From: Symbiodinium sp. CCMP2592
Lineage: Eukaryota; Sar; Dinophyceae; Suessiales; Symbiodiniaceae
Length of the DNA stretch: 64,000 bases
Direction of reading: 5' to 3'
Assembly: GCA_905221615.1 (NCBI GenBank)
Contig: CAJNDT010006136.1
Coordinates: 549,001 to 613,000 of the forward strand
The position numbers and the translations under genes were made by a program. Shown here in pieces: positions 1 through 64,000 of the stretch. The notes under the pieces are model-generated. The model saw only the letters and a program-made list of their open reading frames with translations. It had not been told where the DNA came from and searched no databases. How positions within the stretch are numbered: the first letter of the stretch is position 1; the number at the start of each line of letters is the position of its first letter.

Positions 1-510
1 ACTTGAGTACACAAACTGGGTGCCACTGGCCGAAGCCCTGAACAGGATTACTCTCTTCTCAGCATTTCCTGGAATATCTTCCTCATGCTTCAAATGAGTC
101 CAGAGCTACTGCAGCAGGCTCCATGGCACGCACCCCAAGTGCTGGCACCACCTCCGCAGCCAGCGGCCACAGGGCCCCCTCTTTGTGGCCAAGTGCCACT
201 GCCCACTTTTCCGGCAGGAAGGCCACCCTTCTTTGGCCCACTCCCTGCACCAGCAGGGCCACTGCCATGGGCATTCCCACCAGCACCCCTGTCGGATGGG
301 ACTTCGATGGATTTGGAAACAACTGACAAGATCTCCTATCCAGTGCATGGAACGTCAGGTTCCGAAGTCCAAGGCTAAGGCCAAGGCAAGTCCTCCCTTT
401 CTCGAACCCGAGGACGAGCCTCAAAGCAGAGATATTCCTGGACCTAGTCGGGTCAATTGCAGGCGAGACCACAGACCTGAGGCCGATATGGCACACATCA
501 AGAAGTGATC
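1..510 (+). other. low-copy segment with exon-like start
   Basis: The first ~110 bases read open on the plus strand in frame 2 (LEYTNWVPLAEALNRITLF, then a stop at 108-110) and look like the end of a host exon. The next 400 bases are proline-rich in one frame and basic in another, with no recognised domain. No start, stop or splice site can be fixed. Nothing else is visible up to the palindrome at 792. Confidence 0.25.
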
Positions 511-791
511 ATTATCACCTTTCAAACACATGTGTTCAACTGAGATCGGCTAAGGATCTGTCGAGAAAAACTCTCTGGACCCAAACGAGGCCAAATCCCG
601 AAACCCGGAATCCTTAGACCGGTAAGCCCTACGCCAGTGAAGGGTGCCACGAAATTCTCACTGTCACCACTAGACCCTAAACCCTAAGACTCTAAAAGCC
701 TAACGCCTGAGGCCCTCAACCCCGAAAGCCCCAAACTCTATGAAACGCTTTCACACGCCATAGGGCCACGACCTCAGTGAGCATTCAACCC

Positions 792-927
792 TACTTGGAG
801 GGTCGGGGGACTTTGTAAGTAGGTAGTAAGTAGACCTAGAAGTACCCTAAAAGGGACCCTAATTGGGGTTATGGTACTTATAAGTCCCTAAAACAGCCAG
901 TTACTAAGTCCCCCGACCCTCCAAGTA
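792..927. repeat. palindromic element, family PA (copy 1)
   Basis: Near-perfect inverted repeat with arms CTTGGAGGGTCGGGGGACTT and its complement, flanked by TA on both sides. It is the same element as at 2114, 13915, 16002, 21478, 27833, 35697 and 37642. It has no coding capacity and resembles a MITE or foldback element. Confidence 0.85.
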
Positions 928-1036
928 TGAACCATACAGAACTCCGTCAACCCTTGAGCACAACAGCTGCCAGATAGCGCCAACGTAAACGGTTTAGGGT
1001 TTAGGGTTTAGGACACGGTTAGCTTAAATTCGAAAC

Positions 1037-1143
1037 CTTACTAAGATCCCCAATGCCCAACCTTTAAACTTTTTGGGTTCTTACAGTTTAGTAGGGGCCG
1101 GAAAGTTTAACCTTTAATTTCTGCGGCTGATTGGGGAAGTAAG
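1037..1143. repeat. short interspersed element, family PJ (copy 1)
   Basis: Begins CTTACTAAGATCCCCAAT and ends GATTGGGGAAGTAAG, so the ends are weak inverted repeats. The centre (AACCTTTAAACTTTTTGGG...) is shared with copies at 1338, 14510 and 22711. It is noncoding. Confidence 0.75.
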
Positions 1144-1337
1144 CTTAAGCCCTAAAGCCCTCAAACCTCCTGAACCCTCTCAGCCCCTAAATTCAATGCC
1201 CTGAACCCCATGCCCTTAACCCCAAAGCCCGAATCCTTGACCCTACTTTAACCCAAAACTCCTTGACGAGTTCCCCAGAGAACCCGATACCCATTAATTA
1301 AGGAATATGGCTTAAGTTAGAAAGGGCTTCATATCAA

Positions 1338-1440
1338 CTAAGATCCCCAATGCCCAACCTTTAAACTTTTTGGGTTCTTATAGTTTAGTAGGGACGGGCA
1401 AGTTTAACCTTTAATTTCTGCGGCTGCTTGGGGGAGTAAG
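1338..1440. repeat. short interspersed element, family PJ (copy 2)
   Basis: Over 90 percent similar by eye to the copy at 1037, in the same orientation, ending GGGGGAGTAAG. It lies about 200 bp from copy 1, suggesting local duplication or repeated insertion. Confidence 0.75.
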
Positions 1441-1793
1441 TTAAGGGATACTGGGCTCTCTGGCTCTCTGCGAACGAGCAAAGGCCTCGAGCCCGGCACT
1501 CCCACGCCCGGAGCGTCTCATCCAGCTCTCTGGCACGGGATAGCTTATTTTTTGGTTTAGGTTGTAGGGTTTTACGTTTTTTGAGTTGGGTTTAGTTAGT
1601 GTTGGGTTTAGAGGTTTTGGGGTTTTGATTTCGGCTCTAGCGTTTACTGTGGGGTTTAGTAGAGTTTGTGGTTTAGGGCTAGGCCCTAGCTTTTCGGGGT
1701 AGATCATACAACGGCAATAAGGGGAAAACTTGGGTTTACATAGGGCCATGGCAGGATCTTAGCAGGTTTCGTTGGGGTCTGCCGGGGTTGTAT
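1441..1793. other. no gene seen
   Basis: Low-complexity sequence with TTTAGG-like words and minus-strand open frames that show no domain. Nothing can be supported here. Confidence 0.4.
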
Positions 1794-1999
1794 CCTAAAC
1801 CCTAAACCCTAAACCCTCAACCCTAAACCCTCAACCCTCAACCCTAAACCCTCAACCCTCAACCCTAAACCCTCAACCCTCAACCCTAAACCCCTAAACC
1901 CTCGACCCTAAACCCCTAAACCCCTGAATCCCTAAACCCGAAACCCCTGAATCCCTAAACCCGAAACCCCAAACCCCTAAACCCAAAACCCTAAACCCT
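1794..1999 (+). repeat. degenerate CCCTAAA array
   Basis: About 28 units of CCCTAAA with variants CCCTCAA, CCCCTAAA, CCCGAAA and CCCTGAA. The C-rich strand is the plus strand. The variants show this is an old interstitial array, not a chromosome end. Confidence 0.9.
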
Positions 2000-2113
2000 T
2001 TGTAGGACCCTTATAGATCCCTTTAAAGGAACCCTTAAAGGATCCCTTAAAAACCCACGGCTCGCTAGTCAATGGGACAGCCCGGCGGCCGAGCCCTAAG
2101 CTGCCCCCACAGC

Positions 2114-2313
2114 TACTTGGAGGGTCGGGGGACTTAGTAACTATAAGGGGTTCCTTTAAAGGGATCTATAGGGATTCTGTAAGGGTTTAGGGTTTAGGGG
2201 GCTTAGTAACTGGTTATTTTAGGGACTTATAAGTACCATAACCCACCATAACCCCAATTCAGGTCATAAGTCTACTTACTACCTACTTACTAAGTCTCCC
2301 GACCCTCCAAGTA
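2114..2313. repeat. palindromic element PA with internal insertion (copy 2)
   Basis: Same arms as the copy at 792. One arm carries an extra ~70 bp module (CCTTTAAAGGGATCTATAGGG and TTTAGGG units) bounded by a repeated TTAGTAA. The same module is found in the PA copies at 13915 and 35697, so the arm has a favoured insertion or expansion point. Confidence 0.8.
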
Positions 2314-2337
2314 CCGATAATGTAGGCGCCTTAATAG

Positions 2338-2556
2338 TCAGGGTTTAGGGTCATGGGTTAAGGGGTTAAGGGGTTTATGGGTTTAGGGGTTTATGGATTT
2401 ATGGGTTTAGGGTTTAGGGGGTTAGGGTTCATGGGTTTAGGGGTTTAGGGGTTTATGGGTTTAGGGTTTAGGGTTCCTGGGTTTATGGATTTATGGGTTT
2501 AGGGTTTAGGGGGTTGGGGTTTATGGGCTTAGGGTTATGGGTTTAGGGTTTGGGCC
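2338..2556 (-). repeat. degenerate TTTAGGG array
   Basis: Roughly 25 TTTAGGG-like units, many as TTTATGGG or GGGTTTAGGGG, with the G-rich strand on plus. It is opposite in orientation to the array at 1794. Confidence 0.85.
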
Positions 2557-2632
2557 TTACTAATTCGAAGAGGGTTCCTTTCAAGAGGTCTATAAGGGCT
2601 ACTACAAGGACTATCAAATAAGGATTCAGTGT

Positions 2633-2726
2633 AGGGGCCTTAATAATTAGAATAGTGTTTGGGGTATTTTTTAAAATGAATATTGTAAGGAGCCCCCCAA
2701 AACTCTATTCTAATTATTAAGCGCCT
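2633..2726. repeat. palindromic element, family PB (copy 1)
   Basis: Inverted arms AGGGGCCTTAATAATTAGAA and the complement of TTCTAATTATTAAGCGCCT, around an AT-rich centre. Related copies lie at 12391 and 53021. Confidence 0.7.
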
Positions 2727-2818
2727 TGCATTATCGGATTGAGGCCTTTCGGGGCCCGAGGGCCTTGGGTGTTATCCCCACTGCATCTACCGAGTTGCGC
2801 ATGACCTCTACCCACGGT

Positions 2819-2860
2819 TTGGGTTTAGGGTTTAGGGCCCTAAACCCTAAACCCTAAACC
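2819..2860. repeat. head-to-head telomere-like junction
   Basis: Plus strand reads GGGTTTAGGGTTTAGGG directly followed by CCCTAAACCCTAAACCC. G-rich then C-rich in this order is the arrangement expected of two telomeres joined end to end, although a short inverted duplication would look the same. Retroelement R1 is inserted in its right arm. Confidence 0.8.
2856..2860. repeat. target-site duplication of R1 (left)
   Basis: AAACC directly abuts the left LTR and is repeated at 12239-12243 after the right LTR. It is part of a CCCTAAACC telomere unit, so the target was a CCCTAAA array. Confidence 0.9.
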
Positions 2861-3173
2861 TGCTGATGCTGCTGAGCATCATCCGAATTGTAGGTGGCCA
2901 TGATTCAAACGCAGGGTCGCACCTATGACTTTTTCCGGCAAACAAACAACGTCACTGCAAAGTCTAAGCATGCTAAAATGTACAGGCTTGCATGCTTTGT
3001 TGCCTCTGCCACAGCACTTACAGGCTGTGCTATGCTGTAAAAGTGTACGATCGTCATAGCCCAAGGGGTGTTTCCGTAGCTTCCCTTGAGGTTTATACAT
3101 GCGGACGGTTCGCACAAGCTGTCAAAATGTACATGCAAAGCGCAGCCAGCAACTGGATCATCCTGCATCAACA
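2861..3173 (-). repeat. R1 3' LTR
   Basis: 313 bp, identical by eye to 11926-12238. In element orientation it starts TGTTGATG and ends CATCAGCA. The 78-codon open frame inside it exists in both LTR copies and is not a gene. Confidence 0.93.
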
Positions 3174-3184
3174 CTCCTCCTCTG
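3174..3184 (-). other. R1 polypurine tract
   Basis: In element orientation CAGAGGAGGAG lies immediately before the 3' LTR, the position and composition of a plus-strand DNA primer for LTR retroelements. Confidence 0.7.
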
Positions 3185-3212
3185 TCGTTTCGAAAGAAGC
3201 AGACAGGATTCT

Positions 3213-3935
3213 TTACAATTGATCCCAGTTGTTGATTGTTCTCGAAGCAGCTTGGCGGTCCACTATACAAGACCATGACAACAGCGTCTTCCCCTGCAAA
3301 TTTCTGTGGCGCCACAACCACAGGAGGTACTTGTACTGTCTGATAGTTGGTAGGTTTGTCCCACCATACATGGAAGTCATCGCGGCCCCCAGTCGAGCAT
3401 TGAGGTCGCCCTTTAAGCCGGAAGTCTGAAGGCCATGAATTCGCAGGGCTTCCCGAAGCTCTTCACATCTCATAAGTCCCGCTAGGTCATTGCATACTCG
3501 TCGAACCTCTCCACTATCATCGCTTCCCTGACTTAGTGTGGGGGAATGTAGCAGTGGCCTCCTTGGGCCATCCTGATGATCTCTCTCCTCCAAGGATGTC
3601 GGTCTTGGGGGTGTTGTAGGTCTCATGGTAGACGGCTGAAGAATCGAGGATCTCCTCGGACTTGCCGCTGCGGCGGGGGTCTGCCCCGTGGTAGGTCTCG
3701 AATCCGCAGTCACAGCGGGGTCCGCCCCGCTGTAGGTCCCGAGTCGGCTGCCGGAGTGGGGGTCCACCCCGCTGTAGGTCTCGAGTCTGCTGCCGCGCTC
3801 ATGCGCTCCAGCTCTCTCTCGATTGCCAGCGCTGTGGCATCCCTCAACTTTCGCAGCTTCCTCAACTTCCGCTGAGAAGCTCCGGGCAACCACTCCTGCG
3901 AGAGCTCGGTTACCATCCACTTCAGCCCTTCCCAA
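3213..3935 (-). pseudogene. R1 pol/env C-terminal tail with SAP-like motif
   Basis: A 240-codon frame that holds the last part of the R1 polyprotein, shifted against the preceding frame at about 3715 inside short tandem repeats (units like ADSRPTTGQTPA). The useful part starts near residue 75. Near residues 170-200 a run reading LAGLMRCEELREALRIHGL followed by QTSGLKGDLNARL matches the SAP helix-turn-helix pattern, which in known proteins binds DNA or chromatin. The frame ends 39 bp before the 3' LTR. The N-terminal ~70 codons overlap the membrane region in another frame and are probably not translated. The SAP call is by pattern only. Confidence 0.55.
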
Positions 3936-5482
3936 ATAACCAAGCCTCCCAGGATCATCAGAAGAACCATAAATATCCCTGCCATATCCCAGTCTATGGA
4001 GATTCGAGGTTCACGCTCAGAATGCCCCGATGCCATTGTCACCATCAAGCAACATATGATCGCCACCAGCATCTTTTCAGACATCGCACCCTTGCTCGTC
4101 ACCACCGCGCACTGCTGCGGGATGCCGTCGCCGACCATGTTCCACAGATGTAGTAGATCTCGTATGCGCTGGCCTGCTAGGGCTTTCGTCAACAGATCGG
4201 CTGGTTGAACTAGGCCCGGAACATGAAATCCCTCGATGGCCCCTCCTGCGATCATCTCCTGCAACCAGGCTGACTTTAGTCTGAGGTGTCGGGTCCTCCA
4301 CGACCCATTCCCAGCGCTGATTGTCAGCGCCGATACGCTGTCTGATCCCACCTTCTTCTCCTCAACCTCCTCTGCGAGATCCACCAGCAAGGACTCTATC
4401 CCCAGTAAAGCTATTGCGCCTTCCAGAATGGCAGTGAGCTCCGCTTCTGCCGTAGATAGAGCTATCGTGCTTTGGCGCGCTGAGCGCCACGCTATGGGGT
4501 TCTTTCCCCACACCACCATCCAACCGGTGTGGCTCTTTGCGCTCTCTGGGGCGAAGGCTGCGTCCGGATACATTGTGAGAATCTTCTCCGTCGCCTGGAG
4601 CGCCATCTTCCACTCCTTCGTGCCGTGCAGGTACCTGATCATTTTCATCCCCACTTCCACAGCTCTGTATGGAGCCTTAAGTGTAAGCGAAGACAACAAC
4701 GAGCATCCGTAGGAGAGGTCGGGACAGGTTTTCTGAGAAATCCACAATAGCTCGCCTGTTATTCGCTGAGCCTGTGCAATTCCTCCCTCGTCCGGTTCAC
4801 GGTCGGTGTCCACAATGCCAAAGCTCGCTTGCTCTCTTGCTACAGGGATCTTGTCGGACCTTGTCACTCCGTGATTGCGACACAACTCCTCGATGTAGGC
4901 TTGTTGACCCACGAGTATCATCGACTCGTCATTAGACACGCTCAGCTCCATCCCCAGGAAGCGTAGAGGACTTCCTGGACGTAGGAAAGTGAGAGGGCTC
5001 GTTGCCCACACTCCTTGTACCAAATTGGCTACCTCCTTCACTGCATCCTCCATGCCAATGATGAGCATTTCGTCGACGTAGATAATGATCAGCGCTTTCA
5101 TCGCCCCTGTTGCATCCGTAGCAACCCACCAACATGTGACCGTGCGCCCCTGTCTGAAGCGCCATCCTGATGGCGTCACCATTTTGGCCAGGGTTCTGTC
5201 CCGGTACGATGACCAGAGCATCGGCGCCTCACGTAGGCCGTATAAAGCCCGGACCAGCCCCCAAAGTTCATGGGGCAAGGTCAGAGCTAACCGCTCCAAC
5301 ACTTTTGGCGGGCACACTATAATGATGGGGTCCCGAGCCGACTCACCGATCGGAGTGAGGATAAAGGCCGCCACAATGTCTATCAGAGCGACCCTTGATC
5401 GTATAAACCAGCTTTGTTGGTAGGCGCTGAGCTCCTTTCTTTTGCAACCACGTAGTTCGCTCTGGAGTTCCTGGAAGGGCAA
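3710..5482 (-). pseudogene. R1 pol: RT (truncated), RNase H and membrane-spanning tail
   Basis: Contains copia RT from the motif ALIDIVAAFILTPI onward, the LYGLREAP region, a catalytic box reading YVDE instead of YVDD (5070-5085), the thumb/connection region, and RNase H (YPDAAFAPESAKSHTGW, then STAEAELTAI). A C-terminal extension has two hydrophobic stretches (MLVAIICCLMVTMA; MAGIFMVLLMILGGLVIW), a basic helix, and proline-rich repeats. About 50-60 residues of the RT fingers are missing at the 5' junction near 5392, where the frame also changes. The real coding part begins there, not at the first codon of this frame. The tail resembles env-like extensions of some plant copia elements only in position and topology. 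Confidence 0.8.
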
Positions 5483-7424
5483 TGCTCACGCCCTTCACCT
5501 CTTTAGCTATAGCATCTTTCCACTTATCCAGATGCTGCAGTGCCTCCTTGGGGTCCACGGTGTAGGTCACCTTGAGGGGTTCCGAGAGTTCTGACAATAT
5601 TGTCTCCACGTCCTTCGTGTACGTGACCTCAGTCTTATTGATCCTCGGCTGACGCTGTAGATGACGCCCCCTTGTAGAAGACCCGACCTTGACCTTCCCC
5701 CGCTCCGCTTCAACGAACATTTCCCAATCATGGTCGCTTAGGCTTGCATCCTCGTTGTAGCCGCCCATGCCCTCCTCCTGGACCTCCAACTTCTCTATGC
5801 ACTTTGTCTCCCCTTTGTCCATCACAAAGTACTCCGGTAACTGTGACAGCGGTGTTGGGAAACCATAGTCCTCAAGGTTCTTCACGTCTTCATACGAGAG
5901 TTTTCCCAAACTGTTCGGGGTGTAGGCCACCATATTGATACGTGTCCCCACCCATGGAAGAACCTCATGTGCACGCCGCGGGTCGAACTCCACATGCTGA
6001 CCTTCCTTCATTTCGTAGGCCTGCCCATAGTGAACTCGCCCTTGAGGATCCATACGCTGTAGCACTTCACCTGTCACCACATCACCCGGCCGTAGTTCGA
6101 CCCAAAGCGCTCCTCCTCGCTGAGGTGCCTTGATTGGAACCACATAGTTATGCGTGAGGCCATCGTTGTTGGTGTCCTTGTGGTAGCCTCGGTCGAAGTT
6201 CTTTGAAACCATAATGGATGTAAAGGTCGCCTCCGGACAATGGTACAGGACCAATCTCGCCATTAACTTTCCCAACTCTGGATAATCAGGAAGCCCCTTC
6301 ATCCATCCCACGCTACCTCCATGTCTGTAGACACCGAACTTCTTTGCCTCAAAGAAGTCCGCCTCTGCGAGCTCACAAATCAGGTTGCGCGCGTGCTCCG
6401 GGTCCCAATCGTCCATAATAAGTTGTGCCTTGGTAGTCGCATACAACTCCACCTCCTCCTGGGACAAACTCATTGCACGCATCTCCACCTGCTGACTCGG
6501 CGTCTTGACGGGGAGTTTCCTTTTTGGCTTTGGGGGTTCTGGAACCTCCAGCTCATCCAGTGGTGGACCTGGATCATATAGTCGGGCCTTGATGTGGAAG
6601 GTGTGGAGAAAGTGGCCCTTCTTGACTTCGGCACTCGGTACATAGACAACATGACCCCCTTCAAGAAGGCTACTCAATCCCACGTAGTGACCGCGAATCC
6701 ATCGTGTCTCGAATGCTCGATCCCTTCGTCGTGGCCCCTGAGCATCAAACGCCTTCTCCTTCACCAGGACCGGGGCTCCATACGGGGCCATAAGTTTGGA
6801 CCTCCATCCAAGGACTCTGGCTCGCTGTTGTGCTGCTGCCGACTCTGCTGCCGTAGGCCACAACGACGTAGGCAACGAACTTCCCAGCAACAATGTCCTC
6901 GTTCGGTCTTTGACCCATCGAACCGCTGCCTCGGCCCGCCCGTTTCCTTGAGGAATCCCTGCCTCCGACCATGTAGCCTTCACATGACGATCTCGTAGCC
7001 ATCCACGAATGTTGTGACTGAAACACTCACCTCGGTCGGCGTGGAACCTGTAGACTGGGAGGCCATAGGAGTCGAGGTAGAGGACGATGTCCTGGATCGC
7101 GGCCTTCACATCAACGCCAGCATTCGACTTCAAGGCCTTCGCAAACATAAGGGTCGTGCTCTCGGGCGCTTCACAATCAGGGTAGCAAACCTCTTTTCTT
7201 TCACGACTGGGCTGCTCGGGTGGTTCCTCTTCCATTGGTTCGCTCTCGCCCTCATCGACCACAGACGGCTCGTACTCTGAACACTCATAGTCCTTCAAGC
7301 CCTCCTTCTGGCGTATAGTGGCACCGATGAGGTTGGAGTGCGAAACAGCCTCGTCGTACTCGTCGCTGCGACCCTGCTCACCTGGCACATCTTCAGTAGC
7401 TATAGGACCATGCTCACCTGGCAC
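5343..7424 (-). pseudogene. R1 pol: integrase core, oxygenase-like domain, start of RT
   Basis: Starts on GTG only as an open-frame edge; the frame is really entered from upstream. Residues ~90-200 carry the second and third catalytic residues of a DDE integrase (FHADRGECF and NGRAEAAV), followed by the copia integrase C-terminal region to ~280. Residues ~362-505 form an oxygenase-like domain with H415, D417, H486 and R495. From ~615 the copia RT begins (LDKWKDAIAKEVKG, RLPTKLVYTIKG) and breaks off at the deletion near 5392. The first integrase Asp is in the neighbouring frame (7430-9304); a one-base deletion at 7540 separates them. Confidence 0.85.
5910..6341 (-). other. 2OG-Fe(II) oxygenase-like (TET/JBP-like) domain of R1
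   Basis: In order: FGVYRHGGSVG, then GYHKDTNNDG (metal ligands H and D, HxD), then GGALWVEL, then AHEVLPWVGTRINMVAYT (distal H and the 2-oxoglutarate-binding R nine residues later). These elements and their order are the signature of the double-stranded beta-helix dioxygenases. HxDxxN followed by a Gly-Gly strand recalls TET/JBP base hydroxylases. It aligns by eye with the domains of R2 and R3. Function is inferred; activity is unknown. Confidence 0.65.
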
Positions 7425-7429
7425 ATCTT

Positions 7430-9304
7430 CTATAAAAAACGGATCCCACTCTTCACGCGGTGGTAGTTGAGAAGGTGTCCCAAGCTTACTGCTCTGGTCT
7501 GGCTTGTCGTCCTGTATCTCCAGCTCCCCCTCTTCACCCGTGGTAGTAGAGAAGGTGTTCCGAGCTCCTTGCTCTGGTCTGGCTTGTCGGCATGCATCTC
7601 CTGCTTCCCCTCTTCACCCGGTGGTAGTAGAGAAGGTGTTCCAGCCTCCTGCTCTGGTAATAGTTTGGTGTTCTCCACATCCAGGGGATCAAGTAGTCCA
7701 TCGTCTTCCGGAGGCTTCTTCCCACTGTAGGACTTGACGAACTCCTTCGGAAGTGTGTACTTTCCCACCAGAAGATATCGTAGGCCTCTTCCTTGCGTCC
7801 CCTTCGAAGTGACATCTAACCCAGGCTTGACCGGACCAGCTATATCCACTGTCAACGAAAACATTTCAGGGTGATGGACGCGTGCATGGCGGCGTCCTGT
7901 GCCACGGGACAAAACACACGTCAAGCATTCTCGGTTGTAGTCGAGGTGGTTGCTATCCACGTGGCGTTTCCACTGGGGACACAATTGTGGGGTAGTCGCT
8001 GGTAATCTTCGCCAAAAACTCAATGCCATAACCACTGCCTTCACCAGTCCAGACGACCACACCCCACTTAGGTCCCGCTGCTTCTCATCACTCGCGTCCT
8101 CGCCTTCTCCATGTAGGCCCTGGAGGTAGTAGATGTTGGTTCCCAATGTAGTAGGTGACGATCCCGTGGCTCCCGTAGCCCTTTGGTCGAACTTCACCTC
8201 CGTCATGTCATACTCCTCCTTGAACGCCTCCCACATTGAGGTCTCCCATAAGGACCTCCTCCTTGCCCCTTGCGCTCGTGCATCCTGGGAAGGATGCTCC
8301 ATCATGAACGCCACCGGGCGCCCTCGATCTGCTCCGCGGGCGTTCAAAGTTCGCCCTTCTTCCGCAACAACATGTAGCCACATCATCTTCGTGACCGCCT
8401 TCAGGGACTTATTGTCCCACTCCACAGCGCCTCGGCGCTCCATTCCCAGGCACGCTCGGCCCGGTGGTCCTCCAACTATCGCTTCTATCCGTCCTTGCAT
8501 TGCGCCCCACAACAACCACCTCCATGTAGAAGCCCTTTCCACATCGTGAGCACGGTTTCTTTGAAGGTCCAGCTCGACCACAACTGTATCGCCTTCATCA
8601 AGCTGGTACATCTGGAAGTGCCCGGGGGATCCCGCATATAGGTGAATTATCCACCTCCTTGCCGACCATAGCCTTCTCCTCTGAGATCTTGTGAGGTGCT
8701 CGGTGTCCTTGAAGACCTTCCAGCCGTCCCTCAGCACGTCTCCCTGAACGAGCCCATCCACGCAGCTCCCCGGGAGCTCTGACAGTATCGGGCAATCCCT
8801 GATCGCACGCAGGCCTGCCTCCATTCCACCATCGGCGACATAAGACCTGAGGTAGGTTCTCCAGGACTTGTTCATCATCATCTCGGTTGCTTCGATGGTG
8901 TCCTGAGTTGCCGTCGTGGCGTTCTCCAGCATTTCACGCTTTCGATCCTCCAATCTGGAGATCAATGCCAAAGCTTCAGCCTCCTTTAACAGTGGACAAC
9001 CTCCACATACTCCGAGAGATCTAGCCACCCCATCCGGATCTATGAGGAAGCATCCACGCTGGGACCAATCCAAAGAATAGCCCAAGGTCTTCACAAGGTC
9101 ACCGAGGGGAACGATAGTTTGTCCTCCCAGGTCTCGAGTAGTACTCGCTGTGGCAGGCATCCTGGGCGGCATTAGCAATGACCCTCCAGCACTCAACCTC
9201 ATAGTCAAAGAGTTGTTTCCCGCCAACTGAACCACCACTTCGTCCGCCTCCAGCCACTCTCTCTCATCATGCGCGTTTCTCAGGCAGTGAGTGGCTCCTG
9301 AGTC
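7430..9304 (-). pseudogene. R1 pol: aspartic protease, zinc-binding and first part of integrase
   Basis: Reached from gag by a +1 shift at the gag stop. It opens with the protease active site [14 protein letters not shown] (9304 downward), continues through the protease region (GYSLDWSQRGCFLIDPDG), a linker, and then an HHCC zinc site (RHVDSNHLDYNRECLTC, ~7900-7960) and the first integrase Asp (SLTVDIAGP). The end is a linker of three imperfect 81-bp repeats (7450-7700). The middle repeat lacks one G at 7540/7541, so the last ~35 codons before the stop at 7430 are out of frame and the natural continuation is the frame of 5343-7424. Confidence 0.8.
7450..7700 (-). repeat. 81-bp tandem repeats in R1 pol linker
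   Basis: Three copies of a 27-codon unit (core GTPSLLPPGEEG) between the two halves of integrase. The middle copy is 80 bp because of a single-base deletion (CCCGTGG against CCCGGTGG), which breaks the reading frame. Confidence 0.75.
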
Positions 9305-9310
9305 AGGGCA
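9302..9310 (-). promoter_or_regulatory. candidate +1 frameshift site gag/pol of R1
   Basis: In element orientation GCA CTG CCC TGA C: gag stops at TGA while the protease DSGAT starts one base later (T|GAC TCA GGA). CCC before a slow UGA stop is the known architecture of +1 shifts (antizyme UCC-UGA, bacterial prfB CUU-UGA). A simple one-base mutation at the stop could look the same. Confidence 0.5.
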
Positions 9311-11741
9311 GTGCCGTAGTCGATCGGTCCATTGCCGAAACCCGAACGTCCCTCAGGCTCAATACTCTCACCTCCGCTTTGGTCTTTTCCGGTGAGCTGT
9401 CGCCCTCCTGGGGCGACTGCGAAGTGATCACCTGCTGGGCGGCCTGGAAGAGCGTCTCAAGTGTCCACGGCGTGCCTTGCACAGGCACTGATCCTGCTGA
9501 GGTAGCTGTTGACATAGTAGCTAAACTCGGGGGAGGTTTCGTAGGTGGTGGTTGCGACTTATCCGGGCCGGGTCGTTGTCCTGGCTTGCCTATATTGCAG
9601 TCTCGGGCACGGTGGCTTTCGCTCCCGCACTTTAGGCATTTGCGGGACCTCACGTCCTTGCCCATCCCGCTCATAGAGTGGCTGTAGACGCACCGATCTC
9701 CCCTTTTGCATCCACTCGGCTTTGCAAAGTATCTGCACAGCTCTTGGCTCTTTTCACGAACCTTCGGCCCTTTCGGAGAGGTAGTAGGCGACGTCCCATC
9801 CACTGCCCGCAAAGCCGCCCCCGTCGTAGGCAAAGATGTAGTCCGCTGGGAACCTACAATCGCCTCCAGCTCCGCCTGCAAATGCTTCTGATATCCGTGC
9901 ACTTGTTCCAGCGTAGGCTGCCCATCTAGCCGGTAGGTTGACCTCAACATGCTTGTTCTGAACGACGCGTCGGTCGATGCGCCAATCGGCTTGGCCGTAA
10001 GGGCCTGTAAGCCCCGACTCATCACCAAAGGATCTGGGGGAGTCATCCCCATCATCCGGCACCGACTCAACCATCGAGGCCAACTCCTGACCTCGGCGAG
10101 GACAGCTTCCGCACTCTCACCCACGAGGTAGTCCTGGGGTGACTGCAGCCGCTTCAACACTTCCTGTCTCTCGGCGGAACCTCCTGGTTGAAACCAAACA
10201 AACAGTCGGAACAACATAGCCGGGGCCCGCTGCGTCAGCTGCTGTGCCACCATGTCGCCCTTGATCTCCGGTGACATAGCTCCCAACAGCATTGTACACG
10301 CCCGCGCATTCATCCTGCTCCATGGGTCACCACAAAGTTCATCCATCCCTTCCGGGCTGATCGTCAGTCTCTCCAAATGAGAGGCGGCCAACCATCGACT
10401 GTAGGCTGCGCGAACCACCATCAGCACTGCATTCCACCACTGGCCAGACTTCTCGCTGACATCCGTCATCGCCGTAGTTGTAATCTCCAGCCAATCGTTG
10501 AAACGCAGCGATGCCTCCGCGCCTCCTTTGTGATCCGGAAGCTGGGTGAGGCTTGTTGTTCCAGCCTTCAGGGCCTCTGCAGACCCCGCAGCTGTGCCCT
10601 TGGTCAGTGCCTGAGCCTGTAGCTGTTGGAGTTGCTGCATCCCTCGCGCTATCGCCTCTAGCATAGGAGATTCTGCTTGAGAGGCCTGTCCCTGTGGTGG
10701 TGGAGAAGGTGTGCGAGCTCTTCCGCCTCCCAGGAGCGATCGTAGAAGACCTCGAGGCTCGGGTGGATTGTCTGGACTGGACGACCTTCCTATCGCAGGA
10801 CCCGCGCTACCTTGATTGTTTCCAAGACTTGGCACAGGTAATGAAGGTTCTCGTAGTCCCCCACCATAGCCTACCTGACCACTAGGACCCAATGGACCCG
10901 AAGCAAGATCACCTAGTAGCCGGCCATGACCTGATTGTCCTCCGGAGCCTGATGGAGCTGAGACGGGATCACCTGATAGTCCACCGTGACCTGATTGCCC
11001 TCCGAAGCCTAAGTGAGCTGAAGCGGGATCACCTGATAGTCCGCCATGACCTGATTGCCCTCCGAAGCCTAAGGGAGCTGAAGCGAGATCGCCTGATAGT
11101 CCACCGCGACCTGATTGCCCTCCGAAGCCTAAGGGAGCTGAAGCGGGATCACTCGATAGCCCACAATGACCTGATTGTCCTTCGGGAACTGCCGGAGTAG
11201 ACAGATGTGGATATACCGGGGGCAACGTAGAAGCCGCCCGTATCGCATCCCGACTCCTTCGAACTTCATCCAACTCACGCTGCAACAGTTGGTTACGCCC
11301 CTCTGACTCTTCCAGCAATACACGAACCCCAGAAAGTTGTCTCTGCACTTCTTGCTGTATTGCTTCCGCAGGCACTGAGCTCGACGGTGGTGTACTCGGT
11401 CGTGGCAAGGTCAAAGGTCTCGTCCTCTGCGGGGATCTCAGTACAAAGGGCCTTCCGCCCGGAGGCGTCTCTCCGGTAAGTGGGCTCGGAGCCAGCTGAT
11501 CGTGGCCCAGTGCAAGGTACGAACCCAAACGACTCATCCATCGCGGCAATCCTTCCACGACACCCATCCAGTTGTTCTGGGTGGCCATTCCAGTTCCCCG
11601 TGAACGCGGGGTGAAGAAATCATAAGTAGCCGTCGTCTCCTCACCAGCCGCCGCTATTCCAGCTCCAGGTCTCCCACCCACATCAGGAATCGTTGGAGGC
11701 CTCATTGCCTCCACCTGGCCCTGCATGGCTGTGGTCTCCAT
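9303..11741 (-). CDS. R1 gag polyprotein
   Basis: 812 codons from an ATG 184 bp inside the 5' LTR to TGA at 9303-9305. The N-terminal half has a coiled-coil stretch and five or six 20-residue repeats ([20 protein letters not shown]). The central part ([20 protein letters not shown] ...) resembles the copia capsid region. The C-terminus has a CCCH finger ([20 protein letters not shown], near residue 670) and a CCHC knuckle ([14 protein letters not shown], near residue 700), which bind element RNA. It ends with CCC-TGA-C, a plausible +1 frameshift site into protease. It should form cytoplasmic particles. Confidence 0.85.
10880..11190 (-). repeat. 60-bp tandem repeats in R1 gag
   Basis: Five to six copies of a 60-bp unit (20 codons), about 85-90 percent alike and in frame. 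They form a Gly/Ser-rich spacer in Gag. Confidence 0.85.
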
Positions 11742-11895
11742 CGGAACCGGCGGAGCATCCAGGGGCTGAAACGCCTCGGGCTTGCCGGAGGCTCATGTCC
11801 AGCGCTCATTCCCTCCGCCCTCGGGGCTACATCACCGGTGGCTGCTCGTCCACCCATTCTGCCGCTTGGCTGCGGCCCATCTATGCCATTCAGTC

Positions 11896-11925
11896 GCGCA
11901 GTCGGCTGAGCTTGGGCTCATAACC
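11896..11925 (-). other. R1 primer-binding site (initiator Met tRNA anticodon arm)
   Basis: Directly inside the 5' LTR. The plus strand reads GAGCTTGGGCTCATAACC, which has the GGG stem, the CUCAUAA loop and the CC of an initiator-Met anticodon arm, with D-arm-like sequence before it. The element RNA would pair with the 5' half of the tRNA, as known for Drosophila copia. Confidence 0.75.
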
Positions 11926-12238
11926 TGCTGATGCTGCTGAGCATCATCCGAATTGTAGGTGGCCATGATTCAAACGCAGGGTCGCACCTATGACTTTTTC
12001 CGGCAAACAAACAACGTCACTGCAAAGTCTAAGCATGCTAAAATGTACAGGCTTGCATGCTTTGTTGCCTCTGCCACAGCACTTACAGGCTGTGCTATGC
12101 TGTAAAAGTGTACGATCGTCATAGCCCAAGGGGTGTTTCCGTAGCTTCCCTTGAGGTTTATACATGCGGACGGTTCGCACAAGCTGTCAAAATGTACATG
12201 CAAAGCGCAGCCAGCAACTGGATCATCCTGCATCAACA
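11926..12238 (-). repeat. R1 5' LTR
   Basis: 313 bp, same sequence as 2861-3173. It ends in CA at the primer-binding site, and its outer end abuts the duplicated AAACC. Confidence 0.93.
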
Positions 12239-12269
12239 AAACCCTAAACCCTAAACCCTAAACCCTAAA
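12239..12269 (+). repeat. CCCTAAA array interrupted by R1
   Basis: AAACC duplicate followed by four CCCTAAA units. With 2839-2860 it forms one original array into which R1 inserted. Confidence 0.88.
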
Positions 12270-12390
12270 CCAGGGTCCACTTCAATCCATAACCCCGACA
12301 CCCTTGGTTTGGGTGCATCCTGCAGCCGGTGTCGGCACCAACACCCCCATCAGTGGCACAATCCAGACCACCTTAAACCGCATAATATGG

Positions 12391-12487
12391 GAGCCCAAAT
12401 AATTACCAATCCTTTTTTCCGGGTTCCTTATCATAGTTCTATAGTATAACATACCCCAAAACCCTATTCTAGTTATCAAGGCCCCTT
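12391..12487. repeat. palindromic element, family PB (copy 2, diverged)
   Basis: Right arm CCCCAAAACCCTATTCTAGTT and GGCCCCTT match PB. The left arm (CCCAAATAATTACCAAT) is eroded. Confidence 0.5.
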
Positions 12488-12575
12488 ATATTGACCACAA
12501 CAGTTTAGGGTTTAGGGTCGAGGGTTTAGGGTTTAGGGTTTGGAGTTGAGCGTTGTGGGTCTAGGGTTTAGGGTT

Positions 12576-12668
12576 ATGTGCGAGGAATCCCCTGCTGCTC
12601 ATGGGATTCATCCTTCGATGCGTCTACAGCGAGGACTTCAGCCCCGCTTCGTTGTCATCTTCGTACAC
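12576..12668 (+). CDS. exon-like island (unknown host protein)
   Basis: Open and protein-like on the plus strand (MCEESPAAHGIHPSM, then RFVVIFV), bounded by telomere-like repeat on the left and palindrome PI on the right. No family is recognised and no splice sites are fixed. Confidence 0.3.
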
Positions 12669-12767
12669 GTAGTTGTCAAAATTAGGGTCCCTTTTTGGGT
12701 ACCCTAAATATTAGTGCCGTATTAGATTAGGAACCCAAAAAAGGACCCTAAGTTTTGACAACCACCC
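12669..12767. repeat. palindromic element, family PI (copy 1)
   Basis: Arms GTAGTTGTCAAAATTAGGG and the complement of GTTTTGACAACCACCC. The second copy at 52489 has the target duplication AAAT. The flanks here are GTAC and ATAC, an imperfect duplication. Confidence 0.75.
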
Positions 12768-12783
12768 ATACGGATTTGCCAGG

Positions 12784-13650
12784 TTTTACTCCTTACCCGA
12801 AACAGAAGATAAGCCGTCCAAATTGAACCCCAGGCCCTATAATTACTCCAAGCCCAAACACCTGCAACCTGAAAGTCTGCAGCTGTATGGCCTAGTTAAT
12901 GGGAACTGTGTGTTCCCGGCAGGCCCTTGTTATTTCGGATTACCAAATCCTTCACCCCTCAACTCTCAAACCCTACTCTCAGGGGTACTTAGAAACAACT
13001 TTTAATCTTTGGTCAGTGTAATTGCTAAGAGACAGCTGAAATTAGAAATTGTGGCTCGAGGTCTAAGTTCAGTATCGTGCCTCCTAAACTCCAAACCCTA
13101 GATTAAACCCTAACCTCACTAATTCAAAGGCCTGGGACCACCGTAGGGCCCTCAGAGACGTGTATGTACAGGGTTTGGGGTTTATAGAGTTCATGTATAG
13201 GGTTTCTGGGTTTTCAGGGTCTTACCAATTTTATGACGTATATTGTATATAGGCATAGATAATAAGGTGTACGGGGTTTACAGAGTTTATAGGTAGTATA
13301 GGGTTATGAGTTACAAGGGTTTGGGGTTTAGGGTCCCTCACATAACCTTCAGGCCTCGGGGTTGTGTCCGTAGGGTTTTTGGGCTGGGTTCAGAGCTCAA
13401 TTGAAGATCCCTGTGCGTACGCTGTCTCAGGGATATAGCACGTTGCAGAAGGGCCAGAATTTTAAAACAGGCTCCAGTCCTGTAGTCGTTCTTCATAGCG
13501 CCAATATGAGTAAAGAGCGGATTCTGAAGCCCTACAGTACATGCTAAAGATGATTAATGCCCCTATATTATAGTACCCTTATAGATCCCTTACAGTAAAC
13601 CCTTAAAGACCCCTTAAAAAAGGCCCTGAATCCCTAAAACACCACCTCGA
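12784..13650 (+). other. mosaic stretch with two weak coding islands
   Basis: 12784-12910 is open on plus (FYSLPETEDKPSKLN, then QLYGLVNGNCVF) and 13475-13540 reads VVVLHSANMSKERIL. The rest is TTTAGGG/CCCTAAA words and low-complexity sequence. Both islands may be exons; evidence is only an unbroken, protein-like frame. Confidence 0.25.
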
Positions 13651-13815
13651 AAGCCTTCGAAGGATCAAAGATGCCATGCTGTGGACATTTTTGAAAGCGT
13701 CGATAAGATGTATGCCTGCAGCCTTGGCGGCAAAACGTCGGGAAGGTAGTCGCGGATCCTTTGAAGGATTTTATGAAGGATGGCGCCCCAAAGCAATATC
13801 TTGACATGTTCGGGG
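13651..13815 (+). CDS. exon-like island(s) (unknown host protein)
   Basis: Two adjacent plus-strand frames look coding: KPSKDQRCHAVDIFESVDKM, then after a frame change near 13750 DPLKDFMKDGAPKQYLDMFG. There may be two exons with a very short intron, or one exon with a lost base. Confidence 0.35.
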
Positions 13816-13914
13816 TTAGGATAGAGCGTTGTTCAACGTTTCCATCCTTTACTCTAATCCCAAGGCTCTAGGCCCTTAATCCTGAAACCCTACACGCCAA
13901 TCCTTACTTGGAGG

Positions 13915-14110
13915 GTCGGGGGACTTAGTAACTGGTTATTTTAGGGACTTAGAAGTACCATAACCCCAATTAGGGTCCCTTTTAGGGTACTTATAGGTCT
14001 ACTTACTACCTACTTACTAAGTCCCTGAACCCTAAACCCTAAACCCTATACTACCCCTATAGAGCCCTTTAAAGAACTACTTACTAAGTCCCCTAAAGAC
14101 CCTCCAAGTA
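13915..14110. repeat. palindromic element PA with internal insertion (copy 3)
   Basis: PA arms with TA flanks. The right arm holds an extra CCCTAAA-containing module ending CCCTATAGAGCCCTTTAAAG, the complement of the module in copy 2. Confidence 0.8.
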
Positions 14111-14115
14111 TCCGG

Positions 14116-14190
14116 TTTGGAGCACTGACTGGAGGTTCCTGGCTCGTACTTCCATCACGCTGTGACGAACTTGCTTTCCTTACTAATAAT
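14116..14190 (+). CDS. exon-like island after PA element
   Basis: Plus-strand frame FGALTGGSWLVLPSRCDEL then AFLTNN and a stop, starting a few bases after the PA palindrome. No family is recognised. Confidence 0.3.
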
Positions 14191-14230
14191 TAGGGTTTAG
14201 GGTTTAGGGTTTAGGGTTTAGGGTTTAGGG
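14189..14230 (-). repeat. TTTAGGG array
   Basis: Five perfect TTTAGGG units with the G-rich strand on plus. Confidence 0.9.
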
Positions 14231-14428
14231 ACTTACTTCTTAGTAGCTGTGTAGGCGACGTTTTACCCTTTCGGGTCTATTTAACCCTACCATACTTAAG
14301 TAGGCTAACTGTCACTACGAGGGTTTCTGTGGCTGGAGCACCACGGGGGGTTGTCCAGGCCACAGAAACTGGCGGTGCCTTGTTGTTAAATGGCTTGGGA
14401 ACTTAGCAACAAAGTTGTAGCAACTTTC

Positions 14429-14509
14429 GCCTTAGGCTTCGGAGGGTTCAACATCCAGGGATGGGTAGGATTCTGCATTATGGATGGAGATGGGGCTGCT
14501 GAATATTGA
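14429..14509 (+). CDS. exon-like island ending at a PJ element
   Basis: ALGFGGFNIQGWVGFCIMDG then DGAAEY reads open up to the first base of the PJ element at 14510. Joining across PJ (to TTTCGGTGGC) would continue the frame as EYFGGFLG. This is consistent with PJ lying inside a coding exon. Confidence 0.4.
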   Translation, partial: ALGFGGFNIQGWVGFCIMDGDGAAEY

Positions 14510-14625
14510 CTTAGATCCCCAATACCCAACCTTTAAACTTTTCAGGCTCTTATAGTTTAGTCGGAACCGGAAAGGAAAGCCGGAAAGTTTAACCTTTTAC
14601 TTCTGTGGCTTATTAGGGGAGTAAG
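14510..14625. repeat. short interspersed element, family PJ (copy 3)
   Basis: Starts CTTAGATCCCCAATACCC and ends TTAGGGGAGTAAG. The last ~20 bp (GGGGGAGTAAGAT) are repeated once more to 14651, as if a second PJ end had been added. Confidence 0.75.
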
Positions 14626-14766
14626 ATTTCGGTGGCTTCTTGGGGGAGTAAGATGAGGTCTGAATAACTACCACCAGTACTATTCCCTTATCGCTGCCTT
14701 ATAACTATACTTAACCTGCCCAAAAAACCTTGATTAGATTCTAGGGCCCTTATATCATAGAACCCT

Positions 14767-14893
14767 TTGAGAAGCCATTACAGCAACCCATACAGAAAGT
14801 CTGATGGAGCCCATGAGAGGGCCTCATATTCAGAGCCTGGTCTTTTTCCGCAATCCATGATCCACAACAGCATAAGGTCTGGCATATGCTTCA
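14767..14893 (+). CDS. exon-like island (unknown host protein)
   Basis: GAHERASYSEPGLFPQSMIH then NSIRSGICF is open on plus and then runs into TTTAGGG-rich sequence. No domain is recognised. Confidence 0.3.
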
Positions 14894-15266
14894 GGGTGTT
14901 AGGGTTTACGCAAAGTTTGGGGTCTTTGGTTTACGGTCTAAGTTTGGGGTTTAGTGTTTTCGGCCGAGGGTTTAAGGCTTTTGGTTTGGGCTGTGGGCTT
15001 TCCGGTTTATAGGGTTTAGGGCTCAGGGTTTAGGGGTTTAGGGTTTTGGGTTTAGGGTGCAGTATAGGCCTAGGGGCCGCAAAAATTGGGTGCGTAGGGA
15101 GTCTGATGGTTTCGGGTTTAGGTTGCATATAACCATAGACGGAACTCTACAACCCTCTCTAAAGCAACCAGCGCACCCCAAACTCCAAACCCCGTGACCC
15201 TAAGCCCTAAACTGTCAACCGTCAACCCCCAACCCGAACGCCTACTAAACCGTCAGCCGTCTGAAA
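14894..15266. other. TTTAGGG-rich spacer, no gene seen
   Basis: Dense but irregular TTTAGGG/TTTGGGG words to about 15060, then unremarkable sequence. Probably intron or intergenic. Confidence 0.4.
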
Positions 15267-15267
15267 C

Positions 15268-15384
15268 TCGAAAGGCATCCCAAAGGCGGATGCTACTGCA
15301 CAGGGCGCCGACGCTGACCTGTGGGCAGGGTTTCTTGGTGAAGCTTCGGGTTCTCATTACATGCGCTATGACGTTAATCTAAGG
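15268..15384 (+). CDS. exon-like island (unknown host protein)
   Basis: SKGIPKADATAQGADADLWA then GFLGEASGSHYMRYDVNL, one of the most protein-like frames in the mosaic. It ends at CTAAG|GATACT, a possible GA-type donor of the relaxed kind known in dinoflagellates. Confidence 0.42.
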
Positions 15385-15679
15385 ATACTGTAGGGTTACT
15401 ATAAGGTTTGAGGGCCTTGGGTTTTAAGGTTTAAGGGCCCCGGGTTTAGGGTGAAGAGCTGTGGATCTAGCGTTTAGAGTTAAGACTGGGGCTTCGGCCC
15501 CTATGAGTTGCGGGCTTAGGGTGTAACTTGGGTTGAGAGTTAAGACTTGAGGGTTTAGAGCATAGGGTTGAAGAAGGGTTCAGAGTTGAGGGTTTGGGAT
15601 CCCTAACCCATGAACCCCAGATCTTCCATCAGGATTCTTAATAAGAAAGATTTCGGAATTCCCACTTGGGGAGGTCTGC

Positions 15680-15680
<1 letters not shown>

Positions 15681-15725
<45 letters not shown>
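15681..15725 (+). repeat. (TAG)15 microsatellite
   Basis: Uninterrupted TAG repeat. It produces the serine- or leucine-run reading frames seen on both strands, which are not genes. Confidence 0.95.
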
Positions 15726-15823
15726 CCCCTCATGGTCCCGGTATAGTTCTAGGTTAACGGGCCTAAACCGCAACCTCCCCTGCATTCGCCCTGAGCACCC
15801 AAATTCGCGTAGAGCCCTGAACC

Positions 15824-15939
15824 CTACCTATAGTCTCCGTTGTAGTTCCTTTTCTTGGTTAACCAAAAACTACATTGTAGGATCCCAAGCATAAAACTGG
15901 TTACCCCCAAAAAGGAACTACAATGGAGACTATAGGTAG
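15824..15939. repeat. palindromic element (CTACCTATAGTCTCC family)
   Basis: Arms CTACCTATAGTCTCCGTTGT and its near-complement at 15915-15939. A diverged relative lies at about 26680-26795. Confidence 0.7.
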
Positions 15940-16001
15940 ACCCTTATAGAAACCTTATAGGAACCTATAGTATACCCTTAACTCTGTAGCATCCTTTAAA
16001 G

Positions 16002-16137
16002 TACTTGGAGGGTCGGGGCACTTAGTAACTGGTTATTTTCGGGACTTAGAGGTACCTTAACCCCAATTAGGGTCCCTTTTAGGGTACTTATAAGTCTACT
16101 TACTACCTACTTACTAAGTCCCCCGACCCTCCAAGTA
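16002..16137. repeat. palindromic element PA (copy 4)
   Basis: Full PA palindrome with TA flanks and no internal insertion. Confidence 0.85.
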
Positions 16138-16212
16138 GCCCTTAAGGGCTCCTTTACATTGGAGGGTGCAGAAGAAGCTGACAGAAGGAGCTCGGCGAGC
16201 CCTGCTAACTAG

Positions 16213-16311
16213 GGTTGATGATATAAATCCTGCATTACCTGAAGGACCCTCGACTATGGGAATTATGGTATATTCCTTATTGTGGGGAATGCAGGATTTA
16301 TATCATCAACC
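16213..16311. repeat. palindromic element, family PC (copy 1)
   Basis: Arms GGTTGATGATATAAATCCTG and its complement. Further copies lie at 20830 and 31832. The right end runs into CCGTAG. Confidence 0.85.
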
Positions 16312-16411
16312 GTAGGGTCTTGGGCTTAGGGTTTAGGGCGTGCCTTGTGTGTTGGTCTTTAGGGGCCTGTAGGTAGAAGCGGGTTACATGGGATCTACAT
16401 GACAAGGTTTC

Positions 16412-16643
16412 TATGAGAAGGCTAGGCGTTCGACCGGCGGTGCTGCGTTTGACTTTTTTCCGTTTGATCCTTTAGCCTTTTGCCTGTTACTCATACGAAG
16501 CTCTAAACCAGCCGAAAGAAAACATCCAAGCCATCAAGGTTTCAGAAAGAGGCCGATGAGCTTGAGAAGCACCTAACGTGCGTGGAGCTGCTTCAGAAGC
16601 ACAAGATCAAGCTTTCCCTCAGCCACTGGGCTGCCGCTCTTTA
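16412..16643 (+). CDS. two exon-like islands (unknown host protein)
   Basis: 16412-16490 reads EKARRSTGGAAFDFFPFD then PLAFCLL. From about 16505 another frame reads SRKKTSKPSRFQKEADELEK then HLTCVELLQKHKIKLSLSHW and a stop at 16643. The second is lysine/leucine-rich and helical in pattern. They may be two exons or one with a frame error. Confidence 0.4.
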
Positions 16644-17432
16644 AGGTTGGGGGGTTTAGGTAGGGTTTCAGGTCTGGGGGTTTAGGTAGAGTGTAAAGTT
16701 TGGGGGTTTAGGTAGGGTTTAATATTAAGGGCTTGGGGGTTTCAGTTTCTGCTAGAAGTCTTAGTAGTTGGGTTCTTCAAGGGTTCTGTAAGGGCTGTTT
16801 GAGGGTTCTACAAAGGGTGCGGTTTGTGATTTGGGATTTGGGCATGTGCCGTGGTTGAAGGAATCCTTAAACCCTCAAATCCCTAAACCCTAAACCCTAA
16901 AGAAAGCCTTGGGAACCCGTTTAAGGAAGCCTTTTATGGAACCATTTTGAGGAACCTTATTAAAGGAACCCCTTAAGTGCTTCAGGGAAGCAGAATCCTC
17001 CCCAGTCGGCAGCCCTTAGCCTCAAAGTCAAGAGCCTCACAACCCTATCACACTTCTCTTAGGGGTACTTAGAAATACTTTTTTAATTTTTGGCCATTAT
17101 AATCCCTAAGAAGCAGCAGAAAAAATTGCTAGGGTTCTAAGTTCTGTCTGGTTCTTAGTACGGAATGGGGGCAAGGGATTATGGAGACTATTGCTGGGGA
17201 ATATGTAGGGACTACTCTAGGGATCCATTCCCCCATTCCCTATGTCCTTCCGTAGGCTGGCCCTAAACCCTGAAACCGAAGCTCCAAACCCTAAAACAAC
17301 AAAGACCTTGAGGCTCTTAAGCCTTGCAACATGGGTGGAACTCTCAGTAACAGTATCCCCGTAGCAACCTTATACAACTTTGTGACAGTATCATAATCTA
17401 CTCCCTATTCTAATGCCCTAAACCCTAAAACC
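16644..17432. other. spacer, no gene seen
   Basis: TTTAGG-type words, an inverted repeat near 17160-17266 (CGGAATGGGGG and complement), and short unassigned sequence. Confidence 0.4.
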
Positions 17433-17558
17433 ATCCGAAACACTGCAGCCCAGGCTTTGCAGATCTTCGAAGAGGCTGCAGCAACGAGAATCTTGCCGTT
17501 CACTGCATGTGGAATCTGCTCCTCGGACAGTTTTAGGCTGGCGCTTGGCTTCAGGATA
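17433..17558 (+). CDS. exon-like island (unknown host protein)
   Basis: TIRNTAAQALQIFEEAAATR then ILPFTACGICSSDSFRLALG: an amphipathic-helix-like open frame on plus, preceded by CCCTAAAA and followed by noncoding AT-rich sequence. Confidence 0.42.
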
Positions 17559-17729
17559 CTACAAGGGTTCCTATAAGGGTGTCTGAACAGGTATGAAAGG
17601 CTTCTGCAAGGAGTCGCTTTTTTCTGTGTTCCGTGGAGCTCATTTTGATTCCACACTACCCATAAGCCCCATAGTAGTGCCTTTTCCAAGCTATAGTCAA
17701 CATATACTATGCTTTCTATACTAGACAAC

Positions 17730-17737
17730 ATATGAGC

Positions 17738-17768
<31 letters not shown>

Positions 17769-17775
17769 CACATAT
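17730..17775. repeat. AT microsatellite
   Basis: TATATA runs in an AT-rich spacer (17690-17900) that has no coding signal. Confidence 0.85.
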
Positions 17776-18274
17776 TTTCTACAAACCCATACATTATCAT
17801 ATATTCTAACGTATCAAAAAAGTCATTAATGAACTAGGATATACTATAACATGCTGTCTATACAATACTATAGTACAGTAACTGTAATATACTACTGCAC
17901 TATCAGAGTGCCCCGAAGCCCAATTGCCCTGATGCTCCATGCAGTCGCAGCCTAAGTGTCATGCCCCGTAATTCTGGGCCGGCGACACTTAGCTTTAGGG
18001 TGTGGGGTTTAGGGTGTGGGGACCTGCTTAGGGCTTGGGGTTTCGGTTCTTTGCCAAGGCTTTAGGGTTCCGGTAGGATTCCCTCCCTGCCCCTACAAGC
18101 AACGGGAGCGGAACTCCCTCAATGCTCCGACCCGACCCATGTACGAAGCCAGCACTGGTGCGGCAACTGCAGCACCTGCTGCTGCTGGAGTTCCTTCCCA
18201 GCCCCATCCCGTTGCAACACGCACTGGTAGTGGTAGCAGACGCCGACGACGACGACGACTGCTACTTCTACTCC

Positions 18275-18275
<1 letters not shown>

Positions 18276-18316
<41 letters not shown>
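18276..18316 (+). repeat. (CTG)n microsatellite
   Basis: About 13 CTG units. The surrounding plus-strand frame (MYEASTGAATAAPAAAGVPS upstream) is alanine-rich and may be part of an exon, but the repeat alone generates long open frames on both strands. Confidence 0.9.
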
Positions 18317-18356
18317 ACTAGCATTACTGGCACTTCGACTGCTACTTCGGACGCTG

Positions 18357-18620
18357 GTGTCGTTGTCTTCCTCCCTGCTATATTTTTTCCGTACACACAT
18401 ACTCGTTTTCTTTATGTTAGCGGCTTTGATCACCATATTCCCCTTACAAGCTGCTTCAACCGGTAAGCTACCCAAGTCCTCTCGGATGAGGTTCCGGGTC
18501 CTCGGCACCCGCTACCGGCCAGCGGTCTTCTGGAGGGGCTTCCAGCAGGACAACGTGTCCAGTGTCCCAAATTCTAAACTCCTAGAATTCTTGACTTCTA
18601 CGCAGTCTTCAAAGACGTAA
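18357..18620 (+). CDS. exon-like frame with hydrophobic start (unknown)
   Basis: An 87-codon frame: hydrophobic segment ILVFFMLAALITIFPLQAAS, which resembles a signal peptide or membrane anchor, followed by basic, aromatic sequence (MRFRVLGTRYRPAVFWRGFQ). No family is recognised. The start codon is uncertain because the coding frame could enter from an upstream exon. Confidence 0.35.
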   Translation: MSLSSSLLYFFRTHILVFFMLAALITIFPLQAASTGKLPKSSRMRFRVLGTRYRPAVFWRGFQQDNVSSVPNSKLLEFLTSTQSSKT

Positions 18621-18671
18621 ACCCTCCACATTTAAACCATAGAACCTAAACAGTCTAAGGCCTGCACCCTT

Positions 18672-18786
18672 TCTGAAGCGCTGGTCGTTTGACATCGAAG
18701 CCGTCGTTCTTGAAAACCCAATGCTGCATGCTAAATCCGACAACTTGACCCATATGGTCTTATCGCTACTATCACTGAGGTTTCAT
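18672..18786 (+). CDS. exon-like island (unknown host protein)
   Basis: LKRWSFDIEAVVLENPMLHA then KSDNLTHMVLSLLSLRFHC, then a stop. The next island begins 27 bases later after a clear acceptor (TTTTTTCTCCACAG), so this may be the exon before it. Confidence 0.4.
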
Positions 18787-18812
18787 TGTTAGCCGTGTTT
18801 TTTCTCCACAGC

Positions 18813-18962
18813 TGTTGTCATCATGAGAATATTTAGCACTGCATTTGCCGCCGTCCTTGTCATCTTTGAGAGAGTATCCTTGCCCTCTGGCCGTTGCCAC
18901 CCTAAGTGTGTTCTGCCCAGCCGAGAGTTTCCAAACCCCATTCTGAGACCGCAGCGCTAGCC
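18813..18962 (+). CDS. exon-like island after canonical acceptor
   Basis: A polypyrimidine tract and CAG at 18800-18812 precede VVIMRIFSTAFAAVLVIFER then VSLPSGRCHPKCVLPSREF. The frame stops at about 18960. This is the clearest conventional 3' splice site among the islands. Confidence 0.42.
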
Positions 18963-19094
18963 GTCACTAACCCGCGCGTGTCTGCTTAATGTTTAGGTCT
19001 GCAGCCGGGGTTGAAGGTTTAGGGTTCAGGAATGGCTTACATACAATGAAGGGTTTAGGGAGTTTAGGGTTCAGGATTCAGGGTCATTGGGTTT

Positions 19095-19192
19095 GGTTCA
19101 GAGTTCGCAGGTTGTGGTGAGCCCAGCTTCCAAGAAATTAGGCGACAAGTGGAGAGGCGCTGCAACCCTGGCACTTACGGAAGACCCTAGGT
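19095..19192 (+). CDS. exon-like island (unknown host protein)
   Basis: FAGCGEPSFQEIRRQVERRC then NPGTYGRP, open on plus. It ends at CCCTAGG. No domain is recognised. Confidence 0.33.
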
Positions 19193-19659
19193 ACTGCCCC
19201 CATACAGTAAGAGTCTATAATAGGGCTGCTACTAAGGTCCTAATATATCTATATTGTGAGTAAACTTCAACTATTACTGAGTGGGGGCCGTACCCAAGGA
19301 AGACAGTTCAGGGTTGAAAGGCTGGGTATCTACCATGAAACCTTGGCCATTACTGCAGCTTGTCCTTACACTTCCTAGGTGTGCTCACAGAATAGCATAC
19401 CGCAAGATCCTCATTTCTCGAATTCATGGCCCCCCCCCCCTCCCCCCCCTCCCCCCATCTTGAAGTCGGCTCGCAGCATACGGCTTCCCTCTCTAGCGTG
19501 TAGTATCGGAACCTGTTTGCAAAATCCTAGTTTACGGCTGAAAAACTGGGATCCATGTGCAGGGCCCTGATGTAGAGGTCGGAGGAATCCGATGCAAATG
19601 GTATTCCCTTCTAACCCGTATGTAATCATAGCATAACATACCACAGCACTCGGTTCTAA

Positions 19660-19903
19660 GTATGATGCGCATCCGCTGCGCCTACCCTTCTGCCCAGACC
19701 TTGTCTGTCCGCGCCCGGCGAGGGTGAGTGTTTCCGCAGTATCTTGTCGGCGCCCGACCGTGGCCTTCGTCCTGTTTGCCTAGCAATGCGAGGGTGCGGA
19801 GTTGGAGATGGATTCCTCTGGCAGCTACTCTGCTGTGGCCTCCGGAGATGAACCTCCATCGCAGCTGCAGATGCACTCGTTGCGGGAGCACCTGGATGCG
19901 TGA
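19660..19903 (+). CDS. two exon-like islands around a short GT-AG intron
   Basis: MRIRCAYPSAQTLSVRARR runs to a consensus donor GTGAGT at about 19724. About 60 bases later, after TTTGCCTAG, another frame reads QCEGAELEMDSSGSYSAVAS then GDEPPSQLQMHSLREHLDA and a stop. The intron limits are inferred from the consensus words only. Confidence 0.35.
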
Positions 19904-20222
19904 AGAATGGGCACAGTGGAACGGTTCCTGCCTGAGCATTCGCAAGGGTTCCTTCTTGCAAGCTCAGGATTTTTCTCATGCCGCCGCTGGTAATTATTTT
20001 CGAACCACCAGTGGTCACGGAAGGCCCCTACATCAATGAGAACCTATATCAATGAGAACCTAGGGTGTCTTGGTTACGTATCTCGGCTGAGGTTTTCCAG
20101 GGTTGTATTATCCAGTTGGCTTTCTTTAAACATGTAAGGACCAGTGCTGTCACACCAGGGTTTAGGCATTATGGGTTCGCAGTCCCAATCCCTAAACGCC
20201 CCACCCGTTCGAGGTCTACCCA

Positions 20223-20327
20223 TACCTTAATCTACTAAAACCTACTTTTTTGTAGGTTCCTCTTATAAATCCAATTATTGAATTCATAGGGACCCTACAA
20301 AAAAGTAGGTTCTGGTGGGTAAAGGTA
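20223..20327. repeat. palindromic element (CCTACTTTTTTGTAGG)
   Basis: Long arms around AACCTACTTTTTTGTAGG with their complement at 20296-20327. No second copy was seen in this window. Confidence 0.7.
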
Positions 20328-20394
20328 GTTCAATGTTTAGAGTTCAAGGCTCAGAGTGTAGGGATTAGGGCGTATAGGGCCTACTAGGGCTTCG

Positions 20395-20678
20395 GGCTTG
20401 GTGCCCAAAATCCGAGTCCTCGACCCAGAGACTCCAATATCCCTTAATTAAGGAATATACCTTAAATTATAGTAGGACCCTTAATATAATTTAAGGTATA
20501 TTCCTTAATTAAGGGATGTTGGAGTCTCTGGGGATTGCGCCCGAGGAGCTCTTCTACCTGCATAGCCACGCCTTTGCTGCGGTGCCGCTGTCCTCGGTGT
20601 ACGACATGTACGTTCGATGCTCCTCCGACTCATCAGCTAAGGACTCCGGGTCTTATAGAAGCCCGAGGGATTAGAAAT
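20395..20678 (+). CDS. exon-like ORF interrupted by palindrome PD
   Basis: Left part GLVPKIRVLD ends at 20423. The right part starts after the palindrome as GIAPEELFYLHSHAFAAVPL then SSVYDMYVRCSSDSSAKD. Deleting the PD element joins them in frame (KIRVLDGIAPEELFYLHS, or KIRVLEIAPEELF with the longer terminal repeat). Both halves are plus-strand and protein-like. No family is recognised. Confidence 0.45.
20424..20533. repeat. palindromic element, family PD (copy 1)
   Basis: Terminal inverted repeats CCCAGAGACTCCAATATCCC and complement, with arms continuing through TTAATTAAGGAATATACCTT. A second, interrupted copy lies at 51363-52146 and a half copy at 51276. Confidence 0.88.
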
Positions 20679-20829
20679 GCTATTCCTTAAGGGTCTCTGT
20701 TAGTACTAAATGCTCTCCTTTTTAAGTGTTAGATCATAAGCCCCTGTACCAGATATGGAGCTCCTTTGAAAAGAGTGGGTTTGTTGGGGATTCACGGCTT
20801 TCGGATTTAGGGGTCTGCTCCCCTGCCAC

Positions 20830-20942
20830 GGTTGATGATACAAATCCTGCATTGCCCCATAACAAGGAATATACCATAATTCCCATAGCTTCGGGTCCTT
20901 AAGGTAATGCAGGATTTATATATAAAATCTATATCATCAACC
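20830..20942. repeat. palindromic element PC (copy 2)
   Basis: PC arms. The right arm has a short extra TATATAAAATC. It ends CCGCAG and is followed 8 bp later by palindrome PG. Confidence 0.82.
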
Positions 20943-20950
20943 GCAGAAGT

Positions 20951-21050
20951 GGGAGTTTCCCCAAATAGGGAACCCTAATATAGCACCCTAAATAGTAGGA
21001 TCCTTATTATAAGGGCCCCCAAATAAGGTACCCCTAATGTTCGGAAACTC
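20951..21050. repeat. palindromic element, family PG (copy 1)
   Basis: Arms GGGAGTTTCC...AAATAGGG and ...CGGAAACTC. Other copies lie at 31073, 34826, 35113 and 53808. Confidence 0.82.
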
Positions 21051-21194
21051 TAAACCCTAAACCCTTTATAGATCCCGTATAGCTCCCTTTAAGGAACGTG
21101 TTTAGGGCTCCTTTAAGGGGTTTAGGGTTCAAGGCTCACGGTTTAGAGTCTACAGGGTGAGGGATAGTGCCAAGGGGAACTTTTTTCGGGTGGA

Positions 21195-21280
21195 TCGATC
21201 CTAAGCCGTGAAGTTTTTGGAGCCTTCAGCTACCACAAACTGCCTCCATTTACCAACAACGCGAGGGTCCTCTGCAAGTA
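21195..21280 (+). CDS. exon-like island (unknown host protein)
   Basis: GSILSREVFGAFSYHKLPPF then TNNARVLCK and a stop. An overlapping second frame is also open, so the frame choice is uncertain. Confidence 0.25.
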
Positions 21281-21417
21281 AACCTAGCGCTAACAGACGA
21301 TGCCCCATGGCTATTCTGATAAACCCTAGGGCGGCGACCATTTTCGCACGAGATTCTCCTATTCGGGTTTGGGGTTTAGGGTGAAGGGCCTCTGCTCGGA
21401 AGTTTCCGGAGGGATCC

Positions 21418-21700
21418 AGGCGCTGAGCTCATAAAATCGCTGCACCCTCAACCCGAAATGTCCCATAGGTTGGGGTCTACTTGGAGGGTCGGGGGACTTA
21501 GAAAGTAGACTTATAAGTACCCTGAAAGGGACCCTCATGGGGGTTATGGAATTTATAAGTCCCTAAAATAACCAGTTACTAAGTCCCCCGGCCCTCCAAG
21601 TAGAGCTTCCGACGCTTGGAAGATGAGAAAACCGCACCCTCAACCCGCAAGCCTACTTAAACCCCCCAACTACCCTCTAATATACCTTAAATACCCACTA
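21418..21700 (+). CDS. exon-like ORF interrupted by palindrome PA
   Basis: RRDPGAELIKSLHPQPEMSH then RLGS to 21477. After the PA element (21480-21600, TA duplicated) the frame resumes RASDAWKMRKPHPQPASL. Removing the element and one TA keeps one frame. It is moderately protein-like. Confidence 0.33.
21478..21602. repeat. palindromic element PA (copy 5)
   Basis: CTTGGAGGG... to ...CCCTCCAAG with TA on both sides. It contains an in-frame stop relative to the surrounding ORF. Confidence 0.85.
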
Positions 21701-21780
21701 TTCAGAGCCATAAGGGCCCTATCAGTGTGCAGTTGGTGGGTCCTGGCAAACCCTTGATTTAACCTTTCACCCTAAACCCT

Positions 21781-21860
21781 ACCTTAAGCCGGAATAACCT
21801 ACCTTTTTAGGGTTCCTTATTATGATTTCCTTAAAAAGGTAGGTTATTCCGGCTTAAGGT
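21781..21860. repeat. perfect palindrome (ACCTTAAGCCGGAATAACC)
   Basis: About 32-bp arms with almost no mismatch around an ~18-bp loop. Single copy in this window. Confidence 0.85.
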
Positions 21861-21966
21861 ACACTGAAAAACCCGGTAAACCTACAGCCGAAACGCCGTC
21901 AAAGCAGCTCAGGTCTGGTTGAGCAGGAACACTTCGAGGCGCCCTTTTCCCGGCTGGTTGCCATCA

Positions 21967-22022
21967 AAGGGTTTTGGGTTTAGGGGGTTTAGGGTTTAGG
22001 GGTTTAGGGTTTAGGGCTTCAG
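21967..22022 (-). repeat. TTTAGGG-like array
   Basis: GGGTTTAGGG and GGGGTTTAGGG units, G-rich strand on plus. Confidence 0.8.
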
Positions 22023-22303
22023 GTCCAGGATGGAGGGGTGAAATTTGTAGGGTTTAGGGTTTTGGTCTCAGGGTTAAGTTTAGTACAGCGAGGTTCAAGA
22101 GAGAGAGCGAGAGGGTGGCCCTAAACCCAAATACCTCGAGTTCTAGGCCACGATTTTCGGAGTTTGGAGTTCCGGGCTACAGGACTGACAGTGTTTATAT
22201 ACACTATACATATATATATATGTACAGTTATTATTGTTATAATATAATTACTCTTATTATTCTTCTTCCTCTTATTATTATCTATATATGTATATGTGAA
22301 GAT

Positions 22304-22500
22304 TTACTTTTTTAGTATCAGTTCTTTTTGTATGTTCAGGGCTCAGGCTACTTCCTGGATATCGTGCTTCAGGGGTACGGAAGCCTCAAAGCTACCGTCG
22401 AGCACTTCGAGAACTCCGTACAGGGTCCTTTGGCCCTTGGAGAGGCGAAACTTATCCTCTTGGGGTCTCTTTTACGACAGCAACTATGTATAAACCTGCC
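22304..22500 (+). CDS. exon-like island (unknown host protein)
   Basis: After TTTTTGTATGTTCAG, a possible acceptor, the frame reads GYFLDIVLQGYGSLKATVEH then FENSVQGPLALGEAKLILLG. It is strongly protein-like, then fades into CTAAACCC sequence. No family is recognised. Confidence 0.42.
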
Positions 22501-22606
22501 AGAGCAAGCACTAAACCCGAAAATTTGGCCCCAGGCCTAAACAGGTCAGGGGGTTTGAGGTTCAGAGCTTAACAGGTTAGGCTTCTAGGGTTTGGGGGTT
22601 TAGGGC

Positions 22607-22880
22607 TCCTATGATGCGAGAAGACGAGTCTATTCTAGCTGTGTCGGCCCCTGAGTCAATTCATGCTTCGGAGTTGTGGGCGGCGATCTCCAAGCTGCAA
22701 TCCGTGCATAACTTAGATCCCCAATACCTAACCTTTAAGGTTTTTGGGTTCTTATAGTTCAGTAGGAATCGGAAAGCTTACCCTTCTATTTCTGCGGCTT
22801 ATTGGGTAGTAAGAGAAGCTTCAAGGCGAGACAGCGGGAGCGCTGTATAAGAAAATACTTTCTGGGACGAGGGTGGTCTG
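22607..22880 (+). CDS. exon-like ORF interrupted by a PJ element
   Basis: MMREDESILAVSAPESIHAS then ELWAAISKLQSVH runs to 22710. The PJ element occupies 22711-22813 (103 bp, not a multiple of three). Joining 22710 to 22814 continues in frame as KKLQGETAGALYKKILSG. The joined helix-like sequence is far more plausible than either half read through. Confidence 0.5.
22711..22813. repeat. short interspersed element PJ (copy 4) inside an ORF
   Basis: Starts ACTTAGATCCCCAATACC and ends GGGTAGTAAG. The right border is AG. It sits within the ORF 22607-22880. Confidence 0.78.
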
Positions 22881-23175
22881 GTTTTCTTATTTTGATAGCG
22901 GCTGGTTTTATGGGAATATTTAATCTGGGATGGGTCAGGGTAGTCTGGTTTTCTTAAGGCCGTTTTCTTATATAGCTGTGTCCAGGGCCCAAGACCCCCA
23001 GATGAACAAGCGAAGACTTGCACCAAACATCAAACCCAACAGGCCCAAGATCTCGAAATGAAGGCATAAATCTTCAAACACAGTCATAGTGCAGCACCGT
23101 ATCCCGTTCTACAGTCGTTCAAACAGTTTTCCTCCAAACGAGGCTGTATCAGGCTCAATGGAGGCCCCAGGATCA

Positions 23176-23482
23176 GCCATCGTTCCAGAACCCCCCTAAA
23201 TAAGAAAACGAAACTCTGGCATTTTCTTACTCTCCTTCGTTCCAGAACCCACCTAAATAAGAAAACGAGACTCTGGCATTTTCTTATTCTCCTTCGTTCC
23301 AGAACCCACCTAAATAAGAAAACGAGACTCTGGCATTTTCTTATTCTCCTTCGTTCCAGAACCCACCTAAATAAGAAAACGAGACTCTGGCATTTTCTTA
23401 TTCTCCTTCGTTCCAGAACCCACCTAAATAAGAGAACGAGACTCTGGCATGTTCTTATTCTCCTTTGTTCCAGAACCCAGCT
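23176..23482. repeat. 57-bp minisatellite
   Basis: Five to six copies of a 57-bp unit containing TTCGTTCCAGAACCCACC and GAGACTCTGGCATTTTCTTA. The 19-codon periodic minus-strand frame (VFLFRWVLERRRIRKCQSL) is a by-product. Related TTTTCTTA words extend through 22840-23640. Confidence 0.9.
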
Positions 23483-23853
23483 AAAGACCACGAGTATGAC
23501 AGAACGAAATAAGAAAATGAGACTCGCGGACGAGGGTACCCTGGTTTTCTTGTTTTAACAGTGCTTGGTATTTTATGTACAACCCTATCAATCGCAAGAT
23601 CCAGAGTCTCATTTTCTTAATCCAATGTTTTCTTAAGTAGTGCTGTCGCTGTAGTCGCCCAGTGCCATGGGACAGGCAATCTCAAGGCTTATAGGGCTCA
23701 GAAATGCGAGTTGAGCTGTTAGAGAGGTGGGGTCTAGGGCTCCAAACCTCAAGCCGAATCTTTAAACATCGGACCCCAAAACTACAGATTCCTAGATCTA
23801 AGGTGTTGAACTTTAAGACCCTCAGCCCTAAATGCCAACAGCTTCGATTTCAG

Positions 23854-23945
23854 GTGATGTCCGTGGTCGTGGAGAATTGGACCCTTACCTGCGGCGATAT
23901 GGCCATGAGAGCGTTCCTTGTCATGAAACAAGTTTGGGTCCTCCG
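23854..23945 (+). CDS. exon-like island after TTTCAG
   Basis: VMSVVVENWTLTCGDMAMRA then FLVMKQVWVLRSS starts right after an acceptor-like TTTCAG and runs into CCCTAAAAACCC. A second frame is also open, so the call is tentative. Confidence 0.3.
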
Positions 23946-24427
23946 AAGCTCTAACCCTAAAAACCCTAAACCCTAAAACCTATAAAAAAAACCCTAAACC
24001 GTAAACCCTGAACCTAAAGCCCCCTAAATCCTGATACTTGTAGGGTGCAGGATATGGTTTGGAGATCGGCTGTTCAGTCCTGACCACGACACTCGAAGCC
24101 CTAAGCCTAGAACCTGAAGGCCTTGAACAGGTTTGGAGTTAAGAGCTTCCGGGTGTAAGGAAACCCTAAACCCTAAACCAAAACCCTAAACCATGAAAGC
24201 CCTAAACCCTAAACACCCTAGTGTGCAGCTCATGGATTCCCAGCGGCGCCAGCATGCTGCAAGAGTCCTACGGGGATCTCGGTTTAGAGTCTCAGCCTTG
24301 TCCCCTAATCCCCAAACTTCAAAGCCTCAGCCCTGACTACGTTGTCATTGTCCATCAACTTAACGTCCCAAATCCCTCACGCTCGTCCCTGCTACCCAAA
24401 CCCAAACTCCCAACCCCACCCTTTGCT

Positions 24428-25222
24428 CGGCCAATCCCAATTTCCGAAACTACCGTCGGAAGATTCCGCGCTTGCCGAGTTCAACTCTTGGGTGAGAGGC
24501 CCAAACCCTAAGCCCTAAACTTACCTTTGGTTAGCAGGGAATGGAGGAATTGGGTTCAATTATACATTATAACTACTATTACTACCATTCTTCCATTCCC
24601 TACTAACCAAAGGTAAGGTATAGGATGACTAAGGCCCCTATATTATAGTACCCTTATAGATTCCTTGTAGTAACCCTTATAGACCCCTTTAAAGGGCCCC
24701 TTCCATTCCCTACTAACCAAAGGTAAGCCGATGAGGGTGAGCACGAGATCCGAGAATATCCGATGTTGGACCCCCACCGTGTGGTGGAGTATCTTTGGAA
24801 TACGGTGGGCATTCGTATACCCCAACTAGGATGCCCAGTAGTACCCTTATTCCCTTTTTGTAGTCCTAGGTTCCTCATAAAGTTACCCAATACCAAAAAG
24901 AGAGGCCTTTTTATTCTTAGGTTACTGGGTATCCTAGCCAAGCACACATCCGGGAATTCTCGGCAATTCAAGCAGCCCTGGATAACCAGGAGGCCTCGGA
25001 TGAACACTGCTCTTTAAGGTAAAAGCCAGAAAGTTGGAATATGATTATCCTAAACCCTTTATGGTAAATTATAGGGTATCCTACCCTGAAACCATATTCC
25101 AAATTTCTGGAATTCCTTGTAGGGCTGTACGGCGACAGTGCGAAGATCACGACAACGTTCGGCAGTGACAAAATCGTGGGGATTTTCCTGAACCTGCCTT
25201 TGTGGCGCCCGAAATCGATTCG
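24428..25222 (+). CDS. multi-exon host gene segment with conventional and palindromic introns
   Basis: Exon a (to 24491) ends GRFRACRVQLLG at donor G|GTGAGAGG. Exon b starts at 24728 after GGTAAG and joins in phase as ADEGEHEIREYPMLDPHR then VVEYLWNTVG. The palindrome PF (24826-24937, duplication CCAA) then interrupts it; removing it gives RIPQAHIREFSAIQ and QAALDNQEASDEHCSL in one frame. A further palindrome, PH (about 25018-25122), separates this from LYGDSAKITTTFGSDKIVGI then FLNLPLWRPKSIRASRF. I do not recognise the family with confidence. It is the best-supported host gene in the window and is on the plus strand. Confidence 0.6.
24520..24616. repeat. palindromic element, family PK
   Basis: Arms TTACCTTTGGTTAG...GGGAATGGA and complement, inside the GT-AG intron 24492-24727. 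A solitary right arm is repeated at 24702-24727 and supplies the intron's final AG. Confidence 0.78.
24826..24937. repeat. palindromic element PF (copy 1) interrupting an exon
   Basis: 112 bp, CTAGGATGCCCAGTAGTACC... to ...TACTGGGTATCCTAG, with 4-bp duplication CCAA (24822-24825 and 24938-24941). Element plus duplicate is 116 bp, so it breaks the frame unless removed. Confidence 0.88.
25018..25122. repeat. palindromic element, family PH (copy 1)
   Basis: Arms GCCAGAAAGTTGGAATATG and complement of CATATTCCAAATTTCTGG. It begins GGTAAAAG and ends TTGTAG between two coding islands. A GT-AG cut would be one base out of frame; a GG-AG cut keeps it. A second copy lies at 35381. Confidence 0.75.
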
Positions 25223-25231
25223 AGCCAGCAG

Positions 25232-25436
25232 ATTCCTAAACCCTAAACCCTAAACCCTAAACCCACTCTTCGCTGTCGAGGAGTCGAAACTCCATGGCCC
25301 CCCCCACACGCTCATGGCAATTATGCAGCGGATTCCCAGGGTTTAGGGTTTAGGGTTTAGGGTTTAGGATTTAGGGTTTAGGGTTTGGGGTTTAGGGTTT
25401 AGGATTTAGGGTTTAGGGTTTGGGGTTTAGGGTTAC
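25232..25436. repeat. two telomere-like arrays in opposite orientation
   Basis: 25232-25262 has four CCCTAAA units. 25338-25436 has about thirteen TTTAGGG units with ATTTAGGG and TTTGGGG variants. A short unassigned stretch lies between. Confidence 0.85.
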
Positions 25437-25460
25437 CTGGAGTGTGAACTGCCTTTTCTC

Positions 25461-25602
25461 AGGTCGTCGACCTACAGAGGACACTGCAGGTGTGAAGCTC
25501 GTGTATGTCATGCCTGTGATGCCCGTGCTCATGGACCAGATTCCAACGACAAGCTCTACTTTGAGTTCGACACATGGTTGCCGCATGAGTTCTCCTAAGC
25601 AA
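25461..25602 (+). CDS. exon-like Cys/His-rich island
   Basis: After TTTTCTCAG, a good acceptor, the frame reads STYRGHCRCEARVCHACDAR then AHGPDSNDKLYFEFDTWLPH. The Cys and His spacing (C.C...C..C) could bind a metal, but no family is recognised. It ends at a stop near 25600. Confidence 0.45.
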
Positions 25603-25623
25603 ACCCCGAGCCCCTGCCCTCTA

Positions 25624-25734
25624 CTAGGACCCGGAGTTGGCCCTTATTCCCTTTTTTAGGGTTTAGGTTCCCTTATAACCCCCTTTAAAACAAAAAGGGC
25701 ACCCTTTTTATTCCTAGGTTACTCTTAGGTCTAG
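25624..25734. repeat. palindromic element PF-variant (copy a)
   Basis: Starts CTAGGACCCGGAGTTGGCCC and ends TACTCTTAGGTCTAG. Almost identical to 27158-27268. Confidence 0.8.
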
Positions 25735-25739
25735 AACAC

Positions 25740-26022
25740 TGAACCAACCCCGGATGCAGAGCCTCTATGAACCTTTGTGAAAGATTTTCCTTCCATATCT
25801 TGGAATATGGGTACCTTTATTCTCATTGTCATGCTGGTTATGATGAATATCAGGACAATGATGGTGATGATTTATGTTTATGATTTATGACCATGATTCT
25901 TATTGTTGTTATTCCTTCTGATAGCAAGTTTGAAAACTACTAGCCCGAGTTTAGGTATAGAGTGCCTGAGCCCTAACCCCCGAGTTTAGGTATGGAGTCC
26001 CTGCACCCTAAACCTTCAACCC
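25740..26022. other. spacer, no gene seen
   Basis: AT-richer sequence with repeated ATGATG/TTTATGATT words. No coding signal. Confidence 0.4.
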
Positions 26023-26146
26023 TACTTGGAGGATCATGGGACTTAGTAAGTAAGGTTATAAGTACGTTAGTTGGGGTTATAAGTAGTTATAAGTATAGTT
26101 GCCTTAATTATAAGCCTAGTTACTAAGTCCCATGACCCTTTAAGTA
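26023..26146. repeat. palindromic element PA, diverged (copy 6)
   Basis: Arms CTTGGAGGATCATGGGACTT and complement with TA flanks. A sub-family of PA. Confidence 0.75.
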
Positions 26147-26249
26147 ATCCGTGAGGCTTGTCTCCCTCGCACAAGAGCTCGCGAACTCCAGTCCTTCGCT
26201 CCGCCACGGGGTGCTGCGGCATGGTTTTGGCTACAGCGGCTACAGGCTT

Positions 26250-26345
26250 TGGGGTTTAGGGTTTAGGGATTAAGGTTTAGGGTTTAGGGTTCAGAGATTA
26301 AGCTTTAGGGTTTAGGGATTAAGGTTTAGGGTTTAGGGTTTTGGC
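26250..26345 (-). repeat. TTTAGGG array with TTAAGG variants
   Basis: About ten units with G-rich strand on plus. More irregular TTTAGG words continue to about 26670. Confidence 0.8.
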
Positions 26346-27099
26346 TACAGACTCCAGCAGTTCATGCCTCCGGAATCTAACTCTTAGAGGGTTTCGAGCT
26401 TTGGGCTTTGGGAGCTTAGTGTAGGAGTCTGGAAACAGACGCTGACAGGTCAACATAGGAGCCAACGAAGGCCGCGGGCTGGCTTTAGGGTTTAGGCTTT
26501 GGGGTTTTGGGTTTAGAGCCCCTGCGTTTTAGGGTTTAGGGGTTTAGCGATTTTACGGGCTTAGGGGTTTAGACTTTGGGGTTCAGGTTTTAGGGTTTTA
26601 GGTTTAGAGCTTATAGGGTTCAGGGTTCAAGGTTTAGGGCTCAGGCTTTAGGGTTTAGGGTTCAGGGTTTGCCTTTAATTTCCATTGTAGTTCCGTAGTT
26701 CCTTGTTTGGCTTAAGCCAATGATACATTTAGGATCCTATGAGGCAGCCCTGAACAGGAACACCTATGGAGACTATACGCAAGGTTTACTGTAGGACAGT
26801 GACTGAGTGGATGACCTTGGAAATGGGTTGAGCAAATTGTGGATTCCTGGGTGTATTTGCCACGATCAGAGTTAGACCAGCTGGACAAAACAACAACGTC
26901 TTTAACAACCCCGAAAGCTCCAACACGCCGGAACCTTCAAGGAGAGAGTTCTGACAATGAGCGCCCTACAAACACCCTAAACCCTAAACTCTAAACCCCT
27001 AAGCTCCTAAACCCAAAACCCGCAGCCTTAACCCCCTAAACCCTAAGCCCCAAACCCCTAGGCCCTAGACCCTTGAACCCCAAGGTTCAAAGGTTTCGG

Positions 27100-27660
27100 T
27101 CCAGGGTTTCGGAACCTTGTCCACTTGACGTTGAAACGGAACTCTGGGAACCCTCCTCTAGGACCCGGAGTTGGCCCTTATTCCATTTTTTAGGGTTTAG
27201 GTTCCCTTATAACCCCCTTTAAAACAAAAAGGGCACCCTTTTTATTCCTAGGTTACTCTTAGGTCTAGTCCTTCTTGTACCCAACCCTGTCAGGGGGCCC
27301 CGAGACATTGATCAGCACTAGATTCCTGAGTAATTGGTACCCTTTTGCACTTTTTCTTTTTGGGTTCCCATTGCTATAAAACCCAGTAGTAGGAAAAAGG
27401 GTACCCGTTCTTATCTAGGATGCCCAGTAGTACCCTTATTCCCTTTTTGTAGTCCTAGGTTGCTTATAAAGTTTCCCAATACCAAAAAGAGAGGCCTTTT
27501 TATTCTTAGGTTACTGGGTATCCTAGTTATGAAGGGGCTACTCAAGAACCTAGCCTCCTTCTTGTACCCCCGTTGGAGGGGCCCGAGACTTTGATCCTTA
27601 ATGAAGTCCAAATATTTCGAACTTCGCAGGCCGACATGCGGAAATTTATATCAAGACCCT
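27100..27660 (+). CDS. exon-like ORF interrupted by three palindromic elements
   Basis: The frame reads EPCPLDVETELWEPS, is cut by an element at 27158-27268 (duplication TCCT), resumes FLYPTLSGGPETLISTRFL, is cut by 27336-27406, resumes for three codons, and is cut by 27415-27526 (duplication TTAT). It then reads YEGATQEPSLLLVPPLEGPE and TLILNEVQIFRTSQADM to a stop near 27660. Deleting each element with one duplicate gives one continuous frame of roughly 100 codons. The two GPETLI motifs suggest an internal repeat in the protein. No family is recognised. Confidence 0.58.
27158..27268. repeat. palindromic element PF-variant (copy b)
   Basis: 111 bp with duplication TCCT at 27154-27157 and 27269-27272. 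Inserted in the ORF 27100-27660. Confidence 0.87.
27336..27406. repeat. palindromic element (GGTACCCTTTT arms)
   Basis: 71 bp bounded by GGTACCCTTTTGCACTTTTT and GGAAAAAGGGTACC. Inserted in the same ORF eight bases from the next element. The duplication is unclear. Confidence 0.65.
27415..27526. repeat. palindromic element PF (copy 2)
   Basis: 112 bp, nearly identical to 24826-24937, duplication TTAT (27411-27414 and 27527-27530). Confidence 0.88.
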
Positions 27661-27832
27661 GAAGTCTAGCGAATGCCATCATGAAGGCAAGCCCGACATA
27701 GTCGTACCTAGAGACCTAGAGTCTAGAGGCTTTAAAGGTAGGCAGGCGACAGAGACTCCTTAGCTTGCGACTGGAATTAGTGACTAGTGCTTGCAGCAGC
27801 AGGGAACTTCGTAACGTGTCAACCCCAAACCC

Positions 27833-27963
27833 TACTTGGAGGGTCGGGTAGTAAGTAGGTAGTAAGTAGACTTATAAGTACCTTAAAAGGGACCCTAATT
27901 GGGGTTATGGTACTTATAAGTCCCTAAAATAACCAGTTACTAAGTCCCCCGACCCTCCAAGTA
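27833..27963. repeat. palindromic element PA (copy 7)
   Basis: PA with TA flanks. The left arm lacks about 10 bp (GGGTCGGGTAGTAAG). Confidence 0.83.
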
Positions 27964-28185
27964 AACGCTAAACCGTCAAGTCCACATGCAGTCGTGCCCG
28001 GCTGAAGCCTTTCCATACGTGTCCCCTAGGATCTGCGGCCGTCGCAAGGAGGCTCTGTGTAGGGTTATGAGTTATGAGTTATGACTGTCTTGCATGGCAC
28101 TGCATGGTGTATAAGGATTTCATAGGGTTCCTTAGGGGGTTGTGAGATCCTCTTGTCCTCGACACAGGCTGCCTAGAGTCCTTGT

Positions 28186-28290
28186 TGGAGCTCAGGTCTT
28201 AGAGAAAGCTCGCCGTGTGCTGAAGTGCGCTCAGACGGATGAGTCCGTCAAGGAACTCTCCGATTCGGGTTGCCGACTAAAGGTTTACCC
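28186..28290 (+). CDS. exon-like island (unknown host protein)
   Basis: VLEKARRVLKCAQTDESVKE then LSDSGCRLK, helical in pattern, running into CCCTGAACCCC. No family is recognised. Confidence 0.35.
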
Positions 28291-28612
28291 TGAACCCCTT
28301 AACCCTAAATCCTCAACCCATGCAACCCTCAACTCTAATATTTTGGCTCTGCGGTTTTCAGTTCTGGAACCACTCACAAATCTTGCCTTTAAGAGTTCGA
28401 TGAAGGGTCTAGCGCTGAAGGTACAAAGTGGAGGGCCTACACACTTAGCTCAGTTTAGGGTTGTTTAGGGTTTCAGGGCAGGGGCAGTCGGAAGTTCTCT
28501 TGTTGCGCATGAACCCTCATCTCTTCCTAGGGTTGAGGGCTTAGGACCTACGGTGGCGATGTGAATACCGGGATCTCCAGATATCTAGTTCCCTAAGCCC
28601 AAGCTCAAACTC

Positions 28613-28790
28613 ATGCAACCGGGACAACACCGTCGTAAGCTTTTGAAACAACTCCAATATCCAGGCCCAGATAATTACCAACATCATCTCTTCGAGTCCA
28701 TACCATACCGCGAGGCCGTGTTCTCACTATTGGGGAACCGAAGAACGAATATTATACACGTCTGCAAGGAGGATGAAGTCCTAAACCCTA
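28613..28790 (+). CDS. exon-like island (unknown host protein)
   Basis: LKQLQYPGPDNYQHHLFES then IPYREAVFSLLGNRRTNIIH and VCKEDEV, ending where CTAAACCCTAAAGCC begins. Several islands end exactly where a CCCTAAA word starts, which suggests the repeat marks the intron side. Confidence 0.4.
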
Positions 28791-28799
28791 AAGCCTGAG

Positions 28800-29190
28800 C
28801 CCTAAACCCCTTAAAGCCCTCTACCGGTTCCGTTGAAGGAGCAAGACTTCCTACGCGCGTGCGAGCTTCTCCAGGATATCAGACGTAGGGCCATTTTGAG
28901 TGGCTACAAACCTTGAGGGTTTAGGGTTTAGGTACATACTCTTTTTTGGTTTGCTTGAGCCCCAAGTGCCCGACTTTAGTGTAAGGACTTCTGAGGAAAT
29001 CATAACAAGGAACTGCAAGGGAGGTTCTTTGGGGTCCAGGTAAGCTTTAGGAACCATGTTACGTTTTGTCGTTTTCAGTATTTGGGGTTATCAGGGTTTG
29101 AGATCACAGGATTTCCAGGGTTTCGGAGAAATATAGAAGCTTGATGTCGACCATCATCACTGCTTAGGGCTCCACACTATAATTTTCCTG
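28800..29190. other. spacer, no gene seen
   Basis: Mixed sequence with a few TTTAGGG words. A minus-strand 68-codon frame has no domain. Confidence 0.35.
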
Positions 29191-29194
29191 TAAT

Positions 29195-29273
29195 CCAAGG
29201 GTAAAAGGAGGGACCCGTAATAAGGACCCCTAGGTATATACCCTTAATATAGCTATTATATACCAATTATATG
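29195..29273. repeat. half of palindromic element PE (copy 1)
   Basis: Matches the left arm of PE (CCAAGGGTAAAAGGAGGGAC) but lacks the right arm. Confidence 0.75.
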
Positions 29274-29501
29274 GCTGAGCGTCCAGGTTGTGGACGTCTT
29301 TTGCGTGAGTTTTGGGTTAAACCCGGATAAGCCCTCAAGTCTATTGCATTTGGGATTGATAGCTTTGGTCTTTGGTAGTCCGGCTCGGATGCATCCTGTT
29401 TGAATAGGACATAGTCTACGGTTCCACGACCCAACGTTCAGGCAGCATGTTCTGGCAATGCCGGGTACGTGGGGCTGCTTGTTTGGTCGCCACCTTAAAC
29501 T

Positions 29502-29627
29502 CCAAGGGTAAAAGGAGGGACCCTTAATAAGGACCCGTAGGTATATACCCTTAATATAGCTATTATATACCCATTATATAGCCCCATTATAGGGTAGGGA
29601 TCCCCATTAAGGGTCCCTCCTTTTCCC
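29502..29627. repeat. palindromic element, family PE (copy 2)
   Basis: Arms GGGTAAAAGGAGGGACCCTT and complement. A solitary right arm follows at 29691-29732. Protein-like sequence (HVLAMPGTWGCLFGRHLKLQ) lies directly to its left. Confidence 0.82.
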
Positions 29628-29734
29628 AAAACCCTAAACCCTGAACCCTAAACCCTTATAGATCCCTTTAGAGGAACCTTAAGAGCCCTAAATTAAGGGT
29701 CCCCATTAAGGGTCCCTCCTTTTCCCCTTTGATA

Positions 29735-30300
29735 GACCCTAAACCATACGGGAGTGGGGGCCGGCCCTGAGATCAAAAGGAACCTTTCTTGTCATATACA
29801 GGGTCTTTAGGCATGGCATGGACACGCCAAGCGCTGCGACAGGATCTCGTGCGCAGAAAGCCGCAGCGCACTCTGCAGTGGGTGTCGTGGTGGCAGCCTC
29901 CACGAACCCTAAACTTCGCCCTAAACCCAAAACCCCAAACCTGAACCCTAAACCCTGAACCTAAACCCTATACCCTACTAGCACCCCCCAAGTACCCTTT
30001 AAAGGGCGCTAATCTTTCTCATTAAGAGGTAACCCGGGACTACAATAAAGGGTAGTTGAGCGGTCTTGGTAAACCCTAAAACCCTTCCCGCTCCATCGCT
30101 TGTTCGTGTTGTCGCGTTGACCCGGAGATTCCCAGAAATCCAGGCCCTAGCCTGACTAAGACAGAAAAGCTTCAGCCTGAAGACCCTAAATCCACCAAAA
30201 CACGTAAACACCTGAAGCACCGCATCCCTAAATCCTAAAGCCCTGGGCTTTGACCCTAAAGGCTTAGACCTTTAAACAGAAACCCAGGTCTATCAGGCAC
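29735..30300. other. spacer, no gene seen
   Basis: Irregular CCCTAAA words (29925-29975) and unassigned sequence, including minus-strand open frames without recognisable content. Confidence 0.35.
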
Positions 30301-30301
30301 A

Positions 30302-30690
30302 TGGTGGTGGTGGTGGTGGTGGTGGTGGCGTTGAGTTTTCGACACCCTTGTGTCCTACATTGCTGCTGTTTAGCCAGCAGTGTGTTTTTACTACCCATGG
30401 CGCAGTGCTCCAACCTGAGGACGTATTCGTTGAGTCTGCAATGGACCAAGAAAAAGGCGGACCACCGCCGTTGGCGTGGCATTTGGAACTGCCCAGCGCA
30501 GCAGGAACTTACGATGCGTCTGTTACACGACGCACAAAACAAAATTGAAATTGCTGCGTTCCAGTCTGGGTTGACACACTCCCCGGCATGTCCAACATGT
30601 GGCTCCAAGCCTGGAATGGGACATCACGATAACGAAGTTACCGCACTGTGCGAAGCGATGTGGAGATTGCAGAAAGCCTCCGACAAACTA
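30302..30690 (+). CDS. exon-like frame after (TGG)n (unknown)
   Basis: A TGG microsatellite (30302-30328) is followed by an open frame whose last 90 codons look coding: QWTKKKADHRRWRGIWNCP then AQQELTMRLLHDAQNKIEIA and a CPTCGSKPGMGHH stretch that could be a metal-binding half-knuckle. It fades into CCCTAAA repeats at 30690. Confidence 0.35.
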
Positions 30691-30736
30691 AACCCTAAAC
30701 CCTAAACCCTAAACCCTAAACCCTAAACCCTAAACC
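30689..30736 (+). repeat. CCCTAAA array
   Basis: Six perfect units, C-rich strand on plus. Confidence 0.92.
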
Positions 30737-30737
30737 G

Positions 30738-30860
30738 TGGCAGGGTGTGGAAACTTGCCAGGCCGAAGCGCCTGGCTGGGAGTTCACGGTTACCCGCACT
30801 CTGCGGCTGACAGCTACCGTCGAGCTTTGTTGCTCAGTGCTGGCGGTGCGTCGGTTTGCC
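30738..30860 (+). CDS. exon-like island (unknown host protein)
   Basis: WQGVETCQAEAPGWEFTVTR then TLRLTATVELCCSVLAVRRF begins directly after the CCCTAAA array. Confidence 0.38.
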
Positions 30861-31039
30861 CCTAAACTAAACCCTTATAGTAACCGTTCAGGAACCCTTT
30901 GAAGGAACACCTTCAGAATTCCTACTTTACCGTCTAACGCCCTGTACATTTCATGTGATGATCAGGTGACAAGTCCCGAAGGCCCCATTTTCATGCATGT
31001 CGCGGTTTGGGCGTCGAGAGGTTAGTTGGTACGTGGGCT

Positions 31040-31235
31040 CCGGGTTTGCTGTTCCGATTCGAAACTCAAGAGGGGGTTTTCCGAAAATACGGGGTGCCTT
31101 ATTGTGGGGTCCTAGCAGCTCCTAGCAATAAGGATCCTACTATTTAGGGTACTATATTAGGGTCCCCTATTTTCGGAAACTCCCCTTTCCATCTAGGGGA
31201 ATCGCCAAGTTGCAGGCATCAGAACTTTGTAAAAC
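31040..31235 (+). CDS. exon-like ORF interrupted by palindrome PG
   Basis: LFRFETQE runs to 31072, the palindrome occupies 31073-31185 (113 bp), and the frame resumes FPSRGIAKLQASELCKT. Deleting exactly the inverted-repeat unit restores one frame. Alternative GT-AG cuts inside the element do not. Confidence 0.45.
31073..31185. repeat. palindromic element PG (copy 2)
   Basis: Arms GGGGTTTTCCGAAAATA and complement of TATTTTCGGAAACTCCCC. No clear target duplication. Confidence 0.85.
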
Positions 31236-31376
31236 CCTCAACCCTAACCCCCCAAGATTTGGTCCTGCGTGTTGGATTGCAAATAAGGTTTGAGGTTTAT
31301 CGGTATCGCAGAAAGCACCTGGGACATCTCCTAAAGCCTGGGCCTAAACTCTGCCCCAAGCCCGAAGCTCGAAGGG

Positions 31377-31478
31377 TTTAGAGGTTTAGGGTGTAGGGTT
31401 TAGGGTTTAGGGTGTAGGGTTTAGGGTGTGGGGTTTAGGGTGTAGGGTTTAGGGTTTAGGGTTCAGGGTTGAGGGTCG
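31377..31478 (-). repeat. TTTAGGG array with GTGTAGGG variants
   Basis: About fourteen units, alternating TTTAGGG and TGTAGGG, G-rich strand on plus. Confidence 0.85.
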
Positions 31479-31680
31479 GACCCCACTCCCTAAACCCTAT
31501 TCCTACAAAAGGTGCAGTCGGCGGTGCAGGACATCAAGAGCGGCCAAACCTTGGCACAACTTTCGCAGGACGGGAAATCTTGATGTAGAGGCCTGAGTTT
31601 TTGGGTAACACCGTTGAGGTGGGGCTCTATAAGAAGAACAGTGGCGTAATAGGAATGTTTGTGTATGTGTATATACTTTT

Positions 31681-31769
31681 ACATACGTATATATATATAT
31701 AAATATGTGTGTGTGTGTGTGTGCGTGTACACACATAGGTTACAGAGACAGCGAGCGAGAGAGCGAGAG

Positions 31770-31801
<32 letters not shown>
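31681..31801 (+). repeat. compound microsatellite (AT, GT, GA)
   Basis: TATATA, then about eight GT, then about twenty GA units. Confidence 0.92.
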
Positions 31802-31805
<4 letters not shown>

Positions 31806-31831
31806 GGAGAACCGCATATAGGTACCACTAC

Positions 31832-31930
31832 GGTTGATGATATAGATCCTGCATTGCCCATAATAAGGAATATACCAGAATTCCCATAGTTTACGGCCAG
31901 TAAGGAAATGCAGGATTTATATCATCAACC
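31832..31930. repeat. palindromic element PC (copy 3)
   Basis: Perfect PC arms. Protein-like sequence (SIVARQNLEAIPTRPSTGQG, 31934 onward) follows at once. Confidence 0.86.
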
Positions 31931-31933
31931 GTA

Positions 31934-32010
31934 TCCATTGTGGCCAGACAAAATCTTGAGGCTATACCCACCAGGCCTTCCACAGGCCAAGGTCTTACCA
32001 AGGTCCACAC
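31934..32010 (+). CDS. exon-like island after PC element
   Basis: SIVARQNLEAIPTRPSTGQG then LTKVHTL, open on plus, ending in CCCTAAAAG. No family is recognised. Confidence 0.35.
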
Positions 32011-32124
32011 CCTACACCCTAAAAGTGTACACCCTAAGCCCGAACCCCTTGAGCTGCCTATACCTTCTCAAATCCCAAATGTCAGCATCTTCACTTGCAA
32101 GCGGCAGAAACTCTTACAGACTAA

Positions 32125-32217
32125 TGTAGGAACCTGATTAAGAAACCTAGGGCCTTCATTAGGGTTCCTTATGATTTTGGGATTATAGGCCCAGGGTTTC
32201 TTAATCAGGCTCCTACA
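32125..32217. repeat. palindromic element (TGTAGGAACCTGATTAAG)
   Basis: Arms TGTAGGAACCTGATTAAGAA and complement. Single copy in this window. A protein-like frame (NWCKTLGRHPGKFRERLIDA) follows it at 32217. Confidence 0.8.
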
Positions 32218-32589
32218 TGAACTGGTGCAAAACCCTTGGAAGGCACCCTGGGAAGTTCAGGGAGCGTTTGATAGATGCACCATTTTGTCGGGGAGAAGAG
32301 CAGTTCTCTTCTCTGGGATTCCTATATTATTTCCTGGATCAAGGCTGCTCGATTTTGGAGGAAGATTTTCGATTTGGGTTTGGGTGGGGCGGCAAGGACG
32401 CTGGGCGGTGTAAGTTTTCGGGACTTAGGTGTGGATCCTACAGGGTTCTGAAGGTCAGTGGCATTTTGTTCACACACTTCGTCCTCTCACAGTAGAAGGA
32501 ATCTTTAAGAGTAGTACACAAGGAATCCCAGCACTGATTGTCCTTAATCGGTTTCCAACTTTTTGCGGTTTACTATACACGCAATCACA

Positions 32590-32800
32590 TTGCCAGCTCC
32601 TCCACCACTGCCCGGTGGGCTTCGACCTAGAGCTCTGGCTCAAACAGTTCAAGACGAGAAGAGCGATAGATTTGGACCCGAAGAACATCAAGGCAGCTTA
32701 TGCATGTGGCGAGGACGCGATCCTCAAGTCTGCCAGGAATTTTCTCCTGCCATGTCTGGAGGCTTCGCTGGTTCTAGGTGGGAAACAGTGTTGCAGCTGC
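32590..32800 (+). CDS. exon-like island (unknown host protein)
   Basis: HCPVGFDLELWLKQFKTRRA then IDLDPKNIKAAYACGEDAIL and KSARNFLLPCLEASLVL, one of the longer protein-like frames in the mosaic. No family is recognised. Confidence 0.4.
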
Positions 32801-33056
32801 TGTCGTACTGACTGGGCATATATACGGTTGTACCCTTCGTGTTGAGAGAACAAGCTCTAAAGCCTAATGGTTCAACCGCGGATCCTAACTCTTACAAAGG
32901 AAGGGCGTCGGAGGAACTGACCTGCGGTCCTTGCAATGTGGGATTTGATGATAGAATATCACATATCATCGGTAGTGTAAGCTGAAGCCTAATTTGGCAC
33001 ACACCCCCCCCCGCGATCAGAAGTACGAGGCCCTAAGCACGAAGCCCTTAAACCAT

Positions 33057-33182
33057 AAAACCCCGCTGGTAGGGCCGCTCATTCAGGAGATGCGGAACAT
33101 GAACTTGTCCAGTCTGACCAACCAGGTGGCGCAAGTGCGAGACCAGGCTCGCGAAAGCCCGAAAGCCGAAAGCCCAAGCCGT
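33057..33182 (+). CDS. exon-like island, coiled-coil-like
   Basis: LVGPLIQEMRNMNLSSLTNQ then VAQVRDQARESPKAES has heptad-like spacing of hydrophobic residues. It runs straight into five CCCTAAA units. Confidence 0.4.
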
Positions 33183-33222
33183 AAAACCCTAAACCCTAAA
33201 CCCTAAACCCTAAACCCTAAAC
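33183..33222 (+). repeat. CCCTAAA array
   Basis: Five perfect units, C-rich strand on plus. Confidence 0.92.
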
Positions 33223-33660
33223 CAAACCCCAGATTTCTGGCTTAGGAGGGGCCCTCGACCACAAACTCCCAAGCCTTGGACCCATTGCTGTAGCTGTTCG
33301 TGGAGGAACTCACAGTCGCACTGGATATCTGCTCAGAATTAGGGTTCAGGATTAAAGGTGCCTGTATGTAGGGTGCAGGCTGTGTAGGGTTTCGGATTTA
33401 GGGCTGTAAGGTTTCAGAACAGTGGCCCTGGTAAACCCCTCTCCTTAACCTCCCTAAACCAAAAATCGTCGTCTTGCCAATTGCATCCTACGTTGGTATC
33501 CGGCGAGCCTACGCAGGGTTTGTACGCTGTTAAAGGGTTTCTGGGATTTCTGGGCTTGTGTTGATGCTGTAAACCATCATTGGAGTTTGACCCGACTCTT
33601 AAAAAATCATGACGAGAACCCTGTAGGAGCCCTCATAGATTACATAGGAACCTTGAAGCA
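33223..33660. other. spacer, no gene seen
   Basis: Unassigned sequence with a few TTTAGG words. Confidence 0.35.
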
Positions 33661-33664
33661 AGCC

Positions 33665-33778
33665 TGCTTGGAGTTTCATGGGTAGTTGTAAGTGGGGTTA
33701 CAAGTCCACCAATATGGGTTATACTTTTAGTTGCCTCACTTATAGCCCCATCACTAACTACTCATGAACCTCCGAGTA
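33665..33778. repeat. diverged PA-like palindrome
   Basis: Arms CTTGGAGTTTCATGGGTAG and complement of ACTACTCATGAACCTCCGAG. Related to the copy at 26023. Confidence 0.55.
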
Positions 33779-34125
33779 TGAGAGCCCTGATGAAAAGTTG
33801 CGAAGTAGAATCGGGGTTGACGTTATGAGTAGTTCTCTAAAGCTAGGCTCCGTTTCTAGGTCCCCAACATAGTACGGCACCTTATACAAGGACCTGCAAC
33901 AGGGACCTTTACTTAGACAGCTACCCATATGAGAAGCTCTTCTGACAGCATTTTTGGCAGAATTGACGGTCCAGGGTTTAGGGAGATGAGAGCCTTTTAC
34001 AAAAGCAGTTTGGCAGAATAGTGCTCGTATCTCCTGAAGCTTGACAGGGTTTCAGCCCCAATCCCTTACAGTAGTATCCTTTGGTAGCCTTTAAGTAAGC
34101 TTATCGTAACACTTTACCCGAAACC

Positions 34126-34624
34126 CTTAACCGCTAAACCCTCAACCCCTAACCCGTAAACCCTCAGCCCCCCAAAGCCCTAAACCCGAACTCCCTATAC
34201 CCTGAACCCCTAAACCCTAACCCCCTAAACCCCCACACCCCTAAACCCTAAATCCCTAAAACCTTAGACCCTAACCCCCAAAACCTGAGCCCCTAAACTC
34301 TAATCCTCTAAACCCCTAAACCCCTAAACCCTAAGTCCTTAAAACCTTAGACCCTAAACCCCTAAACTTGAGCCCCTAAACTCTAAACCCCCAAACCCCT
34401 AAACCCCTAAATCCCTAAACCCTGAATCCTAAAAACCTTAGACAAAACCTGAGCCCCTAAACTCTAAACCCCTAAACCCCGAATCCCCAAACCCCTAAAA
34501 CCCTAGACCCTAAACCCCAAAACCTGAGCCCCTAAACTCTAAACCTCTAAACCCCTAAACCCGAAACCCTAAACCCTTAAACCCTGAACCCTAAACTCTA
34601 AACCTCTAAACCCCTAAACCCTAA
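34126..34624 (+). repeat. long degenerate CCCTAAA array
   Basis: About 500 bp of CCCTAAA with frequent CCCCTAAA, CCCCAAA, CTCTAAA and CCTTAGA variants. Higher-order blocks of ~65 bp (ACCCCTAAACTCTAAACC, AAACCTGAGCCCCT) repeat inside it. An old interstitial array. Confidence 0.9.
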
Positions 34625-34633
34625 TACCCGTCT

Positions 34634-34712
34634 AGCGCAGACCTTGGAGCCAGACCAGGTCGCTTCAGGCATCGCAGGGGCAGCTCCATCCGAGTGGCTG
34701 AGCTGCATTTGG
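34634..34712 (+). CDS. exon-like island (unknown host protein)
   Basis: AQTLEPDQVASGIAGAAPSE then WLSCIWG, between the long CCCTAAA array and a palindrome. Confidence 0.35.
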
Positions 34713-34825
34713 GGGTTTCCGGAAATGAAGGGTACCTTTAAAGGGATCCTTTAAGGGTTTAGGGTTTAGGGTTGGATCCTTTAAGGGTCCCTTAAGGGAT
34801 CTTTGAGGGTTCTATAGAGGGTTTA

Positions 34826-34923
34826 GGTTTTCAGAAAATGAGGGGTGCCTGATCTTGGGGTCCTTACAATAAATATCCTACTACTTAGGGTACTATACTA
34901 GGGTCCCCTATTTTCGGAAACTC
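34826..34923. repeat. palindromic element PG (copy 3)
   Basis: PG arms with a slightly degraded left side (TTTTCAGAAAATGAGG). Confidence 0.78.
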
Positions 34924-35032
34924 GCATGTGAATGTAGGGTTTGGGGTGGATCGGGTTTAGGGTTTAGGGACTCCGGAGATCTGCTTGGGGTTTAGGGTGA
35001 GTCGGGTTTAGGGTAGGTCGGCTACTTTAGGG

Positions 35033-35094
35033 ACCCTAAACCCTAAACCCTAAACCCTAAACCCTAAACCCTAAACCCTAAACCCTATAGGGTT
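35033..35094 (+). repeat. CCCTAAA array ending in a tail-to-tail junction
   Basis: Eight CCCTAAA units followed by TATAGGGTTTAGGG, that is C-rich then G-rich, the reverse of the junction at 2838. Confidence 0.88.
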
Positions 35095-35112
35095 TAGGGA
35101 TTCGGGAGATAT

Positions 35113-35208
35113 GGGGCTTTCCGAAAATAGGGGACCCTAATTCGTGCCCTACACAGTAGGATCCTTAGACCCCAGAATATTAAGGTACCCCTATTTTCAG
35201 AAACTCTC
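35113..35208. repeat. palindromic element PG (copy 4)
   Basis: Arms GGGGCTTTCCGAAAATAGGG and complement. It follows the telomere-like array almost directly. Confidence 0.8.
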
Positions 35209-35231
35209 ATATGTTTTGGGAAGTTGGCGGG

Positions 35232-35275
35232 CCTAAACCCTAAACCCTAAACCCTAAAGCCCTAAACCCTTAAGG
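35232..35275 (+). repeat. CCCTAAA array
   Basis: Four to five units. A similar short array lies at 35502-35560. Confidence 0.85.
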
Positions 35276-35380
35276 GAATAGCTTTTCAGAGACCTCTAAG
35301 GCCCAAATACCCCTTTGCCTTTACCTGAACCGCAAGTAACCTACCGTTGTAGGGACTTCTATAAAGAAATCCTATTACTG

Positions 35381-35478
35381 TAGAAGCCAGAAAGTTGGAA
35401 TATCATGATCGTAACCCCTTTAAGGTAAATTATTGGGGATCCTACCATTAATCCATATTCCAACTTTCTGGGGTTCCC
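35381..35478. repeat. palindromic element PH (copy 2)
   Basis: Arms GCCAGAAAGTTGGAATATC and complement, as at 25018. Confidence 0.8.
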
Positions 35479-35696
35479 TTTAAACCGCAGTGGAATGGAT
35501 TCCTAAACCCTAAACCCTTAACCCTAAACCCTTAACCCTAAACCCTAAACCCTAAACCGCAGAGGAAGGGATTCCGGTCATTGGGTTGAAGGTTCAGGGC
35601 CCTCAACAGTCGGTCGGTCCCTGGGCCCCCATACCTTAGGGCCCAGGCAGGTGCTAGGCCCCGAGGCCGTTGTTGAAGATTCGGAGCTCGGCTTGA

Positions 35697-35921
35697 ACTT
35701 GGAGGGTCGGGGTTCCCTGTAGGGGGCTCCTTTAAAGGGGATTCTAAGGGTTCCTTTAAAGGGCTCTATAGGGGTAGTATAGGGTTTAGGGTTTAGGGTT
35801 CAGGGACTTAGTAAGTAGGTAGTAAGTAGACTTATAAGTACCCTAAACGGGACCCTAACTGGGGTTGTGGTACCTATAAGTCCCTAAAATAACCAGTTAC
35901 TAAGTCCCCCGACCCTCCAAG
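35697..35921. repeat. palindromic element PA with internal insertion (copy 8)
   Basis: Arms CTTGGAGGG and complement, flanked by AA instead of TA on both sides. This suggests that the two flanking bases are the target duplication. The left arm carries the CCTTTAAAGGGCTCTATAGG module seen in copies 2 and 3. Confidence 0.8.
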
Positions 35922-36114
35922 AACCCTACTCTTGTTAAATGCTGGGGTCGTGATGTGTTTGAAGCCCCTTTACGTTTAGGGTTTACGAATTATGCATTTC
36001 CCCAACCCTCGGTGCAGTTCTCTAGAGCCTTAGGGTTTAGCGCTTCAGGGCTTAGGGGTTTAGAAGCGGGCCTAAGCCTGCCCCACTTGCTTTCTTGAGC
36101 TGCTCCCACCATAC

Positions 36115-36650
36115 CCTGAGCCCTGAACCCTGAACCGCGAAGGCGCAAATCCCTAACCCTGATCCCTACCTAAACCCCCAAAAGTAGGTAAAATAATAGC
36201 CCAAAACCTATAAAAGGCCATTATTCTACATACTTGTGGGGACCAGGTATGTTCTACAGCCCTAAGGCCCTCATGCCCTACAGCCCCAAACCGAATACCC
36301 TGGCACCCGAAAGCCCCACATCCCCAAAGCCCGAAGCCCCAAATCCCTAATGCCCTAAGTCCCTAACACCAAAGCTAAAACCTCAAAAGCCTGATCCCTA
36401 AAACCCTCAAAACATGTAAAACCCCAAAGCCCTAAACAACACCAAATCCTTAAAACCCTAAAACCCTAAAGCCCTAACGACCTAAACCCCAAACCCCAAA
36501 TCCTTAAGACCCTCAAAACCCTTTGGCCAACCCAAAATCCTTAAAACCCTAGAGCCCTAAAGCCCCAAACACCGTAAAACCATAAACACCAGATCCTTAA
36601 AACCCTAAAACCATAAACACCAAATCCTTGAAACCCTGAAACCCTAAAGT
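36115..36650 (+). repeat. very degenerate CCCTAAA-derived tract
   Basis: CCCTAAA, CCCCAAA, CCTTAAAA and AAACACCAAATCC words over 500 bp. A weak palindrome at 36168-36247 (AAAGTAGG... and complement) is embedded near the left end. Confidence 0.7.
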
Positions 36651-36907
36651 TCCATCTCCTGCCTAGGAGCCTCTCAGTCGATGGCTTCTGTATCCATACT
36701 CCCCTCCAGTTGCTCGGCGTTTATTCTTAGGGTTCATCAGGGCCTTGGGGGCCTAGGGTTTAGGTTTTAGGGTTCAGGGCTTCAGGGTTTTCGGGCTTTA
36801 GGGGCTAATCTTGTAAGGTTTTCGGGCTTAGGGTGTTTTGGGCTTTAGGGTGTTGACAGGGTTTCGGAAGTTTTGGAATTTTAGGGTTTGGGGTTTGGGG
36901 GTTCCGG

Positions 36908-36994
36908 GCCGAAGTTGCCGGCATGTCGCCGGAAGTCAGCCAGCAGAGGATTTCGGACGTAGAGCTCAAGGGCTCAGAGTTTATTCGAGCTTAG
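36908..36994 (+). CDS. exon-like island (unknown host protein)
   Basis: AEVAGMSPEVSQQRISDVEL then KGSEFIRA and a stop, strongly protein-like. Confidence 0.42.
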   Translation, partial: AEVAGMSPEVSQQRISDVELKGSEFIRA

Positions 36995-37077
36995 GATCGG
37001 GTTCAGGGGTTTAGGGATTTAGGGTGTAGGGGTTTAGGGTCTGGGGTGTTTTGCAGTGTGTGGTGTTTGCATCGAGG

Positions 37078-37170
37078 TTTGCTGGAAAAGACAGGCACAG
37101 TAGTTCCAGCAACATGGACGCTCACAGCACCACCTATTCTTACATGTTTGTAAAGCTGATGCCGGAATAA
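37078..37170 (+). CDS. exon-like island (unknown host protein)
   Basis: FAGKDRHSSSSNMDAHSTTY then SYMFVKLMPE and a stop. It is followed by a fragment of palindrome PB. Confidence 0.4.
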   Translation, partial: FAGKDRHSSSSNMDAHSTTYSYMFVKLMPE

Positions 37171-37439
37171 CTAGTAAGATAAGTACTCCAAAACCCTGTT
37201 CAGATCAACAAGGCCACTTTCGTAGTCAGGTGATTAGGGGATCGTCAAGGGAGGATGGCCCACGGGATTCATGATATATCCTTGTCGTCCCCCAATTCTC
37301 CATACTGCCCTAGTACCCTCAACCCTTGAACCACCTGCCCTTGAGGATCTTATAAGATGAGACTCATCAGAAGAGTTCCGCTTCTGTGCCTTGAGCATTG
37401 ACTTCCCAACTTTGCTAGGGCATTTCAAACCGCACAGTC

Positions 37440-37620
37440 TTGCCACCCCAATCCACCAGAAGCCGAACACCCACGATAGACTGGTTGCCGAATATAGGAG
37501 CCGGCAATGTCTGTGTAGAGCAGCAAGGGCATTTCTTGAGATTGCAGTTCACAGATGATAAGTCGTGGATGCCATACAAGGCGAATGCCAGCCCGTGCCA
37601 GGCCCTAAACCTTGGAAGGA
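37440..37620 (+). CDS. exon-like island (unknown host protein)
   Basis: VCVEQQGHFLRLQFTDDKSW then MPYKANASPCQALNLGRIS is open on plus just before a PA element. The upstream part of the frame is less convincing. Confidence 0.35.
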
Positions 37621-37641
37621 TTTCGGGTTCCGAGTGTAGGG

Positions 37642-37774
37642 TTGGAGGGTCGGGGGACTTAGTAAGTAGGTAGTAAGTAGACTTATAAGTGCCCTAAAAG
37701 GGACCCTAATTGGGGTTAAGGTACTTATAAGTCCCTAAAATAACCAGTTACTAAGTCCCCCGACCCTCCAAGTA
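37642..37774. repeat. palindromic element PA (copy 9)
   Basis: PA palindrome with right flank TA. The left flank has lost the first base of the arm. Confidence 0.85.
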
Positions 37775-38363
37775 GAGTTTGGGTTTAGGGTAGCATGCAG
37801 TTTCCCAAGACTGCCTCATCGAAAGATGAACTACAGGGGGCCTTAATGAATAGAGTAGGGTTTTGGGGGTTCCTTATCAGATTTACAGTAGAATAGACTC
37901 CGAAGCCATATCCCTATAGTACGTAGTTCCTCAATCGCACGACTCAGTAGAATCCTCAAGCCGATGCTAATCCAGGGCCAAACCCATGCCCTCTCCCGAA
38001 AGCATCCCCAAAAGAAGCTGTCGGTTTAGGGTTTAAGGTTTAGGGTTTTGAGTTTTACCACAACCCTTCATCAACTGCCAAGCCTAAAACCGCACGAGTG
38101 AAACCCCAAACCCCGAACTAGAATCAAGATTCCAGAATCCCCTGAACCTCCTGGAGGATTTCCCAAAAGCTCACAAACCCCAAAACCCTAAACCCCACAC
38201 GCTAAACCCCAAAACCCCAAAACCCTAAACTCTAAGCCCTAAGCCTCAAGCCGCATGAAGCCCTTAAAGGAACCCCTTAAAGGAACCCTTAAAGGATCCC
38301 CTAAAGGATCCCCTTCAAGGATCCCTTAAAGGAACCTTAAAGGATCCCTTAAAGGAACCTTAG
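37775..38363. other. repeat-rich spacer, no gene seen
   Basis: A PB fragment near 37840-37880, CCCTAAA words (38170-38260) and a run of AAAGGATCCCTTAAAGGAACC units (38263-38355). Confidence 0.5.
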
Positions 38364-38459
38364 ATCTTCCTCAGACTCCGGCTGCGGATGCACCAGCCCA
38401 TGCGGGTGGTGACAGATTTACTGGAGTTCAACCCGCCGATACTCCTTGAGGCAGATTAG
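38364..38459 (+). CDS. exon-like island after CTTAG
   Basis: IFLRLRLRMHQPMRVVTDLL then EFNPPILLEAD and a stop, starting right after an AG. One of the most convincing frames, and the last island before R2. Confidence 0.45.
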   Translation: MFLRLRLRMHQPMRVVTDLLEFNPPILLEAD

Positions 38460-38714
38460 GCTTAGAGTTTAGAGTGCGGTTTAGGGTTTAGGGTTTTAGA
38501 GTTTGGAGTTCCAAATGTAGGTTTAGAGACCAGGATTTAGGGCTTATGAGCTTAGGGTTTAGAGTTGTGTCTGCTCTTACACCCCAGACCTGAAATCTTA
38601 AACACACCCTAACTAGGTGGCAATTTGGGAAACTTGTTAATTTCCCTTCTGGTTCCTATAGAGGTACCTATTCATAAATACTTTCAGAGCCCCAAAACGA
38701 CAACCCTGCTAACC

Positions 38715-38719
38715 CTAAG
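38715..38719. repeat. target-site duplication of R2 (left)
   Basis: CTAAG abuts the left LTR and is repeated at 51150-51154. Restoring the site gives AACCCTAAGCCCTAAACCC, a telomere-like array. Confidence 0.9.
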
Positions 38720-38901
38720 TACGTGAGATAAACCCTTAATGATAACCAAGATCCTCGCAATGATTGAATGAAGAACTCGGAATCTCAATGTCACAACGAA
38801 TGCTAGAAGAGCGCTCCTTCAACGCCCAATCTTTTTTCCTCGAACAAAAACAGCCTTGACGTCGGACGAAGCGGTCTGCATCCTGGGGTCAGCTTCACGC
38901 A
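38720..38901 (-). repeat. R2 3' LTR
   Basis: 182 bp, identical to 50968-51149. In element orientation TGCGTGAAG... to ...CTCACGTA, so the ends are TG...TA rather than the usual TG...CA. Confidence 0.93.
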
Positions 38902-38913
38902 CTCCCCCTTTCC
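38902..38913 (-). other. R2 polypurine tract
   Basis: In element orientation GGAAAGGGGGAG lies directly before the 3' LTR. Confidence 0.8.
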
Positions 38914-39355
38914 ACCTAACCTTCCAAAGGATGGGTGGAAATCATCGGGACCCGAAAAGCCTTCTACGGAAAAGTAACCCCAGTATAAGCTCTAAGCTCA
39001 TCTGTACCCACTCCTTCGGCTGATACCAAGGGACAAAAGCCAGAATGAAAGTGAGCTCCATTACGATCGCCTGTACTATACAACAGGCTACCTTCTTCGA
39101 AGGCACTCATACCCGAGCTCTCTGGCATCCCAAACTACACTATTCAAACGCCGGTTAGGACAACACCTTAGACCCAATCCTAACATCACTTTATGATCTC
39201 AGGACTCTAAAATGGGGCCTAGCGCTACTGGCTAGAGACTACTCCAAGGTATCATCCCCGGTAACCCAAAGCTGTCAAGATTCGAAGGACAAGCCAACAG
39301 CTCCTCCAGAACGATCAGCTTCCTTCCTATTTCCCTAAACCACGGGGCAGGTTTT
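38914..39355 (-). other. R2 3' untranslated region
   Basis: About 440 bp between the stop codon (39356-39358) and the polypurine tract. No ORF or repeat seen. Confidence 0.6.
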
Positions 39356-42300
39356 TTAGTCGGACTCCTCTTCAGAAACCAACCCAATCTCAACCCGCTC
39401 TAAGTAGTCCCCTACCAACCAATGGAATTCCGACTTCACCCTGTCGTTATAAGGCTCAACGTCGATCTGCAATCCCGCACGCCAAAAACAAAACAGTATG
39501 CGACCACGATGCGGTACACTCTCACTTAGAGGCATGGGGACCACATCCATCGACCCAGTTTGACAAAAGGCCTCCGCTCGCGCCCTTTTAGCACGACAAG
39601 CCCTGACGACAATGAGCCTACAGAACTCCCAAGTCAGGATAACAAGAAGGCACCGACCTATCTCCCACATCGTTGATCCATCACATCCTAGCCCCTGGTC
39701 CTCCCCGGGTAAATCCACATCTTGAGCTCGAGGCCGCACTTGAACTGCCTGCTGCATCAATGGTGCCTCACAGCCTGAACCTGAATGATCCCCAGAAACC
39801 GCTTCCGCTGCAACCGCCTTAATGCAACCACAGCAGAACCATAACACCAGGAGCACCCAGATCAGCACACTGCGAGGGATCCTCAAAGCCCCTCCTAGGT
39901 GTCCCGTAGCATATCGAGGGCTATCCGAACTCCCGCTAGGCATCTCAGCTCCAACGGTCAGGGCATCACCGACAGGAGAAACTAAACCCTGAAAGGCTTC
40001 CCAATCACCCGTATTCAGCCCTTGAGCGACAGTCTCGATCTCAGCCTGACTCCAGCCCTCAACAGGAACCCAAACTGTATCATCAAGATACGTACACACT
40101 AACGTTCCTTCGCGGGCTTCGTAGTGAGGCCCGGCCGATTGTGCCGCTTCGGGCGACACACGACCCTCGAGATCAGCAGATCGATTCACACAGAACCCGC
40201 TCGAACTACTCGCTTCACTGGCTGACACAACTGAAGGCTCGACTGTAGACATTCCCGAATCCTCTGATTCCGAGGACTCGAGCAATTCTTGTGCCAACGG
40301 CGCAAACCGACCAGCCCATCCACCAGGCTCATCGCGGGGCCTAAGAGGCCTCTCATCGATCGAACCATCATCATCAACCTCATCATCCACCTGCACCTGA
40401 TCCCCAACCTCGCTGGAACCAAATGGATAGTGAACCTCACCAGTATTCATGTAAGCGGTGGCAGCATCAAAGGTATCTTGCGAAGGAGCTACATAAAGGG
40501 GCCACCTCTGGCGTAGCCACACCGTAAGTGCCAACGTAACACTGCTCCGAAAACCTGGTGCCACTGCCCTGAGAAATCTCCAAGACGATACTCGGTCTCC
40601 CAGAAGATCCAGTACACACCATCCGCATACCATGAACACTCGCCAAAGATAGTGAGCTACCATTCGAGGGGGACCTTCAACATACGGAAAACGAGACACC
40701 CGCAGGGTCTCGGCACAACTGCCGGGCACCTGGTTAGAGGTCTCCACATGTGACCCCAAATGGCCCGTGGTGATAAACTCCTCCACAGCTATCTGCCATT
40801 GAGGAGAATCGAATACCAGAGCAAAAGGGCCCTGCCTCATAACTTCCGCCACAGCAGCATATAGGGCATACCGTACTCCAACTGACACCACCCGAAGATG
40901 TCTCCACTCGGAAGCTCTCTCTCCTAAAGCCCACAAAACTTGCCCTCCAACTTGAGAAAACACATGGAGCAAGTAATGGACCGACATCCAGGAGCCCACG
41001 TACGGAAACCTATCAACCAACATGGCATCACCTTGGTAGTCTTCATAGCATAATCCCTGCATTGGAGCCGCTGTCATACCATGACTGCTAGAACTACCGC
41101 CCACCTGCACATTGGGTGACGGTACAGAATCAACTAGCTGCGCGCTGGAACTCCCCCCGATCTGACCACTGGAATCCCCATGACCTTGAGAGCCTGAACT
41201 CACATTCTGAACACTGGAACTCCCCCCGATCTGACCGTTGGAATCCCCAGGACCTTGAGAGCCTGAACTCAAATGCTGAACACTGGAACTCCCCCCGATC
41301 TGACCGTTGGAATCCCCAGGACCTTGAGAGTCCGAACTCCACTGAGTCAAGCCGTCTGTTGATAAACTCACGGGTCTCCAGCCAGCCCCAAGTCCTTGAA
41401 ACGCAAAAGTGGCCTCTACTTGACCCGGAAAATCTCCTACATACATCCCAGTATCCCGAAGACGTCGCAACAAGCCAACCGTGGACTCCGACCTAAACCC
41501 TCGAGAGGCACCTCCTAGCTCTGCCCATTCCCTAGCTTGCACTCCCAGAAGGACAGCTAGTTCACTCCCGCAGAATCCTAACAACCAAATTAAAAACCCC
41601 GAACCATCGAGGCCCGAAAAACCTGGGCTCGCCTCCCTATCCGCAGAATCACTTACCGGCGCTCCTACAGTTGCAGTATCCTCATCCTGGGCCTGCTCTT
41701 CACTAGGTACTTCCAGCCCTGTGAACCAGGACGGGGACGGTCCAAACCTGTTCATGAACACCGGAGGCTCCAAAACCCCGCCTGACTCAAGGACCCTCCT
41801 AATCCTCGCCCTCTGAACAAAGGTAAGCCCCGACTCCCTTTCCATGGCTTCAAACTTAGCCTGCGCGGTAGCCCACTCGGACTCACTGAAAGTATCATCA
41901 TCACCCGCTGGCTCGGCTTCTGTACGGCTTCCGGATGCTTCATCGCTAGCTTCAATCGCATTCAAGGCTACCGCTTCTGATTCGACCGGCTCAACTTCAC
42001 GGCCTTCCGAAGGATCTCCTGCACTAAACCCCTGGGCCCCGTAAAGCCAAACCCAACCCCAGCAGCCTAGGCACACGGAAAGTAGGATCCCCAACACCCA
42101 CGAAATCCAGCCCGAAGCCGCCTCAATCTGGCCTTCAAAAGGTTGCCCCTTCACACGAGGCAGCATAGCCAAAAGGACCAGACCTGCCACGGTTTTGGCC
42201 GTAACTTCTAGAGAATCACCCCCCCCAAGACTCAGCCGACTAAGCATACGAGCATCCCCTTCCGAACCCTCACTAGACACCCGAATCCTAATGTTGATGA

Positions 42301-45300
42301 GGTCTAAGAGTTTAAGGATACGGGAACGGGGCATCGGTTTCGTTCCTAAATCCGCCACCAACTGCTCTCCCGGCATATGCGACACTCGTAATATATTAGA
42401 GGAGATTCGTTCTCGAGCAGCATGTGCTCTCATACGAAGGTGTCTGTTACGCCAGCCGTTTGGCGACGTTTCAAAACTTCGGAGGGCGGCTTCGTTGTCC
42501 GCTAATAGTGAAATCACCGAGTCAGCCTCCACGGCCTCCTCGATGAGGGGCTGGATTGCTTCCCCTCTCTGGATTCCGACCACCATGGCCACCAGCTCTG
42601 ACTCCGCACTGCTCAAAGTCACGAATGGCTGCCTCGTCACTTCCCAGGCTAAGGGCACACTGCACCACACTACAAAAATGGCTTGCATCGAACGCTCCCC
42701 TCCAGGGCTGTGTGAAGCATCGGTATACACCTCCAACACTTTATCCGTGCGCGGCAGCGACAAAAGACCATGGTTCTTAAAGGTATCACCAAGCTGAAAA
42801 GGCACATCTATCCCCATTTCCATTGTCGTCTTCAAGTATGCAAGAGCTTGGCGGCCCAACGCAATCGAGAGCAAAGGTGATTTCGTCGCCTGTTGCCCGC
42901 ATCGTGCCACAACATATGCAATATCAGGTCGTGTTCGCGTCGACAACCACAATAATGCGCCTGTCACCGCTTGTGCTTCCTTTATCTGCTCCGCCGTGGC
43001 ATCCTCAGGGCTTTCCGGCTCTGTCCACTTCGTTATAGGCACATTCGCCTCCTCGTCGATGGCGTATCTGTTAAGAAGTTCCTGCACGTACGCTTTTTGC
43101 GTCATCCGATAACCTACATCGCTCCTAGACAATTCAATGCCGCAGAAAGTCACCGGCGTCCCAGAGACCCACTCCGGGTCGCTGGTTTTCCAATTGTTCC
43201 TTATGGCATGGATGAATTGGTGACATAGATCAACCGGACCGAAGAACGCTAAATCATCCACATATACCACCAAAATCCCTACAATGTCACCCAAGCTACC
43301 GTCCTTAAAGACCCGGACCAACCAGAGTGCATCGTCTGACTTCATCTGGACTAAGTGATGAACCAACCCTTCTGAAACAATCTCAATCTTCCGGAACTCC
43401 TCATCTCGGTAACGCCCCCAATCCCTAGGCGAAGTAGGCAGCCCGTACAAAGCTTTACGAATCCACCACCTATCATCCCTTTCCAAAAGACCAAGCTCCA
43501 CAAGAAAACTAGGTGGCTTAACCACAATCCGCTCCTCCTTTCCTTCGTAATCACTACGGATAGGAGCATACAGAAAAGCAGACTTCACATCGATGATAAC
43601 TCCCACCCATCTTGGAAACCGCGCTGCAAAGGTAATGGCTACTTTAACGGAGAGCGCTTCCGCGCCCGAAGCATATAAATCCTCTCTCGTGAGGCCCAGC
43701 TTCTCCGTTGGGAGATAGTTTCCGCAGCACACCGCTCGGCATCTACGCTTGCCCGTACCGGATTTCCTAGTAAGAACAACCTTGCCCGGAAGCTGAACTA
43801 CACTAACCCCTTGGGCAACCCAACTGTCCATCTCAGAAGCCTTAACCCTATCTACCGCTTTATTTGTAGTCTCAAGGCTAGTTATCTCATCCGCTGCAGG
43901 GTCTTTCCATTTCTGGAGCTCTCTCCTAGCCTCTGCTAAGCCTACAGTCCTGGTCTGAAGAAACTGATCGGTCGCTTCCTCGTGTCCTAAGGGCACATCT
44001 ACCTGAAGGGCCCGTACCGCAAACTCGTCATGGCCCTTAACAAGTCCCTGCTCAAGCCAATCACACAACAGCTCAACCCTACGCAGCTGAAGCGCGGTAG
44101 CAACCAAATCGGTTTCTTCATCCCCGGCTTCGCAAAGCTCCGCAGTGATAAACCGGCACAGCCTAGAGGCACATTGATGACAATGATCCCATCCTTCGCG
44201 GACCTCTTCCATAAATGGAGTGGGAATCGCTACTTCCCATTCAACGGCAAAACCAGCATCACCGTCCTCCGGCCCGTGCTGCCTCTCAGCCTTCCGCACT
44301 ATGGGTTCAGAAGCAATCTTCTCCCTTACCCCATCAACCGGAAATCCTAGGTCCCTCAAGACATCCCACTGTTCCTCCGAAGTCCCATGAACATCCCTAG
44401 GAACAAAGGCCGAAATCACCCACCGAGACTCACCATTCCAGGGCTCTGGGACGTGCCATCGGTCACCCGAGAACACCACCGGAGAAGCCTTCAGATCAAA
44501 CACCGAACCCGGCCGAACCTTTCCGGTAGGAAGCTCTTTACACACAGGCCCTTCATCATTGTCACTCTCAATCCAAAGACCTCCTCCAATGAAATCCCCA
44601 ACGGCACTCACTAAAATCTTGAAACCCTTGGCATTCCTTAAATCCCGATGGAGCGGCATCGTGGTATTCTGGGACACATACAAAGCAGTCCAAAGGTGAT
44701 TAGGATCCAAGCTTTTCACAAAGCCATTCAAGTACCTAGTTACCTCAGGATGCCTCAACGCCATCTTAGAAACCCCATGGAACCCTCCTACACCATACAA
44801 ACCCAACAAGGCCGCGCACCCATTACCGTGGAGCAATGACCTTCGAGCGGTCGGCAAATCACCAAAACCGACCTTTAAAACCTCGAGGCACTCACGCGAA
44901 GAAAACTCACCGCTCTCCAAACGCTCCTGCAACCACCCTTCTGGGTCCCCATGAAGGGCTTTCATAAGTTCAGGCGCAGCAAACAGCCCATCGCCTACAC
45001 AACAGACTTCAGGTGATTCCAATTGATCAGGGTCCCCCGAACTCGGCTCCCAAAAAACAAACTCGTCACTCTCAAGCAACGCCGAAATCGACACACCCTC
45101 AGAACTCCGAATCCCTGGAATAACCCCCAAATCTTCAGAAACATCAATTTTTAAATCTTTGGAATCGTTCAACTCGAAATTAAGCTCAGCATTCCAAACT
45201 AAAGAGCACCCCCCCCCAGAAGCATCTCCAGCGCTTCTGGAATCATCAGGGACTATGCTCTCCGCCACATCAGTAGCTGCTACAGCCCGCAAAACAAAAT

Positions 45301-48300
45301 CGGACGAGCGCTTACCGGCAAGGCGATAACGAGGTTTCTTCACATCCCCAGGCTGACCCCTGAGAGGGTGAATAGTATTCGTCAACAAAACCTTAGAAGG
45401 CTCGACCCCATCCCCCGGAATCCAAACCAAATGACCACCCGGTGTATCTGGAGCTGACCCAATGTAAACGCCCTCTATGGTCCTCGACTCCCACTGGGCG
45501 TCGTACCCCGTACGAGTCCTACGTCTCGCATGCACACGGATACCGAAAGGCAACAGAGGAGGTTGGGGATTACCTACAGATTCATTGAAGTTAGACCAAT
45601 TCCTAGCCGACGCATGCAGAAGCGCCAAAGGCCACATCGTCTTCTCGAGTTTTCCAATAAAAAGCAACTTTCGAGTAAACCCTTTCAGCGACTGAACCGC
45701 AAGTTCGGCTCGATTACCCGCTGGTGATTCGCCCGCGGTCCAGGTACAGTGAATACCTTTATCTCGGATCCAAGCAATCAACGCATGACTCCTTAACTCC
45801 TTAGCCCGATCTGCGTGATACCTCTGAACGGGGAATCCCGCCGCTTCTAGACGGTTAATAACAGCTTGGATCTGATGAAGAACTTCCCGGCCACGCTTGC
45901 TTCGCAAAGGCACCCCAAAAAACAGGGTCTTATGGCCCTTTTTCTCAAGCCCTGGATCCACTGCAACAGACTCCGCAGCCTCCGGTTTTTTCCCTGTCAC
46001 ACGATGGGTCACCGCCTTTATCCTTGCCACTACCTCCTCATGAGACAAAGGGATTTGGTCTAACTCCTTCATCAACTCATCCCCACTAAACTCTACCCCA
46101 CTCCCCGCAGTTGCTCCCGTAGCATTCCCCGGGTCCCCCACAGGAAGTAAATAACTACCCTCGAATGCCTCTCCTTCCGCTACAGGTACACTTTCTTTTT
46201 CCTCCGAAGGTTCGGGAATAAACCCGTCCGGAATTGCGTAGGCGCAAGCAAGGAAGTACTTATAACCCTCCCCTTTGTCCCGACCACTAGCCTCGACGTC
46301 CCAACCTCGTCCCGAAATCAACGGCCCTGCCAGATCCACACTTAGAGAATGAACTCCGGGAAACCCAGACCTCCAATGCGACCTCTGACGCCCTTGCGCG
46401 CTGATGCAAATAGGACAACCCCGTCGATAAGGAACATGGTCCCGTTGAACATGGAGAGCATAAGACTCCTCCTCAGACAATTTCCTCAGGATGGCCTGCC
46501 TCCTACCCACTTCTTGTTCATTCACACGCTCCCATTTCCAAAGAAGCCAAGCCCGTTGAATCAAGTTAGCTAAACCACTTCCCCAACACTGGTTCCGTGG
46601 CCCTTCAGCCCTTTCAACATTGCCTAATACCGAACGCAAGCGCTGATCCACCTTTAGCTTGTGCAACATCTCATACAGAAACCACGAGCTCGTAATAACA
46701 GAAGTCTCACGGACCCCTAGCATTCCCAAGCAACCCTGATCGAAGATGGCCCTTTCTAGAGGGTAACATGTAGCAAAAAAGGTATCACTCAAGCCCGATC
46801 CCACGGATTGTAAGGTCGAAGATAACAGGTCGTGGTCCGCCGCAAAAAACACCCTATGGCGATTGAGAACATCCCCTTCGCCCAGGCTTGCCCGCTCATA
46901 TCGGCGTTCCCCAGCTGCATTCGCTACAGCAAACACCAACATCAACCTCATAACCCTTATCACCTCTTCAACCTCACTTTCCTCCTGAACTCCTTGGGAC
47001 ACCTCCGGCTCGCGGGGCCCCTTCACCAGACCCCCTATAACCCCGCTACACGCCCACTTCATCAACAGGCTAAACACTAGTCTGGAACCTAGACCCTTAT
47101 CCGAGTTAGCCACCGATACCACCCGACCCAGACCCTTCCAGGAAGATGAAAACGGCGATACCGCAACCATCACTGAGCCAGCTTCAGCTCTAAAGACTGA
47201 CCGCCTCAGACGGCGATTCCAAGGGAGCTCAGACCAATCAGTCCGCTCAGAATCCAAAGCAGGAACGCACGCTCTGGCCAACAGCCCCACAGCTATTTCA
47301 GGAAAAAGAGCTCTCAGAAACACAAGCTGATCAACCTCCGTCAGCCCAGCCTCACCACGAGCCTCAACCCTTTCCTTCAGCCACTTCTTAGCCTGGCCAG
47401 GCTCAATCCCTTCAACCAAGTCCATAGCCTCAGCCTTACTCACCAATGGATCCCCTCTGCGTTTAGCCTCATACTCCTCTAGCAACTGAAGCCCCACAGA
47501 CCTCGGAATCAACGGACAGCCCTTAACTACCCTTACATTCAACGCTCCCAGGCGCCGATGCTTCACCTTGCAGCCTCCTTTACGCCAATTAATGGTGTAC
47601 CCCAGATCTACCAAATAGCTCGCTGGCAAGATAACTTGGCAATCCCCATTATGAAGAAGAGTCCCACAAGGGTTAATAAGCAACTCCGTACCTCCCGACG
47701 CGAGATCTACCTTAATGGACCGGCAACCTTCTGCCTCTCCTGACGCCGCCGGGCGTAGGGCATTAGTCGCTCCACTGTCTATCAGGCAATACTCAGGGTC
47801 AGACGCCGAAACCAACGCACTGCGAAGCCACGAGAGGTTGAGACTGGCCTCAGGTTCAACTCTAAGAGCCCTTAACGAAACTCCTTTGAGTAGCTTCGTG
47901 GCCTCCGCCACCAGGGCATCAGGGGTTAAGGTAGTTGAACCTGCTGCCGCTGCACTGACACTAGCACTCCCGGCTTCAGCGGAGGAGGTTGAATCCTCCA
48001 CCACTCCTTTCGCCTGAGCCCCCGCTTTGGCCTTAGCCTTACTCTTAGCAGAACCAGACCCCTTACCTGGATTCGCCTTTGGAGATGCCTCAGAACCCCC
48101 ATCCGACACCACTACGCGGTGCTCAGGCGGTACCAGCGTACAGTCGGGTCTGAAGTGGCCTGATTGGCCGCAGGCCAGACAGCGATTCTCTTTTCGAGCC
48201 TTCGCTCGATCATGCTTAAACCGGCAGCTATCTCCGAATCTACACCCCGAAGCATCCCCGAACTTATGACACAGTGCCACCTCAGAAGCCTTCCCCTTAC

Positions 48301-50887
48301 CTTTGCCTTTGTCAGAAGACTCCCCCTGACCTACTCCTACCGCCGAAACCTGGGGATTAGGAGGTGGTGGAGGGGGCGCTGAGGGTGCCTTACCAGCTGC
48401 CTGTTCTTTAGCAGCTGCCAGAGCTGCAGCCTTAGCCCGCTTATCGACCCCTCCATCTAGAGTTATCGACGCCGATTCACACTCCGCTTGAATAAGTCTC
48501 ACAAGTTGCACAACGGTGGCGACTGTAGGGTTATGATCGATGGCAAGCTGATGTCTAAAGGCATTCACTCTGAACCCTATCATCGGGTGAGTCCCTAGCA
48601 AAGACGACGTAGCACTATCAACCCCTCTAAGAAGCAACGATGGGTCCGGTAAAGTGGCATGTATTTCCCCCGCTCTTTGCAACCCTTGCTGCCAAGTGCG
48701 TAATCCCTTAATGGCTTCGCCAAACGTCTTGCAAACAGCCGGACTCACCAGCTGGGACAGCAAATGTGATCGTTCACTCGACCCGCCAGGTTGAAACAGG
48801 CAGAGAACCCTGAATAAAATAGCTGCGCTAGATAGCCACCTATTCGTAACCACGTCATCCCGAATGCTCTGAGGAACCGCCGCCAACAATAAGCTAACCG
48901 ACCGGCTCTCCACTCGCCCATACAGCTGACGATCAAACTCTCCTACCACCGTAGATGGGTCTACAGCAAGACGGCCTAAGGGATCGGCTACTAGCCACCT
49001 ACGGTACGCCGCGGTGGCTGGTCCTTCGACCCCCTGCCACCAAACTGACGCGCTCATCGATAAGCCCACCATTATCTGACGCACTTGCGCCAACCAGTTG
49101 CCACATACCACTGCCGAGTTAGCTAAATCCGATTGGCTAAGCTTAGGCAAATCCGATATATATCTAGCAGGCTCCTCAGGGCGAACGCTCTCAACACTAG
49201 AACCCCTTCCCAGCGGAGCCCCAATTCCGGTAGGTCCCACTCCGGAGCCCAAACCCGGGATTCCGACAAAGGCTTCATCAGGAAGCGCAACAGCCCTCCC
49301 CAATTGTGAACAACCCATATCTCCAGGATACCCTCCTCTCATCGAAGACTCTCCCGCAATTAAAGAACCCCGAGGCCCGTTAGCCCCATCGAAGCCTGAA
49401 ACCCCCAATTGCTCGGGACCCCTCAAGACCGCACCCAGACCTGCAGAAGGCGCAACCGGTACACCTAACCCAGCTCCCTGAACTCCCGGCCACCCGGCAC
49501 CCTCAACCGCGTGGGGCGCACCGGCAAGTGAGGTCGTTGGAGCCGTTCTCGTGGTCACCGGCAATGGCGGAGGACGGATCACAGTTCCGCCCGGGGAAAC
49601 AGGGTATCCCTGTTCGTCAAACCTCGAAGAAGAACCCACGACGGCCCTAGGCGTATGAAACCCTGAACCCTCAGGCTGAGCCCCAGAAGCTGCCCTTGCC
49701 CTTTCCGTAAATTGCCTCATAGTCTGAGGGGAACCCGAAGGAACTTCAGTTACTGGGACCCCGGGCACATCCCTCGGAACAGGTGGTAGAGCCGGTAGGG
49801 GCAAAGGAAGTGGCAGAGGAGGAGGTGGAACCCTATCCAAGGCCCCTGAAGCACCACCAGCCATCGCCATCATCGCCCTTGAACCTTCTACACCATCTCT
49901 TACATCCCAACCAGAAGACGAAGCCTCGACCCTTTGCCTTGCCCAAGATTGCGAACCCCCGGAAAGGACTCCATCCCAGCTTACCCCCAGGTTCCTATCT
50001 TCCAAACTTAGGTTATGCTGACTCGGGAATTCCTGGGCCAAAAACCTCTGTACATCTGCATTGGTGCGCGGTCCAAAAGTGACCGATGAAAGACTTGGAT
50101 CCGGCTGCGCTAGCCCCGAGTGCCAGCTCGAATGCGAACGGGACTCTGCCTGTTCCAGACGGCGCTTGAGCTGCCGGTTCTCTTCAAGAGCGTGGTACAA
50201 CAGTGCCTCAAACCTTTCCAGACGATCGGGTTCATCCGGAATCAACTCTGGCACTTCGTCACGTGTTCCCGAAGGATCCGCGCCCAAACCAAGAGCCTCT
50301 GCCCCTGACTCACCTCCTCTTTCAGCAGAAGTTTCCCCAAACGCTTGTGCCGACAAACCTGGCCTAGCTGGCTCTTCCAACTTAGTCTTAATCTTCGATG
50401 CTGATGACTCCACTTCGGCCGGCTTGACAGTCGCTCCTGAGTCCAGGTCCCGCGTGCCGACTCTCGCCACGCGAACCGCTTCGGCAGGATCAAAAGCAGC
50501 AGAATAATCCGGCTCCTTCAAGTGTTCAACATCCATTCCTCCCAAGTCTTGATCCCCAGACTCAATTCCCAGTCTGGCAGCATCCTGATCCAGCGAGGTC
50601 GGTCTTGACCGTATCAATTCCACTTCAGTCCGGACTTTTTCAGAATGAAAGGGGTTTGCTGTAGGCAGCGATCCACTTGTCTGCTGCCCTCCGGCTTCCC
50701 CCGACTCCAGCATGCCAGGACTGGCTTCCCCTGGAGCCATGCCATTCAGGGACGCCCCACCGGTATCCCTGCCGGAGCCACCTAATGACTCCGCCTGGCC
50801 CAAAGCTGTTCGGTAGTGATGGTCTCTGCTCTCTTCATCCTGCTCCTCAGCCATCCCAGACTTCCTTCGACGAGTCCGGATGTCCAT
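39356..50887 (-). CDS. R2 gag-pol-env-like polyprotein
   Basis: 3843 codons from an ATG 80 bp inside the 5' LTR. Gag: acidic N-terminus, short coiled coil, capsid-like region, CCCH finger (CHKFGDASGCRFGDSCRFKH, ~875) and CCHC knuckle (CLACGQSGHFRPDC, ~905). Protease active site DSGATNALRP near 1037. Integrase: HHCC (HVQRDHVPYRRGCPIC, ~1480), D in SVDLAGP (~1517), YHADRAKEL (~1690), GNRAELAV (~1726). Oxygenase-like domain ~2023-2164. RT with DVKSAFLYAPI and intact YVDD (~2543). RNase H with YTDASHSPGG and SSAESELVAM (~2720-2770). After ~2900: hydrophobic helices, three 23-residue repeats, a repeated ~90-residue module, two more hydrophobic helices and a basic tail. One frame means Gag:Pol ratio is not set by frameshifting. 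Confidence 0.93.
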   Translation of the reverse strand: MDIRTRRRKSGMAEEQDEESRDHHYRTALGQAESLGGSGRDTGGASLNGMAPGEASPGMLESGEAGGQQTSGSLPTANPFHSEKVRTEVELIRSRPTSLDQDAARLGIESGDQDLGGMDVEHLKEPDYSAAFDPAEAVRVARVGTRDLDSGATVKPAEVESSASKIKTKLEEPARPGLSAQAFGETSAERGGESGAEALGLGADPSGTRDEVPELIPDEPDRLERFEALLYHALEENRQLKRRLEQAESRSHSSWHSGLAQPDPSLSSVTFGPRTNADVQRFLAQEFPSQHNLSLEDRNLGVSWDGVLSGGSQSWARQRVEASSSGWDVRDGVEGSRAMMAMAGGASGALDRVPPPPLPLPLPLPALPPVPRDVPGVPVTEVPSGSPQTMRQFTERARAASGAQPEGSGFHTPRAVVGSSSRFDEQGYPVSPGGTVIRPPPLPVTTRTAPTTSLAGAPHAVEGAGWPGVQGAGLGVPVAPSAGLGAVLRGPEQLGVSGFDGANGPRGSLIAGESSMRGGYPGDMGCSQLGRAVALPDEAFVGIPGLGSGVGPTGIGAPLGRGSSVESVRPEEPARYISDLPKLSQSDLANSAVVCGNWLAQVRQIMVGLSMSASVWWQGVEGPATAAYRRWLVADPLGRLAVDPSTVVGEFDRQLYGRVESRSVSLLLAAVPQSIRDDVVTNRWLSSAAILFRVLCLFQPGGSSERSHLLSQLVSPAVCKTFGEAIKGLRTWQQGLQRAGEIHATLPDPSLLLRGVDSATSSLLGTHPMIGFRVNAFRHQLAIDHNPTVATVVQLVRLIQAECESASITLDGGVDKRAKAAALAAAKEQAAGKAPSAPPPPPPNPQVSAVGVGQGESSDKGKGKGKASEVALCHKFGDASGCRFGDSCRFKHDRAKARKENRCLACGQSGHFRPDCTLVPPEHRVVVSDGGSEASPKANPGKGSGSAKSKAKAKAGAQAKGVVEDSTSSAEAGSASVSAAAAGSTTLTPDALVAEATKLLKGVSLRALRVEPEASLNLSWLRSALVSASDPEYCLIDSGATNALRPAASGEAEGCRSIKVDLASGGTELLINPCGTLLHNGDCQVILPASYLVDLGYTINWRKGGCKVKHRRLGALNVRVVKGCPLIPRSVGLQLLEEYEAKRRGDPLVSKAEAMDLVEGIEPGQAKKWLKERVEARGEAGLTEVDQLVFLRALFPEIAVGLLARACVPALDSERTDWSELPWNRRLRRSVFRAEAGSVMVAVSPFSSSWKGLGRVVSVANSDKGLGSRLVFSLLMKWACSGVIGGLVKGPREPEVSQGVQEESEVEEVIRVMRLMLVFAVANAAGERRYERASLGEGDVLNRHRVFFAADHDLLSSTLQSVGSGLSDTFFATCYPLERAIFDQGCLGMLGVRETSVITSSWFLYEMLHKLKVDQRLRSVLGNVERAEGPRNQCWGSGLANLIQRAWLLWKWERVNEQEVGRRQAILRKLSEEESYALHVQRDHVPYRRGCPICISAQGRQRSHWRSGFPGVHSLSVDLAGPLISGRGWDVEASGRDKGEGYKYFLACAYAIPDGFIPEPSEEKESVPVAEGEAFEGSYLLPVGDPGNATGATAGSGVEFSGDELMKELDQIPLSHEEVVARIKAVTHRVTGKKPEAAESVAVDPGLEKKGHKTLFFGVPLRSKRGREVLHQIQAVINRLEAAGFPVQRYHADRAKELRSHALIAWIRDKGIHCTWTAGESPAGNRAELAVQSLKGFTRKLLFIGKLEKTMWPLALLHASARNWSNFNESVGNPQPPLLPFGIRVHARRRTRTGYDAQWESRTIEGVYIGSAPDTPGGHLVWIPGDGVEPSKVLLTNTIHPLRGQPGDVKKPRYRLAGKRSSDFVLRAVAATDVAESIVPDDSRSAGDASGGGCSLVWNAELNFELNDSKDLKIDVSEDLGVIPGIRSSEGVSISALLESDEFVFWEPSSGDPDQLESPEVCCVGDGLFAAPELMKALHGDPEGWLQERLESGEFSSRECLEVLKVGFGDLPTARRSLLHGNGCAALLGLYGVGGFHGVSKMALRHPEVTRYLNGFVKSLDPNHLWTALYVSQNTTMPLHRDLRNAKGFKILVSAVGDFIGGGLWIESDNDEGPVCKELPTGKVRPGSVFDLKASPVVFSGDRWHVPEPWNGESRWVISAFVPRDVHGTSEEQWDVLRDLGFPVDGVREKIASEPIVRKAERQHGPEDGDAGFAVEWEVAIPTPFMEEVREGWDHCHQCASRLCRFITAELCEAGDEETDLVATALQLRRVELLCDWLEQGLVKGHDEFAVRALQVDVPLGHEEATDQFLQTRTVGLAEARRELQKWKDPAADEITSLETTNKAVDRVKASEMDSWVAQGVSVVQLPGKVVLTRKSGTGKRRCRAVCCGNYLPTEKLGLTREDLYASGAEALSVKVAITFAARFPRWVGVIIDVKSAFLYAPIRSDYEGKEERIVVKPPSFLVELGLLERDDRWWIRKALYGLPTSPRDWGRYRDEEFRKIEIVSEGLVHHLVQMKSDDALWLVRVFKDGSLGDIVGILVVYVDDLAFFGPVDLCHQFIHAIRNNWKTSDPEWVSGTPVTFCGIELSRSDVGYRMTQKAYVQELLNRYAIDEEANVPITKWTEPESPEDATAEQIKEAQAVTGALLWLSTRTRPDIAYVVARCGQQATKSPLLSIALGRQALAYLKTTMEMGIDVPFQLGDTFKNHGLLSLPRTDKVLEVYTDASHSPGGERSMQAIFVVWCSVPLAWEVTRQPFVTLSSAESELVAMVVGIQRGEAIQPLIEEAVEADSVISLLADNEAALRSFETSPNGWRNRHLRMRAHAARERISSNILRVSHMPGEQLVADLGTKPMPRSRILKLLDLINIRIRVSSEGSEGDARMLSRLSLGGGDSLEVTAKTVAGLVLLAMLPRVKGQPFEGQIEAASGWISWVLGILLSVCLGCWGWVWLYGAQGFSAGDPSEGREVEPVESEAVALNAIEASDEASGSRTEAEPAGDDDTFSESEWATAQAKFEAMERESGLTFVQRARIRRVLESGGVLEPPVFMNRFGPSPSWFTGLEVPSEEQAQDEDTATVGAPVSDSADREASPGFSGLDGSGFLIWLLGFCGSELAVLLGVQAREWAELGGASRGFRSESTVGLLRRLRDTGMYVGDFPGQVEATFAFQGLGAGWRPVSLSTDGLTQWSSDSQGPGDSNGQIGGSSSVQHLSSGSQGPGDSNGQIGGSSSVQNVSSGSQGHGDSSGQIGGSSSAQLVDSVPSPNVQVGGSSSSHGMTAAPMQGLCYEDYQGDAMLVDRFPYVGSWMSVHYLLHVFSQVGGQVLWALGERASEWRHLRVVSVGVRYALYAAVAEVMRQGPFALVFDSPQWQIAVEEFITTGHLGSHVETSNQVPGSCAETLRVSRFPYVEGPPRMVAHYLWRVFMVCGWCVLDLLGDRVSSWRFLRAVAPGFRSSVTLALTVWLRQRWPLYVAPSQDTFDAATAYMNTGEVHYPFGSSEVGDQVQVDDEVDDDGSIDERPLRPRDEPGGWAGRFAPLAQELLESSESEDSGMSTVEPSVVSASEASSSSGFCVNRSADLEGRVSPEAAQSAGPHYEAREGTLVCTYLDDTVWVPVEGWSQAEIETVAQGLNTGDWEAFQGLVSPVGDALTVGAEMPSGSSDSPRYATGHLGGALRIPRSVLIWVLLVLWFCCGCIKAVAAEAVSGDHSGSGCEAPLMQQAVQVRPRAQDVDLPGEDQGLGCDGSTMWEIGRCLLVILTWEFCRLIVVRACRAKRARAEAFCQTGSMDVVPMPLSESVPHRGRILFCFWRAGLQIDVEPYNDRVKSEFHWLVGDYLERVEIGLVSEEESD
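39850..42130 (-). other. R2 env-like C-terminal extension with duplicated module
   Basis: Hydrophobic segments AKTVAGLVLLAMLPRV and WISWVLGILLSVCLGCWGWV (about residues 2920-2950) open the region. Two ~90-residue modules, each beginning RFPYV and containing a YLLHVF or YLWRVF helix and an E-W-R-H-L or S-W-R-F-L turn, lie at about 40440-41030. A third, weaker copy (FLIWLLGFCGSELAVLLGVQ) lies near 41560. Another hydrophobic helix (SVLIWVLLVLWFCCGC) follows near 39850. No known envelope family is recognised; the topology suggests a membrane protein. Confidence 0.6.
41146..41352 (-). repeat. 69-bp tandem repeats in R2
   Basis: Three in-frame copies of a 23-codon unit (core GPGDSNGQIGGSSSVQ). Confidence 0.9.
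44395..44822 (-). other. 2OG-Fe(II) oxygenase-like (TET/JBP-like) domain of R2
   Basis: In order: LGLYGVGGFHGV, PEVTRYLNGF, LWTALYVSQN, then PLHRDLRNAKG (H2080, D2082), VSAVGDFIGGGLWIE, and RWHVPEPWNGESRWVISAFV (H2145, R2155, spacing ten). All four predicted metal and co-substrate residues are present. The HRDxxN and GDFxGG pattern is the closest of the three to TET/JBP enzymes as I know them. The alignment with R3 covers about 80 residues without large gaps. Confidence 0.68.
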
Positions 50888-50949
50888 GGCCGAAGACTAC
50901 GGAGAAATTACACCCTCAGGGTCACCTAAGTTCAACCCCAATACTAATG

Positions 50950-50967
50950 CCGCTACGGCTGATAACC
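50950..50967 (-). other. R2 primer-binding site (Ile-GAU-like tRNA anticodon arm)
   Basis: Element reads GGTTATCAGCCGTAGCGG right after the 5' LTR. Its complement TACGGCTGATAACC has an anticodon-loop layout CUGAUAA with anticodon GAU. R3 shares the first 14 bases. Confidence 0.65.
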
Positions 50968-51149
50968 TACGTGAGATAAACCCTTAATGATAACCAAGAT
51001 CCTCGCAATGATTGAATGAAGAACTCGGAATCTCAATGTCACAACGAATGCTAGAAGAGCGCTCCTTCAACGCCCAATCTTTTTTCCTCGAACAAAAACA
51101 GCCTTGACGTCGGACGAAGCGGTCTGCATCCTGGGGTCAGCTTCACGCA
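50968..51149 (-). repeat. R2 5' LTR
   Basis: 182 bp, same as 38720-38901, followed by the duplicate CTAAG. Confidence 0.93.
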
Positions 51150-51180
51150 CTAAGCCCTAAACCCTAAACCCTAAACTTAA
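51150..51180 (+). repeat. CCCTAAA array at the R2 target
   Basis: CTAAG duplicate followed by three CCCTAAA units. Confidence 0.88.
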
Positions 51181-51275
51181 ACCCTAAATGCACCCAAAGC
51201 AACATTCACTTCTTTTTCAGATCGTGGGGTCTTCTTGGAGATGCTCCAATGGGGGCTGGGGTTTGTCAGGGGGTT

Positions 51276-51312
51276 CCCAGAGACTCCAATACCCCTTAAT
51301 TAAGGAATACCT
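51276..51312. repeat. half of palindromic element PD
   Basis: CCCAGAGACTCCAATACCCC and TTAATTAAGGAATACC only. The other arm is missing. Confidence 0.75.
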
Positions 51313-51362
51313 AGGGTAATATGATTCCTTTAAGGGATCTTTAGGGTTTAGGGTTTAGGATG

Positions 51363-52146
51363 CCCAGAGACTCCAGTATCCCTTAATTAAGGCGCGCGCG
51401 CCTAAAAAGAACTACCCTGAAGACAAAACCTACAGAGGAGCGGCCGAGGGAAGTGTACAAAAGTGTGGCAGGCGCAGCAAAATCGCACGTTTTGACCTTC
51501 CCCAGCGGTATTGTGGCAGAAGCAAAAACGGGACACGATTTCGTGTCCAGTTTTCTGGGCGCCCTAGGCGACCATCAGTGCTATCATCATCGATGTCAAC
51601 ATCGCTATCATCCTCACAGCCACCATCGATATCACCATCATCTTCATCATTCTCATCATCATCGTTATCATCATCGTAATCAATGTGTTGAGCAGTGGGC
51701 TTTTTGTGTGCTGGGAAAAGCCGGCCTGAATTTATTCTCCGGACCTGGGCTGCAAAGCTAGTCTTACGGCAGAAGGCGAAAACACTGGTGGGGCCGATGA
51801 CGTTGAAGGTCGCGGCAAGTTTGTTGAGGTTTGTGGGTGGAAAAGGTATGGGGCAAAAGGTCTTTGCACAGTCACCTTTGCCAGATCGCTAGGTCATCAT
51901 CATTGCTACCACGATTGTTATCATCATCGTCATCATCATCGTTATCATCATCGCCATCGCCATCGATATCATCGTGACCATCGCAATTTTCATCATCATC
52001 GTTGTCTTCCTCGTCGTCAACATTTCGAGCGGTAGTTTTTTTAGGCGCGCAAGCCTTAATTAAGGAGTGTACCTTAAATGCTAGTAGGATCCCTAGTATG
52101 ATTTAAGGTGTATATTCCTTTAATAAGGGATGTTGGAGTCCCTGGG
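51363..52146. repeat. palindromic element PD (copy 2) split by a transposon
   Basis: Left arm 51363-51390 and right arm from 52056 match PD copy 1 at 20424. The 665-bp element sits between them with a TTAATTAA duplication. Confidence 0.88.
51391..52055. mobile_element. 665-bp nonautonomous TIR transposon
   Basis: Terminal inverted repeats of about 25 bp: GGCGCGCGCGCCTAAAAAGA plus ACTACC, and the complement of GGTAGTTTTTTTAGGCGCGC plus AAGCC. Flanked by an exact 8-bp duplication TTAATTAA (51383-51390, 52056-52063). The inside holds two clusters of CATCAT/ATCATC trinucleotide repeats and no transposase. Eight-base duplications are typical of hAT and P superfamilies, but the end sequence does not identify a family. 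Confidence 0.85.
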
Positions 52147-52179
52147 TTTAGGGTTTCGGATTACCGAACAAGGCCAAAA

Positions 52180-52395
52180 CCCTCTTAGGTGTGCGGCTTG
52201 GGAGTGCAGAGTGTAGTCTCAAAGGGGAAAAGGAGGGACGGACCCCTACCCTATAATGGGCTATATAGTGGGTATATAGTGGCTATATTATGGGTATATA
52301 CCTAGGGGTCCTTATTAAGGGTCCATCCTTTTACCCTTTGATAGTCGTTGTGTTGCAGTACGCTGACAATGCGGAGACACAAGGCTTCCCGTACA
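52180..52395 (+). CDS. exon-like ORF interrupted by palindrome PE
   Basis: After CTCTTAG the frame reads VCGLGVQSV. It is cut by PE at 52219-52341 with duplication TAGTC, and resumes VVVLQYADNAETQGFPY. Removing the element and one duplicate (128 bp) restores the frame exactly. The right half then runs into a TTTAGGG array. No family is recognised. Confidence 0.52.
52219..52341. repeat. palindromic element PE (copy 3) inside an ORF
   Basis: TCAAAGGGGAAAAGGAGGGA... to ...TCCTTTTACCCTTTGA, duplication TAGTC at 52214-52218 and 52342-52346. The cleanest insertion signature among the palindromes. Confidence 0.9.
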
Positions 52396-52482
52396 TTTTA
52401 GGGTTTAGGGGTTTAGGGTTTAGGGGTTTAGGGTTTAGGGGTTTAGGGGTTTAGGGTTTAGGGTTTAGGGTTTAGGGTTTAA
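52395..52482 (-). repeat. TTTAGGG array
   Basis: About eleven units, several as GGGGTTTAGGG, G-rich strand on plus. Confidence 0.9.
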
Positions 52483-52488
52483 GTTAAA

Positions 52489-52591
52489 TGGGTAGTTGTC
52501 AAAATTAAGGTCCCTGCTTGGGCACCCTAGATGTTGGGTGCTGTATTATATTAGGGACCCAAAAAGGGACCATAATATTGACAACCACCCA
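52489..52591. repeat. palindromic element PI (copy 2)
   Basis: GGGTAGTTGTCAAAATT... to ...ATATTGACAACCACCC, with 4-bp duplication AAAT on both sides. Confidence 0.82.
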
Positions 52592-52929
52592 AATCCCACA
52601 GCCTGCGCACCAAGTTCTAAGCCCTACACCCGCAACGGTTTACCCTAAACCCTAAACCCCACCTGTGGGCTTTTGCTCTACCCTTTGCTGGGGCATCTAC
52701 TTTTCTATACAACAGATCCTAACCGAAACACCAGGTATCCTGAGAAAGGGGTACTCCAGGTATACCAAGACCAAACAGTAGGCCGTAAACCCATTCGAGT
52801 TTCTGGCGTCTACTGCCAGCTCCTGTTGGCCAAGCCTTTGAAACAGGACTGATACTCGTGCGTCCTGCTCTTCGTGCCAGTCCTTTTGTCGTAGGGGGGT
52901 TACGGGTTGACGGAGACATTGCCGATCCA
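52592..52929. other. spacer, no gene assigned
   Basis: Unassigned sequence. Minus-strand open frames here show no domain. Confidence 0.35.
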
Positions 52930-53016
52930 CACCCGCGGTCTATCGCAGCGTCTGCTGCCATTGTGCCATGAAGGCTGCGAGAAGGCGTTGTACCGTCTGG
53001 TTCGCAATTGCCTGTA
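52930..53016 (+). CDS. exon-like island before PB element
   Basis: QRLLPLCHEGCEKALYRLVR then NCL and a stop, directly left of PB. FTAELTQLPANPERL reads open directly right of it (53108 onward), so PB may also split an exon. The exact join is unclear. Confidence 0.4.
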
Positions 53017-53020
53017 ATCT

Positions 53021-53103
53021 AGGGGCCTAAATAATTAACCTATACTAATTTGGGATTACAGTATAGTGGGCCCCAACACCCTATTCTAATTATTACGGCC
53101 CCT
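53021..53103. repeat. palindromic element PB (copy 3)
   Basis: AGGGGCCTAAATAATTA... to ...TAATTATTACGGCCCCT. Confidence 0.78.
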
Positions 53104-53361
53104 ATATTTCACGGCCGAATTGACCCAACTGCCGGCAAACCCTGAGAGACTGTAGCCGCAGCCCTGTAAACGTAAACGAAACCTGAAAAGAACAATCCTG
53201 ACACAGAAAGCCTCAGCGAAAAGCCAAGAGCATAGCCCACAGACTAGCTTCTAATTTTATTCGACATCCTAATTCCTTCAGGGGTTGTTTGATGCAAGGT
53301 TTCCACTCAGGTCGAATGCGTAAAAGCTCCTGCAATACACCCCAGCTGCAGTGGGTTTTGT

Positions 53362-53555
53362 CTAGGATGCCCAGTAGTACGCTCATTCCCTTTTTGTAGT
53401 CCTAGGTTCCTTCTACAGTTACCCAATACCAAAAAGGGAGCCCTTTTTATTCCTAGGTTACTCTGGGGTCCCTAAACCCCAGACCCCTATAGAAACCTTA
53501 AAGGAAAGGAACCATTATAGTACGCTTTTTATTCCTAGGTTGCTGGGCATCCGAG
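53362..53555. repeat. palindromic element PF with inner expansion (copy 3)
   Basis: CTAGGATGCCCAGTAGTAC... to ...TTGCTGGGCATCCGAG, duplication TTGT (53358-53361, 53556-53559). About 80 bp longer than copies 1 and 2 because one arm is partly duplicated around a CCCTATAGAAACC module. Confidence 0.83.
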
Positions 53556-53559
53556 TTGT

Positions 53560-53807
53560 CGGCAGGAGCCCACCTTTCGAATTCTGGCAAGCAGGGAGCC
53601 TTGTAGAACTCCTCACCGGAACCCTTTTAACACCAAATCTGTTAAACCCTTAAGCCGTAAAACCCTAAAGCCCTAAAGCCGTAAAGCCCAAGCCCTAAGC
53701 CTTAAATTCCAAATCCTGACGTAATCCCTAAACCCTATCCTATGGATCCTAAAGCCTTGAACCCCTAAACCCAAAGCCCCAAACCCGTACTCCCTCGACC
53801 CCATTTT
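53560..53807. other. CCCTAAA-derived spacer, no gene seen
   Basis: Degenerate CCCTAAA/GCCCTAAA words. Confidence 0.5.
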
Positions 53808-53906
53808 AGTTTCCGCAAATAGGGGACCCTAATATAGTACCCTAAATAGTAGGATCCTTATTATAAGGACCCGAAAATGAGGTGCCCCCCATTTTCGGAA
53901 ACTCCC
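53808..53906. repeat. palindromic element PG (copy 5)
   Basis: Arms AGTTTCCGCAAATAGGGG and complement of TTTTCGGAAACTCCC. Confidence 0.8.
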
Positions 53907-54107
53907 AAATCCTGAACCCTGAACCTGCAACTCTAAAGCTCCCCCAAACCCCAAAACCTGACTAAAGCAACATCTCAAGGCCTCAACCCTAATCCCCCCC
54001 CAAAAAAAAATCCCAAACCCTAGGGACCCTTTAAAAGCAACCCCCCCCCAAAAAAAGAATCCTCCCAAACCCTAGGAACCCTTTAAAAGCACCCTTAGAA
54101 GCAGGCC

Positions 54108-54193
54108 GAGGACCTTCAGGATTTCTGTGGACTCCTGGGCCTGTCGCCGTCTTCGGACTCCTGGGCGGAGGCAAGGATTTCAAATTTTACGGT
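54108..54193 (+). CDS. exon-like island (unknown host protein)
   Basis: EDLQDFCGLLGLSPSSDSWA then EARISNFTVW, open on plus, ending in TTTAGGG-rich sequence. No family is recognised. Confidence 0.35.
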
Positions 54194-54230
54194 TTGGCGA
54201 GTTTGGCTTTAGGGCTAAGGGCTACGGGCT

Positions 54231-54365
54231 TGTAAGGGTTTAGGGAATTAGGGTTTCGGGTTCAGGGTTGAGGGCTTGGGGTTTAGGCTTTTGGGTTTAG
54301 GGTTTGGGGTTTAGGGTTTGGGGTTTAGGGTTTAGGGCTGAGGGTTTAGGATGGTTTAGGGTTTC
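54231..54365 (-). repeat. TTTAGGG array
   Basis: About fifteen units with TTTGGGG and TTTCGGG variants, G-rich strand on plus, about 90 bp upstream of R3. Confidence 0.85.
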
Positions 54366-54457
54366 ATACGGGTTGTGATGCTATAGGGGCTTGTACTAAG
54401 GACTACATGGGGACAGAAGACGGCCCTTGATCGTCAGACTGTTTTTTTGGTTGGGGG

Positions 54458-54619
54458 TGTAATTTGTGCACGTGTGAAGTAGCATGTTGTGTGTACGGCA
54501 TTGTGGCACAAGTGCTCTAGCAGGAAAAAGGTAGATACCCAATGGTATTCTGCTGTGTTTGCTAACACTTGGACGGGTATATTATCAGTGCGTGTGTGCA
54601 GTGGTTTACAACAACTATA
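54458..54619 (+). repeat. R3 5' LTR (proposed limits)
   Basis: The right limit is fixed by the primer-binding site at 54620. The left limit is proposed at TGTAATTTG because the ends would then be TG...TA, as in R2, with weak inverted similarity (TGTAATT / AACTATA). The partner LTR lies outside the window, so the left limit is uncertain. Confidence 0.45.
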
Positions 54620-54637
54620 GGTTATCAGCCGTATAGC
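54620..54637 (+). other. R3 primer-binding site (Ile-GAU-like tRNA anticodon arm)
   Basis: GGTTATCAGCCGTATAGC directly after the proposed LTR end. The first 14 bases are shared with R2. Confidence 0.62.
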
Positions 54638-54684
54638 CTACGGCCTGGTCACAACTGGTTGGTTACAATACAATCAATCAGCGC

Positions 54685-57600
54685 ATGAGCGAACCGGAAC
54701 TTATTCCTGCAAGTCTGGATACAGTTACAAGCACCGTGAACCCTTTACAGCCCCCGGTCACGGGTGGCCATACAGGGAGCGGCGCCCCCGGCTTAGTTTT
54801 CCCGGCACCAGCCTCAGTCCAACAATTCAACGTCTTCGCACCACAGTATAGTGTTGAAGTACACGTTAACCAGATCAGACTGGAAGTCGGAGAACTAGAG
54901 GCTCAGGCAGAAGCAAGACACAGGCAACACATGCTGACCTATCAAGAAGCATCCGCAATTCACACAGCCGACTTGGAGCACAGAGCAGAACGAAACCACC
55001 TTGAAGTGGTAGCAGAACTGCAAGCAGCCTTGGCACAAAGCGAGTTCAAGGCGGCAAATCGTGAAAGGCTCCTGTTGTCGGAAATGACTTTGAGTCAAGC
55101 GCATTCCTATGATGAAGATCAAAGGTTGCGTCAAGAGTTAGCGGAACTTCAAAACAGCCGAATCACAGACGCATTGGATCAACATTTGGCGGAATCACGC
55201 TTTGCACAGAACCTCGAAGAACAGGCGAGACGGCACATCGAGAATTCCCAGGAAGTCATGGTTGAACAGTTCCAAGCACACTTTGAGTTGTTTAGGAACA
55301 GGCAGAAAGAAGAGTATGAGGCGTCCCTTGCTGTATGTAGGGAACAGAATGAAGAGCTTCAGGACAAGTTGGATTCTGCGGAAACTGCACTAGAGAAGGT
55401 CTTGGATCAGTACAATCCAGCTACTCCAAAGAGTCAGCCAGTGCCTGCTCCAAGTACCCCTGCAGGTCCTTCTGTCGTCCCCAAAGCTCCTCAAGCGCCC
55501 ATGTTCTCAATGCCGAACGTTATCCCCCAAGGCGCCAGATGTCTGTTCGAGTCAATGAATCCAGGAGGTTTGAATGCTCAGTCCATTCCGTCTGCAACAG
55601 CATCTTCAATCCCCAAGGCAGGACCTTCCCAGGCAGCGCCAGGAACAGCGGCCCCTCCAGCGGCCGATTCCGGCACGCCAGGGACGGATGCTTTCAACAC
55701 AGGTCTCCTAGAGACCCAAATGGCAATTCTTCAAAGCCTAAGAAACATAAGGGGTGAGAGCAAAACCGATGCTGACAAACCCAAAGTGAAAGAAGCAGAG
55801 TCTATCAGCCTTCCGGAGTTTCCAAGTCCAGAGTCGTATCGTTCGTGGAAAACGGCAGCTAGGGAAGCGGTCAGGGCAGCATCAGATTCACCTGATGAGG
55901 CGTTTAAATGGGTGATGAAGGCCTACGACAAAGACGCATCGCAGGAATCCCTTCGAGACCCCGAGAAATTCCTCACCCTTGACACGAAACTTCTTGCTGC
56001 ACTCACCAAAGTCGCTAGGGGAGAACTCTCCCGAGAAATCCTCATTTTTAAGGAGACAGAAGCGGCGAAATTCAGGGCGGTACGAGGACGACAGGTGCTC
56101 TACCTCTTCGATCAGTACTTCAAGACGAACGAGGAGGTTGGATCACTGTACTCCGTGGAGGACCTGCTGAAAGTAAGGTTAATCAATGACGACCTTTCAG
56201 TGTTCATTAGCAACTGGGAATCTGTCATGTCTGGGCTCAGCCACACACCGGACGAAACGACCCTAAGAGACATTTTCCTTCGTGAACTCAGGCAGTCCAA
56301 GAGACTAAAGTACGATCTTGAGATTTACGACAGGGCAGCAGAGGGCACGGATCAGCACACGTACAAGTTTCTTGTGAAGTCACTTAAGGATCTTTTGACC
56401 CGAGAGCGCAAACGCAAGAACCGTGACCGCATCGCAAGATCTCACGGAGATAAGTACGGTGCCCCTGCCTCAAAGTCTCCGGGCCGAACTTCCAGCCCCT
56501 CTTCAAGAGGAGGCCGTGGCAGATCGCAGAGCCCAAGGCCAAGATCACCCAGCAAAGGTAGATCCCAGTCTCCCAGCAAGCCTAGGACACCTAGCCCAAA
56601 GGGAGTATGCTATGATTACCTCAAAGGAACTTGCAAGCGAGGCAATAACTGCCCTTTCCTTCACAAGAAGAGATCATTGTCCCCCAAAGGCGACAAACCC
56701 AAGAAGAAAATCAACGTGACATGTAAGTTCTGGAAAGAAGGCAACTGCAACAAGGGTGATAAATGTCGGTTCCAGCATAAGGACATAGAGAAGCCCTCAG
56801 CTCCAGCACCTAAGTCCGAAGCAGCCCCGGCAGCTCCAAAGCCAGGGTCACCCAGGGCCAACTCTCCTGCTCCGCGCAGAGGGAGAAGTCCCAGGGCTAA
56901 GTCAAGTGACAAGGCCCCAAAGACGGCCGCATGCGCCATCGCGTTCGAGAATACAGCGGATCTTGAGATCTCGCCAAAGCTCGCTATGGCAGCGTCACAT
57001 GACGAGGACTACTGGGAGGTAGACTTCACCGGCAACAAAATCATCCGCCACCACAAGAAGTACCGAACAGATTGGTATGTTCCTGACAATTCATGTCCAG
57101 TGAACCCCAAGAAGCTTAGGAGCCAAGCTAAGCTCGAGCAGGTTTTGCCGGTCTCCCCTTTCGTGGGAAACAAGATCTACAACTGGAGGAAGACCCCAAC
57201 CAAAGGACCCGGCAGCACATGGGTAGGTAAGACGATCTTCTACATGCAAGAACTCCCTAAGGTGAGTTTCGACAGCACCGTAGAAATGATTGCCATCGAA
57301 CCGGAAGGAAAGCAGAGAAAGCATGCCTACCTTCCCAGGGTTTATGATGAAGTCTATCCCACTGTCGAGGCATGTCCACGCTCGAATCCTAAGGATCTGA
57401 AAAGGGCTCTTGTGTGGGCAAAGCAGTTTGCCACCATGATCGAATGCATGACTCACGACACGCCTGCGGGATGCGGGTATGAATGCATGGAGGAAGGCTT
57501 CCTCTGCGAGGAGTGCGAGCGACTTGCACGTCCGTCATGTGCAGGTCTGGTCCCCGGCTTAGAATTCCTAGCGGATACCGGAAGTGAAGAGGACCTCATC

Positions 57601-57999
57601 AGCAAGTCGGACTGCAGAACTCACTTCCCCGACGTACCTATTGAACCTGCCTCACGTCCTGTTTCTTTGATCACCGCCAACGGGCCGGTAAAAGGTAACG
57701 AAGCCGTTAAGCTAGAGGTCCCTGAAATCAACAAAATCCTCGAATGCTACGTGCTAGATTCAACGCCGCCGGTGTGCTCTGTTGGTAGGAGATGCATGGA
57801 TGAGGGCTTCGATTTCCATTGGTACGCAGGGAAGACGCCTTACTTCGTGACACCTGAAGGCCGGAAACTTTACTGCAAGCTGCGCGGGCGAGTCCCGGTA
57901 ATTGGGGATGGTACAATCGCCGTTCCCGCCAAGGATGAGAAAGCGGCTCATTCGCCAGTCATCCAGGCAACATCGGGTTTTCCCCGTTCAGCGGCCTAA
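54685..57999 (+). CDS. R3 gag-protease polyprotein
   Basis: 1104 codons, ATG 65 bp after the primer-binding site, TAA at 57997. Residues ~55-250 form a long coiled coil. A proline/alanine linker follows to ~365. The capsid-like part (~370-580) starts near SISLPEFPSPESYRSWKTAA. A Ser/Arg/Pro-rich basic stretch (~590-640) precedes two CCCH zinc fingers (C642 CYDYLKGTCKRGNNCPFLH; C680 CKFWKEGNCNKGDKCRFQH). The aspartic protease lies near the end (EFLADTGSEEDLIS, active-site D964). There is no CCHC knuckle; the CCCH pair probably replaces it for RNA binding. The last 60 bases overlap the pol frame. Confidence 0.85.
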   Translation: MSEPELIPASLDTVTSTVNPLQPPVTGGHTGSGAPGLVFPAPASVQQFNVFAPQYSVEVHVNQIRLEVGELEAQAEARHRQHMLTYQEASAIHTADLEHRAERNHLEVVAELQAALAQSEFKAANRERLLLSEMTLSQAHSYDEDQRLRQELAELQNSRITDALDQHLAESRFAQNLEEQARRHIENSQEVMVEQFQAHFELFRNRQKEEYEASLAVCREQNEELQDKLDSAETALEKVLDQYNPATPKSQPVPAPSTPAGPSVVPKAPQAPMFSMPNVIPQGARCLFESMNPGGLNAQSIPSATASSIPKAGPSQAAPGTAAPPAADSGTPGTDAFNTGLLETQMAILQSLRNIRGESKTDADKPKVKEAESISLPEFPSPESYRSWKTAAREAVRAASDSPDEAFKWVMKAYDKDASQESLRDPEKFLTLDTKLLAALTKVARGELSREILIFKETEAAKFRAVRGRQVLYLFDQYFKTNEEVGSLYSVEDLLKVRLINDDLSVFISNWESVMSGLSHTPDETTLRDIFLRELRQSKRLKYDLEIYDRAAEGTDQHTYKFLVKSLKDLLTRERKRKNRDRIARSHGDKYGAPASKSPGRTSSPSSRGGRGRSQSPRPRSPSKGRSQSPSKPRTPSPKGVCYDYLKGTCKRGNNCPFLHKKRSLSPKGDKPKKKINVTCKFWKEGNCNKGDKCRFQHKDIEKPSAPAPKSEAAPAAPKPGSPRANSPAPRRGRSPRAKSSDKAPKTAACAIAFENTADLEISPKLAMAASHDEDYWEVDFTGNKIIRHHKKYRTDWYVPDNSCPVNPKKLRSQAKLEQVLPVSPFVGNKIYNWRKTPTKGPGSTWVGKTIFYMQELPKVSFDSTVEMIAIEPEGKQRKHAYLPRVYDEVYPTVEACPRSNPKDLKRALVWAKQFATMIECMTHDTPAGCGYECMEEGFLCEECERLARPSCAGLVPGLEFLADTGSEEDLISKSDCRTHFPDVPIEPASRPVSLITANGPVKGNEAVKLEVPEINKILECYVLDSTPPVCSVGRRCMDEGFDFHWYAGKTPYFVTPEGRKLYCKLRGRVPVIGDGTIAVPAKDEKAAHSPVIQATSGFPRSAA

Positions 58000-60413
58000 T
58001 AAGGCACGCCAATGCAGCAGAATCCGAGCCGGAAGGCGAATCCTCGGGCAGTGGCCTCGACCCCAGGATCGAAAAAGCACTGAAAGAGGCTGCTCCGTTA
58101 GGCATAAAGGCGGAGTACTTGAACAAACCAGGTTGGGTTTCGCATCCTTCCTTTCCACAGATGATCGTGGGGCACTTTCCCAAAACCTTTAGAACGCCTG
58201 CTACAAGGTTTCCAAAGCACGTCATCCGGAGTACTTGGACTTATGTCAAGAAATGGCAGGAGATCGAAAAAGACGTGGATGTAAGGACGTTGGACAATCG
58301 GGTAGCCAAGCTCCCCTCTGATGCCTGCATTCTCAGTGTAACGATCTTTAAAAGACCTGTTGATGACCCCGAGCCGGAGCCTGACAGCGAAAGAGAAGCT
58401 GAAGCTGACCCAAAGGACGAAAAACGTTCAGCCCAGCTCAAGCTGCAGGCCAATAGCCCGGAGCACAAATTCACCCACCGTCCTAAGAACCCTTTCTGCA
58501 AGGTATGCCAAAAGGCCAAAATGCTAGCGCCACATGCCAGAAAGCGAGGGGGGAGCTCCACTATCTTTTCGAAGAAGTTCGGAGACCACGTGACGATTGA
58601 TCACATTGTGACCAAGGACTTGCGTGATTTTGGGATCGAAGGTGAGAAAGTTGCTCTTGTGGTTAAGGACGTGTTCACTAACTTTCGTTATGTGTACCCT
58701 GCAGGTACGAAGGAGTCGGAAGAGGTTTATGATTGCCTGTTGCACTACTTCGCTGTAGATGATGAACCAGGTATCATTTACTCTGACAACGCCCCCGAAC
58801 TCAAGAATGCTACTGGAAAATACAAAGTTCGTCACAACACCTCACGACCTTACGTCGATGAAAGCAAGTCTGTTGTTGAGAGAGAGATTCGAACTGTGCT
58901 CGAGGGCACACGGGCGAACTTGCTGCAGGCAGGACTTCCAACGAAGCTCTGGCCCTTAGCTGCTCAACATCACACTATGGCTCTAAACTTGTCCAAAAGG
59001 ATGGACACCGCGAAGATCCCATGGGACGAAAGGTTCGGTGAAGGGTTTAGCGGTAAGCTCATTCCTTTTGGTGCCAAGGTTCTCTATTGGAACAATCCCA
59101 AAGAGAACATCACAAATGCATCTAAGTTCGACCCAAAGGCCGAAGACGGTATCTTCTTAGGATACCACATTCAACCTGGCTTCATTTGGAGACAGGAATA
59201 CCTCGTAGCTCCCTTAAAGGGTAGCCAAGATGCAATTGACAATGACGACCTGAGAATCATTCGGGTCAAGCGCATGGAACCTCCGATAGGGGATATGGTT
59301 TTTCCTCTTGCGGTTTCCGAGGATCAGGGGGGTGATCCACCCAAGCTTCAGGATCAAGACTGTGTTTTCCCAGCTAAGGAGACGACACTGCCTCCTTCAG
59401 GTGGTATCGATGACATCTTTGGTCCTAAGGAACTTGATCCTTGGAACCCAGAGGGCAGAGACGTGGAGGGAGAGCTCGAAAAGCTTAGGCAGAGAGCTTC
59501 CGAACCCATTTCTGTTCCTGATGAGGACAAACTCCCTGAGGCTGATGGTAAGTCAGGTAGTGGTTCCAGCCCCCCGGAAGGGGATGGCCGTGGATCATCA
59601 ACTGACAAGCCGTCAGATAGCTCCAAACCGAAACTGCCTCCAAAGAGACATGATCCCTACACCATGCCCGACGGTAAACCTGTGCCTGAAGGATACAATT
59701 GGGATGGGATCAGACTTGTTCGAAACAAGAAGGGCTCGAAGCGACCCCCAGACACCTCTAGCGAGGAGTGGCACATGATGTCCCGCAATCAGCGCGAGGC
59801 TGACATCGAAAGGTATCAGTCTAAATGCCGTCGCGAGGAAGCCGCCCGAGCAGAGGCAGAAAGGGACGCTTCTCCAGCTATGCCCGTGATGACTTGTCAG
59901 AACGAGCCTCATCGTGTCAGGATGGCAACCCTCTACTGGGAAAAGTTAGGGGAACTTTCTGCTCTTGAGTATGCATTGGTAGCCAGGGTCGTCAACCAAG
60001 CTGAGATTGATCGCACCCCAGCAGCCAAGCAAGCCATGGACAAAGAGTGGCAGAAGCTAGTCGATAAATCTTGTTGGTTGCATTCGAAGGTTCGTGAGTT
60101 TCGCGATGTTTCCGCTGAGGCAATCAGGAAAGGCATCAAAACCCACTTCGGAAGAATCTTCGAAATCTGCAGCATCAAGGGCGACGAACTTCCAGAAGGA
60201 CACCCTGACAGGAAGTGGAAGGGACGTAGCGTGTTCCAGGGGAATCGGGTTTCAGATGAACACAACGATCATGCGATCTTCTCTGAACTCGGATCCAGCC
60301 CGCTTCAATGGAGGCCGCTAAAGTCATCGACGTCTTCGGTAGCCAGCCAGGGTACTCGAAGCAACAAGCTGACGCGAAGCAGGCTTACACGCAAGCATTA
60401 TTTAAAGGGGTAG
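57939..60413 (+). pseudogene. R3 pol: integrase and first part of RT
   Basis: Frame -1 relative to gag, open from 57939. It overlaps the gag end and has no good ATG, so a -1 frameshift (candidate at 57975) probably enters it. HHCC zinc site HKFTHRPKNPFCKVC; integrase D in VTIDHIV, SDNAPEL, and E in SVVEREIRTV; copia integrase C-terminus to ~59300. A charged linker follows (59330-59780). RT begins at DKEWQKLVDKSCWLHSKV with WKGRSVFQGNRV. The frame is lost after ELGSSP at 60299; the correct continuation is one frame over. The codons from 60302 to 60413 are spurious. Confidence 0.82.
57975..57981 (+). promoter_or_regulatory. candidate -1 frameshift slippery site gag/pol of R3
   Basis: G_GGT_TTT in the gag frame (heptamer GGGTTTT) fits X_XXY_YYZ and lies inside the 60-base gag/pol overlap. 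A downstream hairpin or pseudoknot was not established. Confidence 0.5.
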
Positions 60414-63400
60414 AAACTTGGGTCAGACTTCCGCGCAACCGGTGGCCTAAGGAATGGCGAGGGTTTTCCGATCCAGTCGTACCTTTAATGTTAGCCCTCT
60501 ACGGACACCCGGATTCTGGCGGAATCTGGGAAAAACACTGTGAAGACCAGTTGAAGACCGTAGGGTGGACCCCGGTTTTGCCCGAGATCTGGCAGTCCAT
60601 TTTCTATCACGCCGAACTTGACCTTCTGTTGGTCATCTATGTTGATGATTTCAAGATGGCTGGGCCAACTAAGAATCTCGCTAAGGGATGGGCGACAGTT
60701 GAGAGTGTCATCGACATGGATCCTCCTGAGCCTTTTGGTAGGTACTTTGGTTGTAATCATTTTGAGAAAACCCAGGTACAACTTCCCAGGTCCGCACATC
60801 CGTTTGCATACGTGTTCGACAAGAAGACGGCTGCTCCAGCCCGGGGTGACCCGAGGCCACGAGTTCGAGAAGACTTCTGGGAAGTCGACACCGAGCTTGG
60901 TGCAGTTGTTCGTCATCACGTGTATCCTAGGAAGAGGTTGTATGTTCCCACCAACAGGGATATTGAGGTTTTCCCAAACTTGTCAACAACCCGGGTAACC
61001 GCTTTCGATGAAGGTCCGATTGAGGAACACGATGTCAACCTTGACCCCAACCTTAAGCGCGAGGAGTGGTGGACCGGCCGATCCTTGTTCCCGTTACCAG
61101 GTCACGATGCCGAAAAGATCAGACACGCTCTAGCTGCCTCCAAAGGCAAGCCGTCTAGATCTAAGGCCGAGGCCAAAAGGGAAGCCAAGGAACAGAAGTT
61201 CAAGGGAACAGACACGATTTGCAAAGACGCTATTCCTTCAATGGATAAGCCCGTGAACGTTATGACATACGACATGAAAGACTTCCTGATTTCTTGTGTG
61301 GACAGGTACTGTGATCTCGCTAAGGTCTCGAAGCAGTCCCTTACCAACGTTCCAACTCCGTTTTCAGAGAACAGAATTGCTAAGCCTACCGAGGGGGAAG
61401 AGCCATCTGGGCGCCTCCAACCAATTGCTAGCAAGGTTCTCATGAAAATCCTATTTGCCGCTAGGATGGCACGATGGGATCTCCTGCGGGCTACTCAAAG
61501 CCTCGCCAGCAGGGTGACGAAGTGGAGCAGGGACTGCGATGCAGCACTTCACAGGCTTGTCTGCTACATCAACTCTTCACTTGATGTTCGGATGCAGGGA
61601 TTTATTGGGGATCGCATCAGTGAGTGTAAACTTTGGCTGTTCTGTGATGCAGATTGGTCTGGGGAACATGATCGCAAATCAACCTCGGGCTGTGCACTGT
61701 ATCTCGTGGGGCCAAACACCTACTACCCATTGAATGCCTTTTCCAAGAAGCAGACCAGTATCACGATGTCAAGCACAGAAAGCGAGGTCATCAGTGCTAA
61801 CCATGGTGTTCGCGCTCAGGGATTGCCCAGCCTCAGCCTTTGGATGTTCCTATGGCAACAGGTTGAGATCAATTCAGCCAACCATCAGGTTAGGCCAAAG
61901 AGACCTCCACCCATCAAGATTGATGGTGTTCTAGCAAGAGTTGACCCCGAACTTGACGAGATCAGATATGGGGGAATCCCAGGTGGGCGATCGGTAGCCA
62001 ATCTTCAGGGTTTGAATGTGGGCTTGAGTGATAAGTTTCGCGTTCAGTTCCTTGAGGACAACCAAGCGACGATCACGATCGTTCACAAAGGTGACAGTGA
62101 AAAGATGCGACACACTGATCGCACTCAGAACATCAGTTTTGGATGGTTGAAGCAGCAGTTTGAGGTGGAACATTTCGATATGGTCAATGTTGATACGCTC
62201 GAACAGGTTGCCGATATCTTTACGAAACCCTTCGCCGAGAAGACTAAGTGGCTTCACGCTCTCAGGTTGATCAACCACAATCTGTGCCCTACTGTTGCCA
62301 ACAAAGGTGGCAAGGACTCAGACAGTCATTTGGTTGCGAAACCTCAGATTGCAGCCGCCAGCCATGGCCGGCCAGATCTTGAAGCCACTGCTGAGGTTCT
62401 ACTTCAGGCTAAGGATTTTAGTTTTGAGGGTTTGCAATCAGTTGCATCACAATTTCCAGTGAAGGTGAGCAAGAGACGCAAGTCTCGTCTTACCACGAAT
62501 GACAATTCGTACTACCACAATTGGGGTTTCTTTTCGTTCAGTGGAATGCAAGGGATTACCAACATCACCAAACGGTACCCTTTGGCGTGTAGATACATGA
62601 ACGAGTGGATCAGCAAACATGCACGTCGCGATTTCACGTGGACTTCGATCGCGGTGAATCGTGACGCCAGATCCTTGTTGCATGCGGATTCACGGAACCT
62701 TAAGGGAAGTGAGAACTTCGCGATTAGTTTCGGGGATTTTTCGGGAGGTTTGTTGTGGGTTGAAGGAATGCCGGGACAAGGTCCGGCCACCCAGACTAAG
62801 GACAATGGAAGCATTGTTACTGGCGGAACTCACAACACAAAGCACTCTCCGTTGTACTTTGCCCCCGAGTCACACCATTGCGTGATGCCCTGGAAGGGCA
62901 CCCGGTTTGGATTGATCGCTTTCACTTCTTCCCAGGTAGATAGTATTAGCAATGAAGTAAGAGAACAATTGGAGATATTGAAGTTCAGGCTGCCCCAACC
63001 AGCTGCGGTCGCTGCTCCAGCCCGGCTTTCGCCGAGGCCAATTGCATGCACCGATCAGGGGGGTCTGGGACTTGAACGATGGTGGATTGCGGTTCGCCAC
63101 GAAACTCCATTACAATGGTTGCCTTTGACCCGCCTCATCACTTCTGTTCGCGATGAGGGGGGAGCAGTCATTATCACTTCACTTTCGCTTGTCACGGTGG
63201 TGATGACATCGCTCTCTAAAGGTGACTTGAGGAGGTTACAAAGGAGTCTTGTTGAGATTGGTGAATTGGCTCACTTGTTTTCCAGTAACTTCTGTGTTCT
63301 CTTGTGTGGGCCCGTCGACGAATTCATGTTCGACGGAATTAATGCCGAAGTTGCACGACTTGAAAACGCATATCTGGTGTGCGCAGGGCTCCAGGCATTG

Positions 63401-64000
63401 CCACTTGCGAACTTTGCTAAGGAAAGCTTCCGCTCAGGAAACCAGCATCTGATCGCTAAGGCATCTTACAAGCACGAAGTCGCAGATCATGATGATTTAG
63501 AGGATTTCACATCTTCACATCTTGCTAATCTTGCGAACTTTAGGAAGGTGCTTGCCTGCCCCTGTGCAGCGGCTCATCAGAGCACGCCAGAGATGATTAG
63601 TGATCCCCGAGTGCGAGCAGAAGGCGAGAACAAGCCGTCGGCGCCAGCGACGATTGCCGCATCGGGTGACTCAATCAAGCGGGAGTGGGCTCACTACCAT
63701 ATGTGGGCCGGTGTCTTCGGACACGAGCTCGGACTCAACCCAGACCGTGACTGGGAAGAGAGCGTGAAACAGCTCTACACAGGCGCAATCGCGCAAACCG
63801 CTTTGTCTACGTGTCTGGGAGATGTTGATCATGGCTATAAGGCCCTCCCTAAGGTGGCACGGATCAACGACGAGGGGTTGTCGCGTTTCCAGCCCGGCGA
63901 TAGCCGTGGCCGTGAAAAAGCCTGCATCATTGTTTCCGACTCTACCCTCATTTTCAAGGCTGGGGCGAGAACATTCGTTGAGATGGCGGAAGACTTTAAA
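60299..64000 (+). pseudogene. R3 pol: RT, RNase H, oxygenase-like domain and open C-terminus
   Basis: A single frame open for over 1230 codons to the window end. RT continues SSPASMEAAKVIDVFG, LALYGHPDSGGIWEKH, YVDDFKMAGP (60638-60664). A ~170-residue charged insertion separates RT palm from the thumb/connection (LFAARMARWDLLRATQSLA). RNase H: LFCDADWSGEHDRKSTSGC and SSTESEVISA (61640-61790), then VDTLEQVADIFTKPFAE. The oxygenase-like domain is at 62522-62938. About 350 further residues of unknown function follow, with a hydrophobic stretch (GAVIITSLSLVTVVMTSL). Joining to the previous frame needs one extra C at 60299-60301. Confidence 0.85.
62522..62938 (+). other. 2OG-Fe(II) oxygenase-like (TET/JBP-like) domain of R3
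   Basis: GFFSFSGMQGITNITKRYPL, TWTSIAVNRD, then LLHADSRNLKG (H codon 62681, D codon 62687), ISFGDFSGGLLWVEG, and ESHHCVMPWKGTRFGLIAFT (H codon 62876, R codon 62903, spacing nine). All four signature residues are present. Unlike R1 and R2, the domain follows RNase H. Confidence 0.68.

Follow-up and report, generated by a model that had tools for sequence, protein, structure and literature searches.

The window, by which we mean the whole 64,000-nucleotide stretch of Symbiodinium sp. CCMP2592 DNA that was analysed, contains three copia-type retrotransposons, designated R1, R2, and R3, and each encodes an oxygenase-like domain. Heat-activated copia elements have reportedly been studied in Symbiodinium microadriaticum. 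Gag, protease, integrase, reverse transcriptase (RT), and RNase H occurred in this order in all three elements, based on motifs, BLASTP, and Pfam matches that partly fell below Pfam cut-offs. The RT was of the RVT_2 type in R2 (E 4.9e-8) and R1 (E 1e-9), with a weak match in R3 (E 0.09–0.26). The right end of R3 lies outside the window, and the identification of LTRs rests on the R1 and R2 pairs. The features were as follows.

R1
2857..3173, unstranded: first of two identical 317-bp LTR copies
3710..5485, minus: frame with RT (RVT_2, E 1e-9) and RNase H
5343..7613, minus: frame with integrase core, then the oxygenase-like domain
5793..6482, minus: whole oxygenase-like domain, aa 378-607 in ORF 5343-7613
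5910..6341, minus: domain core, with the HxD His codon at 6180-6182, distal His at 5967-5969, and Arg at 5940-5942
7430..9352, minus: frame encoding the DSGA protease motif and the N-terminal portion of integrase
9303..11792, minus: gag frame with CCCH finger and CCHC-like knuckle
11922..12238, unstranded: LTR copy 2, 317 bp

R2
38720..38903, unstranded: first of two identical 184-bp LTR copies
39356..50896, minus: single open frame of 3846 aa with gag (CCCH-like aa 874-898 and CCHC-like aa 906-920, both under the Pfam cut-off), protease (motif DSGA, aa 1040), integrase (about aa 1480-1800), the domain, RT (RVT_2, aa 2402-2615), RNase H, and a long C-terminal region
44303..44956, minus: whole oxygenase-like domain, aa 1981-2198 in ORF 39356-50896
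44396..44821, minus: domain core, with the HxD His codon at 44648-44650, distal His at 44453-44455, and Arg at 44423-44425
50968..51151, unstranded: LTR copy 2, 184 bp

R3
54637..57999, plus: gag frame containing a pair of CCCH zinc fingers and the DTGS protease motif
57939..60413, plus: integrase frame (rve E 1.6e-4, retroviral SH3 1.1e-3, both under the Pfam cut-off)
60287..64000, plus: frame with RT, RNase H, and the domain, continuing beyond the window end (2383 aa open in the genome)
62345..63016, plus: whole oxygenase-like domain, aa 687-910 in the frame that begins at 60287
62522..62938, plus: domain core, with the HxD His codon at 62681-62683, distal His at 62876-62878, and Arg at 62903-62905

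The layout of R1 was that of R2, spread over four frames. In R3 the domain was placed after RNase H and was followed by about 1,470 more open codons. R1 and R2 matched each other in protease, integrase, RT, and RNase H by BLASTP. The RT and RNase H of R3 had no BLASTP match to R1 or R2 at 1e-3, and its integrase matched that of R1 weakly (47 residues, about 5e-4), yet in the same comparison its domain matched that of R2 at about 2e-21. The initial annotation had described the three as clearly different elements, and the elements do differ. A third layout (C1768, L053 and L087) had gag CCHC and protease motifs followed by the domain, integrase (rve 2e-7), and then RVT_2 (2.6e-22), and the domain was also N-terminal of RVT_2 in L055 and L056. 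The domain therefore occupied at least three positions in copia polyproteins, which points to repeated capture or to relocation through recombination.

Several other features of these elements were observed. The Gag proteins had CCCH zinc fingers, two in R3 (E 3.6e-12) and others in R1 (3.7e-6) and R2 (7e-4, below the cut-off), with a CCHC-like knuckle beside the CCCH finger in R1 and R2. About 1000 codons of the R2 frame beyond RNase H (window 39356-42200, minus) had no Pfam match, and a 69-bp tandem repeat was located in this C-terminal part at 41138-41344. R1 contained a 60-bp minisatellite in gag (10861-11197) and an 80-bp tandem duplication where two frames join (7460-7619), and elsewhere in the window a tandem repeat at 23070-23558 had open frames on both strands. 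Telomere-like CCCTAAA/TTTAGGG arrays were numerous and interspersed in the window (1780-2005, 2348-2549, 12229-12590, 36430-37066, and 52394-52497). Target-site duplications of R1 and R2 were unclear. Both elements directly adjoin CCCTAAA-type repeats, so they may prefer such sites.

The R1 and R2 domains are read on the minus strand, where the plus-strand translations contain stops, and the R3 domain on the plus strand. The R2 core was in frame at 44396-44821, one base inside each end given by the initial annotation. Pairwise BLASTP gave 31% identity between the R2 and R3 domains (E 2e-24), 29% between R1 and R3 (E 1e-14), and 29% between R1 and R2 (E 8e-11), so the proposed homology of the three domains at these places was borne out, and the homologous region exceeded the span first described (R1, 230 residues; R2, 218; R3, 224). 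It consisted of an N-terminal part with a conserved Arg, the HxD...H...R core, and a C-terminal stretch that closes with an LGFP or related motif; a low-confidence model predicted the N-terminal part to be helical. In the three-way alignment 25/151 columns were invariant, and H, D, the distal H, R, HxDxxN, GGxLW, and PWxG were the same in R1, R2, and R3. A spaced regular expression of the domain motifs had exactly three matches in the six frames of the window, namely R1, R2, and R3. The family profile likewise recovered these three only (E 8e-54 to 5e-93), and the next best match was at 0.24.

Copies, conservation and selection

We searched the 1.098 Gb assembly for further copies. The R2 domain search yielded 4815 first-look candidates, of which 150 were scored; all 150 matched at E 3.1e-18 or better, and the domain was stop-free in 147 and had a stop inside in 3. 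The R3 domain search yielded 4660 candidates and at least 151 matches, with stops in 6 among the matches listed. Identity to R3 was 86% or higher in more than 90 of the listed matches, of which about twenty lay within a 3166-codon frame. A few places in the R3 list were split over two entries, and a few were common to the R2 and R3 lists.

For residue conservation we compiled 53 domains (3 from the window and 50 loci); 42 were left after removal of ten exact duplicates and of one copy that contained a stop. This sample leans R2-like because the host-genome copies came from the R2 query. H, D, and the distal H were invariant in all 42 distinct stop-free copies, as was the W of GGxLW; the N of HxDxxN was present in 41/42 and the Arg in 37/42. 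The domain thus had the HxD...H facial triad of the Fe(II)/2-oxoglutarate (2OG) oxygenase superfamily, and, about ten residues past the distal His, the basic residue expected for the 2OG C5 carboxylate (R in 37/42). The copies without the Arg were the five short standalone ORFs examined, with Met in all five. Within a 35-member extended alignment the tetrad was HDHR in 32/35 and HDHM in 3/35, so these positions did not vary freely among related copies; free variation there was what the initial annotation had named as grounds for refuting it. The D-to-H spacing was 61–69 residues, and the distance from the distal His to the Arg was 9 in 20/35 and 10 in 15/35, in line with the nine or ten residues originally reported. 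Farther upstream, an Arg that precedes the HxD His by 64 residues in R2 was conserved in 30/35 members, and the same alignment contained no conserved Arg at -5.

Selection on the conserved tetrad had also been proposed, and comparison of the domain across copies agreed with it. The R3 core domain had a pN/pS of 0.094 (21 distinct stop-free copies), compared with 0.047 for the upstream 300 codons, which cover RNase H and the domain's N-terminal part (26 copies), and 0.401 for the downstream 200 codons, which include its C-terminal end (21 copies). A codon-column count for the R3 upstream region (241/300 nonsynonymous) was set aside, as it conflicts with the pairwise value and was presumably inflated by out-of-register copies. 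The R2-type domain had a pN/pS of 0.103 (nine pairs, some with a common member), and its flanks had values of 0.266 over the upstream 450 codons, where two pairs could not be aligned and were left out, and 0.201 downstream, with four pairs left out. One pair differed by 21 synonymous changes and 1 nonsynonymous change. Constraint on the domain is stronger than on most flanks and weaker than on the RNase H side of R3.

That retrotransposons carry an oxygenase-like domain under selection is well supported. The copies are homologous, have an invariant HxD...H triad with an Arg at +9/+10, evolve under purifying selection, lie in long open frames, and occur in at least three layouts. The initial observation is confirmed and is stronger than first stated.

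Family assignment and predicted fold

No Pfam or NCBIfam model was reached at threshold by the domain, despite its very many copies in this genome. With E values up to 10, Tet_JBP (PF12851) was the sole Pfam family matched by more than one member (4/35 core, 3/35 extended); three other families had one member each on the core and two had one each on the extended domain. Individual Tet_JBP matches among ten of the 35 members were L042 (E 0.019, the best overall), L043 (0.042), and L037 (0.077), all within profile positions 75-161 of 164. Their scores were 12.7–14.6 bits against a gathering cut-off of 34.9, at least 20 bits short, and we therefore call the domain TET/JBP-like and not a member of the family. 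These E values refer to 24,736 models; for a single model named beforehand, 0.019 corresponds to about 8e-7 per sequence and 3e-5 for 35 sequences, where the members are not independent. No other 2OG Pfam family was matched by the 35 members at the filters used. This included the AlkB model (2OG-FeII_Oxy_2), matched by 0/35 core and 0/35 extended domains at an E limit of 10 with HMMER filters on, which drop most weak matches. Weak matches to implausible families were also obtained, comprising 12 PHROGs families (top, queuine tRNA-ribosyltransferase in 5/35 members, best E 0.022) and three NCBIfam names (dihydroorotase in 2/35 members at 0.077).

TET2, NgTet1, and CMD1 share the HxD...H triad, and HRDLHN of TET2 is close to the H[RKA]DxxN of the element domain. 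The TET2 HxD segment (PDB chain letters) scored 9.6 bits against the family profile, a score reached by 0/2000 full shuffles, 2/2000 shuffles with H and D kept, and 33/2000 with HRDLHN kept. The TET2 distal-His segment did not match the profile (915/2000 shuffles reached its score), and sequence similarity to TET2 was confined to the HxD segment. TET2 and NgTet1 have pairs of 2OG-binding Arg residues, Arg1261/Arg1896 and Arg224/Arg289, and a study on CMD1 describes Arg1896 and Arg289 as holding the 2OG C5 carboxylate (PMC7854593). By analogy, the element Arg at +9/+10 could act like these two residues. Of the two-Arg feature of TET/JBP, this second Arg has a candidate counterpart in the element domain; the sequence comparison covered TET2. 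The description of the domain as TET/JBP-like stands on its motif and on sub-threshold profile matches, and we regard this kinship as suggestive.

Searches for relatives gave no assignment. PDB profile searches (A1, A2, A4) returned no oxygenase. None of 33 pattern matches in viral contigs or 49 in other genome contigs (both A1) was confirmed as a relative, and tblastn with the R2 domain found no phage relative. At the sensitivity used, no prokaryotic, viral, or phage relative was found.

Structures predicted for the three window copies were of low confidence, and Foldseek gave no significant match in PDB or BFVD. All 32 entries listed in a structural second look were Fe(II)/2OG oxygenases. 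They included the AlkB-type entries 6ie3, FTO, ALKBH1, and ABH8, which were not singled out, and HIF prolyl hydroxylase 2; TET2 was absent among the entries listed, an absence that carries no weight. The predicted models weakly favour a 2OG oxygenase fold for the domain. The initial annotation had tied rejection of an oxygenase to a missing profile match combined with a fold other than a jelly-roll; a significant profile match was indeed missing, and the structural evidence, itself weak, points to a 2OG oxygenase fold.

Possible activity and competing explanations

Our preferred reading, to which we assign a probability of roughly 0.55, is that the domain, roughly 220 residues long and internal to Pol, represents a divergent Fe(II)/2OG oxygenase, nearest TET/JBP by motif, that oxidises a base in element DNA. 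The domain would have the fold and activity of a 2OG oxygenase, with the two His and the Asp binding Fe(II) and the Arg binding 2OG, and the intact triad and Arg could couple 2OG decarboxylation to oxidation of a nearby substrate. Produced as part of Gag-Pol, it would lie beside integrase and RT on the element RNA or cDNA and would enter the particle together with them. Nucleic acid is the most likely substrate because the motif is TET-like and there are two precedents (PMC9289625, PMC12730594). The most likely action would be oxidation of 5-methylcytosine or thymine in element cDNA or a new insertion. Oxidised 5-methylcytosine could relieve methylation and hydroxylated thymine would yield 5-hydroxymethyluracil, such that the element might be shielded from host silencing by methylation or have its DNA made to resemble that of the host. 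Release by the protease, the substrate, and the timing are steps that we infer.

The first precedent, from orchids, is an LTR retrotransposon with a 2OG-oxygenase domain that has HxD...H and an Arg, is active in vitro, and has a proposed role against host control (PMC9289625). It differs in that the orchid domain is described there as an ALKBH5-like RNA demethylase, a recent gain of Ty3/Gypsy elements in an additional ORF with a recognisable ALKBH5 homologue; here the elements are copia, and the domain is within Pol, of no recognised family, diverged, and present in several lineages and positions. For the plant copia elements examined in that study, no gain of a domain is reported. The second precedent is fungal, where TET/JBP base oxygenase genes are carried on mobile elements (DNA transposons, Helitrons) and pass between element lineages; this system differs in being one of DNA transposons with TET genes beside a transposase, and this 2025 study reports that TET/JBP was not found in retrotransposons (PMC12730594). 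Dinoflagellate retroelements with an acquired DNA-modifying enzyme are also known, as the initial annotation stated; these Symbiodinium elements carry methyltransferases and are not copia but LINEs and elements with a tyrosine recombinase (PMC5890265). The main text of that paper nowhere uses the words dioxygenase, oxygenase, TET, or 2OG. Accessory domains are treated in PMC6338049, and PMC11453091 is a review. At the level of titles and abstract openings, we found no description, among the open-licence papers listed, of an oxygenase in copia or of TET/JBP in a retrotransposon. This agrees with the earlier statement that none is described in copia, which needs the addition that another LTR superfamily has one, the orchid Ty3/Gypsy AlkB (PMC9289625).

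In Breviolum, multi-mapping reads showed an approximately twofold enrichment of 5-hydroxymethyluracil, an indication, in the authors' view, of repeats and transposons (PMC11071213). A base oxygenase encoded by repeats, if true, would be a direct and testable cause of this base on dinoflagellate repeats, and a base-oxidising enzyme encoded by retrotransposons themselves would be relevant to the evasion of host silencing by mobile DNA. A bolder version of the preferred reading is that the domain is the first TET/JBP-type base oxygenase in a retrotransposon, an old part of copia Pol that moved between lineages and polyprotein positions, exists in at least hundreds of copies in one genome, oxidises T or 5mC of element DNA, and is a possible source of 5-hydroxymethyluracil on dinoflagellate repeats. 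We put this forward tentatively, with the odds clearly against it being right in full.

An Fe(II)/2OG oxygenase acting on RNA, for example by demethylating the genomic RNA of the element as the orchid Ty3/Gypsy AlkB does in vitro, would have that functional precedent in an LTR retrotransposon (PMC9289625). The domain is also encoded together with Gag and RT, which handle RNA, and Gag has zinc-finger motifs. We consider an RNA substrate unlikely given that the AlkB Pfam model was matched by no core or extended domain, albeit with filters that drop weak matches, and that AlkB-type structures appeared in the second look yet were not singled out. To our knowledge, HxDxxN is a TET-like and not an AlkB motif, which also counts against RNA.

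It is doubtful that the domain is a jelly-roll or other fold without oxygenase activity, having a structural or binding role and using H, D, H, and R otherwise, for example for zinc. The lack of a significant profile or fold match to oxygenases, the low-confidence models, and implausible PHROGs and NCBIfam families that matched as weakly as Tet_JBP are consistent with such a role. The order of the triad, the D-to-H spacing of 61–69, and the Arg at +9/+10 instead fit the 2OG-oxygenase pattern, as do the sub-threshold Tet_JBP matches and a second-look list made up uniformly of 2OG oxygenases.

Hydroxylation of a protein, whether Gag or Pol of the element itself or a host factor, is improbable and ranks after a non-catalytic role. 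Protein-acting 2OG oxygenases are common, and HIF prolyl hydroxylase 2 was listed in the second look; against this, no member matched prolyl-hydroxylase-type Pfam models, and the sole oxygenase family named was Tet_JBP. Chance resemblance in repeats decaying without selection can be dismissed: the coding of the R1 and R3 window copies is split across several frames, but H, D, and H are intact in 42/42 copies, 147/150 scored R2 matches are stop-free in the domain, and pN/pS is about 0.1. Neutral decay was rejected on the low pN/pS and the pair with 21 synonymous changes against 1 nonsynonymous, and a chance motif on the triad count and on the motif and profile searches, which found three domains only in the window.

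Standalone copies

The domain also occurred as a standalone form in ORFs of 178–213 aa (L031-L035, L051 at 2961-3578 on the minus strand, and L052 at 2691-3329 on the plus strand), with HxD...H intact and Met replacing the 2OG Arg. These ORFs were in repeated units in which DNA homology extended past the ORF and, in a comparison of two copies, spanned roughly 2 kb. Motif inspection of the surroundings of two standalone copies revealed no RT, and an integrase-like stretch was recognised by eye about 1.6 kb from L052. The standalone form may represent either a family of host genes or a different element, and might use another co-substrate.
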